A DNA stretch of 64,000 nt from Paratrimastix pyriformis (lineage: Eukaryota > Preaxostyla > Paratrimastigidae): positions 196,053-260,052 of the forward strand of contig JAPMOS010000052.1 in NCBI GenBank assembly GCA_027972325.1, in the 5' to 3' direction. A program made the translations under genes and the position numbers. Numbering within the stretch: position 1 is the first letter of the stretch; each line of letters starts with the position of its first letter. The notes beneath the pieces are model-generated. The model did no database searches. It worked only from the letters and a program-made list of their open reading frames with translations, and was not told where the DNA came from. Below are positions 1 to 64,000 of this stretch, one piece after another.

Positions 1-1507
1 GTAGTGCCAGATCATGCGCAAAAGCCGGTGAGATAACGGAAATCATTGCGCCAGTGTCCAGGAGAGCGGGCGCGGACACCCCGTTCACAACAACCGTTGT
101 GGTAAGCTGAGGGTCAAGCTTCCCGAAAGATGGGAAAGTGACAGCGGTGGTAGCTGCCCCAGAGCATGGAGTGGTGGCCACAACAGAAGCTGAAGGTGCG
201 GGGGTGCCAGCCGGTACGACAGGAGGTGGACAGGTGACAGGCCCAACAGGAGTGGGAGGAACCCCAGCCGGTGGTGGACAGGCTTGGAGAAGCCGCAAGT
301 GAGCCGGGTTCCGCGAACGGCGTGGGTACCGTCCGCCACCGAAAGTGGGAGCCGATGTGGTGGAAGTACCCAAAGGAGCGGGAGACGTCGGAGGAGGTGG
401 AGCAGGAGCAGGTGGACGGTTGGGGGCCAACCTCGGGGCCCCGTTGTTCTCGGGATGATACCTGCTCCGTCCGGGAATTCCATGATCGTTGCCCGGACAA
501 TCCGAGATCGCATGACCGGAGGAGTGACACCATGTGCAAAGCCCCTGGTCGCGAAGGCGGCTACGCTCGACGGAGCCCCGCGAAGTCGGATGCGGGGGGA
601 CCGAGGCAGTGGCCGGAGGAGACGGAGTCGGAGGTTGAAAAGGAACACGGCCGGCGAAAGCGTGTTCACGGTGACGGCCATGGCCAAAGGAGTGGCCGAA
701 AACAGGGCGAGGAGCGGTCGTGACACCTCGTGACAGATGGAGCGCTGCAGCCTCGTCAAGTCTCTGCGCAAGATCGCGCACGCGCTCGACCGCTCGATGC
801 AACTCGGTTTCCTGATCCAGAGCCGCCAACTCCTGAGCGGCCTGTTCGGCAGGCGTCTTCGCAACCCCGGCAGAACCCGCGGGGTCAGAACCAGAAGTGG
901 CCGGAACAGAAGTGGCAGAAGCCGAAGGAGCTGGCTTCTCGTCCTCAGACGAAGACGAAGAGGAATCATCGTCCGAAGAAGGAGACGCGGCACAGCCAAC
1001 AAGGAACTCATCCTTGACCATGTCGCCAAAGAAACCGCGGAAAGACTTGAGAAAGAGCTTCGCGGCGGCCTCAGCCGGGAACTTCAACCCATCAACAAAC
1101 CTGAGGAACTTCCAAATATGTTCCTCAAGTGAGAAGGCGATTTGCTCAGACGTCGGTGGAGGAGAAAAGACAAGCGATGCCAAATGACGAGTTCGGAGAA
1201 AATTTGATTTCGGTCGAGAGATGTCGTAAAGCGAATCAAAGAGATCTTCACAAGAATCGAAGCAATGTTGATTGTAACGCAAAAGAATACCCACCGCAGA
1301 AGGAGGGACCAATTGCCTCAAATCAACAGGAAGGCCATCAATCGATCCAATAGTCTGTGAGATGGTGTCCTCAAATCTCACACACTCTTCAAAGTTCAAG
1401 ATGTTGCGGAGACGAGGAAGATTCGGCAAAGGTGAAACGAAGGCTTCCGGCTTCATGCTCCGAATCTTCGACGGCAAAAGAATGGTGGCGAATTTCTGTC
1501 TAGACAT
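1..1507 (-). CDS. Gag-protease polyprotein of a retrotransposon, partial (runs off the left edge)
   Basis: Reading the minus strand from the ATG at 1507, one frame stays open for 502 codons to the window edge. The N-terminal ~160 residues are a gag-like region without a family I can name. An acidic Ser/Glu stretch follows (about 1000-930), then a short predicted helix. A CCHC zinc knuckle, CTWCHSSGHAISDC (C-X2-C-X4-H-X4-C), lies near 550-500. A long Pro/Ala-rich linker leads to ALLDTGAMISVIS at about 70-30, the active-site motif of retroviral-type aspartic proteases. Gag, zinc knuckle and protease in this order are the 5' half of a Ty3/gypsy-like (or related) element; reverse transcriptase would lie outside the window. 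No frameshift is visible, so the copy may be young. I found no LTR in the 300 bases upstream, so the superfamily is inferred. Confidence 0.75.
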   Translation of the reverse strand, partial: MSRQKFATILLPSKIRSMKPEAFVSPLPNLPRLRNILNFEECVRFEDTISQTIGSIDGLPVDLRQLVPPSAVGILLRYNQHCFDSCEDLFDSLYDISRPKSNFLRTRHLASLVFSPPPTSEQIAFSLEEHIWKFLRFVDGLKFPAEAAAKLFLKSFRGFFGDMVKDEFLVGCAASPSSDDDSSSSSSEDEKPAPSASATSVPATSGSDPAGSAGVAKTPAEQAAQELAALDQETELHRAVERVRDLAQRLDEAAALHLSRGVTTAPRPVFGHSFGHGRHREHAFAGRVPFQPPTPSPPATASVPPHPTSRGSVERSRLRDQGLCTWCHSSGHAISDCPGNDHGIPGRSRYHPENNGAPRLAPNRPPAPAPPPPTSPAPLGTSTTSAPTFGGGRYPRRSRNPAHLRLLQACPPPAGVPPTPVGPVTCPPPVVPAGTPAPSASVVATTPCSGAATTAVTFPSFGKLDPQLTTTVVVNGVSAPALLDTGAMISVISPAFAHDLAL

Positions 1508-1914
1508 GGTGTAACGGTTACCAGGCACTAGTTGAAATCAAGAAAAAAGGAGAAGTGCCCAGTATCGATACTGTGGGCAGGGTGGGTGCAGAGAGGGTGC
1601 CTGCACGAGTATATTACCCAGGAGCACAATCCTATTCCAAACGCCTAACACGCACATGATTGTGACATCACTGATCGAATATATTGTGAAACTTTTTCAC
1701 AACTTCTTTCTGACAAGTAATTTTTTTAAGCGAGAGGTAAAAAGCGTCCTGGGCCTCCCGAAGGCAGGGAAGGGCCATCCGTGCAGAACAAAGCGTTTGT
1801 TATGTGGCCCCGGGGCTTGAGGCCAAATGCTGGGGTTTAAGAAAGAAAGGGGAGAAGGGAAAGATGATGAAATGATCGGACAGAAGAGAAGGAACACACC
1901 TCCCGTTTGGCAAA
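1508..1914. other. Flank of the gag-protease gene, no gene seen
   Basis: This stretch lies upstream of the minus-strand gag start and before the LINE fragment at 1915. It holds a GC-poor patch near 1640-1730 with T-runs and no convincing ORF. An LTR or primer-binding site would be expected here if the gag-protease gene belongs to an LTR element. I could not identify either with confidence. Confidence 0.3.
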
Positions 1915-2289
1915 GTGGTTCCTTTCGCTCATGAATTCCGTGCCAAGCTGGAGTCCCTCTGCGGGAAGATCCGTGAGGACGACCACACGGAGGTCGAGGT
2001 GGATGAGGCAACCGCCGCCCTGTTGGCGGTTGCCGCCCAGACGGTGGGTGTTCCGAGGCGGAAGCTGTCTACCGGCCAAGCTAGGTTGGCCGTCCCCCGG
2101 GCCGAGGCCCTGGTTGCGCTGGGTCGCGCCGCCGACGCTGTTCGGATCATCAAGGGTGCCGACTTGGAGCCTTTGACCCCCCAGCAGCAGTTGGACGCCC
2201 TCGGTGCCCTCCATCACCCCGCCCCCTTGCACGTTGCCCCCGATTACCTGCGCCAGTATTTTGTTCCAGGGTTTCTGTGGACGCTATAG
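1915..2289 (+). pseudogene. LINE ORF fragment from the region upstream of reverse transcriptase
   Basis: A 124-residue open frame whose middle part (for example AEALVALGRAADAVRIIKG, then LTPQQQLDALGALHHPAP) resembles the helical segment that precedes the reverse transcriptase domain in R2/CRE-like and related protist LINEs. In those proteins a short Ala/Leu-rich repeat is followed by a 'LHP' motif and then by the RT fingers. No RT follows here; the frame ends at 2289 in unrelated sequence, so this is a truncated relic. LINE C at 8.3-20.3 kb is the likely kind of parent, but that copy lacks this segment and I could not align the two directly. The family assignment rests on pattern recognition. 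Confidence 0.4.
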
Positions 2290-2585
2290 ACATTGAGATT
2301 TCTATAGAAAAAAGCCCGACGCTCTGGCCTCCGGGTTTTCGTGGACAGACCCTCCCCACTCGGCCTGTCTGTAGTGAGGGCCCGCGGGTTTTCATGAACA
2401 GACCCTTCCAAATCCTCCTTGCTTCACTTTCACCTTGCTTCACCCTGACGCACTTCCTCCTCCTTTTTTCGAGAGAAAACGTCGAGCCTCTAATTTCGGA
2501 TCAAAAAGAGAACCAGATTCATTACTCGTCTTCGTCTTCGTCTTCGCCTTGGGGGTTGGCGTTGTAGTCGTTGTTGCCAGTGTCG

Positions 2586-3806
2586 TCATCCGAATTTATC
2601 GCCGGCAAACCATTCATCTTCGTCATCATCGGCTACCGGCACGTTCTCGGGAAGTGGCACGGATTCCGGCACGGGTTCGGGCTCAGCCACAAGGACAGGA
2701 ACGGGCAGAGGAAGGGGCCCAGTTAAGAGGAAGTCCCAAAGGGTAGGAAGCTCGCGCGCGCAGGTGCTGGTGCGGAACTTGTGGCACTGAATCGACCAGT
2801 CATAGGTCTTCCGTTCGTCCGCGGAGAGAGAGAGGTATTCACGTTCGCAGGCCAGGAATACCTTGGGGAACTGTTCTCCGTAGTAGTCAGTGCGCTCCAA
2901 CAGGGAACGGTCACGAAGAACCCCCCTGAGGTAGAAGGGGTAAGAGCGTTCCCAGAGGACGATCTCATCGAGCCTCATCGGGCCCTCGACGGGGTGGTCG
3001 ATGTCGAATGCAGCCTCGGAATCAAGGAGCAGGGTAATGAGCAAGGCTCTTGCTGACAGGCCCCTGTAGGTCTGCGACGTATCAGAACAGCGTCCGCTGG
3101 TCAAGGAAAAAAGGACGCCACCGAAAGCGAGAACCATCCGGGTGAGTACCTTGTGCAACTCAACACAGATGGGAGCGGAGAAATGGTACTCAGTCAACGG
3201 CTTCAAAAAGTGAACGGGGACGATGAGGCCGGGATTCAGATGATTCGTGTTCGGGAACCAACTTGCCAGCAGCTTGGGGAAGATCCGTTCGTAAAAAGCC
3301 TGTCGGCTTAGGTGCACCTCGGTCTTGTCCTCCGGTTGAAAGAAGTCGTAGGTCCTGGAGGAGAGGCATGAGAAACCCACAACACATCAGGGAAAACAGT
3401 AAACAGACCGATTGAGGAGCGGGGAGCAGCGGACTTCGTAGCCGGGGGCTTGTCGTGGCATCATGCCGGGAAGGGGCTCAGGAAGGGGCTCAGGAAGGGG
3501 CTCAGGAAGGGGCTCAGGAAGGGGCTCAGGAAGGGGCTCAGGAAGGGGCTCAGGAAGGGGCTCAGGAAGGGGCTCAGGAAGGGGCTCAGGAAGGGGCTCA
3601 GGAAGGGGCTCAGGAAGGGGCTCAGGAAGGGACTCAGGAAGGGACTCAGGAAGGGGCTCAGGAAGGGGCTCAGGAAGGGACTCAGGAAGGGGCTCAGGAA
3701 GGGACTCGGGGACGTCCTCGACGAGAATGATCACCTGGCGAGACCGAGTCCGTCTGCTAAGCATGGCATGACTTGCGTGCTTCCTCTGCATTTTGGCGGT
3801 TTCCAT
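2586..3806 (-). CDS. Unknown protein with Pro/Glu tandem repeat, two exons
   Basis: Exon 1 (3806 or, more likely, the internal ATG at 3764, to 3409) encodes a short basic start, then about 20 copies of a four-residue LPEP/SLPE repeat, then [21 protein letters not shown] 54-nt intron (3408-3355, donor GTCTGTTT, acceptor CTCCAG) joins it in frame to exon 2, beginning [10 protein letters not shown]. Exon 2 carries a compact region containing [34 protein letters not shown] and [13 protein letters not shown], then ends in an acidic Pro/Glu tail with an EDDDEDE-like run. A diverged, truncated copy of the compact region lies head-to-head at 4118-4555. I do not recognise the family. No signal peptide or membrane span is visible. 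Because it sits beside the methyltransferase/integrase element it could be an accessory gene of that element. Confidence 0.5.
3463..3720. repeat. 12-bp minisatellite coding for LPEP units
   Basis: About 20 tandem copies of GGAAGGGGCTCA, with a few copies carrying GGGACTCA instead. On the minus strand the array is in frame within exon 1 of the unknown gene at 2586-3806 and encodes alternating LPEP and LPES. Confidence 0.9.
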
Positions 3807-4555
3807 GCGGGATACTCCAGGGGGTAACAGCCACTCTTTTCAAAACCAGGAAGTTCAAAATCAGACACAAGGAAAGCACTATTTCTCACGCCATCTCTCT
3901 GTTTTGTTCCCCTTGTAGGACGAACTACGGCTGGCACACGCTCTTCTCGGTGAACGGACCCACGCTGACGGGTTCCGCACAAGATAAAAGTTATGGTCGA
4001 ACAATAGATCAACGGTCTTCTCGATGCGACGAGGCTCCAGGGGGTAATAGCCACTCTTTTCAAAAAAACAGGGACACATGGAAAGCGGGAAGAAGGTGGC
4101 GGAGAGAGGTACTTAACCGGTTGGGACTCACCTTCGGAAAAATCCTGTTTTCGATGACCTGCGGTCAAAGTGCTGATATCGAGAAGACCTACCAGTTCCT
4201 GACTTCAAGAGCCTTGATGATTCTTGTGTGTCTGGATTCCGAGGCTGCATTCGGCGTCGACCGTGCCGTCGATGGCCACATGAGGCTGGATGAGCTTGCC
4301 CTCTGGGAACGCACTTTCCCCTTCTACGTAAAGGAGGTTTTTCATGACCGTTCCATGTTGGAACTCACTGACTACTACGGAGAACAGTTCCCCAAGGTAT
4401 TCCAGGCTTGCGAACGTGAATACCTCGCTCTCTCCGAAGACGAACGGAAGACCTATGACTGGTCGATTCAGTGCCACAAGTTCCGCACCAACACCTGCTA
4501 CCGCGAGATTCCGGCCCATTGGGACTGTCTCTTCAAGTTCACTGGGAACGCATAA
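3773..4555 (+). pseudogene. Truncated inverted paralogue of the 2586-3806 gene
   Basis: The last ~140 residues of this frame (from about 4118) closely match the compact region of the neighbouring minus-strand gene: [49 protein letters not shown] and [13 protein letters not shown] are shared with few changes. The upstream part of the frame has no match to the paralogue and no repeat array, so the N-terminal half is missing. A 32-base direct repeat containing CTCCAGGGGGTAA lies at about 3811-3843 and 4029-4060 in this upstream part. The two copies face away from each other across the minisatellite. The copy could be a 5' exon of the methyltransferase element rather than a dead gene. Confidence 0.45.
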
Positions 4556-4590
4556 ACAACCCGAGACTTTTTTTGTCTCTATCTCTCCCA

Positions 4591-6170
4591 CCGGAGTCGG
4601 CCACCGAGGAAGCCCAGCCTTCGTCGAAACCGGTGCCCGAGCCCGAGCCCAAAGCCAAGCCCCGAGCCAGCCAGTCCAAGCCGCCGCAGCCCGCCCCCCA
4701 GGCCAAGCCGCCGCAGCCCGCCCCCCAGGCCAAGCCGCCGCAGCCCGCCCCCCAGGCCAAGCCGCCGCAGCCCGCCCCCCAGGCCAAGCCGTCGCCTCAG
4801 CCCCAGCCGGCTCAGCCTCAACCCCAGACCCCGGCCCAGGCCCAGCAACAACACTCCAAGCCACCGCAGCAGCGTCAGTCGCCCAGGCCACCACCAAGCC
4901 CGCGTCCGCTGCGCCTCGTTCCGGCCCCCAGCTGCTTTCCGCACCCGCGGAGGGCCCCGATCCCTCATGGGAAAACCTTGGCCCGGTTCTACTGCGGGGA
5001 TGCCGAAGCGATCTTGTTTCGCGCGAAGGATAATCCCGGCCGTGTCTGCAGTTTCCAACTTGTTGGATCCCCACTAACATCCTCGTTTTATTCAATAGAC
5101 ACTGTATACCTTGGCCGTGTTGGATGCTCCCTGGGGCATTACCGACGACCCTCGAGACAGACCCACCCCGGACTACGGATCCCTGGCCCAGTACCTCGAC
5201 TCGTTCATTGCCCCCAATGGTACCATCATTGTGATGGATACCGAGGCCAACTTGTCCCAGCAATGGACGCCGGCTCTCGAGTGCTTCAATTTCGTGAGCG
5301 ATCACCGAATTCGTGCCATCTGGGGAAGTCCGTGATTCATTCCCTTCACGCAATTGGTTTTTAACTTGTGCTTCTTCATCACTTCTTCGCGCAGATTACC
5401 TCGAGGAGGCCAACCCCCGGCCGTCGCTCTCACCGGGAGCCCCCCGCCCTGAGGAGGTGGAGCTGCCCATCGAGGTCTTCCAGCGAGGCCACGAGGGGCC
5501 CGTCAACTGGCGCTGGGATGTACTGTGCCCTTCTCCGAGTGCGAAGTTGGCCGAGATGAACGCCCGGGCCAACCCGCGCACCAACGCGGTCTACCTGCGG
5601 CACCAGGCGGGGCAGGCCCGCTTCGCCAAGCCGGCCGATCTTTACGTCTACCTCTTCCGCCGCTACGGAGGGCCGGGCCCTGTGTTGGACTGCTTCTGCG
5701 GCTGTGGGCCAGCTCTCTTGGCGGCAGAGGCCACCGGAACGCGCGTTGATCTAATTGACCGGGCGCCTGCAGTGGAGAGCCTCATGATCGGCCACGTGCC
5801 TCCGGTGCTGGTGCACCAGCAGGACGAAGCATACCTGCCCCTCGAAGCCCACGAGACGGAGCTTTGCAACGTCGTTGCACCCCTGTCGACGAATGGGACC
5901 TGCATCTTCCTCTGCTCCCCCTCAAGAAGAACCTGCCCCGGCTCTACAAGAACAGCAGGCCTCCGAGCAGACCACCACCGCCGAGCAACAACAACAAGAG
6001 CAGGCCTTCGAGCTTCAAGACGACCAAGAGGGCCCCTCATCCCCGCTCCCGATGATCAGCCTTATCAGTGGCCTCCTCCTTCCGACGAGCTCAACCCGCT
6101 GCTGGACCCGCTCAGTCCGGATGCTTTGGGCGAGGACCTTCAGCCCGAGGAAATCGAGGACTTGCCGTAA
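4591..6170 (+). CDS. Beta-class DNA (N6-adenine/N4-cytosine) methyltransferase of the mobile element, copy 1
   Basis: Three exons splice in frame. Exon 1 (to about 5041) is Pro-rich, with four KPPQPAPQA repeats and then ARFYCGDAEAILFRAKDNPGR. Intron 1 (donor GTCTGCAG, acceptor TTCAATAG) joins it to TLYTLAVLDAPWGITDD. Intron 2 (donor GTCCGTGA near 5330, acceptor GCGCAG at 5395) leads to exon 3. LDAPWG is the catalytic motif IV (DPPW/DPPY class, with Ala in second position). KPADLYVYLFRRYG is motif X-like, and VLDCFCGCGPALLAAEATG with VDLID is the SAM-binding motif I and II region. Motif IV before motif I is the beta-class order. It should transfer a methyl group from SAM to an exocyclic amino group, probably in DNA. 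The frame ends in an acidic tail with a TAA at 6168-6170. The start codon is not resolved. Confidence 0.65.
4678..4785. repeat. 27-bp tandem repeat in the methyltransferase gene
   Basis: Four near-identical 27-base units, each encoding the nine residues KPPQPAPQA in the methyltransferase frame. Confidence 0.85.
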
Positions 6171-6374
6171 CTTGTAATACAATCCCTCTTTTCGATCCTG
6201 ATTTTTTTTTTGGTTTGTTTTTTTCTAAGAAACACGATACATCGAGAAATTGCCTCGATTGAACAACAAGCCACCGGGGCGGGATCGGGACCCGGAGGGG
6301 TCTGGGACCGGGAGTAGTGCTCGCTGGACGGGCTGCATGACCAGGGTGATAGCCACTCCTGTGGCGCCTCTGAT

Positions 6375-8017
6375 ATGGAGCCAATCGAAGTTGACGACCT
6401 CCCTCCACCGCTTCCTGAGGAGGAGTTATTTTTCGGAGGTGATGATGGTGACGAGGCGGCACATGAGGAGGCCGAAGAGCCAGCCCTTGGAGACCTGGAC
6501 CCCGCAGAAGCCGCCGAGATTGACGTCGTGGTTGATGTAGCAGCAGACGATGGTGATGTGGCTGATTATGGAAGCTACGACCGGACGGCGCGGGGATCCA
6601 TCTAATCCTTGCCGGGATCGAACGTCTGTTTTTGGTTTTTTCGGGTCATGATCAATGCCCCCGTTTGTCTCATTTTTCCAGTTCGGGAAGGATCACGCAG
6701 TTACCGGTCGAACTGTCTAAAACACGCCAATGAAGGGTTGTACCGCGTCGAGCGGGGAGTTCTGCAGCGGCTCCGCTTCGACCACGAGATCCGCGATCGG
6801 CCCATCTGGGTGCCCGTGATCTACCCGCTTGCCCGCCGTGTGCGCTTGCTGCGGCGCTTGCATGTCCAGCAGGGGCACCTCAACCGAGATGCCCTGATTG
6901 CCTACTCGAAGGGCCTCTTCTACATCCATGGCGTGGATCAGCTTGCGCGGGACATCATCGGGACGTGTGGCCAGTGCCAGAGCGTCCGGCCCACGTACGA
7001 GCATCCCAAGTACCACGCCTTGGTGGTCAACCGGCCCCTCGAGGTGGTCGAGCTCGACTGCGGCGGCTTCGAGATGAGCTGCCAGCCGCCTCGCGCGTTC
7101 TGCGTTCTGGTGGACCACTTCACGAGCTACATGTGGGCTGCCGCGACACGGGAGACGAAGGCCACCGGGGAGGAGGTGACCGACCTTCTCAGTCGTGTGT
7201 TCACCAGCGACGAGCCCAATCTGCTCCCCACCCGGATCGTGACCGACAATGGGACCGAGTCCAGCGCGTGGCCGAGTGGATCGCGTCTGTCCTGTGCGTT
7301 TCGGATTTGCTCTTCACAGTCATCAACCCGCTCAGGAACAAGAACCTGCTGCCCGGGGTCCACATGGAGCACCACCGGTCGAGGCCGTACTACCCCCAGT
7401 CTCATGGGAAGGCCGAGAACGCCGTCAAGAAGATCAAGAACCGGGTGATGAAGATGCGGATCGTGCCGGCCACCAACCGCGAGCTGCCGTGGCAACCCTT
7501 CCTGCAGCCCGCCGTGCACCTGTACAACACGGCCACGGTTTCTTCGGTCTTCCAGCAACGCCCGGTTGTGATGATGGCGCTCTACCTCCCCGAGTACGAA
7601 CAACTGGGCGACATGGCCCAGCTGCCGGACAAGTTCGCCAACCTGACGGCCGCGGAGGTGCGCCAAATCAAGGAGGCCGTGGCGTTCTACCGGCACCGCG
7701 AGTACGGCTACATTGAGCGGCGCCGCAACAAGGACCAAGAGACCATCGAGGAGGGGACTCGCGTCATGGTCGCCCCGCCTGCCAAATGGCGCCGGCCCGG
7801 CATTGGCAGGTTCTGCTGGTCCGGGAGGGTGGCGGAACGCATGCGTAACGGCACCTACGTCATCGAGTTTGAGGATCGGGTCAAGCCGGGCATTCCCAAG
7901 GTCTACGGGCGCAACAAGCTGCGGCCTTACGATGCCACCTTCGATGCCCCGCTCCCTGCTGCGGGAGGCGCTCTGGTCCCCGTCGTTGATCGCCGGCGTC
8001 ACGCGCCCCCAGAATAA
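6375..8017 (+). pseudogene. Gypsy/Ginger-type DDE integrase, copy 1 (frameshifted)
   Basis: Exon 1 starts at the ATG at 6375 (MEPIEVDDLPPPLPEEE) and is acidic. A 58-nt intron (6624-6681, donor GTCTGTTT, acceptor TTTCCAG) precedes the integrase proper. An HHCC zinc domain is seen at about 6860-6980 (HVQQGHLNRDALIAYSKG, then CGQC). The catalytic core follows with Asp in VVELDCGG, Asp in IVTDNGTE and Glu in SHGKAEN. A basic, chromo/SH3-like C-terminal half ends at 8017. Copy 1 has one G fewer than copy 2 near 6590, which puts exon 1 out of frame. A second frame change at about 7258 is present in both copies: either a one-base deletion after TDNGTE or a very short GTCTGT intron. The integrase would insert the element's DNA, making a target-site duplication. 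Confidence 0.75.
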
Positions 8018-8305
8018 ACACCCCCAACCCCACCATCCCCACCACCGCCCCCCGTCCCGCAGTTTTCCGGTCCGGTTTTCTGCAAAACAAAATGATCTTA
8101 TACGAATGCTCGAGGAGGGGGTGGGGTGAAATCGTTGGAGGGGCCGGATAATCGGGCTCGGGGGGAGGCTGCGTGCATTACCAGTTTTCTCCCAGAGGAT
8201 CCCCAAAACCGGCTCTCGCTCACCCCCCCCCCCCCCCCCGTTCATGAACGCCCTGTGCACTCTGGGTTCTTGTCGACGCCCCGTCCATACAAAACCGGAA
8301 ACATA
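8018..8305 (+). other. 3' tail of methyltransferase-integrase element copy 1
   Basis: Non-coding tail shared with 43441-43741 on the minus strand. It contains a run of about 18 C at 8222-8240. Copy 2 has only five C at the equivalent site but a long C-run elsewhere, so the two copies differ by homopolymer slippage. Homology stops at AAACCGGAAACA. Confidence 0.55.
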
Positions 8306-9289
8306 TTTTAATCCCACCCCCACGCAGGCTCCCGGCCCGGACGAGTCGGCGCCGCACTTCAGCGACCGCGATGTCAGGCGCGCCTTGTTCGGCTTCAAGC
8401 ACGGGGCCGCTGCGGGTCCGAGTGGCTTGGCCCCGACCACATCCGCAGCGCGGTCCGCAAAGATCCTGCCATCCTGCCTCTGCTCGCCGAGGCCCTGAAC
8501 TTCTTCGTGAAGTGCGGGCGTCTCCTCCGACCCTGGCCGCAGCCCGTCTTGTCGCGATCCCGAAGCCCAAAGGAGGCACGCGACCGATTGGAATCAGCGA
8601 GACCCTTTGCAGGCTCGCCATGAGGCTGCTGGTTCGGCGTTTCGAGGGGGTGACGAGGGAGAGGCTTTCACCCTTCCAGTTTGGTGTGTCCGTCAAGGAG
8701 GGTGCGCCCCTCATGGCATGCATCTCAGCGTCCGTCGTGGAGGCGTGCGAGGCGGGTCGGCAGCCCTACTGCCTTGTGGCTGTCGACCTCCGCAACGCGT
8801 TCCAAGCCCTTCGCGCGAGGCGGTGCCCCTGGCCGCTCAGCGCGTCGGGTGGAGCCAACCGGCTGTCAAGCTGGTCCAAGGTCTGTACGCTAACGAGGCC
8901 CTGTTCTCCGGTGGGGAGAGGGTCCCTAATGCAAGAGGAGTCCGCCAGGGATGCCCGGCGAGCCCCCCCTTGTTTGCAGGGATCCTCGACCCAGCCCTAC
9001 AGGTCCTCGAGGCCGACAAGGCAATTCCGAGGCTCATGCTCCCGGGAGAGGGCTTGGGCCTGGTCGTCCCCCGCGTTCTGAGCTACTTTGATGACATCCT
9101 CCTGCTGGCACCCTCTCCCGACGTTGCCCAGCACCTTCTGGGTCTCCTGCGCACCCTCATCACTCCCCTGGGCTTCGAGATCAGCCCCGAGAAGTGTTGG
9201 GTCATCTCCAATGCCCTCGACCCCAAAGTCCGCCTGGTCCCTGGCGGGCTTCCTCTACCCGTCCGTCGCCTGGCGGATGGGGTGACGGT
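8306..9289 (+). pseudogene. LINE C, 5' portion: R2/CRE-like reverse transcriptase (interrupted)
   Basis: The RT fingers and palm are readable across at least three frameshifts (about 8420, 8515 and 8815). Landmarks are FSDRDVRRALFGFKHGAAAG, AIPKPKGGTRPIGI, VAVDLRNAFQAL, ARGVRQGCPASPPLF and the catalytic YFDDILLLAP. The 5' end is missing or not recognisable; no AP-type endonuclease precedes the RT. The frame runs to RRLADGVTV and stops exactly at the insertion point of LINE A. The protein continues at 18749. The RNA-templated polymerase would prime on target DNA nicked by the endonuclease domain encoded in the 3' portion. The copy is dead because of frameshifts and the insertion. Confidence 0.75.
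9279..9289. repeat. Left target-site duplication of LINE A
   Basis: GGGGTGACGGT directly precedes the GT-rich end of LINE A and is repeated exactly at 18749-18759 on the other side. Removing 9290-18759 restores the LINE C reading frame (GVTV then LGVPFGP). Confidence 0.9.
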
Positions 9290-9334
9290 GTGTGTGTGTG
9301 TGTGATACTTCCCGGCTTGCGCCGAGTCCGGAAT

Positions 9335-9348
9335 CGGGCCGAAGCCCG
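9335..9348 (-). promoter_or_regulatory. 3'-terminal UUCG hairpin of LINE A
   Basis: On the minus strand CATGTCACCCG is followed by CGGGC-TTCG-GCCCG, a five-pair stem capped by a UUCG tetraloop, about 40 bases before the (CA)n tail. The same arrangement ends the other LINE copies and both gag-only elements, so it is a likely recognition signal for the LINE reverse transcriptase. Confidence 0.6.
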
Positions 9349-9468
9349 CGGGTGACATGATCCCCCCCGGGCCGCCTTCCCGCAGGACAAGTCCTGCAGA
9401 AAGAGCACCCCAGGGAGTTCATGGGTCGGCTACCGTCCCTCCAGGGGCGGTCTCCGCCGACTTCCGGA

Positions 9469-12400
9469 CTACAGCTCTTCTTTCATTCCTGCCTCAAATT
9501 TTTCGCACTTCTTCCTTTGCTGAATCGCTATGAGCATCGTTTTCCTGATTCCTGCCAGCTCGCTTCCCACCTCCTTTTGAGTGTCTTCATCCACAATTCC
9601 CATTTCCGCTGCCAGTCTACATGCATTCGCGTATTCCATCTTAACACCGCACTTCGCTCTCAACCTCCTCATCACCTTCGTCACCACCGCCTCCGATATC
9701 CCCCTCCAGTTGTAAAGCGCTTCCCCATCTCTCGGGCGGCCCTCATAGTTTACCTGCACCATGCAACTCCTCCTCATTCCTCCATCCTTCCCCCCTCCTC
9801 AAGATCGGCTCCCACGCATCTGAATGTCCCCCTTGATCGCCAAGCTCACACCGTGCTTCGGCTCACTCCCCGGCTGGATTCTGTTCGCTTTCCCTTCCCC
9901 GTACGGCACAATAACAATGCATCTAAACGCTCTTTCCCTCCTCTACCAATCGGGCTCTCCGCCCACTCTCCAATTGCTCGGAAAAACCGATCCATCTCCT
10001 CCTGGGGTTATATTCCGGATTCGCATAAATCAACAAGTCCCGATTCTCCTTAAATAGCCCGTACCCATCCACCGAACCTCCCAGGAACCAGTCTTCCTTA
10101 CTCGGCGTTCTATACTCTGGGAAACTGAGATCCGCATTCCCTGGGTGCGAAAACGCCATCACCGTTAGGCTTCCCGCCTGCCTCAGCAACGAAGATATAG
10201 TGTGGGGAGTCGTCCATTGGTTCCTCAGCGTACTCATATGCGTCCGCCCCTCCTTTACTGTCGTGCTTTTCCCTTCCTCATATCGGTCACACATCTCAGC
10301 CACCTCTGTCGAGAACCTTTCCCAAAACTGTCCCATGTTCTCGCCCGAAACCATCTCCCCGGGACCTCTCCATCAATTGCCATAGCCTCACCTTCGTGAT
10401 CTGCCTGCCCCTTATCTTCACACACTCGCCCATCGGCTCCACCCACTTCTCCTCGAGCAACTGGTCCGGGTCTTCAGCTCCCTCCGCCTTGTCCAACCAC
10501 TCAATTAGCTTCACTGCATCCGCCCCTTTCCATCTCTCCCCACATCCCGCCATCCCTGGGCACTCAAACACCAAGTGGTTCATGTGGTCCCTCACCCCAC
10601 ACCAACACTTCCCATCCCCCTCCCCGTTGATGTAGAACCGGATGTTGGCCGTGATATACCGCTGCAGGATTGCCATCATCGCCAGCTTCCCTGACATCTC
10701 ACACCTCATCGTTTGCACGTTGATCCCTCCGTTGCGACTCTCTGCATTAATCAACACAATCTCGTTTTTCTTTTTACGAGCCGCCCTCCACATTCGACTT
10801 TTCCTCCCCCATTCCTTCATCACCTCTCTGAAGTCTGTCTCCACCTCCTTCCCGTCACTTCTCCGCACCAGCTTGAATCCCCATCCTTTCTCTTCGGGCA
10901 CCACGCTCGGCTCCATCTTTATGCTCCGTCCCGCAATCTTGTCTGCCAATCTGTTCCCCTCCGCATCCAGCGACGCACTAGTTTCCTGATGTCCCTTAAC
11001 CCAGACCAGTCGTATCTCTCCACGATGCTCCTTCACAATCCGCTGCCCTCCGCAGCAGTCCCTCCGCCTTCGATTCTATCAGATCCGTTGGTTTCCACCA
11101 ACCCTTCCAGTCCACCCACTGTCCACTTCCACAGCCTCCAACTCCGCTTCATTGTTAGTCTGCCCCACCTCCTCCCATTTTAATCTCCATCACCGCGAAC
11201 GCCGCCCGTCCCTTCCTTCTGTCGCACTCCCATCAGTATAAAACAACCTCCATTCCGCCTCTGGCTCCACTCTTACTTCCACCTCATCACACTCCGCCAT
11301 CAACTCCTCCCGCCTTTCCACAATACCTCGTCCCACTCACCAGCCCTCGCCCTCCCATCTTGTTCCCCTCCCTCCACCTGCCCTTCCGCCCTCCTCTTCT
11401 TCCGCTCCCTCAATCCATTCCATCCTTTCCTTCCTTCACTCCCCCATGTTTCCTCCATTTCCTTCCCCCTTTTGCTTGCCTCTTGACTGGTTTCCTTCCC
11501 ATTTTCCTCCATCCCTCCTTCCATTCCATTCCATTCCTTTCCCTTCCTCCTCCTCCGTCCGCCTCCTAATTCAGATAGTCGGACTCACCCTGTTACCCTT
11601 TGATCGTCTCCACATACTGCGGCATCACCCTTTCAATGAAATCTTCCCCTATGATGAGGTCCGCCACACTCCGAATCTTCCTTTTCATGAGGGTCTGTCT
11701 GTGCTTCTTTGTTATCTTGCAGGGCTCCGCCATCTCTTCCAGTGTCGTCGGCATGCCGTACTTCACTTCCTCCTTCAGTTTCTCACCGTCCCTCAGGATC
11801 GCCATGTCTCTCCTGTGCATCACCTGCAACGCCCCAATCACCACCCCGGCATCTTCTCCTGCCCGTGCATCTTCACCCACTTCCCTGCATCATCCAACAG
11901 CGGCTCACGCGTCGTCCACAATTTCTGCAGCAGCACGATCTCCTCCCTCAGCACCACTCCACACCCCTGCTCGTCCGCCATCCTCCCAGAATTTGTGTCA
12001 TCACCATCATATCATGGACATCAATCGGGTCCTTCAGCCCCATACCCCTTCCTCCTCCGGAAAGAACAGCACCTCTGCCGGGTCGCATTTCCCAATACAA
12101 CCTCCGATTTCCCTGAACACCCTCGCATATCTCTGCTTCAGTGTTTCCAAGTCCCTTGTCGGCATTGGGCACTGCCTCGCCGTGTATTGTAGGCAAGTCG
12201 AGACACACTCATTAATCATTTGCACCATCAACCTCGGAGGACCTTCTTGTCCATGAGCCTGTGCAGTCGCCCACACATTTTCTGGATCACCTTCTCCGTG
12301 TTGACCTTCATGTTCATCTCCTCATCTATCCATATCCCAAGATACCGAATTGCTCCACCCTTTTGCTGCACTCTGATCTTTCGACCCTCTCCCAGATCCA

Positions 12401-15400
12401 AGTCCGTCTTCCCCTTCACCCCGCCACACAGGTAGTCACACTTGCTCCACGACAGCTCCATACCAGCCTCTTCCACTTTCCGCCTTACCGTATTCACCAA
12501 ACGGACCATCTGTTCCCTTGTTCTCGTCACCAACATAATGTCGTCCGCAAATGCCAACACCTTTACCTTCCTGCCGCTATCCAGAATATAGCCCCCTCCT
12601 GTCGTCTCACCTCCGCCAAGACTCCCTCCATGAAGGAGATAAACAGCAGGCAGGACAACGGGTCCCCTTGACTAATTCCTCTCTCAATGTCATAGCTATC
12701 CGTCAACCCGTACCCCGTGATCACCCGCGCCTTTCTCCCCTCATACAAGCTGTCCACATACCTGACAAATTCCTCTTCCACCCCATCCTTCTCAACCCCT
12801 CCTGAGCGCCTCCATGTCAACTGTATCATAGGCCTTTCTTATATCTAGCGCGCACATGTGGAACTCCTTACCTCCCATAATCTTCGAGTCCGTCAACACC
12901 CCAAAATCTCGGCAATAGGCGTCTCAATCCTCCGATCCCTCAGGAAACCAAACTGCTCCGCCCCGAATACCCCTTTTCAACGCACCAGTCTTGAAATCTC
13001 GAGGCAATCACTACCTGCAGTCCTTTCAAAAACCTGTATTAAAGTTATAGGCCTTCTGCCGGCCGGATCCCCGGATGCTCCGTCTGCGATTTGGTTGCCA
13101 TATAGACCGAGCTGAGTTTCAGCTCCTCAGGAACCTCAGACTTCTCCAACATCTCGTTGTATCGCCTCCCCAACCACTCCTTAATTTCGTCCTGACAAGC
13201 ATGGACCATCTCCGCCGTCACTCCATCCGGGCCAGCCGCTTTCCCGTCCGGCAACGCCCCCAGTATTGTCTGGATATCATGCGTCGTCAGAGGGGCCATA
13301 ATTACCCTTCCACCCACGCCTCCCGTTACCTCCTTCAGTCTTTGCCCCCGTCCCCACCGGCAGCTTCCTTTTGCAAGCCCGCCATGAATCCCCACCATCC
13401 CCTCTTAACCTCCGCCGGGTCCGACACCACCCTGTCCATCTTCCCTCCGCATTTCGAGTCACGTAGGTTGTAATTGGCGCCGCGCCATCCGTCATGATAC
13501 CCTTATAGATACGCTTGCGCTTCCCTCCAATGCCCTATCTCTCTTACCATAATGCACCAACCTCATCTTCGCCAACTGTTTCAACATCTCCTTCCTCTTA
13601 TTCAAGTCCTCCTCCGCCAGCGCTCTCCTCCTCAATTTCTTTATCCTGAAAGGCTCAAAATCTCGATCCGTATTCATCACATCCCTATAGCCAAAACGCA
13701 GCCAGCTGTTACCCGAAGAAACTCACTCATCTGTTCAAATGATGGCTCCTCCCCTTCACAGCTGCCTCTCGCAACATTTGCGCAACCTTCCCACGGTACT
13801 TTTCCATTTTCCCAACCATAACATCATACTCCTCCTTCTTCTTGTCCCGCAACAGTGCCTCCACCTCCGTCCGGGAAGGGCAGATGGCCACCTTCCTCCG
13901 AGCCATTTTCACCGCAGAGGCGCCATGTTTCGGAGATCCGTTACAATCATGTGGTGATCCGTGACCGCCTGCCACTGAATCTCATCATTCCGCCAAACAA
14001 ACAAATTGTCCAGCACCCTCCCCATTGTCCCCTGCGTCGACAGACACAAATCCAACCAGGCCCTCCCCTTCCTTCATGCTCTTCCTCTTTCGCCACCGTC
14101 CCACCCTTCCGGCTCCGGATAAAGTTATCTCCCCGCCTTCCCAACCATCTTCGCCACATCATACAATCCCAGTTTCTCTTGCTCCCCTCCTTCCTTAGCC
14201 CATCCGTTCGCATCTGTGTTCTCCATCCGACGCCCCCCCACTCCCGCTCCACCTCACCCACCCTCTCCGTCTCCAGTAGGAAAATACATGTTGATGAGTC
14301 TCATCTGATTCTTCCCCTCCGTCCAGTCCATAAACATGAGATAACCAGGAATCACCTCCGTAATCTTTCGCACTGCCACTTGCAATGTTTTTCTATACCC
14401 AATCATCACCCCCCTCGGGTGCCTCTTAACAGACTCCTCCGCCACTGAGCTCCTCCAGCACCACCCCTTCATCCATTTTCCTGCAAAACTCCTTGTTGTC
14501 CCTCGTTCCTTTCGCAAAGCGCTATGTCCGTTCGACCCACCTTTAGCAAATCTTCTACATTTTCTTTCCATTCCGAGCCCAGCCCCCGCACATTCCATCC
14601 GACCACCCTCACCCGATCCTCCTCTTTCCCAGCAACCCCGCCCTCAAGTTCCTTTTCCTTTCCACCCTTCCACCCTTCCTTTATTTCCTCTTCTTCCTGC
14701 ATCCACCTTCCTCCTCTTCCACTCCCTTCCCCCCCACCATTTCCATTCCTCCCTGGATCCTTCCACCCCACCCCATGCCCTGCTCCGCCCCGGCCCATCC
14801 CGCTCCCAGCCTTCCCTCCATCTGCATCTTCCACCCGAACGCCGGTCCCAGGGCCGACTTCCTCATCTTCAAGCCTTTTCCTGCCCCTCCACATACAGGA
14901 ACACATCTCCATGACCTGCTTCCTCTTCCCCAACTTCTCCGACCCTGCTGTCATTAAACCTCCACCATTGGTCTCCAATCTTTGACCGCCACCCAGTGTC
15001 GCCCACCCCTTCTCCCACAAATCCGCCACCGCTGCGTGTGTTCCACCCTTGTCCATCCATGGTTTGTCCATTCCTTCTGTGATCCACCTTGGCTTTTCAT
15101 CCACCCTTCCCATTTCCATTCCTCCATTCCACATTTATGTCCTCCTTCCAGACCTCCATTTCAAGACCTCCTCCACTTCCATCCTTCCTTCCAAACCCTC
15201 CACCCATCTTCCCTCCAGGGGCCCCCCCCCCTCCATTATCTCGTACAACTCACCCACCCCCCAGCCGCCTCAACCACCTGGAGGCGTGCTGATCCAGCAC
15301 CGGTGGCCAGTGACATTAACTATTCCTCTATACATTCCGCCCCATTACCATCCTCCAGCTCTCCATCACCTTCCCCCACTCCATTTCCACCTCCATAGCA

Positions 15401-15560
15401 ATCCTGCTCCCCACCGCCTCCAATCTTTTTACCGATGTCATCGTCATTACAATAAAACTCAACCAACCCAACCAGCTTTTCAAAATTCAGCCAAGTCAAT
15501 GTCAGCCCACCCCTTTTCCACCCCTCCTTCATCCCCACCCATCTCTTTAATCGGTCAACA
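9469..15560 (-). pseudogene. LINE A ORF2 polyprotein (USP-like, APE, RT, RNase H, C-terminal domain), decayed
   Basis: Read on the minus strand, the order matches the cleaner copy in LINE B. A USP-like cysteine protease core lies at about 15.4-14.9 kb (NVTGHRCWISTALQ box region in pieces). AP endonuclease lies at about 14.6-13.9 kb (VVGWNVRGLGSEW, MFMDWTEGKNQMRLINMYF). RT lies at about 13.4-11.6 kb, with AFADDIMLVTRTREQM at about 12550. RNase H lies at about 11.3-10.9 kb, ending in LVWVKGHQETSASLDAEGN. A CCHC-like knuckle (CWCGVRDHMNHLVFECP) lies near 10.6 kb. The C-terminal domain at 10.35-9.47 kb ends in KCEKFEAGMKEEL. More than ten frame changes separate these blocks, so no full-length product is expected. 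Confidence 0.75.
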
Positions 15561-15699
15561 ATAAAATTCCAATTGGCCTGGCATGCTAAACCTTCCAAGT
15601 CCCCCCAAGCGTACATTATCACTCGCATCCATGATATCCGAGCCAGTCTCCCTTTCCAAACCTCCCTGTCCCAAGAGCACTGCCGAAACTCAAAGGAGT

Positions 15700-18600
15700 C
15701 TACAAGGCAAACGGCAACAAGGAAAACATTCGCACAGACCGTAAGCAAAAAGGAAGCCAGCCCCAGCCACCTGAGCCAAAGTAGTATGCCCCGATGTCGC
15801 CAGCCTGTGCCGCATTCCCATCCCCGGCATCGTCCTCCATCCCACCATCGAGGTTTTCCCCAAAGCCGGGGTTCTCCTCTGCTCCTTCCCTCATGAGGTT
15901 GTCCCCTTCAGCGGGTTTTCCTCCTTCTTCTTCTTGAGGTTGTCCCCTTGGGGTTTTCCTCCTCCGTGTCCGTCCCCACCCAGCCGATGGCGCCCAGCGA
16001 TGCCCTTGAGGTTGTCCCCGACGCCGGGGTTTTCCTCCTTCTTGAGGTTGTCCCCCTTCTTGGGGTTTTCCTCCATCATGTCCATACCCCACCCAGCCGA
16101 TGTCGCCCAGCGCTGCCCCTTGAGGTTGTCCCCGACGGCGGGGTTTTCCTCTTTCTTGAGGTTGTCCCCGACGGCGGGGTTTTCCTCCTTCTTGAGGTTG
16201 TCCCCGACGGCGGGGTTTTCCTCCTTCTTGAGGTTGTCCCCTTCGGGGTTTTCCTCGTACCACTCGGTGAGGTTTGCCTGCCACATTTTAGCCAGGTTGT
16301 CCTCGACCCTCTCTCTGGCCACCCCAGGGGTAACGATCCCTAGGGCATCCCGCCGACGTAGCACAGCGGCCCCCTCCTCTCCAGCACCCGCAGGAACCGC
16401 TGCGGGTGTTAAGGGGGTCCTGGTTTGACCGTTGACCCCTTGACCGGCCCTAGCGTCACCACCAGTCCTACCGAGATCATCGATCTCAGGAAATGAGTAA
16501 ACTGTAATAAATGAATACTCACACAGACCTTCAGACGTCGTCCAAAGTTGCCCATTCCTTCGGAGGTTTTGTGCAGATGCAGGCATTGGAGCTCCCATCT
16601 GCTCAGTCCAGTATTGGAATTGGATGACTGAAAAAAAAGGTACACACAGACCAACCCCATTCCAGGAAAGCTCAAAACAATAACCAGACTGCCCTTGACC
16701 AGCCCTACCAAGATCAGCGGCCACATTCCTAAAAGTTTCTGAAGATGACAAAAAAGAATACCGGAAAGACAGACTCTCTCCCAAAGAACGTGCCGCATCA
16801 GCAACATCCCAGAGAAGGATCTTCCATCTGACCAGACGGTCAGACAGGCATCTCAGGGGGCCAGATATCTGAAATTCTAAGGATGAGCCGCTGCCAGACG
16901 TCCCAACAACCAACAAACCGGTAGATATTTCCGACACCAGACAGGGCCCACCTCCGAGGCAAAGCACTCTGTCCAGCCGGGAGACTATGATCAAAGCATG
17001 ATTAGAAACTCTCCACCCATCTTCCTCCATCCACAGACCAACGAGACATCGGCTAGACATACCACACCAACCTGAGGGCAGCCGCCACCCAATGCAGCCA
17101 CCACACCAAGCCGGCACACCATCCAACCACCGTTGGAAAGTAGGGGCGCTCAGCCCACCAGAAAACGCGGGAGAAAACAGCCATCCCAACCCCCGCCAAC
17201 CCTCCTGATCCCATCTCTCTCCCGTCCACCACCGGCCCCTTCGCCCCTTCCAGAGGTCTTCCCCTTCTCCGTACCAGCATTCCCAGTTCTCATTACCAGT
17301 CTTTATCCAACCCATACGACCACGCTTCTCGCCCCTCTCTTTTTGATCAACAAGGCCAATTCCATTTACCCTACCGTGGACCCAATTCTCTTCGACCACC
17401 GTCTGCATCCAAAAGCACCATACACATATCACTTCCTGTCTTTGCACTACCTTCTCCAATTTTACCCCCACTCCACCTTCTTTTTCCTTCATTCGATTGC
17501 TCCCCCGCCAACCACTCTCCTCCCCACGCCATTCCAATAGAAGGCTGTTTCTTTCCACACGCATGTCCCAGGAGCAAGAGCGTAAGAGGGTGGAAGAGAA
17601 ACAGCCCCCAACCTTTACTTGAACTTCTTCCCCGCATTCACCCCCACCGACACCTTCACCACACGCGGACGCGACTCCCGCTTCAAAGCGTCGATGGCCT
17701 CCCTCTGCTCCGGGGTTGCCATGACACAAAACGTCCCGTCCCACCGCCCACTTGACCACGCCACTTCTGATCTCCAAATATCGGAGACCTCTACCACAAT
17801 GTGGTGGTTCTTGAGGTACTCCTGCATCTGCTGCGGCCACTCGACACCGGCCGCACGAATAAAGGCAAACGATGGTCCGCCCGGAGGCCGATCCTCCCCG
17901 GAGCGATCTGTACTATGCGCTTGCCCCGGAAGATCTCCGGGATGTGGGGCTGTCCCACCGAGCATGTCACAGACACACGCCATGCACCCGGCTGGCGAGC
18001 AGGCTTGACCCAAACTACCGGGGTGGCGATCAATAAGTCAGCGATTGCGAACAGACACTGCGCACTCGGGTTCGCTTCACGCAACCATTGGCGAACCTCC
18101 TCTTCTTTAGCTTCCAGGGGCAAACCACCCAGATGAGCCCTCATTGTAACAAAGGTCACAGCTGAGGCCGGCCGCTCACATTCACTTCCCAGATCAGTCA
18201 GGACGGCCTGATTCCGACTTGCAAAAGCTCCAAGAATCTCCGCGGCATCGGGTCTCAGACACGTCACGCCAAAGTTCCTTCTTCCAGGCCTTGTTGAACA
18301 CGGGCCTCGCCAAGGATCTCACGAAGCTGGCATTCAAGTTCGTACCAGCTAAATTGCACAGCACTTGGCTCAAATTTAATAGCGAATCTCATTGTCTCAG
18401 CCTGTAATTCACAAAAGGCAATTGACAAACAAAGACCCAAGATGAGCCCAACAAACATCCTTGATAGGCGGACTTTCGGTAGGAAAGCCACTATCCAATT
18501 AACACAGACCATAACTTTTTCCTTCTTTTCACCCTGCTCCTCGGCCTGGCTCTTTTCGGCCACTCTTTTTTTACCAGCCGCCTCCATTCTTTGGCGATTG

Positions 18601-18719
18601 GCTTCAGCCTCAACACTTTCCAGCGTCAGAGGAACCGCACCAGCATCTTCAACAGAATGAGTTTCAGAAGACATCGTCAATTGGCCAATAGAAAAGGCGA
18701 AGATCCCAAATTCAAACAC
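15700..18719 (-). pseudogene. LINE A ORF1: coiled-coil, hydrophobic segment, SGRWDG region, 12-residue repeats
   Basis: The minus-strand start MSSETHSVEDAGAVPLTLES (ATG near 18674) leads into a Glu/Lys-rich coiled coil. A hydrophobic stretch of ~36 residues follows (18.5-18.4 kb), bounded by GTCTGTG and TTACAG, and then AETMRFAIKFEPSAVQFSW. A conserved block near 17.75 kb contains SGRWDGTFCVMATPEQREAI, matching SGRWDGGFVLRIPTDEVP in LINE B. Further on are a Trp/Gly-rich part (17.3-16.6 kb) and the EENPAVGDNLKK repeats (16.25-15.9 kb). Frame changes occur between blocks. LINE ORF1 proteins generally bind element RNA; I see no RRM I would defend, so the RNA-binding role is inference. Confidence 0.5.
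15900..16250. repeat. 36-bp coding repeat in LINE A ORF1
   Basis: Tandem units of 36 bases built on GGGGTTTTCCTCCTTCTTGA and GGTTGTCCCCGACGGC. On the minus strand they encode EENPAVGDNLKK. Spacer units contain the sequence for RWATSAGWG. A related array lies in LINE B at 55160-55450. Confidence 0.85.
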
Positions 18720-18748
18720 TTTCCAGGTCGGTAGGACCGGGGGAAGAA

Positions 18749-18759
18749 GGGGTGACGGT
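18749..18759. repeat. Right target-site duplication of LINE A
   Basis: Exact copy of the 11-bp sequence at 9279-9289, directly after the 5' end of LINE A. Confidence 0.9.
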
Positions 18760-20272
18760 CCTCGGGGTCCCCTTCGGCCCGGCGTGCAAGGTGGCCGAGG
18801 TGGTGGCCAAGAAGGCTGAGGGCGCCCTGGAGCTGGCTCGCAAGCTCGCTGAGCTGTCGTCGCAGTCGTTCATCCTGCTCCTTCGCCTCTGCGTGTTGCC
18901 CAAGCTGACCTATCTTCTTAGGACCACGGCCTGCTCCCCGGCCCAGAGGGCGGTCTTGGGCCGTTTCGATGCCTCCCTTCGCCTGCTCGTCAAGGAGAAG
19001 CTTGGCCTCCCGCTCCTGCCTGCGGGGCAGCCCCCCTCCTTGTTCGATGACGTGATCTCATTGCCTCCTTCGGAGGGTGGGCTGGGCCTCCCCCCTCTGT
19101 GTGACTCACAGGAGGCCATGCAGGTCGGGGGCCTCATCTCGCTCTTCAACGCCGTCGAGGACCTTTCACCTCGGCTGTCGACGCTTCTTGCCGGGATCGC
19201 CAAGCTGGACGGACCCAGCTTCGTGGGGGACTCCCTCCGCACCGCTGCCAAGAGTTTCTCGATTCGTCGGGAGGCTCCGGCCAAACCTTGCGCGGCTCTG
19301 CCGCGTTTTTGTGGTGCAGATGGGAAGACCCTGCGAGGCCAGGTTCAGCACAGCCTTCTGGCGGCTCGGAACAAGGCTGCGGCCGCCAAGGCTCTTGCGC
19401 GCCTCCCCCCCGGGCCGGCTCGCAACATGAGGCTCTCTTCGGTGAACCCCGCTACCACTGCCCTCCTCGCCGCCTTTCCCTCGAATCTCCTCAGGCTCTC
19501 GGATGCAGACTTCACAGCCCTGGTCATGCGCCTGGCCGGAGCCGCCTGCGCTCCCTCCATCCATGCCATCTTCTCGGGCCCCTTCGGACCTGAGAAGTGC
19601 CCCGTCTGCAAGAAGGACATCGCCCAGGGCCACGAGCGCCTCTGCAAGTGTGCTCGCAGCCTCTACTACAAGCGCCACAACAACGTGCGATCCATCCTGG
19701 TGTCCCTTCTGCACACCACGCCCGGCTGCATCGTCCGGGCCGAGCAATCCTTGGACTACGGCCCCAAGCTGGCGCCGTGGGACCCGTCCCGCGCGTGCCC
19801 CAAGACGAAGGTGCGCCGCCCCGACATCTCCTTCACCTTCGTCTCCGGAGGGGTGCACTACCTCGACCTGGTAGTGGCCGAGCCCCTGGCCGTCTCCCAC
19901 TCCGCCGCCGCCGCCCGAGGGGACGTGCCGAGCCAGGCCGAGGCACAGAAGGAGACCGAGTACAAGGAATGGTGCGCGAAGAACCCGGGCAACCTCTGGC
20001 CCTTCGGCATCACGGTGGTCGCTCAGCTTGGCCCCAAGGCCGAGAAGTTCTTCCACCTGGTGGGCGAGGCGCACCACAAGGCCGAGCGGACCTTCAACCG
20101 CTCCTTCTGGCTGGCTCGCATTGCCGCCACGCTGGCCCGCTGGGGTGCGGCGCTCGAGGAGACCTGGGCCCAGGCCGCCACCGCCCACCACAAGAGCACG
20201 GGCCTGGCATGCTTCAACGTGGCTCTCGACCAGTACAAGATGGAGAGCGACCCCAACGCCAAGATGGGCTAA
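18749..20272 (+). pseudogene. LINE C, 3' portion: RT thumb, zinc knuckle and restriction-like endonuclease
   Basis: Continues the LINE C protein after the LINE A insertion with an uninterrupted 506-residue frame: LGVPFGPACKVAEVVAKK, then a helical thumb. A CCHC-type knuckle CPVCKKDIAQGHERLCKC lies at about 19597-19650. The restriction-like endonuclease signature RRPDISFTF then HYLDLVVAEP (PD-X-D-X-V, PD-(D/E)XK type) lies at about 19816-19880. A Trp-rich C-terminus ends at a TAA/TGA-type stop at 20272. The order RT, zinc knuckle, PD-(D/E)XK is that of R2/CRE/NeSL-type LINEs, in which the nuclease nicks a specific genomic target. This half has no frameshift, whereas the RT half does. The exact clade needs a tree. 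Confidence 0.8.
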
Positions 20273-21312
20273 AACGGCGAGTGGGGTAAAATCCTTTCTT
20301 TTTGTCCCTTTTCTTGAAATGAATCCTCTTCTTTTCCTTTTGTATCGTCTCCTCTTCCCTCTCTTTCTTTCTTCCCTCACCCCTTTCATCGTTCTTCTCC
20401 GGCAATTGCCCCATTGTCCCCGGGCCAACACGTTTTTCCCCCAAGGAACACCAGAAAAAGAGTGATAATGTCAACAAAAAAATAGATGCTACCACCCCAT
20501 GGTAACTTTCTCGCAAAGGGCCAGCGGCCTGTTCTGAGTCAGTTTACCAAAAATTGGCATGTTTTTCACCGGTTCTCAGACGCTCCCCTGATTCTCCATT
20601 GAGTTTTATCCATGAATCATGACCATTTTTGTCTCGGAACCCCCTTCGCTCTTGCACACCGAAGGCAACAAACAAATCTGTCAACTCCAAAATGGCGTTT
20701 TTTTCGAGTTGCGGACCGGGTCGTTTCTGTGGCGTCAAAAATGGTCAGTTTCCTAGTTCCCCGCATCCTTGCGAGCACTCACCCACGGCAGAAAAGTTTC
20801 TGATCCAACCCACTTTTTGGTAATATCGCAATTTCGATATCCAATGACTGGACCGCGGACCAGGGTTCGCTTTTTCGCGATGACCCCTCTCCCACGGACA
20901 CTTCACTTTCACACAAAACTGTTGCATCGGGTCCCTCGTGGTTGCGCTGGGGCAGATGAAAGGAAAATGAAAAGGGAGGTCGGCCTGTTGCAATCGAAAA
21001 TCCAATGCTCTGCATGATCTGCCAACCAAAACGGAAAACCGATTTAAGACCGAAAGTTTCGTCCCATTTGCCTACGATCGACGTCCATCTGGAACCAGGA
21101 ATGAGAGACCGCACACGGGCCATGGGATGATCAGGGGGTGGGAACCCACTGCGATCTTCTTTAAATTGAAAATCCAAAATCTAACCGTTTGACCGAAGCC
21201 ACGACACGAAGATCACGAGACGGCACGTGCGTCTGCACACAAACTTTCAAAACATTCAAATGAGGCCCGGAGAGAAGTCCCAGGGGCTGGCAGGCTGTGC
21301 GATTTATTCAAA
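20273..21312. other. Intergenic: LINE C 3' UTR and POC1 upstream region
   Basis: The first ~200 bases are T/C-rich and probably the LINE C 3' UTR, ending near an AACAAAAAAA tract at about 20472. The rest (20.5-21.3 kb) is of lower GC than the genes and holds no ORF with recognisable content. It should contain the POC1 promoter; I see no clear TATA box or repeat. Confidence 0.4.
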
Positions 21313-23868
21313 ATGGGCGATAACGGCCAGCCCTTTGCTGTCGAACGCTGCTTCCGAGGGCACACAGCAGCAGTTACTTCGGTTGATTTTAATCCTAACA
21401 TGAAACAAATTGCGTCTGGTTCCCTGGACTGCAATGTCATGGTGTGGAATTTCAAATCCTCGATGCGGGCATTCCGGTACCACGGGCACAAAGATGCGAT
21501 CACCTCTGTTAAATTCGCTCCATCTGGAACTCTCCTAGCATCTGCTTCGAAAGACCGTTCTGTCCGGTTATGGATTCCTAATGTGTCTGTGTTCGCTTTT
21601 TGGCGGTGCGCGCGGACTTTCCTTCTTCGTAGTCACGGGAAATCCACTGTCCTTAAGGGCCATCTTGGCACTGTCCGATGTGTCGATTTTTCGTTTAACG
21701 GGCGACTCCTCCTCAGCGGTTCGGACGACAAGACCGTCAAGGTCTGCCCGAATGCCCATCTGAGTCATCGAGTCCCCTTTTCGGCGCACCAGATCTGGTC
21801 GATGCCCGGCCCTCACTTTCTCTCCTCCCTCTCCGGCCACATCAACTGGGTCCGGGCATGCTGCTTCTCCCCCGGTCTGCGGCGCACCGTGGCCCCCGAC
21901 CTCCTCCCCTCCTCATCCCCTTTCCTTTTCCTGCTCCTCCCCTTTCTTCAGACGCTCGACTAGTCCTATCCGGCTCGGATGACCGAACGGTGAAGCTGTG
22001 GAGTGTCACGGACAACAGCTGCATCCAGACCTTCCATAACCACACCAGCGCCATCACCACCGTGGCCTTCCATCCGAGCGGGACCTGCGTTGCGGTCTGT
22101 TCCTCCGCGGCTCCGGGGGATGGGCGGCGGGCGGCGGGCGGTCCATGCGGATGAACGTCGCGACTGCAACGGGTGGGGGCTCCCATCTTCCGTGATTGAG
22201 TGGACGATCTCCCGATGTGTTTGTGGGGTGTCACAGGCCGGTTCGGCCGACCACACCATCAACGTCTGGGACATCCGGACCAACCAGCTGCTCCAGCACT
22301 ACCCGGCCCACGAGTCTGTGCTGCCCCGCCCCTGCCGTCACCCCCCACGGATGCTCATGACCCGGCTGTGCGCCTCGATTCGATTGAATCCATTGTTTCC
22401 ATCCTGCTCCGACTCCAGATCTTTGTCCCTCCACCATTCTCCTGTCCCGGCCTGCTGTCCGTCCTTCCCCTTCCTTCCATTTTCTCCATCCATGCCTGGC
22501 AGCTCTGTGACCTGCCTTCCTTCCTCCACTCCCCTCCATCCCCCTCCATCCTCCATCCCCCCTCCATCCATCCCCCCCCTCCCCTCCACCCCTCCCTCCT
22601 CCACTCCCTCCTCCTCCACCTCCCCTCCTCCCCCATCCCCCCCACTTCCCCCCTCACCCTTCGCTCCTCTTCGCTTGACCATCCGCCCTGTCTCCGTCAC
22701 CTTCCCCCCTCCGCACTAGCGGACAACCTCGTCTACGTGTGGAAGTGCAACGTCGAGAAAGCCCACGTGCCGGCCCGCGATCTTCTCACTGGTGCCGTCC
22801 TCGGTCTGGCCGTTCCCTCCATCAGGAACGCATGCTCACTGGGCCACTCAGAACCAGGAACCTCAGCTGCTGATGCCCCCCAGCTGCCAACTGGCCGGCC
22901 CGCGACTGCCCCACCGGTTGGAGCCGCCTCGCGTCTTGCTCCCGGGGAAGGCAACGGGCCTTCGGTCATTCCCACGGACCTGCCACACGGACCGCGCTCC
23001 CCAGTGCAGGTCTGCCTCGGCATTCCTCTTGTTCGCCCCTTCCAATGGCTTCTTCTCCGGCTGTCGCCGCGTCGCTCCCTCGCCCGATGCGCGACTCATA
23101 CTTCTTTGTTTCCACCCACCCGCCAGGCCGCCCAATTTCACCACCAACAGCAGCGCAGCGCCGCCCAGAACGGCGACCCGCTCCGCGAGTTCCAGAACTA
23201 CCCGCGCCCACCCCCACCCGCAACATCCCCACCCTCGCCTCTCCTGCCTCAGCCCCAACTCCAGCAGGCCCAACCTCAGATGCCCTCGTTCTCCGCGCCA
23301 CCGCCACCGCCACCTCCGCCTCCACCCCCACCGCCTACCCGCCTCGCTCAAACGGCCAACCCACCCAACCCGTTATCACCCGCCTTTTTCCGGCCCCCTC
23401 CGCCCGTCGCCCGCCCCGTCACCGCCCCCGCCGTTCGGCAGGCGATGGGTGGGCCGGGCATGGCTGGCACCAACACCTCGGGTGCCGCCGGGTGTGTGGA
23501 GGACGTGCCGATTCAGGACAACGGGCCCGAGATGGCGTCCCGGATTGACGAGCTGACCGGCCAGGTGGACCTCATCTCCCGGGTCTGTCCCACGGACCGG
23601 GCCCGCTTGCTCATTCTTGTTGCCCCCGCTGCAGTCGGTGTCGCTGATGGAACTGCGCCTGACCAACTCCGAACAGAAGATGGACCGCCTTCAGCGTACC
23701 CTAGATGGTCAGCCCATCCCCCCTCCTCTCTCGTTTCGCTTCATCTTTCCCCTTTATGTCCTCTTTCCTCTAGCTGTGCTTCAAAACCAAATGACGATCA
23801 TGCAACAGCAACAGCAACAACAGCAGCAACAACAGCCTGGTGTGACAACGCTCCCCCCTGCGCTTTGA
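21313..23868 (+). CDS. POC1: POC1-like centriolar WD40 protein, about nine exons
   Basis: Starts MGDNGQPFAVERCFRGHTAA, the usual POC1 beginning just before the first WD repeat. WD units are visible in exons 1 (21313-21584), 2 (21633-21741), 3 (21793-21874), 4 (21952-22094) and 5 (22237-22313). A later exon (from 22720) starts with DNLVYVWKCNVEKA, the last POC1 blade. Then come a Pro/Gln-rich linker (23127-23582) and the C-terminal POC1 coiled coil: RIDELTGQVDLISR, SVSLMELRLTNSEQKMDRL, then a polyQ tract and TLPPAL. POC1 stabilises triplet microtubules in centrioles and basal bodies, so the cell should be flagellated. Donors are GTCTG at seven introns and GTCAG at the last. Roughly 60 residues (blade 6 and part of 7) are missing between exons 5 and 6, and the phases do not match there. 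Confidence 0.88.
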
Positions 23869-23950
23869 CGCGGCTCCCTTCAAAGGTGTTTTTATATAGG
23901 CCGAGATTTCGTGTAAAGGAGTTACGGGCGGTCGACTGGAGCTTTGCTCT

Positions 23951-24576
23951 TCAAGGAACCAAGAAATCGTCCGCGAAAAGACTTCCGTCCGCAGGGCCGA
24001 GATACCCCACAGCCAGAAAGACCGCATCTGCCACGGCCCAGATGCCGAGTCCGCCAAGGGAGATCAACTTGAGGACGCCCAGGAAGACGTATCCCAGGTA
24101 AAACCGATCGGCTGCGATGCCCCCGAGAAAAAGGCTGGTGATCATGGCCACATACCAGCTCTTGCCGCTTGTCCATCGACAGGGAACCCATTTCGGAAAG
24201 GTGTGTGTACCTGGTGTGGCGGTGGGTGACGATGAAAGCGAATAAACATTAGACCTATGCAGAGAGTATCTGCATGCACGGTGCATTGGACAAGGGCGTA
24301 GGCATCGGCGGCCTTGGCATTACAACTGCTCGGCACGGTGCAGTTATGGGCTGTTTCAGGCCATTGATAACAATAACGGCAAAAATATGGCTTTGTAAAA
24401 TTCCTAGTGCCCGTGCAATCCACATCGACAGGAACTGAACAGTTCACAAGGTATTTTGCATGCCAAATGCAGGGAAAGTCGGTGTCACAGCTCATTTTCG
24501 AAAGGGGAACATCATCGGCGCAATCAGCGCGCGCGCGAATGGCGAACACAAGCCAAACGAGGACCCAAAAGGTCAC
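23951..24576 (-). CDS. TM2 domain protein, TM2D1-like
   Basis: Two exons. Exon 1 (24576-24255) begins MTFWVLVWLVFAIRARADC, a signal peptide, followed by a Cys-rich lumenal region with several C-X-n-C pairs and N-glycosylation sequons. A 44-nt intron (24254-24211, donor GTCTAATG, acceptor CACCAG) joins THTFPKWVPCRWTSGKSW. The TM2 module follows: SLFLGGIAADRFYLGYVFLG, with the DRF motif between two membrane helices, then KLISLGGLGIWAVADAVFLA and GPADGSLFADDF. GPSDGS-like sequence after the second helix is typical of TM2D1 rather than TM2D2 or TM2D3. TM2D proteins are conserved membrane proteins of the secretory/endosomal system; in animals they affect Notch signalling and phagocytosis. The stop lies about 80 bases from the convergent POC1 stop. 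Confidence 0.8.
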
Positions 24577-24858
24577 CTTGGATGGGTCCGGCGCGTACCT
24601 CTTTATCCTCGTCTCGATTGGCTGTCCCGCCGTTTCGTAATTTTTTTTGAATTTGAGTACAGACCTGGAAGACGCAGGCGAGCTCCTTGAGGAGCCGACC
24701 GCTCAAACTATCCCTAACAGAGGGCGAATCGTAGATGTCGAAGTAAGTATCGACTCGCCGACTCATGCGGAGTCTGTGCCCATTGTCTTTTTTCGCACGC
24801 ATTAATTTATGAGGCCAGCTCCGAACCACGCACTCCGACTGCCCGTTCTGTAAATGTT

Positions 24859-27800
24859 ATGTCCAGTGTCTTCACGGGTGCTGGAGCCCTCCCGCCGCAA
24901 TCGACCCCACCCCAATCATCTCCGATATCGGGAGCCCCGGCCATCGATGCGCCACCCCGACGCCATCACCGGGACGAGGAAGCGCTTCCAACTCCTCCAA
25001 ACCTTCCGCCTGAATCCGTCATGCGCCCGGCCTCCAACAGGGAGCAAGCACCAGATCCACGAGAGGAAGGCGGCTTCTCCTCGTACCGAGAGGAGCAGGA
25101 CCACCAAGAGGATGCGCCTGCACCTCCACGTCACCGCCATCATCACCGCCACTCGGAACCGCAAGGCCCCAGTGACTCCTACCCCCCGACCGGTCCCGCC
25201 CCCGCTCCGATGGACCCCTGGTCCCCCGGTCAGAGCGGCAGGGCGGTGCCCTCCGCCAGACAGCCGGGGATTTCGCCGCACTGGGACGGCCAGGCTGTCA
25301 GCGGAATAGATGGGCACCCGCCAGCTGGGGCGTGGGAGGAGCACCCGGAGCCGCAGTCCCCGGAGCCGCAAGGTCGCTCGGTGCCCCTTTTGCTGTGCTT
25401 CCGCGGCGAATCCCAGCCCCATTTCCTCCCTCAGGCCTTCTCATTGTCACGTCACGCATGCATGGCAACCTGCCCATTCGTTTGCTCACGGCTCCCTCTC
25501 CGCTTCCGCCCCACTGGCGTCCGTGGGCTCACGCGACAGGCCCCGGCTCGTGGCCGGCCCAGCCACCTTCGGCGTCCGCCTGGCGCCCGTCCACCGGCGC
25601 AAGCCCGCCGCTGCAGCTTCGTGGCGGAGACGCGCCCCCCGAGTGGACCCAGCCTCCGGGCCCGGCCCAGTACCAGTACGTCCCATTCCGGACCCCGGCC
25701 GGCATGCCCCCAGCAGCCTGGAGCCATGCGGGGCCCAGAGAAGAGCAGTACCGCCATTCGCAGCCGCCGGAGGATGCCGACGAGGACACCTTCAGGGGCC
25801 GCGGGCCGGAGGAGGCTCCAGACCGACCCGAGGAAGCAGAGTCTGCGAATGGGCGTTGCGCGTGGCGTTCGGGTTGCTGGGCTCGGGTGGGCGGCGGCCC
25901 CCGGGGCAGATGGGCGTGTGCGGTGCGCCTGTGGCAGATGCGTTTCGGGGTGGCTGTTCCGTGTCGGGAACCGCCCCTTCCCATGAGGCCGGGTCCCACA
26001 ACAATCGGCGTGCCAACCGGTGGGGTGGCGACATCGACCCGTCACTCCTTCCCAGAGTGGTGCCCGTGTCTCATATCTCTCGCTCCACTCTTTCCCGCCC
26101 CCGCCCACTGCCCGCGGCAGCTTCCCGCCCGAGTCGACGGCCCCCTCCGGCTCTGCCCCCTCCGGCTCCCAGCCGCCCAATCGCCAATCTGCGCCGCGTG
26201 CCCACCACCGCCATCACAGCCATTCGCACTCGCGGACGCATCGCCACCAGCATCGCCACGCCAATCCCGAAACACCCGGTCCGTGCGGCCGCCCCAGCTC
26301 CAGCTTGGTCGTCACCACGCCCCACCCATCCTTCCGCCACCCACTATCCCCATCCGCACAGCCGGCGATACCACCTCGCGGGCCAGCTCGCCCGTCTACG
26401 TGGAAGAGCTCAACTCGACGGGCACCTCGACCCACCACCCGCTCGCCCAAACCCAACCCCTGCCCTCCCAGTCTCCCCCGCCCTCCGCGTCCCCGCCCCT
26501 GTCCCCGCAGCAGGGCAGTGGCGGCTATCACCCCTACGCTGGTGCTGGCTATCCCCCCCCTCCCCCGGCGATGTACACCTACGAGCAGCAACAAATGCTG
26601 GATGCCTTCTACCGGGGATACCCGCCGCCCCTCTACGACCCCTATGTGGGCATGGCCCCGATGGAGCCGAACCCCTATCGGCAGCAGCCACCGGGGGACC
26701 AGCCGCCATACCCGCCGGCATACCCGGATGGTGGCTATCCCCCTGATCAGCCGCCCCGATCGCCCGGACAGCTCGCCCCGATGGCTGCCGCCCCGTTGGC
26801 AGGTCTGACCCGCGCCTGATCCGCCCCATTCGTGCCTCCGATCCGCCACGCACTCATCCGCCCCCGGGCCGTTCCGCCCCCCGCCTCCCACCACCCGCCA
26901 TCCGCCACAGCGCCCGGCTCGCCACCCGTCCAGCCGTCCCTCCGCTCCCCCGCCGGCGGACCATCCGCAGGTGCCCCGCCTCCAGCCGCGGTCACCTCGG
27001 CGCCCGCATCGGGTCCGGCCGGGGCAACCGGTGCGGCAGAGGCGAACCCCCCGCCTTCCGCCCGGCAGGTCCGTTCGATCGGCACACAGCCGCCGCGCAC
27101 CCACAGGCACTCGCGCCCACACGAAAGTGTGGCGTCTCCCTTCCATGTCGAAACCACCGCGCCGCCCCTTTTCACACGCACGCGAACATTTCGCCACCAC
27201 CCCCTCCATCCCCTCCGCCTCCTCCGCCTCCACCGCCTCCACCAACCCACGCCCACCCAACCCCCACCCCATCCACCCCCATCCGCATGCACCCCATTCT
27301 CTTTTCCACAGCATGTCGCCGAAGTCCCACTGGCCGTCTCGCCCGCACGGCCGGCGGCGCCTCCGGTGCAGCGATCGCCCGCCCGGGCCCCGGCTGATGA
27401 GGTCTGTCGCCGCCCGAGAAACGCCGCATCCTGTGCAGATCGTGTGTGGCGACAGCGTGTGCGCGTGTGACGAGCCTTGTTGAGGCACGGGACGGGGCGC
27501 GGTGCGGCCGCGGACCGACAGAAGGCACCTTCCTTACTCTCTGACCCGCCCACCCTGCGGGTCCCTCTCACCAGGCCCAGGAGGCCCAGCGGCGGGAGCT
27601 GAAGGCCGAGGTGGAGCGGCTGGGGACGCGTAACGAGGCCCTCCAGAAGCAGGTCGCGCATCCGCCCCCGCAACCAGCTTCCCAGCAATTGCTTCATGCA
27701 CATCTCACTTCCGCATCGTCGCCCGGGCGGGCTGAGCTGCTCCATGCTCATGGCGTTCGGCTGGGCAACTCACGATGATCCGCGTGCTGTGCCTGGTTTC

Positions 27801-30800
27801 GCCTGCTTGGCTGCGGGTGCCGCTGGGTGGCGGGCCCGCTGCTGTGCAGTTGGCGGAGGCCCAGCGACTGCTGGAGGCGGAGAAGGGGGCCTCCGAAGGG
27901 TCCGCCACGCCTGTCTTCCCCGTCCCCTTGCCGAGCCCCATGAGTGGGACGCGTGGGAACGGGAAGGCGAACGGGCGCTGGGGACCCGCTTGGAACGGCA
28001 GCCGGTGCTCGCGTCACACCATCCACACCCGCCACACACACACACACACCCGCCACCATACTCGCTTTTTCCCCGCAGACGCGCACAGCAGGCGGCCGAG
28101 GAGCGCAAGCAGGCCGACATGGAGCGGCAGAAGGCCGAGGAGACGCTCAACGCCCGCCTGGACGCCGCCACGGCCGATCTGGCGGCCGCCCAGCAGAAGC
28201 TCGCCCAGGCCGCGGTGGAGGAGGCCAACTTCAAAGAGAAGGTCGCTGAGGGGGGCGATGGTGCTGGGGGGGACCCTGTCCCGCTGTGGTCCGCGCAGTC
28301 TCGTGCGAGACGAACCAATCGACCTTCTTCTCCCTCCTTCTCCCTCCTCACCACTGCCTCACCGGCAGCTGGCCCGATGCGCGGACGAGATCGCGCACCT
28401 CAGGGAGACCCACGACGAGGCCGAGAAGACCATGCAGAAGAAGGACGCCGAGATCCGAAGTCCGTGTGTGCGGAGCCCCCTATCCTTCGGAGCGCACATG
28501 CCCGTCCCGTTTGTTGCCCTTGGCCTTCGAGCGGATGGCTGGGGCTCCTGGTGAAGTGGCCCATCTGCTCGTGGCAATATCATGGGCAGCGGGGGCAGGT
28601 TGGTCACCCGCGTGCTGCTTCTGCTCCTCGGGCCGACCCGCTCACTCGCACCCCCTGCTGCCCATGTCGCCTCCTGGGTGCGCGTTTCTTCCCGTGCGGC
28701 CGGCAGACAGCGGGGCCGCGGCCGACCGGCAGCTGGCGGATGTGCGCAAGGCCCAGGAGCGCATCTCCCGCATCGAGACCGACCTCGCCAACGCCAACGT
28801 CCGTGGCGCGCATCGCCAGTACCCTCCAGGGTTGTCGCTTCCTCCCCGCTCCCTCGCTCCCTCCTGCTCAGCTGGAAGCGGGAGGAGTATGCCAAACGGT
28901 GCGAGGACCTCGATCGGACGGGACGCGCTGACAAGGCCGCCCTCCAGTCTGTGGCCTTCCTCTCGGCTGATGATGATGATGGAGGTGGTGATGGAGGTGG
29001 AGGGAGGGAAGGGGAGGGGAGAAGGGGAAGGGGAGGGAGGGAGGGAGGGAGGGATAAGGGGAGGGATAAGGGGGAGGGATATGGGAAGTCATGATGCTGG
29101 ATGACGGATATGTGGGCTGGGCCTTCAGGGAACCGAGGGCAAAATGTAGGAGGGGAAACGAGGGGACGGGGTCTGTATATTTCATGGCCCACTTTCTCCT
29201 TTGTCGCTCCTCCTTTCATCGTGGCGACGGCTCAGGCGCGCCATCGGGGAGAACGACGCCCTCAGGGGGCAGATCGAGAAGTCCCAGGTCCGCCCCGCGC
29301 CGCTCCCACTGCCTCCTCCATCGCGCCACGGCAGATGGTCTCGGCTGCGCACCGGCTCGAAGCCAACGACCCGAATTCCGCCCCAACTCATCTCGATCTC
29401 GCCCTCGGCGCTGGCCAGGAGGCCCTCCAGGCCGCCGACCAGGCACAGGCCCAGCTGCGCAGGCGGACCGAACAGCTTGAGGAGGCACTCAAGGCCGCCC
29501 AGCGCGAGGCCGCCGACCGGACCCGCGATCTGGACGATCGCACCCGCGAGCTGGACGAGCGGACACAAGAAATTGGCTCCTTGCGGGTCTGTCCCCCCCT
29601 GAGGCGAGTCCTCTGGCCCCACCTGCACACGGTCGGCGGCCATGGGGCATGCACTCACACAAAGCCCCAACAGCGCGATGTGGACGACGCCCGGGGCAGG
29701 ATGGAGGATGAGCGACGGGCCGCGGATGAGCTACAACGCAAATGCGCCGACCTGGAGGCGCAGATCAGGTCCGATGTTGTCGCCGACAGATATGTGCGGC
29801 ATGCGCGTGCGGGTGGGCGGGCGTGCCGTGGGCATGACTTCCGTCTTGGCTTCTGGGCCGTCTGTCCCTCATCGCGGCGTCGCTCCCGTCCGGACGCAGG
29901 TCACGCGACGACCAGGCCGATCGGCTGGCCTCGGACCTGCGCCTCGCTCAGGACGACGCCGCCCACTGGGAGCAGGCCGCCCACGAGGCGGAGGGCGAGC
30001 TGCGCCGGGCCCGGGAGGACCTGGGCCGCCTGAAGGACCAGCACACGCGCGACGTCCGGGAACTCGAGGGCCGGCTGCGCGAGGTGGAGACGACCAGGGA
30101 GCGTGAAACCCGGGAGCGCGAGACCCGGGAACGCGAGACCAGGGAACGCGAGACCCGGGAGCGTGAGACCCGGGAGCGTGAGACCCGGGAACGCGAGACC
30201 CGGGAGCGCGAGCGAACGTCACGGGAGCGGGAGCGGGAGGCGGCCAGGGAGCGTGATGCCCGCGATCGTGTCCGCGAGGCCAGGGACCGGGACCGGGACC
30301 GGGATCGGGACACTAGTAAAACGACTGACATGGACATGGACAAGGAGTGGCGCGACCTTCGACCAGAGGGGCGCGGAGGTGAATGTCTGTAAACCGCTTC
30401 GTGCCCTTTGCGTCGTTGTTGCCCTGGCCTCAAACGGGCCGACCTCTTCCTCTCACGACCCGAAACACACTTCCTGTGGTCAATCGCGCAGCTTCAGGCC
30501 CCATCCCTCGGTTCGACCGGCAGCTCACACCACCACCCCAGCCCCCCGGGGCCCCTCCCGAATGGGAACCCGACCATCCGCCGCCGCCTCGGCCCGCCGT
30601 CAGCAGCGCCCGCCCCCCGCCCCGCCCTGCCCCCTTCGCTACCATCGCCACCACCCCCGAGTCGCGCTACATCCGCTCCTCGCTGACCGCCTCGCCACCT
30701 GCCGCTGCTGCTGCCGCCGCGGCGATCGACCGGCTGCCCCCGGCCGGCACCCGACGTGGCGCGCCCCCACCATCGTACCTGCAAGCCGGAGGTGCCCCGG

Positions 30801-31598
30801 ACAGCCCTGAGGCCCCGGTGGCAACTGTGTACGCGCCCCGGGGCGCCTCGTCGTCCGACGCCATCACCACGCGGTACCCGTCGCGTGGGCCGCGGGGTAG
30901 TGACCTCCCACCACCCCCACCACCCGAGGCGAGCGGGGCACCGCGAGTATCGCCGCGTGGTGGCGACTACCAATCGGACGCCAGGACGCGCGTGTCACCC
31001 CGCGAGCGGGCGGCCCTCCCAAAAGGGCCTGAGATGGCCGCGCCCCGGCGGGGAGAACCCCCGCCTCCCGCCGATCAGCCTCTGGCGCGGCCCGGGGACG
31101 GGGATGGCCGCCTGGCCGACCCGGTGGGGGCCCACCTGGCGCAGCGCCAGGCCGAGCAGCGGGCCGCGGCCGAGAGCGCCTCCCGGAAGATCACCCAGAG
31201 CACCCCCTTCGCCACGGAGGCCACCCTGCAGGAGCGGATCGCCACCACGGCCGGCATCGAGCGCGAGCTGATGACCACCCAGCTCGAGCTGCAGAATGTC
31301 CGCCGCGAAGGAGCCCCTGCCCCCTCGGACGTTTCGCGCCTGCCCCCGGGTCTTGGCTTTTCCTTCCTCTATTCCCCCTTTCCTCCTGCCTCATCCCACC
31401 CACGCACACCCGCCGCACCCACGCACCTGCCCGACACGCGCGCAGCTGGACTCGGAGCTTGCCCGGATGCCCCACAGCGCCGGCAGCACCATCCGGGGCC
31501 GGCAGCGCAGGCGGGAGATCGAGGAGCGCACCGAGGAGCTCAAGCGGCTCAGCGCCCAGTTCAAGATGCAGCTGCGCCAGCTGAACGCCCTCAAGTAG
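24859..31598 (+). CDS. Large Pro-rich N-terminus / coiled-coil C-terminus protein, many exons
   Basis: Begins MSSVFTGAGALPPQSTPPQS, 283 bases from the divergent TM2D start. The first third (to about 26.8 kb) is Pro/His/Tyr-rich and disordered, including YHPYAGAGYPPPPPAMYTYE. The second part is a long heptad-type coiled coil spread over short exons: AQEAQRRELKAEVERL (about 27575-27654), LAEAQRLLEAEK (27848), RAQQAAEERKQADMERQKAE (28080-28241), LARCADEIAHLRETHDEAEK (28373), then 28710-28800, 28872-28950, 29231-29286, 29339-29585, 29680-29768 and 29900-30380. A TRERE repeat and a (RD)n run follow. A further Pro-rich stretch (30494-31330) precedes the final coiled coil ending QLRQLNALK. Donors are mostly GTCTG, GTCCG or GTCGC. 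No enzyme domain is seen. The architecture suits a cytoskeletal or centrosomal scaffold, but this is inference. Exon limits in the first third are uncertain. Confidence 0.65.
30100..30215. repeat. 15-bp tandem repeat coding TRERE
   Basis: About eight units of the type CGGGAGCGTGAGACC, in frame in the coiled-coil gene and encoding TRERE. A Glu/Arg and Asp/Arg alternating stretch of looser repeats follows to about 30310. Confidence 0.85.
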
Positions 31599-31976
31599 CG
31601 TCCTCCAACGCGCCAGGGATGGCCGTCTCAGCAGCGACGGCGGTTTTCTCGTGCGGGGATCGTCGTTCCCCCCGTGGTCTCCCACACTTGGCGTGTCAAT
31701 GGGTTGTTGTCTTCACCTGGACTCTGTCCGCCCTGCTGATCCAACTCTCTGCACTGGGGCCTAGCCCCCCCCCCCTCCCCCCCCCCCCCCTCACGGGAGC
31801 CGAGCCCCCCGATGCCAAAGATCCTCCTGTATCTATCCACTCCGGGCTTGGATAAGGGCATCAGAAGGGCGGCGAACCAAACATGGGCCCCACAGCCTGA
31901 CCCCCCGTGCCGTCCAACCACCGCAGAGGGATACTGGGTTCCCACCGAAGGTGGGTCTTTCTTGCGCCACACGTTA

Positions 31977-34304
31977 TTACTGGGAGGCCGTCTGTTTCTC
32001 CTCGGGGGGGAGGTTCAGCTTGCTCCGCAAGGCCTCGATTCGTCGCTGGAGGAGGCTCACATTGTCGGCGATGGTGCGGGCGTTCTCCGCCAGGCCCGTT
32101 CGCACCTGCACGGCGAAAGCGAGAGGAGTGAGGTTAGACGCCGAAAAGGCGGCGCGGAGACACGCGGACCTCGCTCAGCAGGGCGGCATCTTCGTTGAGC
32201 CCGCCGGAGATCCTCTCCTGGCCGCTGGTGATCCCTTGGAGAAGGTCGTGGAACAGGCCAGCCTGCGGCGCAATCACGGGTGGGGGAGGACACTTAGTGA
32301 GCTGGGACTCGCATTTCGTGTCAAACACGAAGAAAGAAGGAACGGAAAAAAACATCATAAAAAAACAAAAAAAATGGGGGGGGGGGGGGGGGGGGGGGGG
32401 GATGAAACACCTGCCCATGCATCAGAGACAAACCTCCTGGTGGATGCCGCGCAGAGTCACAAGCCGGTCGATGATGGCCGGCAGACGCGCGGCAGCTTCC
32501 TGGCACTGCAGCAGCATCACATACATCTGGTCCAACTGCGGTGGAGGAGGGGCGAGTGCGAGAGGGGCGGCCGGGATGCGTCCAGCTTGTCGATGAGGAG
32601 AGGCGTAAATGCTGCCGAGGGGGTGCGAGGTGACGTGCGCCGACTGATGTGAGGAGGTTCGCTGCCTTCTCCAACCTTGCCATCTGGAGAGACCGGAGCA
32701 ACGAACACAACAAGCACTCATGCATGACAAGAGACGGGAGGGTTCGGACGGGCCTTTTTATCTGATGACGGCAGGGCAGGAAGCAACTTTTGTGCCGCAA
32801 CCAGCTTGTCGAGGTGTCTGACCAAGCTGGGCAGCTTCATCTCCAGGTCTTGCTGCGGACGGCCGTGACGAAGCACGAGACGAACAAGTCGGGAGGCAGA
32901 CGGAGGGTCAATGCAACGGTGGGCAGGCTGTCAGGCAAGGCAGTTCGATGGGAGACGGACAATGGCCTTCGGGTCGAGCAGCTGCATTCGCTTTTCCAGC
33001 GAGCGGAGGGCATGTTCAATGTCCAGCGGTGCATGCTGTGTGGGCGTGACGGTGTTAGGTGGTGTGGGAAGCACGTAAGCACAAACATCGCTCGCAAACA
33101 CGAAGCATACGCAGGGTCCCAAACAAACGGAGCCACGCAGGCATGGCCACAAGCGAAACAAGGTCTCCTGAAGCGACGAGCGCGATCGCTGGGGTCGGAT
33201 CAGATGCACGAGCCGAAAGTTTCACCAGAGAGGCTGTTTCACCGGGGCGCACCGACAGACAGACCGTGCGCGTGCCCAGGGTCTTCTCCAGCTGGGCCAC
33301 TCGGTCCTCCAATTGCAGCAGGCGCGTCTCGCCGCCTGGCTGTCCCGTCACCGCCGGTGGGCAGGGAAGCATGCTGGCCAGAGGGCTGTACAACTCGTAC
33401 GTCAGCGTCTGCGGGTGCAACGAGCGCGGGGGAGTTCGGGAGAATCATTCTGTGCCGCAACATCACGTCGGACGCAGACAGGTATTGGTTGAGCGGCAGC
33501 GGCAGCGGCAGCGGCAGCCTTCGGGGCGGGCATGTCATCAGCCCCCGGGGTCGGCGAGAGACCTGTGGGGGCCGGGACACCCGAGGGGGCGGGTTCGGAG
33601 AGCTTCTTGGCGAGAGCCGTGGAGGCGGCGTCGCGGGCGAGGAGAGCCAAATGCTGCTGGAGGACAAGCGCTGCACGGACGCGGGCGGACGGAGTGGATA
33701 AGTGAGTGGCCTTGGGCCATAACCACTTTCCTTTTGGTGCGCAGAACAAATACAGGGGGTGGGGGGGGGGGGGGGGGTGAGACCAGACGATCTGTCGCAC
33801 CCAACGCGGAGAGCTCCTGTGGGGAGATGGATCCGTCCATCCTCTGGATCGCGTCCCGCATTTTATCGACTTCCTCTTGGACGGCACCAACTCCGAGAAA
33901 AGGGACCTGGGCCAGGACAAGAGGCAGAGTGAAGACAGACAGAGCGCAGAGTTGGTCGCAAACCTGACTTCCGGGAGCGGAAAGCTCCTTTGCGATCGTC
34001 TCGAGTTCGGCATGTAACCTTTGCAATCGCCGCGGGAGCGTTTCAATCTGTGGGGTCGGGGTGTATGGATCTATACAAAATCAAATGGGATGGACGATCC
34101 ATGTACATGCGTACCAGCCTCAAAGATATCGGCCTTTTCCGTGCTGAGTTTCCGGAAAGCCAACGCAGCATTCAATTCAGGTTTTTCGATTTCCGGGAGA
34201 TCCGACTCGACAGGTTGAAGAATTTCTGCTACCGGAAGAGCTCTACCCTCGGATTCGTATACCTCTGGCTCGCTGGTATCTTCATCAAAAAGCTGTCTTT
34301 TCAT
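31977..34304 (-). CDS. DCTN2: Dynactin subunit 2 (dynamitin, p50)
   Basis: Read on the minus strand from the ATG at 34304. The N-terminus MKRQLFDEDTSEPEVYESEG has the acidic E/DPDVYE motif that starts dynamitins. Later exons give LQRLHAELETIAKELSAPGS, VPFLGVGAVQEEVDKMRDAI, ALVLQQHLALLARDAA, TLTYELYSPLASMLPCPP, RLLQLEDRVAQLEKTLGT (family TYELHS...LEKRL), then LPAIIDRLVTLRGIHQE (family LPELVQRLVTIKQLHE), AGLFHDLLQGITSGQERI and a final coiled coil with RTIADNVSLLQRRIEALRSK. The stop is at 31977-31979. p50 links the shoulder/arm of dynactin and works with dynein. Donors read GTTTG, GTCTG or GTCCG; the first intron is GTACG or unresolved. One intron carries a long C-homopolymer (G on plus, about 32375-32401) and another lies at 33758-33777. 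Confidence 0.85.
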
Positions 34305-34808
34305 CGGTAGAGATAGTCTATGTATCCTGTCGCTACCCGCATATGCAGGCAAACGGAGCAGGGGGGTCACAAAAGGACGAATGCGGGACAGGATCAACTG
34401 GAGTTGGCACCATCTGGCCTCGAGAGCGGATGAGGGAAGCGTTTGGCGTGCCAGGGCATGAGCGGCCTGACCGATAAAACAAGGCCGGCTTTGCCCACGT
34501 GACACCGGACGACTGCACACCGATGAGGCAGGGCCACGGTGCCGGCGGCTCGTCGCTGGAAAGAGTGCCCGAAGACGACCGCGGCGATCGGTGGACATAC
34601 GGGAGCTTGAGGGGACACGGCCGGGCGTGGCGGGGCAGTAATTCTCGGGGGGTCGTCTGGGAAGCGGGAAGAAAAACGTCATTTTGTTTTTCCGAGAATT
34701 TTCCGTTTGTACATTTTCGTTCGCCTCCCCAAGACTGCAGCAACGCCGGCGGGCGCACGATTTTTTGGCGCAATCCGCTATCTCTGTCTCTCTTTGACCC
34801 TTTTCGGG

Positions 34809-41399
<6,591 letters not shown>

Positions 41400-41781
41400 G
41401 AAATTCTCCTCCTGCAAGCAGCCTTCGCGGTTCGGGTATGGTACTTGCGCTGTTTACCCAAAACGTTGCCCCCCCCCCCCCCCCACCCCCCTCCCCCCCC
41501 ACGGGACTGATTTCCACAAACCAGAACCGTCGATGGCCGATCGCGGCCCAGCTCCTTAAATCGTCCCAGTTCCCCGGTTTTGACTCCATCAATCTTTGGG
41601 CACCTAACGGTCCAACACCCTGTTCTATCCAAACCTTGAAAAAGCCCGCTGCAGGGCTATAGAGAGTGCAGTCGGATACCGGACGCGCGCCGGCCCCGGT
41701 AAGTGGCGCGAAATCCGGCCGGGGCGCAGTCGTGCACGCACCCAACCGAGGGAACCCCCGGGCTGGGCAGCGGGCTGGTGA

Positions 41782-41835
41782 CAAAGTGCCCGTCCGGCCT
41801 CGGATGGGCACGGATGGTCCCGGACGGGCACTTTG
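41782..41835. repeat. Perfect 16-bp inverted repeat
   Basis: CAAAGTGCCCGTCCGG and its exact reverse complement CCGGACGGGCACTTTG, separated by 22 bases. A transcript would form a strong GC-rich hairpin. It lies ~390 bases after the kinase stop. Confidence 0.85.
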
Positions 41836-41920
41836 GGCGCGCTCCAACTGTGCATCGGGCTGCGGGAGTGCATCCTCACTGAATTGAATCCCCACGCCTG
41901 CCAAAGATGAGTGCCCTCTG

Positions 41921-42020
41921 CCCGTCGATGCCCGTCGATGCCCGTCGATGCCCGTCGATGCCCGTCGATGCCCGTCGATGCCCGTCGATGCCCGTCGATG
42001 CCCGTCGATGCCCGTCGATG
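41921..42020. repeat. 10-bp minisatellite
   Basis: Ten exact tandem copies of CCCGTCGATG followed by a partial unit. Confidence 0.95.
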
Positions 42021-42333
42021 CCCGTCCTTGTAACGCGTATGGGTGGGCGGTTGGTTCTGGGCCCGAGGTCGCGTTGACCTTTTCGCATTCAAATCTTCTC
42101 CGGTTGTTTCCGGGTTATTGGCCGAACTTCTTCTTTTTGCTCCTGGTTTATTATGTGTGAACGGGGCCAATACACCCTGTTCCAAAAACATGGGGACCAC
42201 TTTCCTCATCACGTCATTCCCGCACGGAGGGTCATTCAAGCCCCATTTTTCGGATGCGCATTGCCCAACGAGAGCTGTGTGCCAGGGATGGGGTATGTGT
42301 CCCACATCGCCGGACCGCCCACAGTCGGTCAGG

Positions 42334-43137
<804 letters not shown>

Positions 43138-43210
43138 GGTCGGTCTAGTACAGGCGGTAGCACGTCAGGTACTAGAACAGAAGGTCGGCGGTTCAATTCC
43201 CGCTTCTGAC
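43138..43210 (+). tRNA. tRNA-like sequence, probably a tRNA pseudogene
   Basis: A 73-base segment with a match to the polymerase III A box (TAGTACAGGCG) and B box (GGTTCAATTCC). The ends pair as an acceptor stem over the first five positions (GTCGG with CTGAC, one G-U). The D stem has three of four pairs. The anticodon stem has three of five, and the T stem is short by one G, so pairing is poor. The anticodon loop would read TACTAGA with A instead of U at position 33. It therefore looks like a degenerate tRNA or a tRNA-derived sequence. It directly abuts the truncated LINE. Confidence 0.35.
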
Positions 43211-43440
43211 GAGGTTAAAAAGCCTGAAGGCTTCCCCGGGACCTATGGCCGGTCTTTCCGCTCTTGCCGAAAAAGACGGACCATCCGCGTTGGAAAAAAC
43301 TTGGGATTAGACCCCCAAGACGTAAGGTTCGATGTCGGACAGCTCGAATCGATACGGGTAGTACGGTCGCTGATGTTCCGGTGGCGGGGCTCCCCTAGAT
43401 CGAGATTGTGATGGGGACTCTGCAGTGACCTCTGTCGACA
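43211..43440. other. Unassigned sequence between the tRNA-like segment and the mobile element
   Basis: Moderate GC, no ORF with recognisable content, no repeat seen. Bases 43430-43440 (TCTGTCGACACG) border the shared end of the methyltransferase-integrase element. Confidence 0.3.
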
Positions 43441-43741
43441 CGTGTTTCCGGTTTTGTATGGACGGGGCGTCGACAAGAACCCAGAGTGCACAGGGCGTTC
43501 ATGAACGGGGGTGAGCGAGAGCCTGTTTTGGGGATCCTCTGGGAGAAAACTGGTAATGCACGCAGCCCCCCCCCCCCCCCCCCCCCAGCCCGATTGTGCC
43601 GTTGATGGCATCCGGCCCCCTCCAACGATTTCACCCCCCACCTCGAGCATTCGTATAAGATCATTTTTGTTTTTGCAGAAAACCGGACCGGAAAACTGCG
43701 GGACGGGGGGCGGTGGAGGGGATGGTGGGGTTGGGGGTGTT

Positions 43742-45367
43742 TTATTCTGGGGGCGCGTGACGCCGGCGATCAACGACAGGCACCAGAGCGCCTCCCGCAG
43801 CAGGGAGCGGGGCATCGAAGGTGGCATCGTAAGGCCGCAGCTTGTTGCGCCCGTAGACCTTGGGAATGCCCGGCTTGACCCGATCCTCAAACTCGATGAC
43901 GTAGGTGCCGTTACGCATGCGTTCCGCCACCCTCCCGGACCAGCAGAACCTGCCAATGCCGGGCCGGCGCCATTTGGCAGGCGGGGCGACCATGACGCGA
44001 GTCCCCTCCTCGATGGTCTCTTGGTCCTTGTTGCGGCGCCGCTCAATGTAGCCGTACTCGCGGTGCCGGTAGAACGCCACGGCCTCCTTGATTTGGCGCA
44101 CCTCCGCGGCCGTCAGGTTGGCGAACTTGTCCGGCAGCTGGGCCATGTCGCCCAGTTGTTCGTACTCGGGGAGGTAGAGCGCCATCATCACAACCGGGCG
44201 TTGCTGGAAGACCGAAGAAACCGTGGCCGTGTTGTACAGGTGCACGGCGGGCTGCAGGAAGGGTTGCCACGGCAGCTCGCGGTTGGTGGCCGGCACGATC
44301 CGCATCTTCATCACCCGGTTCTTGATCTTCTTGACGGCGTTCTCGGCCTTCCCATGAGACTGGGGGTAGTACGGCCTCGACCGGTGGTGCTCCATGTGGA
44401 CCCCGGGCAGCAGGTTCTTGTTCCTGAGCGGGTTGATGACTGTGAAGAGCAAATCCGAAACGCACAGGACAGACGCGATCCACTCGGCCACGCGCTGGAC
44501 TCGGTCCCATTGTCGGTCACGATCCGGGTGGGGAGCAGATTGGGCTCGTCGCTGGTGAACACACGACTGAGAAGGTCGGTCACCTCCTCCCCGGTGGCCT
44601 TCGTCTCCCGTGTCGCGGCAGCCCACATGTAGCTCGTGAAGTGGTCCACCAGAACGCAGAACGCGCGAGGCGGCTGGCAGCTCATCTCGAAGCCGCCGCA
44701 GTCGAGCTCGACCACCTCGAGGGGCCGGTTGACCACCAAGGCGTGGTACTTGGGATGCTCGTACGTGGGCCGGACGCTCTGGCACTGGCCACACGTCCCG
44801 ATGATGTCCCGCGCAAGCTGATCCACGCCATGGATGTAGAAGAGGCCCTTCGAGTAGGCAATCAGGGCATCTCGGTTGAGGTGCCCCTGCTGGACATGCA
44901 AGCGCCGCAGCAAGCGCACACGGCGGGCAAGCGGGTAGATCACGGGCACCCAGATGGGCCGATCGCGGATCTCGTGGTCGAATCGGAGCCGCTGCAGAAC
45001 TCCCCGCTCGACGCGGTACAACCCTTCATTGGCGTGTTTTAGACAGTTCGACCGGTAACTGCGTGATCCTTCCCGAACTGGAAAAATGAGACAAAGGGGG
45101 GGCATTGATCATGTGAAAAACCAAAAACAGACGTTCCACCCCGGTAAGGATCAGGTGGATCCCCCGCGCCGTCCGGTCGTAGCTTCCCCAATCAGCGTCT
45201 GCGACATCAACCACGACGTCAATCTCGGCGGCTTCTGCGGGGTCCAGGTCTCCAAGGGCTGGCTCTTCGGCCTCCTCATGTGCCGCCTCGTCACCATCAC
45301 CACCTCCGAAAAATATCTCCTCCTCAGGAAGCGGTGGAGGGAGGTCGTCAACTTCGATTGGCTCCAT
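43742..45367 (-). CDS. Gypsy/Ginger-type DDE integrase, copy 2
   Basis: Same protein as at 6375-8017 and almost identical from the zinc domain to the C-terminus. Exon 1 (MEPIEVDDLPPPLPEEEIFF, ATG at 45367) stays in frame through TARGIHLILTGVE to the GTCTG donor, because the G-run that is short in copy 1 has the extra G here. The frame change after TDNGTE (about 44500) is shared with copy 1. If that point is a short intron (GTCTGT...TTCACAG), this gene is intact; if it is a deletion, both copies are dead. The HHCC domain, D, D and E residues and basic C-terminus are as described for copy 1. The gene is followed by the element's 3' tail. Confidence 0.7.
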
Positions 45368-45591
45368 ATCAGAGGCGCCACAGGAGTGGCTATCACCCTG
45401 GTCATGCAGCCCGTCCAGCGAGCACTACTCCCGGTCCCGGTCCCGGTCCCGGTCCCCCTCCGAATCCCGATCCCGCGCCCAACCCCGGTGGCTTGTTGTT
45501 CAATCGAGGCAATTTCTCGATGTATCGTGTTTCTTAGAAAAAAACAAACCAAAAAAAAAATCAGGATCGAAAAGAGGGATTGTATTACAAG

Positions 45592-46460
45592 TTACGGCAA
45601 GTCCTCGATTTCCTCGGGCTGAAGGTCCTCGCCCAAAGCATCCGGACTGAGCGGGTCCAGCAGCGGGTTGAGCTCGTCGGAAGGAGGAAGCCGTTGATAA
45701 GGCTCATCATCGGGAGCGGGGATCAGGGGGCCCTCTTGGTCATCTTGAAGCTCGGTGGCCTGCTCTTGTTGTTGTTGCTCGGCGGTGGTGGTCTGCTCGG
45801 CGGCCTGCTCTTCTTGTAGAGCCGGGGCAGGTTCTTCTTGAGGGGGGAGCAGAGGAAGATGCAGGTCCCATCCGTCGACAGGGGGTGCAACGACGTCGCA
45901 AAGCTCCGTCTCGTGGGCTTCGAGGGGCAGGTCTGCTTCGTCCTGCCGGTGCACCAGCACCGGAGGCACGTGGCCGATCATGAGGCTCTCCACTGCAGGC
46001 GCCCGGTCAATTAGATCAACGCGCGTTCCGGTGGCCTCTGCCGCCAAGAGAGCTGGCCCACAGCCGCAGAAGCAGTCCAACACAGGGCCCGGCCCTCCGT
46101 AGCGGCGGAAGAGGTAGACGTAAAGATCGGCCGGCTTGGCGAAGCGGGCCTGCCCCGCCTGGTGCCGCGGGTTGGCTCGGGCGTTCATCTCGGCCAACTT
46201 CGCACTCGGAGAAGGGCACAGTACATCCCAGCGCCAGTTGACGGGCCGCTCGTGGCCTCGCTGGAAAACCTCGATGGGCAGCTCCACCTCCTCAGGGCGG
46301 GGGGCTCCCGGTGAGAGCGACGGCCGGGGGGTGGCCTCCTCGAGGTAATCTGCGCGAAGAAGTGATGAAGAAGGACAAGTTAAAAACCAATTGTCTCGTG
46401 AAGGGAATGAATCACGGACTTCCCCAGATGGCACGAATTCGGTGATCGCTCACGAAATTG
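45592..46460 (-). pseudogene. Methyltransferase copy 2, exon 3 (motifs X and I)
   Basis: Carries KPADLYVYLFRRYG, VLDCFCGCGPALLAAEATG and the acidic tail to the stop at 45592. Compared with copy 1 it lacks a short TNAVYLR segment near 46170 and has a few substitutions. The gene is broken upstream by the gag-only insertion, which lies within the preceding exon/intron segment, so no complete enzyme can be made from this copy. Confidence 0.7.
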
Positions 46461-46517
46461 TCTCCCGGGGTTCTAGCCGATCAGCACATTCAAATTGCGT
46501 GCTCTGTTCCCTCGTGC

Positions 46518-47494
46518 ATGCATATTGCCGAGGAGAATCATCTTCGTGACTTTCAAGTTCATTTTCTAAAAGAGCACGCACAATGTGGCAAGCGCGAAGT
46601 GTTTCTTGAATTTTTCAATCGCGCTGAGGAAGATGATCTGGTCTTCCACGACCTTGACCACATTTCTACTTTCAAGAATTCGATGCTGGATGAATTTTGC
46701 AAACTCTTTGGGCATTTGGGTTTCTCTTCTGGAGCGCTTCCTTCGAGTACCTTGTTGAAGGGCATCATTGAATCGCTGCAGAACGTTTTCCTACGCGTAC
46801 CCATCAACGTGGTGGGGGACCGGGACGTGTCCATTCCCGGTCTCACTCATCATCTGATTCATCGGCGACGAGGTGCAACAAGACTCCCCGTTCCCGCGTC
46901 CGTTCACGCTCACCGAAGCACGCGGATGCAAAGGGGGGTTCGCCTCTCCCCTCGGCCAAGAAGGCTGCGCGCACGGAGGCGACCTCCACACGGAAGTTGC
47001 CTGCCTCCCCGCCTGCCCGGGAGGTGACGCCGCCCTGCCTCCGCCCCCCTGCCGCCTCGGTGCCGGCCCCGGTCCGGTCCAGACTGAGCAGGGAAGCCGC
47101 TCCTGCAGTCCGCCTTGGGTCTCGCCCAGGCGGGATGGAAGGCGATCAAGGGGCCGTTTGCGTGGGCAGCCCCCGCTCCGACCAAGCCGGCTGCGGCCAA
47201 GTCGAGTGTTCTGGCGCCCCCTCCACCACCTCCCCCCACTTCTTGCCCTTCTGCTCCTCCCACTTCTTGCCCTCCTTCACGTCCATCTGCTCCTCCTCTT
47301 CCCTCTGCCTCCCCAATCTCGTGTGCCGATCTTGGCGTCCGTGTGGTGCGTGCCGGGCGTTCTCCTTTTCCAACCCCGGATGGACCGGCGGTGAGAGACT
47401 TCTCGTGGTTGCGCGCGAGCACTGTCTATGTGTGCTACACCCACGCACGATGGTATGTCGGGAGTAAACCTCCCCCGTTCAGGCCTTTTTAAAA
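46518..47494 (+). CDS. Gag-like protein of element E1
   Basis: Begins MHIAEENHLRDFQVHFLKEH with a helical, acidic N-terminal half up to about 46840 (ending near LLKGIIESLQNVFLRVPI), followed by Pro/Ala/Ser-rich sequence that reads in more than one frame, then a C-terminus containing RDFSWLRASTVYVCYTHARW and YVGSKPPPFRPF near 47400-47490. The latter resembles the C-terminus of the E2 product (YRGGRSWWMGSAPPSG). Frame changes or introns in the middle are not resolved. I do not recognise a named domain. It may bind element RNA. Confidence 0.4.
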
Positions 47495-47641
47495 TGTCTT
47501 TTCGTTCTTTTGTTTCATGGATGCGGGGGGTTCTGCGTGTTCTCTCTCTCCTGTCCGCTCCTTCCATTCCATGCGTCTGCTGCCGGTCTTCAGTGGACGA
47601 GTGCGTCGTCCATGTTGGTTGGTGGTTTATCGCATGTTACC

Positions 47642-47655
47642 CCCACTTCGGTGGG
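47642..47655 (+). promoter_or_regulatory. 3'-terminal UUCG hairpin of E1
   Basis: CCCAC-TTCG-GTGGG, five pairs plus a UUCG tetraloop, directly after GCATGTTACC. The stem sequence differs from those in E2 and the LINEs but pairing is kept. Confidence 0.6.
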
Positions 47656-47747
47656 ATGCACCCCCCGTTATGAGCTGATCAATACAGGGGGTGTTGGGCG
47701 GGGGACCCCTTTTGGGGTTTCTCCAAGTATCCAACACAACACACACA

Positions 47748-47946
47748 CTCACGAAATTGAAGCACTCGAGAGCCGGCGTCCATTGCTGGGACAGGTTGGC
47801 CTCGGTATCCATCACGATGATGGTACCATTGGGGGCAATGAACGAGTCGAGGTACTGGGCCAGGGATCCGTAGTCCGGGGTGGGTCTGTCTCGAGGGTCG
47901 TCGGTAATGCCCCAGGGAGCATCCAACACGGCCAAGGTATACAGTG
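47748..47946 (-). pseudogene. Methyltransferase copy 2, exon 2 (motif IV)
   Basis: Minus-strand YTLAVLDAPWGITDD, PDYGSLAQYLDSFIAPNG and QQWTPALECFNFV, the catalytic exon of copy 2. It is cut on its 3' side by E1 and on its 5' side by LINE B at GGTATACAGTG (47936-47946). Confidence 0.75.
47936..47946. repeat. Left target-site duplication of LINE B
   Basis: GGTATACAGTG, repeated exactly at 59909-59919. The uninterrupted site is present in copy 1 (reverse complement, about 5099-5109). Confidence 0.9.
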
Positions 47947-48032
47947 CCCCCGGTCGCATAGACCCTCGAGTTTTGAATTCCTTTGCCCCGTTTTTTTGCG
48001 TCGATTCTCTCGCTGCCTCTTGCTATTTTCCA

Positions 48033-48554
48033 ATGAACAAGACTGAAGAACAATCTGGGATGACGATGGAGCAAATGGAAGAAGCCGGGAAGATTGAGGA
48101 GAAGAAACGGGATGCAGAAGCAGCTGTTGCGCAATCGGAGGCTGCGAGCAAAAAGAGACGTGAGGGTAAGGTCGGTACATTTCGCTTTTGTGGTGGGGTG
48201 AGGGGGGGACCTGCATCGGGTCCTGGCCCTATCAATGTGATCGTGGTCTTACTGGTAGTTTGTTGGATGATGTCTCTTTTGTCGCAGAGAGTCCGTGTTC
48301 CGGTTCGTTTCAAGAAGCCTCTGGACTCGTCCTCGCCCAACTATCGAAACTTGACATTGGCAATGGAGAGGGATGGATTCGCTGAGCCGCTTGTGGAGGG
48401 CTCCTACCCCTCCTTTGAGGTGCTCATCTATGAAGACGATTTAGAGCTATTGGACAAGTTTTGTGGGGTGAAGGGATTGGACATCCTGGACCACCGAATG
48501 GAGGAATTACCTGAGTCGCGCTCAGCCACTACGATTGTTGGGGACTTCTCCCTG
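48033..48554 (+). pseudogene. LINE B ORF1, 5' part
   Basis: MNKTEEQSGMTMEQMEEAGK starts a Glu/Lys coiled coil, then a ~39-residue stretch with the hydrophobic NVIVVLLVVCWMMSLL, then RVRVPVRFKKPLDSSSPN and a folded-looking part to VGDFSL, where the inverted block begins. The hydrophobic stretch is bounded by GTCGGT and TCGCAG and is a multiple of three without stops, so the frame is open with or without it. The continuation (ELLLKAIREANPGCF) lies on the minus strand from 50274. Confidence 0.55.
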
Positions 48555-50274
48555 AGCTCCCATCTGCTGAGTCCAGTATTGGAATTGGATGACTGAAAAA
48601 GAGGGTACACACAGACCAACCCCATTCCAGGAAAGCTCAAAACAATAACCAGGCTGCCCTTGACCAGCCTTAACAGAATCAGCGGCCACATTCCTAAAAG
48701 TTTCTGAAGATGACAAAAAAGAATACCGGAAAGACAGACTCTCTCCCAAAGAACGTGCCGCATCAGCAACATCCCAGAGAAGGATCTTCCATCTGACCAG
48801 ACGGTCAGACAGGCATCTCAGGGGGCCAGATATCTGAAATTCTAAGGATGAGCCGCTGCCAGACGTCCCAACAACCAACAAACCGGTAGTTATTTCCGAC
48901 ACCAGACAGGGCCCACCTCCGAGGCAAAGCACTCTGTCCAGCCGGGAGACTATGATCAAAGCATGATTAGAAACTCTCCATCCATCTTCCTCCATCCACA
49001 GACCAACGAGACATCGGCTAGACATACCACACCAACCTGAGGGCAGCCGCCACCCAATGCAGCCACCACACCAAGCCGGCACACCATCCAACCACAGTTG
49101 GAAAGTAGGGGCGCTCAGCCCACCAGAAAACGCGGGAGAAAACAGCCATCCCAACCCCCGCCAACCCTCCTGATCCCATCTCTCTCCCGTCCACCACCGG
49201 CCCCTTCGCCCCTTCCAGAGGTCTTCCCCCTCTCCGTACCAGCATTCCCAGTTCTCATTACCAGTCTTTATCCAACCCAGACAACCACGCTTCTCGCCCC
49301 TCTCTTTTGGATCAACTACATTTACCCCTTTATTAATTCCCCACCCAATTCCCGTTCCCCTCCTTCTTGTCTGTGATATCTCCACCCACTCCAATTTTAC
49401 CTTCCACCTCTCTCCACCAATTCCACCATCTGTTCCACCCCTCAGTTGCATAATGATTCCCCTCCCCATTCCAACCAAGCCCCCACCCCCTTCTTTCCCT
49501 TTTCCCATATCCCCTCGCCCCCTTTCCCCTCGTTTTTCGGTATTCAATACATCGTGCCCCCAAACAAAACTCGCGATTACACGATCCACCTCTCCAATTG
49601 CTCCCACCCCTTCCATTATTCTCCACCCAGTCCCCTTTCTGCACCCTTTACCAGCTCCCTTCCACTCGTTTTCAGACAGTGCCAACACAGAAGGACAGGG
49701 AGAAATAGGGGGGGGGGGGCCGATGATCACAGCAGCTGCCCACCCCCACGCACCCGTCCACAACCCGCCCAGCTCCTTCACTCACAGCCCGCCCGTATCC
49801 GCAACAACAACAGCCCCCACTTCCTGCCCCCTCCGCGCCATAGCCCGGGCCCTGGGGACCTCGTCGGTCGGGATGCGGAGGACGAAGCCCCCGTCCCACC
49901 GCCCCGAATCCAAATCGCGATCCTTCAGTTTGATTTGGTCCGGGGCGGTGAGACCGCTCGTCGCAAACCACCGCATCACGTCGGCCACCGATCTGCAACC
50001 AGCCGGCCGCAGCACGATGACCGTCTTGCCAGGCACATTCTCGAACTGCTCCGACCGCTCCCCGGCAAAAATCGGCCGGCGACCCGCCACGACCGATGGC
50101 CACACTGGCGGGCCCCTCACCACACATAGCACACGGAACACCTTCATCATAGGGTCTTGCACCTACCAAGAGATGATCATTCCCAACCCCCACCTGACAG
50201 ACCTTGCCATGAACTTGTTTCCCAGTCACAAAGCAGCCAGGATTGGCTTCCCTAATCGCTTTCAGGAGCAACTC
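48555..50274 (-). pseudogene. LINE B inverted block P2: ORF1 middle region
   Basis: Minus strand: LLLKAIREANPGCFVTGKQ, then KTVIVLRPAGCRSVADVMRW and SGRWDGGFVLRIPTDEVP (matching SGRWDGTFCVM in LINE A), then a Gly/Glu-rich stretch and the Trp-rich WECWYGEGEDLWKGRRGRWW to SVIQFQYWTQQMGA at 48.57 kb. Several frame changes occur, and a 10-base G-run lies near 49710. No known domain is recognised. Confidence 0.5.
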
Positions 50275-53200
50275 TTCTCCACTCTCCGCCTCTTCCGCCC
50301 CTCCTCCGCCGACTCCTCCTCCCGAATCCGCCTCGCCAATTGCAGATAGTCCGGACTCACCCTGTTACCATACAGACACACCCGCTTTTTGATCATCTCC
50401 ACATACTGCGGCATCACCCCTTTCCAATGAAATCTTCCCCCTATGATAAGGTCCGCCACACTCCGAATCTTCCTTTTCATGAGGGTCTGTCTGTGCTTCT
50501 TTGTTATCTTGCAGGGCTCCGCCATCTCTTCCAGTGTCGTCGGCATGCCGTACTTCACTTCCTCCTTCAGTTTCTCACCGTCCCTCAGGATCGCCATGTC
50601 TCTCCTGTGCATCACCTGCAACGCCCCAATCACCACCCCCGGCATCTTCTCCTGCCCGTGCATCTTCACCCACTTCCCTGCATCATCCAACAGCGGCTCA
50701 CGCGTCGTCCACAATTTCTGCAGCAGCGCGATCTCCTCCCTCAGCACCACTCCACACCCCTGCTCGTCCGCCATCCTCCCCAGAATTTGTGTCATCACCA
50801 TCATATCATGGACATCAATCGGGTCCTTCAGCCCCATACCCCCTTCCTCCTCCGGAAAGAACAGCACCTCTGCCGGGTCGCATTTCCCAATACAACCTCC
50901 GATTTCCCTGAACACCCTCGCATATCTCTGCTTCAGTGTTTCCAAGTCCCTTGTCGGCATTGGGCACTGCCTCGCCGTGTATTGTAGGCAAGTCGAGACA
51001 CACTCATTAATCATTTGCACCATCAACCTCGGAGGGACCTTCTTGTCCATGAGCCTGTGCAGTCGCCCACACATTTTCTGGATCACCTTCTCCGTGTTGA
51101 CCTTCATGTTCATCTCCTCATCTATCCATATCCCAAGATACCGAATTGCTCCACCCTTTTGCTGCACTCTGATCTTCCGACCCTCTCCCAGATCCAAGTC
51201 CGTCTTCCCCTTCACCCCGCCACACAGGTAGTCACACTTGCTCCACGACAGCTCCATACCAGCCTCTTCCACTTTCCGCCTTACCGTATTCACCAAACGG
51301 ACCATCTGTTCCCTTGTTCTCGTCACCAACATAATGTCGTCCGCAAATGCCAACACCTTTACCTTCCTGCCGCTATCCAGAATATAGCCCCCCTCCTGTC
51401 GTCTCACCTCCGCCAAGACTCCCTCCATGAAGGAGATAAACAGCAGGCAGGACAACGGATCCCCCTGACTAATTCCTCTCTCAATGTCATAGCTATCCGT
51501 CAACCCGTACCCCGTGATCACACGCGCCTTTCTCCCCTCATACAAGCTGTCCACATACCTGACAAATTCCTCTTCCACCCCCATCCTTCTCAACCCCTTT
51601 CTGAGCGCCTCCATGTCAACTGTATCATAGGCCTTTCTTATATCTAGCGCGCACATGTGGAACTCCTTACCTCCCATAATCTTCGAGTCCGTCAACACCC
51701 CCAAAATCTCGGCAATCGGCGTCTCAATCCTCCGATCCCTCAGGAAACCAAACTGCTCCGCCCCGAATACCCCTTTTTCAACGCACCAGTCTTGAAATCT
51801 CGAGGCAATCACTACCTGCAGTCCTTTCAAAAAGACCTGTATTAAAGTTATAGGCCTTCTTCCCGCCGGATCCCCCGGATGCTCCGTCTGCGATTTGGTT
51901 GCCATATAGACCGAGCTGAGTTTCAGCTCCTCAGGAACCTCAGACTTCTGCAACATCTCGTTGTATCGCCTCCCCAACCACTCCTTAATTTCGTCCTGAC
52001 AAGCATGGACCATCTCCGCCGTCACTCCATCCGGGCCAGCCGCTTTCCCGTCCGGCAAAGCCCCCAGTATTGTCTGGATATCATGCGTCGTCAGAGGGGC
52101 CATAATTACCCTTCCACCCACGCCTCCCGTTACCTCCTTCAGTCTTTGCCCCCCGTCCCCCACCGGCAGCTTCCTTTTTGCAAGCCCCGCCATGAAACCC
52201 CACCATCCCCTCTTAACCTCCGCCGGGTCCGACACCACCCTGTCCATCTTCCCCTCCGCATTTCGAGTCACGTAGGTTGTAATTGGCGCCGCGCCATCCG
52301 TCATGATACCCTTATAGATACGCTTGCGCTTTCCCTCCAATGCCCTATCTCTCTTACCATAATGCACCGACCTCATCTTCGCCAGCTGTTTCAACATCTC
52401 CTTCCTCTTACTCAAGTCCTCCTCCGCCAGCGCTCTCCTCCTCAATTTCTTTATCCTGAAAGGCTCAAAATCTCGATCCGTATTCATCACATCCCTATAG
52501 CCGAAAACGCAGCCAGCTGTCACCCGAAGAAACTCACTCATCTGTTCAAATGATGGCTCCTCCCCCTTCACAGCTGCCTCTCGCAACATTTGCGCAACCT
52601 TCCCACGGTACTTTTCCATTTTCCCAACCATAACATCATACTCCTCCTTCTTCTTGTCCCGCAACAGTGCCTCCACATCCGTCCGGGAAGGGCAGATGGC
52701 CACCTTCCTCCGAGCCATTTTCACCGCAGAGGGCGCCATGTTTCGGAGTTCCGTTACAATCATGTGGTGATCCGTGACCGCCTGCCACTGAATCTCATCA
52801 TTCCGCCAAACAAACAAATTGTCCAGCACCCTCCCCATTGTCCCCTGCGTCGACAGACACAAATCCAACCGGGCCCTCCCCTTCCCTTCATGCTCTTCCT
52901 CTTTCGCCACCGTCCCACCCTTCCGGCTCCGGATAAAACTTATCTCCCCCGCCTTCCCAACCATCTTCGCCACATCATACAATCCCAGTTTCTCTTGCTC
53001 CCCTCCTTCCTTAGCCCATCCGTTCGCATCTGTGTACACCACGACTCCTCTCCCATCCGACGCCCCCCCCGCCACACACTCCTCCAACCGCTCCAAGATC
53101 ACACTCCTTACCCTCACGTTCGCCTCTCCGTCCCCAGTAGGAAAATACATGTTGATGAGTCTCATCTGATTCTTCCCCTCCGTCCAGTCCATAAACATGA

Positions 53201-54797
53201 GATAACCAGGAATCACCTCCGTAATCTTTCGAACTGCCACTTGCAGTGTTTTTCTATACCCAATCATCACCCCCCCTCTCGGGTGCCGCTTAACAGACTC
53301 CTCCGCCACAGAGCTCCTCCAGCACCACCCCTTCATCCATTTTTCCTGCAGAAATTCTTTATTGTCCCTCGTTCCTTTCGTTTCCTGCAAAAGCGCTACG
53401 TCCGTTCGACCCACCTTCAGCAAATCTTCTACATTTTTCTTTTTCCATTCCGAGCCCAGCCCCCGCACATTCCATCCGACCACCCTCACCCGATCCTCCT
53501 CTTTCCCCGGCAGCCCCGCCCTCAAGTTAGCCTCCTTTTTTTCGCAGCACCACTTTTCCACCCCACAAAATTCTTCCGCCTCCGCCTTCTCATCATACAC
53601 CCGCTCAATATCCAGCATTTTCGCTTTTTGCCTCTTCTTCCTCTGCGCATCCCTTTTCCCCTTCCTTCTCCGCGCCTTCACTCCCTTCCCCTCCCCCGCA
53701 GGCACCCTGACTTCCGGGTAACTATCCCCCACTGCAGATAGGCTTCCCACACCCACCCCCATGCACTGCTCCGCCCCGGCCCATCCCCGCTCCCCAGCCT
53801 TCCCACCTCCCATCTGCATCTTCACACCTCCGAACGCCGGTCCCAGGGCCGACTTCCTCATCTTCGAAGCCTTTTCCTGCCCCTCCACATATAGGAACAC
53901 ATCTCCATGACCTGCTTCCTCTTCCCCAACTTCTCCGACCCTGCTGTCATTAAACCTCCACCATTGGTCTCCAATCTTTTTGACCGCCACCCAGTGTCGC
54001 CCACCCCCCCTTCTCCCACAAAACTCCGCCACCGCTACCATGTGATACACCTTACCGCCCACTTCCACCACATCCGGCTGGACCCTCCATTGCCTCTTAT
54101 CAACCATCCCTTCCCTACCCCGCGTCACTTGGACGACCATAACACCCTCTGTTCCCACCACCCGCTCCTCCCTCGCATGCCAACGATCCACCCCACACCC
54201 AGGGCACCTTTTTCGTATCCTCTGATTTGAAAGGATCACCCTTCCCACAGCGTCACTCATTTTCTCCAGATCCCGCTCCAATCTCACCGTTAGATCGCTT
54301 CTCTCTCTCTCCGTTCCGCTACTCATAAGCTCACACTCCTGACATGTGTCCTCCACTTCCACAGTTACCTTTGCCGCTATCCCAGACCTCCGCAGCAATT
54401 CAACGAGGGCCTCCTCCGCTTCCCCATCCTGCCCTTCGTCCAAACCCCTCGCTCCCTCCCTCCACACCCCTTCTTCCCACTCCGGGGTCCCATGACCTCC
54501 CCGCAATATCTCGTACAACTCCCCCACCCCCCCAGCCGCCTCAACCACCTGGAGGGCCGTGCTGATCCAGCAGCGGTGGCCAGTGACATTAACTATTCCT
54601 CTATACATTCCGCCCCCATTACCATCCTCCAGCTCTCCATCACCCTCCCCCACTCCATTTCCACCTCCATAGCAATCCTGCTCCCCACCGCCTCCAATCT
54701 TTTTACCGATGTCATCGTCATTACAATAAAACTCAACCAACCCAACCAGCTTTTTCAAAAACTCAGCCAAGTCAATGTCAGCCCACCCCTTTTCCAC
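50262..54797 (-). CDS. LINE B ORF2 core: USP-like protease, AP endonuclease, reverse transcriptase (1511 codons)
   Basis: The cleanest copy of the LINE polyprotein. Residues ~65-310 form a USP-like (C19) protease: Cys box NVTGHRCWISTALQ, zinc-ribbon pairs CQEC and CPGC, His box GGGRHWVAVKKIGDQWWRF and NDSRVGEV. Residues ~430-660 are AP endonuclease: VRVVGWNVRGLG, ALLQETKGT, GGVMIGYR, INMYFPTGDG, YTDANGWA, VTDHHMIVTEL. Residues ~880-1250 are RT: PDGKAAGPDGVTAEMV, ALDIRKAYDTVD, GISQGDPLSCLLF and AFADDIMLV. A thumb region follows. The last four residues and the stop come from block P2 across the inversion junction at 50274, so the true protein continued into RNase H (block P4). The USP-like domain could cleave ubiquitin conjugates or the element's own polyprotein. 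Confidence 0.82.
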   Translation of the reverse strand: MEKGWADIDLAEFLKKLVGLVEFYCNDDDIGKKIGGGGEQDCYGGGNGVGEGDGELEDGNGGGMYRGIVNVTGHRCWISTALQVVEAAGGVGELYEILRGGHGTPEWEEGVWREGARGLDEGQDGEAEEALVELLRRSGIAAKVTVEVEDTCQECELMSSGTERERSDLTVRLERDLEKMSDAVGRVILSNQRIRKRCPGCGVDRWHAREERVVGTEGVMVVQVTRGREGMVDKRQWRVQPDVVEVGGKVYHMVAVAEFCGRRGGGRHWVAVKKIGDQWWRFNDSRVGEVGEEEAGHGDVFLYVEGQEKASKMRKSALGPAFGGVKMQMGGGKAGERGWAGAEQCMGVGVGSLSAVGDSYPEVRVPAGEGKGVKARRRKGKRDAQRKKRQKAKMLDIERVYDEKAEAEEFCGVEKWCCEKKEANLRAGLPGKEEDRVRVVGWNVRGLGSEWKKKNVEDLLKVGRTDVALLQETKGTRDNKEFLQEKWMKGWCWRSSVAEESVKRHPRGGVMIGYRKTLQVAVRKITEVIPGYLMFMDWTEGKNQMRLINMYFPTGDGEANVRVRSVILERLEECVAGGASDGRGVVVYTDANGWAKEGGEQEKLGLYDVAKMVGKAGEISFIRSRKGGTVAKEEEHEGKGRARLDLCLSTQGTMGRVLDNLFVWRNDEIQWQAVTDHHMIVTELRNMAPSAVKMARRKVAICPSRTDVEALLRDKKKEEYDVMVGKMEKYRGKVAQMLREAAVKGEEPSFEQMSEFLRVTAGCVFGYRDVMNTDRDFEPFRIKKLRRRALAEEDLSKRKEMLKQLAKMRSVHYGKRDRALEGKRKRIYKGIMTDGAAPITTYVTRNAEGKMDRVVSDPAEVKRGWWGFMAGLAKRKLPVGDGGQRLKEVTGGVGGRVIMAPLTTHDIQTILGALPDGKAAGPDGVTAEMVHACQDEIKEWLGRRYNEMLQKSEVPEELKLSSVYMATKSQTEHPGDPAGRRPITLIQVFLKGLQVVIASRFQDWCVEKGVFGAEQFGFLRDRRIETPIAEILGVLTDSKIMGGKEFHMCALDIRKAYDTVDMEALRKGLRRMGVEEEFVRYVDSLYEGRKARVITGYGLTDSYDIERGISQGDPLSCLLFISFMEGVLAEVRRQEGGYILDSGRKVKVLAFADDIMLVTRTREQMVRLVNTVRRKVEEAGMELSWSKCDYLCGGVKGKTDLDLGEGRKIRVQQKGGAIRYLGIWIDEEMNMKVNTEKVIQKMCGRLHRLMDKKVPPRLMVQMINECVSTCLQYTARQCPMPTRDLETLKQRYARVFREIGGCIGKCDPAEVLFFPEEEGGMGLKDPIDVHDMMVMTQILGRMADEQGCGVVLREEIALLQKLWTTREPLLDDAGKWVKMHGQEKMPGVVIGALQVMHRRDMAILRDGEKLKEEVKYGMPTTLEEMAEPCKITKKHRQTLMKRKIRSVADLIIGGRFHWKGVMPQYVEMIKKRVCLYGNRVSPDYLQLARRIREEESAEEGRKRRRVEKSCS

Positions 54798-55159
54798 CCT
54801 CCTTCATCCCCACCCATCTCTTAAATCGGTCAACAATAAAATTCCAATTGGCCTGGCGTGCTAGACCTTCCAAGTCCCCCCAAGCGTACATTATCACTTG
54901 CAACCATGATATCCGAGCCAGTCTCCCTTTCCAAACCTCCCTGTCCCAAGAGCACTGCCGAAACTCAAAGGAGTCTACAAGGCAAACGGCAACAAGGAAA
55001 ACATTCGCACAGACCGTAAGCAAAAAGGAAGCCAGCCCCAGCCACCTGAGCCAAAGTAGTATGCCCCCGATGTCGCCAGCCTGTGCCGCATTCCCATCCC
55101 CGGCATCGTCCTCCATCCCACCATCGAGGTTTTCCCAAAGTCGGGGTTCTCCTCTGCTC

Positions 55160-55450
55160 CTTCCCTCATGAGGTTGTCCCCTTCGGCGGGGTTTTCCTCC
55201 TTCTTGAGGTTGTCCCCCTTGGGGTTTTCCTCCTCCGTGTCCGTCCCCCACCCAGCCGATGTCGCCCAGCAATGCCCCTTGAGGTTGTCCCCGACGGCGG
55301 GGTTTTCCTCCTTCTTGAGGTTGTCCCCCTTCTTGGGGTTTTCCTCCATCGTGTCCATCCCCCACCCAGCCGGTGTCGCCCAGCGATGCCCCTTGAGGTT
55401 GTCCCCGACGGCGGGGTTTTCCTCCTTCTTGAGGTTGTCCCCATCAGGGT
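55160..55450. repeat. 36-bp coding repeat in LINE B
   Basis: Units coding EENPAVGDNLKK on the minus strand with spacers coding RWATPAGWG-like sequence, homologous to the array at 15900-16250 but with a different unit order. Confidence 0.85.
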
Positions 55451-55790
55451 TTTCCTCGTACCACTCGGTGAGGTTTGCCTGCCACATTTTAGCCAGGTTG
55501 TCCTCGACCCTCTCTCTGGCCACCCCAGGGGTAACGATCCCTAGGGCATCCCGCCGACGTAGCCCAGCGGCCCCCTCCTCTCCAGCACCCGCAGGAACCG
55601 CTGCGGGTGTTAAGGGGGTCCTGGTTTGACCGTTGACCCCTTGACCGGCCCTAGCGTCACCACCAGTCCTACCGAGATCATCGATCTCAGGAAATGAGTA
55701 AACTGTAATAAATGAATACTCACACAGACCTTCAGACGTCGTCCAAAGTTGCCCATTCATTCGGAGGTTTTGTGCGGATGCAGGCATTGG

Positions 55791-57180
55791 GGAAAAGGAG
55801 GAAGGCAATGCAGATAAGGGGAATGAAGGAAGGAGTGAGGGGAGTCGGGGGGTTGGGGCGGTCGGGGGGGAAGCGAAACCAAGAGTCAAGAGGCAAGCAA
55901 AGTTGCAGTGCGTCGGGGGGAAGGTAGCAGTGGTGAAACAGAGGAAACATGGGAGGGAGGATGGGGTGGGAAAGGGGGAGAGTAAGAAGGGAAGGAGCGA
56001 GAAAGAAGATGGGGAGGAGGGGGGTCGGATGCAGATTGAGGCGAGCGTGAAGAAGAGGAGGGCGGAAGGGCAGGTGGAGGGGAGGGGGAACAAGAAGGGG
56101 AGGGCGAGGGCTGGTGAGTGGGACGAGGTATTGTGGAAAAGGCGGGAGGAGTTGATGGCGGAGTGTGATGAGGTGGAAGTAAGAGTGGTGGAGCCAGAGG
56201 CGGAATGGAGGTTGTTTTATACTGATGGGAGTGCGACAAGAAGCCGGAAGGAAAGACGGGCGGCGTTCGCGGTGATTGAGAGATTAAAAATGGGGCGCTG
56301 GCGGTGAGAGCGGGGAGGAGGTGTTCGGGTCGGGGGCAGACTAACAATGAAGCGGAGTTGGAGGCTATTCTGGAGGCTATTCGGATTGGACAGGATGCGA
56401 ATGTGGAAGTGAGAACGGACAGTAAAGTGGCAAAGGGGTGGGTTGAGGGACTGATAAAGGGTTGGTGGAAACCAACGGATCTGATAGAATCGAAGGCGGA
56501 GGGACTGCTGCGGAGGGGGCAGCGGATTGTGAAGGAGCATCGTGGAGAGATACGACTGGTCTGGGTTAAGGGACATCAGGAAACTAGTGCGTCGCTGGAT
56601 GCGGAGGGAACAGATTGGCAGACAAGATTGCGGGACGGAGCATAAAGATGGAGCCGAGCGTGGTGCCCGAAGAGAAAGGATGGGGATTCAAGCTGGTGCG
56701 GAGAAGTGACGGGAAGGAGGTGGAGACAGACTTCAGAGAGGTGATGAAGGAATGGGGGAGGAAAAGTCGCATGTGGAGGGCGGCTCGTAAAAAGAAAAAC
56801 GAGATTGTGTTAATTAACGCAGAGAGTCGCAACGGAGGGATCAACGTGCAAACGATGAGGTGTGAGATGTCAGGGAAGCTGGCGATGATGGCAATCCTGC
56901 AGCGGTATATCACGGCCAACATCCGGTTCTACATCAACGGGGAGGGGGATGGGAAGTGTTGGTGTGGGGTGAGGGACCACATGAACCACTTGGTGTTTGA
57001 GTGCCCAGGGATGGCGGGATGTGTGAGAGAGATGGAAAGGGGCGGATGCTGTGAAGCTAATTGAGTGGTTGGACAAGGCGGAGGGAGCTGAAAACCCGGA
57101 CCAGCTGCTCGAGGAGAAGTGGGTAGAGCCGATGGGAGAGTGTGTGAAGATAAGGGCAGGCAGATCACGAAGGTGAGGCT
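55791..57180 (+). pseudogene. LINE B block P4: RNase H and zinc knuckle
   Basis: Plus strand. RNase H residues are spread over three frames: WRLFYTDGSATRSRKERRA (first Asp, about 56210), NNEAELEAILEAIR (Glu), VRTDSKVAKGWVEG (Asp) and LVWVKGHQETSASLDAEG (His, then the final Asp). A knuckle CWCGVRDHMNHLVFECP follows at about 56960. The first ~330 bases (55791-56120) are A/G-rich and code a Lys/Gly linker. RNase H would remove element RNA during second-strand synthesis. Two frameshifts break the frame in this copy. Confidence 0.75.
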
Positions 57181-58144
57181 ATGGCAATTGATGGAGAGGT
57201 CCCGGGGAGATGGTTTCGGGCGAGAACATGGGACAGTTTTTGGGAAACGTTCTCGACAGAGGTAGCTGAGATGTGTGACCGATATGAGGAAGGGAAAAGC
57301 ACGACAGTAAAGGAGGGGCGGATGCATATGAGTACGCTGAGGAACCAATGGACGACTCCCCACACTATATCTTCGTTGCTGAGACAGGCGGGAAGCCTAA
57401 CGGTGATGGCGTTTTCGCACCCAGGGAATGCGGATCTCAGTTTCCCAGAGTATAGAACGCCGAGTAAGGAAGACTGGTTCCTGGGAGGTTCGGTGGATGG
57501 GTACGGGCTATTTAAGGAGAATCGGGACTTGTTGATTTATGCGAATCCGGAATATAACCCCCAGGAGGAGATGGATCGGTTTTTCCGAGCAATTGGAGAG
57601 TGGGCGGAGAGTCCGATTGGTAGAGGAGGGAAAAGAGCGTTTAGATGCATTGTTATTGTGCCGTACGGGGAAGGGAAAGCGAACAGAATCCAGCCGGGGG
57701 GTGAGCCGAAGCACGGTGTGAGCTTGGCGATCAAGGGGGACATTCAGATGCGTGAGCTTTTCATCATCCAGGAGGGTGGGTTTGCTTTTTGGGAGCCGAG
57801 TTTCTGGCGCACTGGGAGGAAAGTGGTGGGGAAGGCGCGGTTTGATGTGGGGATTCTGATGTTTGAGAATGGGCGGGCTAGGGAGAGATTCCCGATGGAT
57901 CCAGCCCCGTTGTGGGCTTTGGAGGCGATGTTGAGGAAGGAGGCCGGGAGTCGCATGGTGCAGGTAAACTATGAGGGCCGCCCGAGAGATGGGGAAACGC
58001 TTTACAACTGGAGGGGGATATCGGAGGCGGTGGTGACGAAGGTGATGAGGAGGTTGAGAGCGAAGTGCGGCTTTAAGATGGAATACGCGAATGCATGTAG
58101 ACTGGCAGCGGAAATGGGAATTGTGGATGAAGACACTCAAAAGG
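57181..58144 (+). CDS. LINE B C-terminal domain, Dam-type adenine methyltransferase-like
   Basis: An open frame of ~320 residues following the RNase H part. Residues ~85-115 read FPEYRTPSKEDWFLGGSVDG, then LLIYANPEYNPQEEMDRFF (57520-57580). A hydrophobic strand RAFRCIVIVPYGEGKA follows, and later MRELFIIQEGGFAFWEPSFW with FDVGILMFENGRARERFPMD. NPxY after a TP motif, a following strand ending in P, then G-x-F and a strand ending in a short aromatic/Asn-Gly-Arg turn is the layout of phage and DIRS-type Dam adenine methyltransferases (NPPY). Here the motif is NPEY, so activity is doubtful. The call is fold-level inference. The end (DEDTQK...) continues after E2 as KEVGSELAGIRKTMLIAIQQ to a stop at 59727. 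Confidence 0.5.
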
Positions 58145-58209
58145 ACCCCCCCGGTTGAAGTCTCGGCGTTGCACGTTCCCTTTGCTCCGCGTTCTGCCCG
58201 TTTCTGGCC

Positions 58210-59283
58210 ATGGAGATCGCCACTGAGCATGACGAGCTCAGTAAGGACGATTCCAACTTTATTATGGATCACGCCGAGATCCAAAGTCGTGACGACCCTA
58301 TGGTAGAGTATCTTCAAGATGAGTTGGGTCGGCATCTGTGGTCCCCCTCTTCAGCTCCATTGGACAAGCTCTCTCCTTGGATGCGTTTGGAGCTTATGAA
58401 GCTCTTCAGTTCATTGGTCGTCAATGAGCACCGTGCTCCACGCTATGAGATCATCGAACGCACGGTGCACATGCTGCTGGAGGACAATCCGAAGAAGCAG
58501 CCTGAAGCGATCAGCCAGTTTATTTTCCAACTTCTTGGGGCTTTATTGTTCCAGCAATCGAATGTGCGAACTTTCGACTGCCACGTGCCACAAGAATCAT
58601 CGCGCGGCTCGTCTGTGGACAAACACCGCACACCGCCAGAACGAGTCCTCCTATCTGTTGGGAGACTACGTACCGTGGTCCAAAGCAACTTGGAGGTGGA
58701 GGTGGAACTCGCCACCCGATCATCGATGGCGATCGTCCAGCGGGGAAGAAGGAGAGAGCCCGTTCCCCTTCTTCGAGCAATCCATTTGCCTCTTCCGCTG
58801 CCCCAAGAGCACCTCTCACCTTGGCGAACCCATTCGCCAAGCCGGCACCTGTTCCGGCTCCGACTTCATCTCATGCTCCGGCTTTGCGCCTGCGCCTGCA
58901 CCTGCACCTGCACCTGCACCTGCACCTGCACCTGCACCTGCACCTGCACCTGTTGCTGCCCCTGTTGTTGCTGCCCCTGTTGCTGCCCCTGTTGTTGCCC
59001 CTGTTGCTGCCTCTGTTGCTGCTGGTGTGTCCCCTTTGTCTGCTGTGCCTGCTGCGCCCGCTCGTGCTACCTCGACGCCCGACCATGCTGCTACTTCCGC
59101 GCCTCCGAAGATTAGCCTCTCCGACCTCTCGCCTGTTGCCAACCGTGGGCCTTTGGGAAGGGAGCAACGTGTGTGGGGGTGGTGGATTCAGGGGCCCGTG
59201 CGCCTGTCCTACCGAGGTGGTAGGTCATGGTGGATGGGTTCCGCCCCCCCCTCAGGCTGGGTTCGGGAATATTTTTCGTTCTA
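58210..59283 (+). CDS. Gag-like protein of element E2
   Basis: Starts MEIATEHDELSKDDSNFIMD; the N-terminal ~120 residues are helical and acidic (LMKLFSSLVVNEHRAPRYEI, AISQFIFQLLGALLFQQ). After a frame change or short intron near 58570-58700 the product is Ser/Pro/Ala-rich (RARSPSSSNPFASSAAPRAP), with long PA and AAPV repeats, then KISLSDLSPVANRGPLG and a Trp-rich C-terminus (YRGGRSWWMGSAPPSG) ending at 59283. The C-terminus resembles that of E1. No known domain. Confidence 0.4.
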
Positions 59284-59515
59284 ACTGTTCTTGTCTTTTG
59301 CTTCCTTCGCCCCCTTTCATTGTTCCTCGTGTCCCGTGTCTCAGTGTTGGATCCTTTTGTCCCCCCCCTTGCCCCGCTCTTTCTTTTGATGTTCCTTCTG
59401 TTTGCTGTCAAGTGTTTGAACGATTCTGTTTCCTGGCGACATTCCAGTCTCTCTCTTTCCCGCCATGCCGTCTGTGCGCCTACCCCTGAGGGGGTGTAGG
59501 TCGGCATGTTACCCG

Positions 59516-59529
59516 CCGGTTTCGACCGG
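59516..59529 (+). promoter_or_regulatory. 3'-terminal UUCG hairpin of E2
   Basis: CCGGT-TTCG-ACCGG directly after CATGTTACCCG; five pairs, UUCG loop. Confidence 0.6.
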
Positions 59530-59847
59530 ATGAACGGATTTTCTTCTGTTTCAGTTTTCTGTGTTTTGCGCGCAGTTACTGGCAGTCGAAATAGTATCAC
59601 AACAACAACAACAACTCAAAAGGAGGTGGGAAGCGAGCTGGCAGGAATCAGGAAAACGATGCTCATAGCGATTCAGCAAAGGAAGAAGTGCGAAAAATTC
59701 GAGGCAGGAATGAAAGAAGAGCTGTAGTCCGGAAGTCGGCGGAGACCGCCCCTGGGGGGACGGTAGCCGACCCATGAACTCCCTGGGGTGCTCTTTCTGC
59801 AGGACTTGTCCTGCGGGAAGGCGGCCCGGGGGGGATCATGTCACCCG

Positions 59848-59861
59848 CGGGCTTCGGCCCG
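59848..59861 (+). promoter_or_regulatory. 3'-terminal UUCG hairpin of LINE B
   Basis: CGGGC-TTCG-GCCCG after CATGTCACCCG, ~32 bases before the (CA)n tail; identical to the LINE A hairpin. Confidence 0.6.
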
Positions 59862-59908
59862 ATTCCGGACTCGGCGCAAGCCGGGAAGTATCACACACAC
59901 ACACACAC

Positions 59909-60106
59909 GGTATACAGTGTCTATTGAATGAAACGAGGATGTTAGTGGGGATCCAACAAGTTGGAAACTGCAGACACGGCCGGGATTATCCTTCGCGCGA
60001 AACAAGATCTCTTCGGCATCCCCGCTGTAGAACCGGGCCAAGGTTTTCCCATGAGGGATCGTGGCCCTCCGCGGGTGCGGAAAGCAGCTGGGGGCCGGAA
60101 CGAGTC
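59909..60106 (-). pseudogene. Methyltransferase copy 2, exon 1 end and intron 1
   Basis: Minus strand: RLVPAPSCFPHPRRATIPHG, ARFYSGDAEEILFRAKDNPG, then the GTCTGCAG donor and the intron to TTCAATAG, matching copy 1 at 4915-5100. It is separated from exon 2 by LINE B and cut off upstream by the LINE at 60107. Confidence 0.75.
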
Positions 60107-60740
60107 TCCCCGGTCGCATAGACCCTTGAGTTTTGAATTCCTTTGCCCCGATTTTTGCGTCGATTCTCTCGCTGCCTTTTGCTATTTTCCAATGAGCAAG
60201 ACTGAAGAACAATCTGGGATGACGATGGAGCAAATGGAAGAAGCCGGGAAGATCGAGGAGAAGAAACGGGATGCTGAAGCAGCTGTTGCGCAATCGGAGG
60301 TTGCGAGCAAAAAGAGACGTGAGGGTAAGGTCGGTATATTTCGCTTTTGTGGTGGGGTGAGGGGGGGACCTGCATCGGGTCCTGGCCCTATCAATGTGAT
60401 CGTGGTCTTACTGGTGGTTTGTTGGATGGTGTCTCTTCTGTCGCAGAGAGTCCGTGTTCCGGTTCGATTCAGGAAGCCTCTGGACTCGTCCTCGCCCAAC
60501 TATCGAAACTTGACATTGGCAATGGAGAGGGACGGATTCGCTGAGCCGCTTGTGGAGGGTTCCTACCCCTCCTTTGAGGTGCTCATCTATGAAGACGATT
60601 TGGATTTATTGAACAAGTTCTGTGGGGTGAAGGGATTGGACATCCTGGACCACCGAATGGAGGAATTACCTGAGTCGCGCTCAGCCACTACGATTGTTGG
60701 GGACTTCTCCCTGGAGTTGCTCCTGAAAGCGATTAGGGAG
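60107..60740 (+). mobile_element. LINE 5' end (LINE B type), truncated by the Polinton
   Basis: Begins CCCCGGTCGCATAGACCC like LINE B and encodes the same ORF1 start (MSKTEEQSGMTMEQMEEAGK, ATG at 60193) through the optional hydrophobic stretch (NVIVVLLVVCWMVSLL) to VGDFSLELLLKAIRE. At GATTAGGGA the sequence departs from the LINE (which continues AGCCAATCCTGG) and becomes AT-rich. Only the 5' ~630 bases are in the window. Confidence 0.75.
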
Positions 60741-60800
60741 TAGTTATAAAAGGAGAGTTCTGAGACAATCGATTTTCACACACAATTTTTTACGCTTGCG

Positions 60801-61100
60801 TTGTTATTTGAGGCAAAAATCGATTTCTTCAGAACAAAATCTTTTTTTCTCATTATTTTTTATTGAAAAGGAGCATTTTATTTTATCAGCTTTGAATGAT
60901 TTAAGCATTAATTTTCTCGAGCTACAAACGTTATTTGAGGCAAAAATCGAATTCTTCAGAGCAAAATCTTTTTTCTCAATGTTTTTTAAGTAAAACGAGC
61001 ATTTTATTTTAATCAGCTTTGAATGATTTAAGCATCAATTCATTCGAGCTACAAACGAAATTAGAGGCAAAAAGCGAATTCTCCATGCATTTTCAATTTT
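60801..61100. repeat. 127-bp subterminal tandem repeats of the Polinton
   Basis: About 2.3 copies with a period of 127 bases; AGGCAAAAAT begins at 60811 and 60938, AGGCAAAAAG at 61065. Each unit also contains GAGCATTTTATTTTA and TTTGAATGATTTAAGCAT. Confidence 0.85.
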
Positions 61101-61620
61101 TTTTCCATTTTTTGTCCCAGAAATTATTTTGCCATTTTGTCAAATCAAACAATTCAATCATCTTAAGCATCAAACGAAAGAGAATTCAATCAGAAACAGC
61201 TTATCTCTTCATTCAAAATAAAATTGTGACAAAAGTGCTTTTCAAAAGTGATCATTAAATAATGCATCAATCTTAAGTAAATGATGCATTCTTTTGATTG
61301 AATCAGCTCAAATAATTGATTCTAAGAAAATGGAAAAGTATGACAAAATGATAAAACAATATGAAATTTGATTTCAGCACCGAGCCCTTTAAAGCGAAAA
61401 TTTACTCAGCTTTGACATGAATTGAAAGAGAAATCAATCAGATTTACCTTCTATTTCAAAGAGATAAAAACAGCGTTTCATCATTTGAGCTCTGAGTGTT
61501 TTAAGATGATAATTCAATGAGCAACTGGGGCTAACTCAATGAAATAGTGAACGAATGATAGCAGTTGATTAACATGTAAAGGTATTTGAAGAAAAAATAA
61601 TTATCTATAGTTAGTATATA
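61101..61620. other. AT-rich Polinton subterminal region without a gene
   Basis: No ORF above ~40 codons and no repeat array. Several AATCAG and TTTGA words recur. It probably belongs to the long terminal inverted repeat. Confidence 0.4.
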
Positions 61621-61624
61621 GAGA

Positions 61625-61750
61625 ATGAATTGTGATAAGCATCCAGTTAAGATTGATAGGGCGCTATTTGAACTCCTACAGGAGTTGATTAAGCTTCATG
61701 GTGATGAATATTTCACTGTTACAATAACTAAGAAGAAAGGAGATGAGTGA
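61625..61750 (+). CDS. Small Polinton ORF, unknown
   Basis: A 41-residue frame beginning MNCDKHPVKIDRALFELLQE and ending in a basic TKKKGDE tail, before the minus-strand integrase end. Composition is element-like. Too short to assign; it could be a remnant. Confidence 0.3.
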   Translation: MNCDKHPVKIDRALFELLQELIKLHGDEYFTVTITKKKGDE

Positions 61751-61799
61751 CGATTCCACAACAATAGTGTATGAAAATGAATATTTCCATTAACGGAGC

Positions 61800-62823
61800 T
61801 TCATATCATGCATTATATTATCTGTGTCAATACCTTCTCGAGTCAGTCTTCGTTTGACGAGTCTTTTCTTCTTTGTGTCATCAATCTTCTTGACAGCTTT
61901 TTCAGTGCTCTCCTTCTCGATGATTTCACCAACCTTCTTCAACTCATATTGTTTGTAGTGTTTTTTCAACAGTTCTCCAGACTTCAGGTTCTTGAGAACA
62001 TACTTTTACCATCGAATGAGTCAATGATATAGACAGCGAGAGAATACTTTACTTCATCACCTTTAGCGAATGCTTTGAGCTTTCGAACAGCACGAACATG
62101 GTCACCAATATTATAAATACGTTCTATTTGAGTGACTGATTGTTTGTTTGTATCATGGTTGTTGAACACATTATAAGGTGTTGCTTTAATGGTTCTGTGG
62201 TAATCATTGTTGTAAGAAGATACCAAATCAGGAAGAACTTTAGTCCAATCGGAGTCACCAGAAGAGAGACGCCAACGTTGTAGTTTGAGAGCAATTGTAC
62301 GATTGAATCGTTCAACAAGACTATTCTTATTGATTTCTTCAGGGTCACTGAAATGAGCCACAACATGATTATCAGTCATCCATTTGACATATTGTTTAGC
62401 TTGGAATTCATTGTCACAGTTGATGTTTTCAGGAGTACCTTTTAAGTCATCATGGAAGATACTTTTAATTGCTTTGAGAACCTCAGTGGGCTTTCTTGTT
62501 TTAAGTGGACGACAGGCAGCATAACGAGAGTACACATCAATAACACAGAGGATGTTCTCGAATCCAGTTCTCGTCTTAAAACGATCATAGATGATGATAT
62601 CCATCTGAACACATGCGAGAGCAGTATGAGCCACAATCGTGTTGAACTTTTTGGGTTTTCTATCTTCTTTCATGATTTGATAATCAGGTGTCTTATTTAG
62701 CACGTTTTGGACAGCATCTAAGGTGATTTTCTTGTCATCTTGTTTGAGTTTTCGATACAATTTAGGAGCAGAAACAAAGCCCGTTTTAGGATTGCTATAA
62801 GCATTTTGAATGGTCTTTTCCAT
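61800..62823 (-). pseudogene. Polinton retroviral-type integrase (one frameshift)
   Basis: Minus strand from MEKTIQNAYSNPKTGFVSAP. The DDE core has Asp in CVQMDIIIYD, Asp in ENINCDNEFQ and Glu in NSLVERFNRT, then YNNDYHRTIKATPYNVF, the usual Polinton/Maverick and Ty3-integrase sequence after the core. The SH3/chromo-like end (YNIGDHVRAVRKLKAFAKGD) loses its frame near 61997. The C-terminus continues in the neighbouring frame (LKSGELLKKHYKQYELKKV) to a Lys-rich tail near 61810. The integrase inserts the element with a 6-bp duplication. Unlike the integrase at 6.4-8.0 kb it belongs to a large self-replicating element. Confidence 0.82.
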
Positions 62824-62929
62824 TAGTATAATGAAGTTATAAAATTAAAAGTGACTTAGAGAAACCTTAAATTTCTATATAGATTAATAAAATATTATGA
62901 AAAAAATTTTATCTCACACTACTATAGAC

Positions 62930-64000
62930 ATGACAACTAAAACCGCAAATCCATTTGTTGCATTTGATGGACTCTCAGATGAAGAGGCGAAGAAGTTGTT
63001 CGAAGAATACATAAATAAACGTCAGGCAACGTCACCAAAACAGGAAAAGAAGGAAAGAAAGAAAGAAAGAAGTGAAGATTGCACAAGAAGAAGTTATTGA
63101 TGTAGATGCCTTATCAACAAAAGGAGCAGAAAACGTCGAAGATGAGTTTGGAAAAATAGCACAATATGAAGTGGTAGAATGCAAAAAAGCTATGAAAGGT
63201 TTCATGAAGAACTATTCTATTATGAACCATGGAAAGATCGAGGCAACTGACTACAAACAAAGTGTCGAGAGGTGTTTTGTGGACACTGAAGGAATGATAA
63301 AAAAGATATTATATGAAGAGATGAAGGGAGGACAGTTCAAACTGAACATCGTGTTGAAATGTCAGTTCACCAAAGAAGACAAGTCAATGTATGGACACTT
63401 TTCATCAGGCAGCATTCGAATTCTCGGTAAGAAAGACATTGAAGAAGGAATTGGGAATGCAGTGTCGAGAATCCAAGAGCTCGTGGACAATTTTGTTAAC
63501 AATGGAAGTGCATGGGTCCTAAAACGTATTGAGAATGTGTTTTGAATGTAGCCTCATACAAGCCAATGCGTGGAAGCAGTTACATTGAATTACCAGAGGT
63601 ATTGAACCAGAAGAAAGCATTGATAAATATTCAGAATGATGACAATGAGTGTTTTAAATGGAGTGTTTAGCAACATTGCATCCAGTTGATGTGCATCCGA
63701 GAGAGTGAAGCAATACATGAAGTATGACAATGAGCTCGACTTTAAGGGCATTCATTTTCCAATGGAAATTGACAGTATACCACGATTTGAAGCTAAAATA
63801 ACATAGCCATCAATGTGATCGAGCATCATATCACAACAAAAAGGTTAAGAAGGAGAAGAAGACATCAGTTGTCTTCAATCCATTGTATGTCTCACCAATT
63901 TGGAATACGGCTAAAACAGTAGTCAATATGCTACGTATAACAGAGCTCGATGAGAATACAGAGGTGATGAAAGGAGAAGGATGTGAGAAGACGAAACCAA
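62930..64000 (+). pseudogene. Polinton protein-primed DNA polymerase B, N-terminal part, decayed
   Basis: Begins MTTKTANPFVAFDGLSDEEA (ATG at 62930) and changes frame in an AAGAAAG repeat near 63060. It continues through FKLNIVLKCQFTKEDKS, changes frame again near 63545, then reads RGSSYIELPEVLNQKKALIN and NDDNECFKWSV, the hallmark of the N-terminal region of Polinton pPolB. A stop follows at about 63670 and more frame changes follow to the window edge (for example FNPLYVSPIWNTAKTV). Polymerase and exonuclease motifs would lie beyond 64000. At least four lesions make it non-functional. Confidence 0.7.

Follow-up and report, generated by a model that had tools for sequence, protein, structure and literature searches.

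Methyltransferases have been reported from several transposons. The examples described in the portions of the literature drawn on here comprise retroelements, whose enzymes are of the C5 or Dam type, and a few mariners in virus genomes. DIRS elements carry an amino-methyltransferase of the Dam type, and in this they resemble the element reported here, but they depend on a tyrosine recombinase and on reverse transcription, and neither turned up here (PMC6338049 and PMC5890265, in the parts available). SymbioLINE-Dnmt and SymbioDIRS-Dnmt3, also from eukaryotes, are transposable elements that encode a DNA methyltransferase and whose gene order is shuffled between families, as it is here; they differ in being retroelements with C5-cytosine DNMTs (PMC5890265, available part). 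Mariners in virus genomes, according to the partial accounts consulted, are likewise DNA transposons with a methyltransferase gene, but they have a mariner transposase, a linked endonuclease and a methyltransferase of the Methyltransf_26 or C5 type. Methyltransferases in transposons (DIRS, DNMT retroelements and viral mariners) are already known; a transposon free of reverse transcriptase (RT) that joins an integrase to a probable amino-methyltransferase was not found described in the open-access literature searched. The element was identified in a window of 64,000 nucleotides from Paratrimastix pyriformis.

Boundaries and structure of the element

The window contains a whole transposon copy (copy 1, family 1; 2262..8303, plus strand) of 6042 bp, which is internally deleted and both ends of which match termini found genome-wide. 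The first-pass annotation had given the extent as 4591-8305; the stretch from 4.6 to 8.3 kb proved to be the right part of the deleted copy. A 5'-truncated retroelement with an apparent start at 4585 was rejected because homology runs further upstream and the true left end was located. Copy 1 is flanked by the target site duplication TATTT (2257..2261 and 8304..8308, plus strand). Its left terminal inverted repeat, TGTTCCAGGGTTTCTGTGGACGC (2262..2284, plus strand), has an end pattern that recurs genome-wide, and its right one reads TGTTTCCGGTTTTGTATGGACGG inwards (8281..8303, minus strand). The inverted ends are imperfect, about 23 bp long, with the terminal bases TGTTC on the left and TGTTT on the right. 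Over the first 20 bases, left and right ends agree at 15 positions in the C182 element and at 14 in a second element; when the first 2 kb of four elements were compared with the last 2 kb, there was no longer inverted match at the ends.

Copy 1 is defective. About 7.4 kb of C182 sequence (C182 ~2213-9636) have no equivalent in it, and its integrase frame breaks after TDNGTE. In addition, the stretch 4107-4592 runs in the opposite orientation to its C182 counterpart, marking a rearrangement junction at the second of two gene-A stretches (3761..4555, plus strand). The first of these is an open frame, gene A ('ALWER'; 2586..3386, minus strand), with a relative in both families and no Pfam family above cut-off. 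The two gene-A copies of the window gave a dN/dS of 0.69, a constraint much weaker than that between families. An AlphaFold model of gene A had a pLDDT of 37, and assignment as an HMG box was dismissed as a resemblance without Pfam support. Tandem repeats of 12 bp (3469..3707) lie within the element, and C182 has a comparable array. The transposon further has a central, palindrome-bearing array whose repeat units measure 133-137 bp.

Copy 2 lies on the minus strand and comprises the right end, the integrase and methyltransferase exon 2 (43443..46460), at 95% identity to the same unit of copy 1. Its exon with motif IV (LDAPWG) is at 47748..47946 (minus strand), and a piece of this family's upstream exon stands isolated at 59912..60104 (minus strand). 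The same order and spacing had been claimed for both places; the unit is indeed the same, but the spacing at the second place is not intact, because a 1.29-kb insert displaces the LDAPWG exon and the 59912-60104 exon is isolated. Elsewhere in the window there is an AT-rich stretch (GC 37-40%) with another rve integrase. On contig C62, beyond the transposon, there is virus-like sequence that includes a Pox_A32-type ATPase.

Distribution in the genome

Dozens of similar copies are present in the 56-Mb genome. Full copies elsewhere are about 10-15 kb long, fall into two families, start with TGTTCCAGGGTTT and finish with ACCGGAAACA. The left-end pattern was found at 88 genomic places (20 free of mismatches and 68 with one mismatch) and right termini likewise numbered 88, with zero matches for the reversed-pattern control in either case; left and right termini could be joined into 25 pairs. 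Alignment of the ends of copies, as proposed with the first-pass annotation, yielded inverted ends. Target duplications were sought in 20 pairs, of which 13 had a perfect one of 5 bp and seven had no 5-bp duplication. The 13 represent 12 distinct sites, GACTT, ATCAC, CCATG, GAGGG and GGGTC being among them. Uninserted counterparts exist for two insertion sites, and the flanks of the window copy, once joined, form an open frame heading towards a reverse-transcriptase gene.

Clusters of the two genes were counted after short fragment rows had been left out (96 integrase and 98 methyltransferase clusters). Both genes were linked in 78 of the 96 integrase clusters, with the methyltransferase upstream on the same strand in 68 and the divergent layout of family 2 in 10 more. 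No nearby methyltransferase accompanied 18 of the 96 integrase clusters, and 17 of the 98 methyltransferase clusters had no integrase within 15 kb. The two genes are therefore not apart in most copies, which would have told against the first-pass reading, and their recurrent pairing is not due to chance.

Integrase

The integrase of copy 1 is encoded by a stretch with the H2C2 zinc finger and the first two catalytic Asp residues (6606..7259, plus strand), just downstream of which the frame is broken, and, after a putative short intron, by a stretch with the catalytic Glu region and the C-terminal part (7337..8017, plus strand). The first stretch scored 28.2 bits against Pfam Integrase_H2C2, above the cut-off of 25.5, and 24.8 bits against rve, below the cut-off of 32.6. 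The family-2 copy in C233 exceeded both cut-offs (29.6 versus 25.5 and 39.3 versus 32.6), which bears out the earlier identification of a gypsy/Ginger-type integrase (HHCC, D-D-E). No relatives of the integrase were present among 8000 candidates scored in the protein database, and no homologues of either the integrase or the methyltransferase were confirmed in viral contigs.

Probable methyltransferase

Upstream of the integrase, three exons on the plus strand form the methyltransferase frame. The upstream exon (4588..5061) shares the methyltransferase frame and encodes a proline-rich linker and a RING-like cysteine region, the next contains motif IV (LDAPWG; 5099..5327) in a frame present in other copies, and the last contains the motif X-like KP and, as motif I, VLDCFCGCG (5395..6170). 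A GT-AG intron between the latter two is deduced from the frame rather than from RNA. The motifs thus stand in the order IV-X-I. The usual motif IV of beta-class amino-methyltransferases is [DNS]PP[YFW]; both families depart from it with DAPW, and motif I of family 2 reads FCGCC.

The best PHROGs matches are DNA methyltransferases, namely phrog_67 (E 0.0032 and 0.0078 in families 1 and 2) and phrog_498 (0.0038 and 0.015). In PADLOC, mad2, a DNA methyltransferase, matched at E 0.0079 and 0.00015 in families 1 and 2, and MTase_II at E 0.035 in family 1. Reversed or shuffled controls (6 and 4) gave no methyltransferase match and one unrelated match at E 0.069. No Pfam methyltransferase model reached its cut-off for this protein, and PF01555 matched nothing in the genome, though it matched 11 of 14 controls. 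Against the YhdJ family, motif I was aligned with a score of 26.6, whereas 60 column shuffles reached at most 21.5; the HH-suite probability was only 5%. The sequence search of solved structures returned 'methyltransferase' 1ws6 at E 0.15 over the motif X-I part and an Mdm2 RING at a non-significant E of 0.11 on the N-terminal part; a repeat protein at 1e-10 was dismissed, its component stretches individually having E of at least 86. The protein database held one match, with 98% identity over 57% of the query. AlphaFold gave a mean pLDDT of 35 for a natural but incomplete methyltransferase ORF without the motif IV strand.

Comparison of one family-1 copy with family-2 copies gave pN values of 0.34 and 0.23 and pS values of 0.74 and 0.70 for the methyltransferase exons; pN is well under pS in both, and the protein has therefore been kept. 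The element probably encodes a beta-class S-adenosylmethionine amino-methyltransferase, a call that rests on the motifs, weak but consistent profile matches, clean shuffled controls and between-family constraint, and that lies below curated cut-offs. The enzyme class originally proposed thus keeps its motif order, its DNA-methyltransferase matches and its clean controls but stays under every curated threshold; in the profile searches suggested earlier for both proteins, only the integrase passed.

Nature of the element

The reading that we favour with some confidence is a DNA transposon that uses a retroviral-type (H2C2 plus DDE) integrase as transposase and carries its own probable amino-methyltransferase, with which it likely methylates itself. 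A decayed Ty3/gypsy LTR retroelement that lost its reverse transcriptase would also account for the gypsy-type integrase domains, the TG...CA ends and the 5-bp duplications, but it is extremely unlikely. No terminal direct repeats were found in four elements, and no RT, RNase H, protease or capsid families among 119 ORFs (at least 100 aa) of two full elements from two families, in agreement with the RT-free character noted at first pass. In addition, 10 of 16 family-1 end pairs span 11.3-13.5 kb, which points to an intact RT-less element and not to random decay. A reduced Polinton/Maverick-like or virophage-like element is also highly improbable. Such elements have rve integrases, a Polinton-like virus has been depicted with a Dcm-type methylase, and both the AT-rich stretch with its own rve integrase in the window and the virus-like stretch on C62 would suit this origin. 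However, the 12 families matching the 119 ORFs at E<=0.05 included no PolB, capsid or packaging-ATPase, the sole polymerase-named match being DNA_pol_E_B (E 0.038), a subunit and not PolB. Polinton target duplications are 6 bp, whereas those here are 5 bp. The GC content of two elements is 57-59%, against 37-40% in the AT-rich stretch. The H2C2 finger, which is missing from Polinton integrases according to the available part of Bao et al. (PMC2836005), is present here.

A further alternative accepts the transposon but takes the 'methyltransferase' as a dead or repurposed AdoMet-fold protein that binds DNA or partners the integrase in a structural role. The replacement of DPPW/NPPY by DAPW, the FCGCC of family 2 and the failure to reach any curated methyltransferase family speak for it. 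We consider it unlikely, as DAPWG and the KPADLYVYLFRRY...GPGPVLD block are identical between families while synonymous sites are near saturation.

For the self-methylating transposon preferred here, the integrase would recognize the observed TGTT...AACA inverted ends and insert through a 5-bp staggered cut, as the duplications suggest. The methyltransferase would most likely act on the DNA of the element itself and methylate adenine or N4-cytosine within the array or the ends; element expression, recognition by the integrase or silencing by the host could be tuned in this way. With a probable methylating enzyme of its own, the element may place chemical marks on itself or on host DNA. A broader proposal is offered tentatively, and we rate it as doubtful: the element might belong to a new superfamily of large DNA transposons of the integrase type in eukaryotes. 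Its methyltransferase and central palindromic array would form a self-marking switch, methylation of the array or ends controlling divergent transcription, transposition or escape from silencing. The conserved integrase and ends, as against an inverted and strongly diverged block of methyltransferase and gene A between families, might then reflect an arms race in the marking module.

Comparison with known systems

6mA is a disputed mark in eukaryotes. An RT-free integrase element with dozens of copies and its own probable amino-methyltransferase offers a test system for transposon self-methylation; one genome carries copies with open and copies with broken methyltransferase frames, and native long reads could therefore show whether a transposon deposits 6mA or 4mC on its own DNA.

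The following comparison draws on the available part of Bao et al. (PMC2836005). Like Ginger2/TDD-4 and TDD-5, the element uses an H2C2 and DDE integrase as its likely transposase, has no RT and has inverted ends beginning TGT. Target duplications are 4 bp in metazoan Ginger2 and 5 bp in TDD-4/5, and those here agree with the latter. The termini, TGTTC and TGTTT, depart from the TGTNR of Ginger2/TDD, the imperfect repeats of about 23 bp are shorter than the tabulated 45-297 bp, and the 12 distinct duplications differ from the preferred AT-rich RTATAY targets. Autonomous Ginger2/TDD elements are tabulated at 2.8-6.7 kb, compared with 10-15 kb here, and the present element has in addition the methyltransferase, gene A and the repeat array. 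The 4-bp CCGG/CCGT duplication of Ginger1 was not observed. The Ginger-like DNA transposon of the first-pass annotation is thus upheld in its inverted ends, 5-bp duplications and lack of LTRs and RT, but not in strict Ginger repeat length, TGTNR ends or target; because several published Ginger features are missing, the element is not filed under Ginger despite its Ginger-type workings. The presumed source set of LTR integrases and of Polintons (PMC2836005, available part) gains an RT-free type with the present element.

The window copy and its surroundings

The genome comprises 56,060,509 bases in 495 contigs, of which the window is C444:196053-260052. The first-pass annotation had placed a beta-class amino-methyltransferase beside a gypsy/Ginger-type integrase at window 4591-8305, and this arrangement is confirmed. 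The Integrase_H2C2 cut-off of Pfam is exceeded by 6606-7259 (a sister copy in contig C233 passes rve too), and the methyltransferase exons lie on the plus strand at 5099-5327, with the LDAPWG block (motif IV), and at 5395-6170, with the KP and VLDCFCGCG (motif I) blocks, their intron boundaries being drawn from GT-AG and frame and not from RNA. A proline-rich exon in the same frame lies upstream. About 50 residues ahead of the methyltransferase (4915-5061) resemble Mdm2 RING without significance (E 0.11), and zinc ligands are partly kept.

The transposon copy containing these genes spans 2262-8303 on the plus strand between TATTT duplications. It is a defective derivative with an inverted junction, lacking the counterpart of positions ~2213-9636 of the family-1 element in contig C182. 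Its flanks, once joined, read as an open frame, and a downstream gene with its own frameshift has an RT domain at 8511-9302; the copy therefore probably landed in a LINE. The second site claimed at 43-48 kb and ~60 kb was also observed (minus-strand pieces at 43443-46460, 47748-47946 and 59912-60104), but two of its methyltransferase exons are displaced. Both displaced exons adjoin a 607-bp segment found at 47948-48554 and 60108-60713 (96.5% identical).

Other elements occur nearby. An open LINE-type frame of 1513 aa at 50262-54803 (minus) has an RT (E 1.6e-29), and two further parts resemble an endonuclease (5.5e-5, narrowly missing the cut-off) and a ubiquitin hydrolase (5e-4, short of its cut-off); the region is repeated at ~9.3-17 kb. 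The AT-rich stretch at 60800-64000, with 127-bp repeats and its own rve integrase at 61984-62844 (minus), is probably an endogenous virus-like element, as is a stretch of contig C62 beyond its transposon, where a Peptidase_S74 protein and an ATPase of the Pox_A32 type are encoded.

Element ends and target sites

The element has discrete ends. The ten family-1 copies compared have a common 3' end, which is also present in family-2 loci. Genome-wide, 88 places match the left-end pattern TGTTCCAGGGTTTNTGTCGACGC (20 with no mismatch, 68 with one; up to 2 allowed) and 88 match the right-end pattern (70 exact; up to 3 mismatches allowed); controls with each pattern reversed gave 0 matches. Full-length copies and target-site duplications, proposed earlier as a check, were both found. 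Pairing ends in matching orientation within 40 kb gave 25 pairs, 16 of family 1 (ten of 11.3-13.5 kb, the 6.0-kb window copy and five of 18-35 kb, which may be false pairs or have other insertions nested inside them) and nine of family 2 (10.2-14.7 kb).

Twenty pairs had enough flank to be tested for duplications, 19 by comparison and C108 (none) by eye; those outside the test were C268, C111 and C253 (whose contigs run out with the element or one base beyond it), C115 and C63. A perfect 5-bp duplication flanks 13 of the 20, at 12 distinct sites since C182 and C193 have one in common, and is absent in C77, C18, C221, C120, C88, C62 and C108. C221, C88 and C62 have the same left flanks as, respectively, C182, C308 and C61, where the duplications are intact, and the first three thus look like rearranged alleles. 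Comparison of family-2 loci revealed uninserted sites: DNA next to the C182 copy is the empty counterpart of the C130 insertion (duplication GACTT), and DNA next to the C130 copy that of the C308 insertion (ATCAC). On C62, two right ends 1095 bp apart (C62:64499 and 65594; ~2499 and ~3594 of stretch L020) are followed by an identical 12 bases, a pattern that would fit either entry of a short second copy into the same site or a local duplication.

Gene content and linkage

Stop-to-stop ORFs of at least 100 aa from the C182 and C130 elements (119 in total; shorter exons would escape) were searched against Pfam at E<=0.05. In agreement with the earlier claim, no RT was found among them, nor RNase H, retroviral protease or capsid. 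Twelve families were matched: rve, Integrase_H2C2 and zf-H2C2 (two members each), RsiG (4.2e-5), I-HmuI_NUMOD-like (5.4e-4, two members), gp37_C (9.2e-4), EccD, DUF6193, Yae1_N, DNA_pol_E_B (0.038), YoaL and DUF1979. Long terminal repeats, named earlier as a sign against a DNA transposon, are absent from the four elements compared; between their first and last 2 kb there is no long repeat, direct or inverted, and no match is longer than 43 bp (at 72%).

Genome search rows, after short fragment rows had been left out, merge into at least 96 integrase and at least 98 methyltransferase clusters. The possibility that the two genes lie apart in most copies is contradicted by a methyltransferase near 78 of the 96 integrase clusters counted, upstream on the same strand in 68 and divergent in 10; 18 have none nearby, and 17 of the 98 methyltransferase clusters counted have no integrase within 15 kb.

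The C182 element (13,347 bp) contains, from left to right, gene A (the 'ALWER' open frame, minus), a tandem array in which a 137-bp unit is repeated 20.6 times (3847-6621), a plus-strand gene whose last part is the methyltransferase, and the integrase. In the C130 element of family 2 (10,462 bp) the methyltransferase runs leftward, followed by an array of 133-bp units (4888-5507) and a rightward integrase. Among the matches listed, gene A adjoins the integrase on the same strand in family-2 C62 and C233. The differing units have a CATAC...GTATG palindrome in common (among the matches listed, 17 in C182 and 7 in C130), and the right terminus also contains CCATAC and ACCGG; a protein of the element may bind these sequences.

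Between families, DNA identity is ~84% over the integrase and right end, and the remainder is alignable in short pieces only. With one copy per family and exon, dS is 0.34-0.36 for the integrase, 2.1-3.1 for the methyltransferase and 1.7 for gene A. We infer that ends and integrase form a transposition module exchanged between families, the cargo module being faster or older. The methyltransferase is selectively kept, with pN of 0.23-0.34 clearly below pS of 0.70-0.74; its dN/dS of 0.13-0.15 is rough because dS is near saturation.

Probable identity of the cargo protein

In profile searches the methyltransferase reaches no curated cut-off. Its best PHROGs matches in both families are DNA methyltransferases, which argues for that identity. 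PADLOC matched both families to mad2, a methyltransferase, and family 1 to MTase_II. Pfam Methyltransf_23 matched family 1 at E 0.035, half its cut-off, and reversed or shuffled controls (6 + 4 sequences) gave no methyltransferase match. A YhdJ-family profile alignment at motif I beat all 60 column shuffles, with an HH-suite probability of only 5%. Against the assignment counts motif IV, which reads DAPW. No Pfam methyltransferase model matched family 2, the sole NCBIfam match was a 16S rRNA methyltransferase model (E 0.17), and structure prediction of an incomplete natural ORF gave a mean pLDDT of 35. On balance, a methyltransferase is the likely identity, and catalytic activity on DNA is moderately likely. 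MT-A70 matches occur elsewhere in the genome, in C377, C14 and C35.

Proposed mechanism and known relatives

Insertion would be catalysed by the element's integrase. The methyltransferase, plausibly a self-marking enzyme, would methylate the element's own DNA at its ends or array, and this may act on silencing or transposition. A precedent is the regulation of IS10 transposition by adenine methylation in bacteria (a title cited in PMC3627910). Published reports describe Ginger transposons (PMC2836005), retroelements with methylases (PMC6338049, PMC5890265), methyltransferase-bearing mariners of virus genomes (PMC3627910), Polinton-like viruses (PMC4642659) and, in review, giant transposons (PMC6431247). 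The first-pass reading of a Ginger-like DNA transposon was largely right. Overall, it works like Ginger2/TDD but differs from the published descriptions in its ends, the length of its TIRs and its target preference, and it is therefore described as a family of its own.
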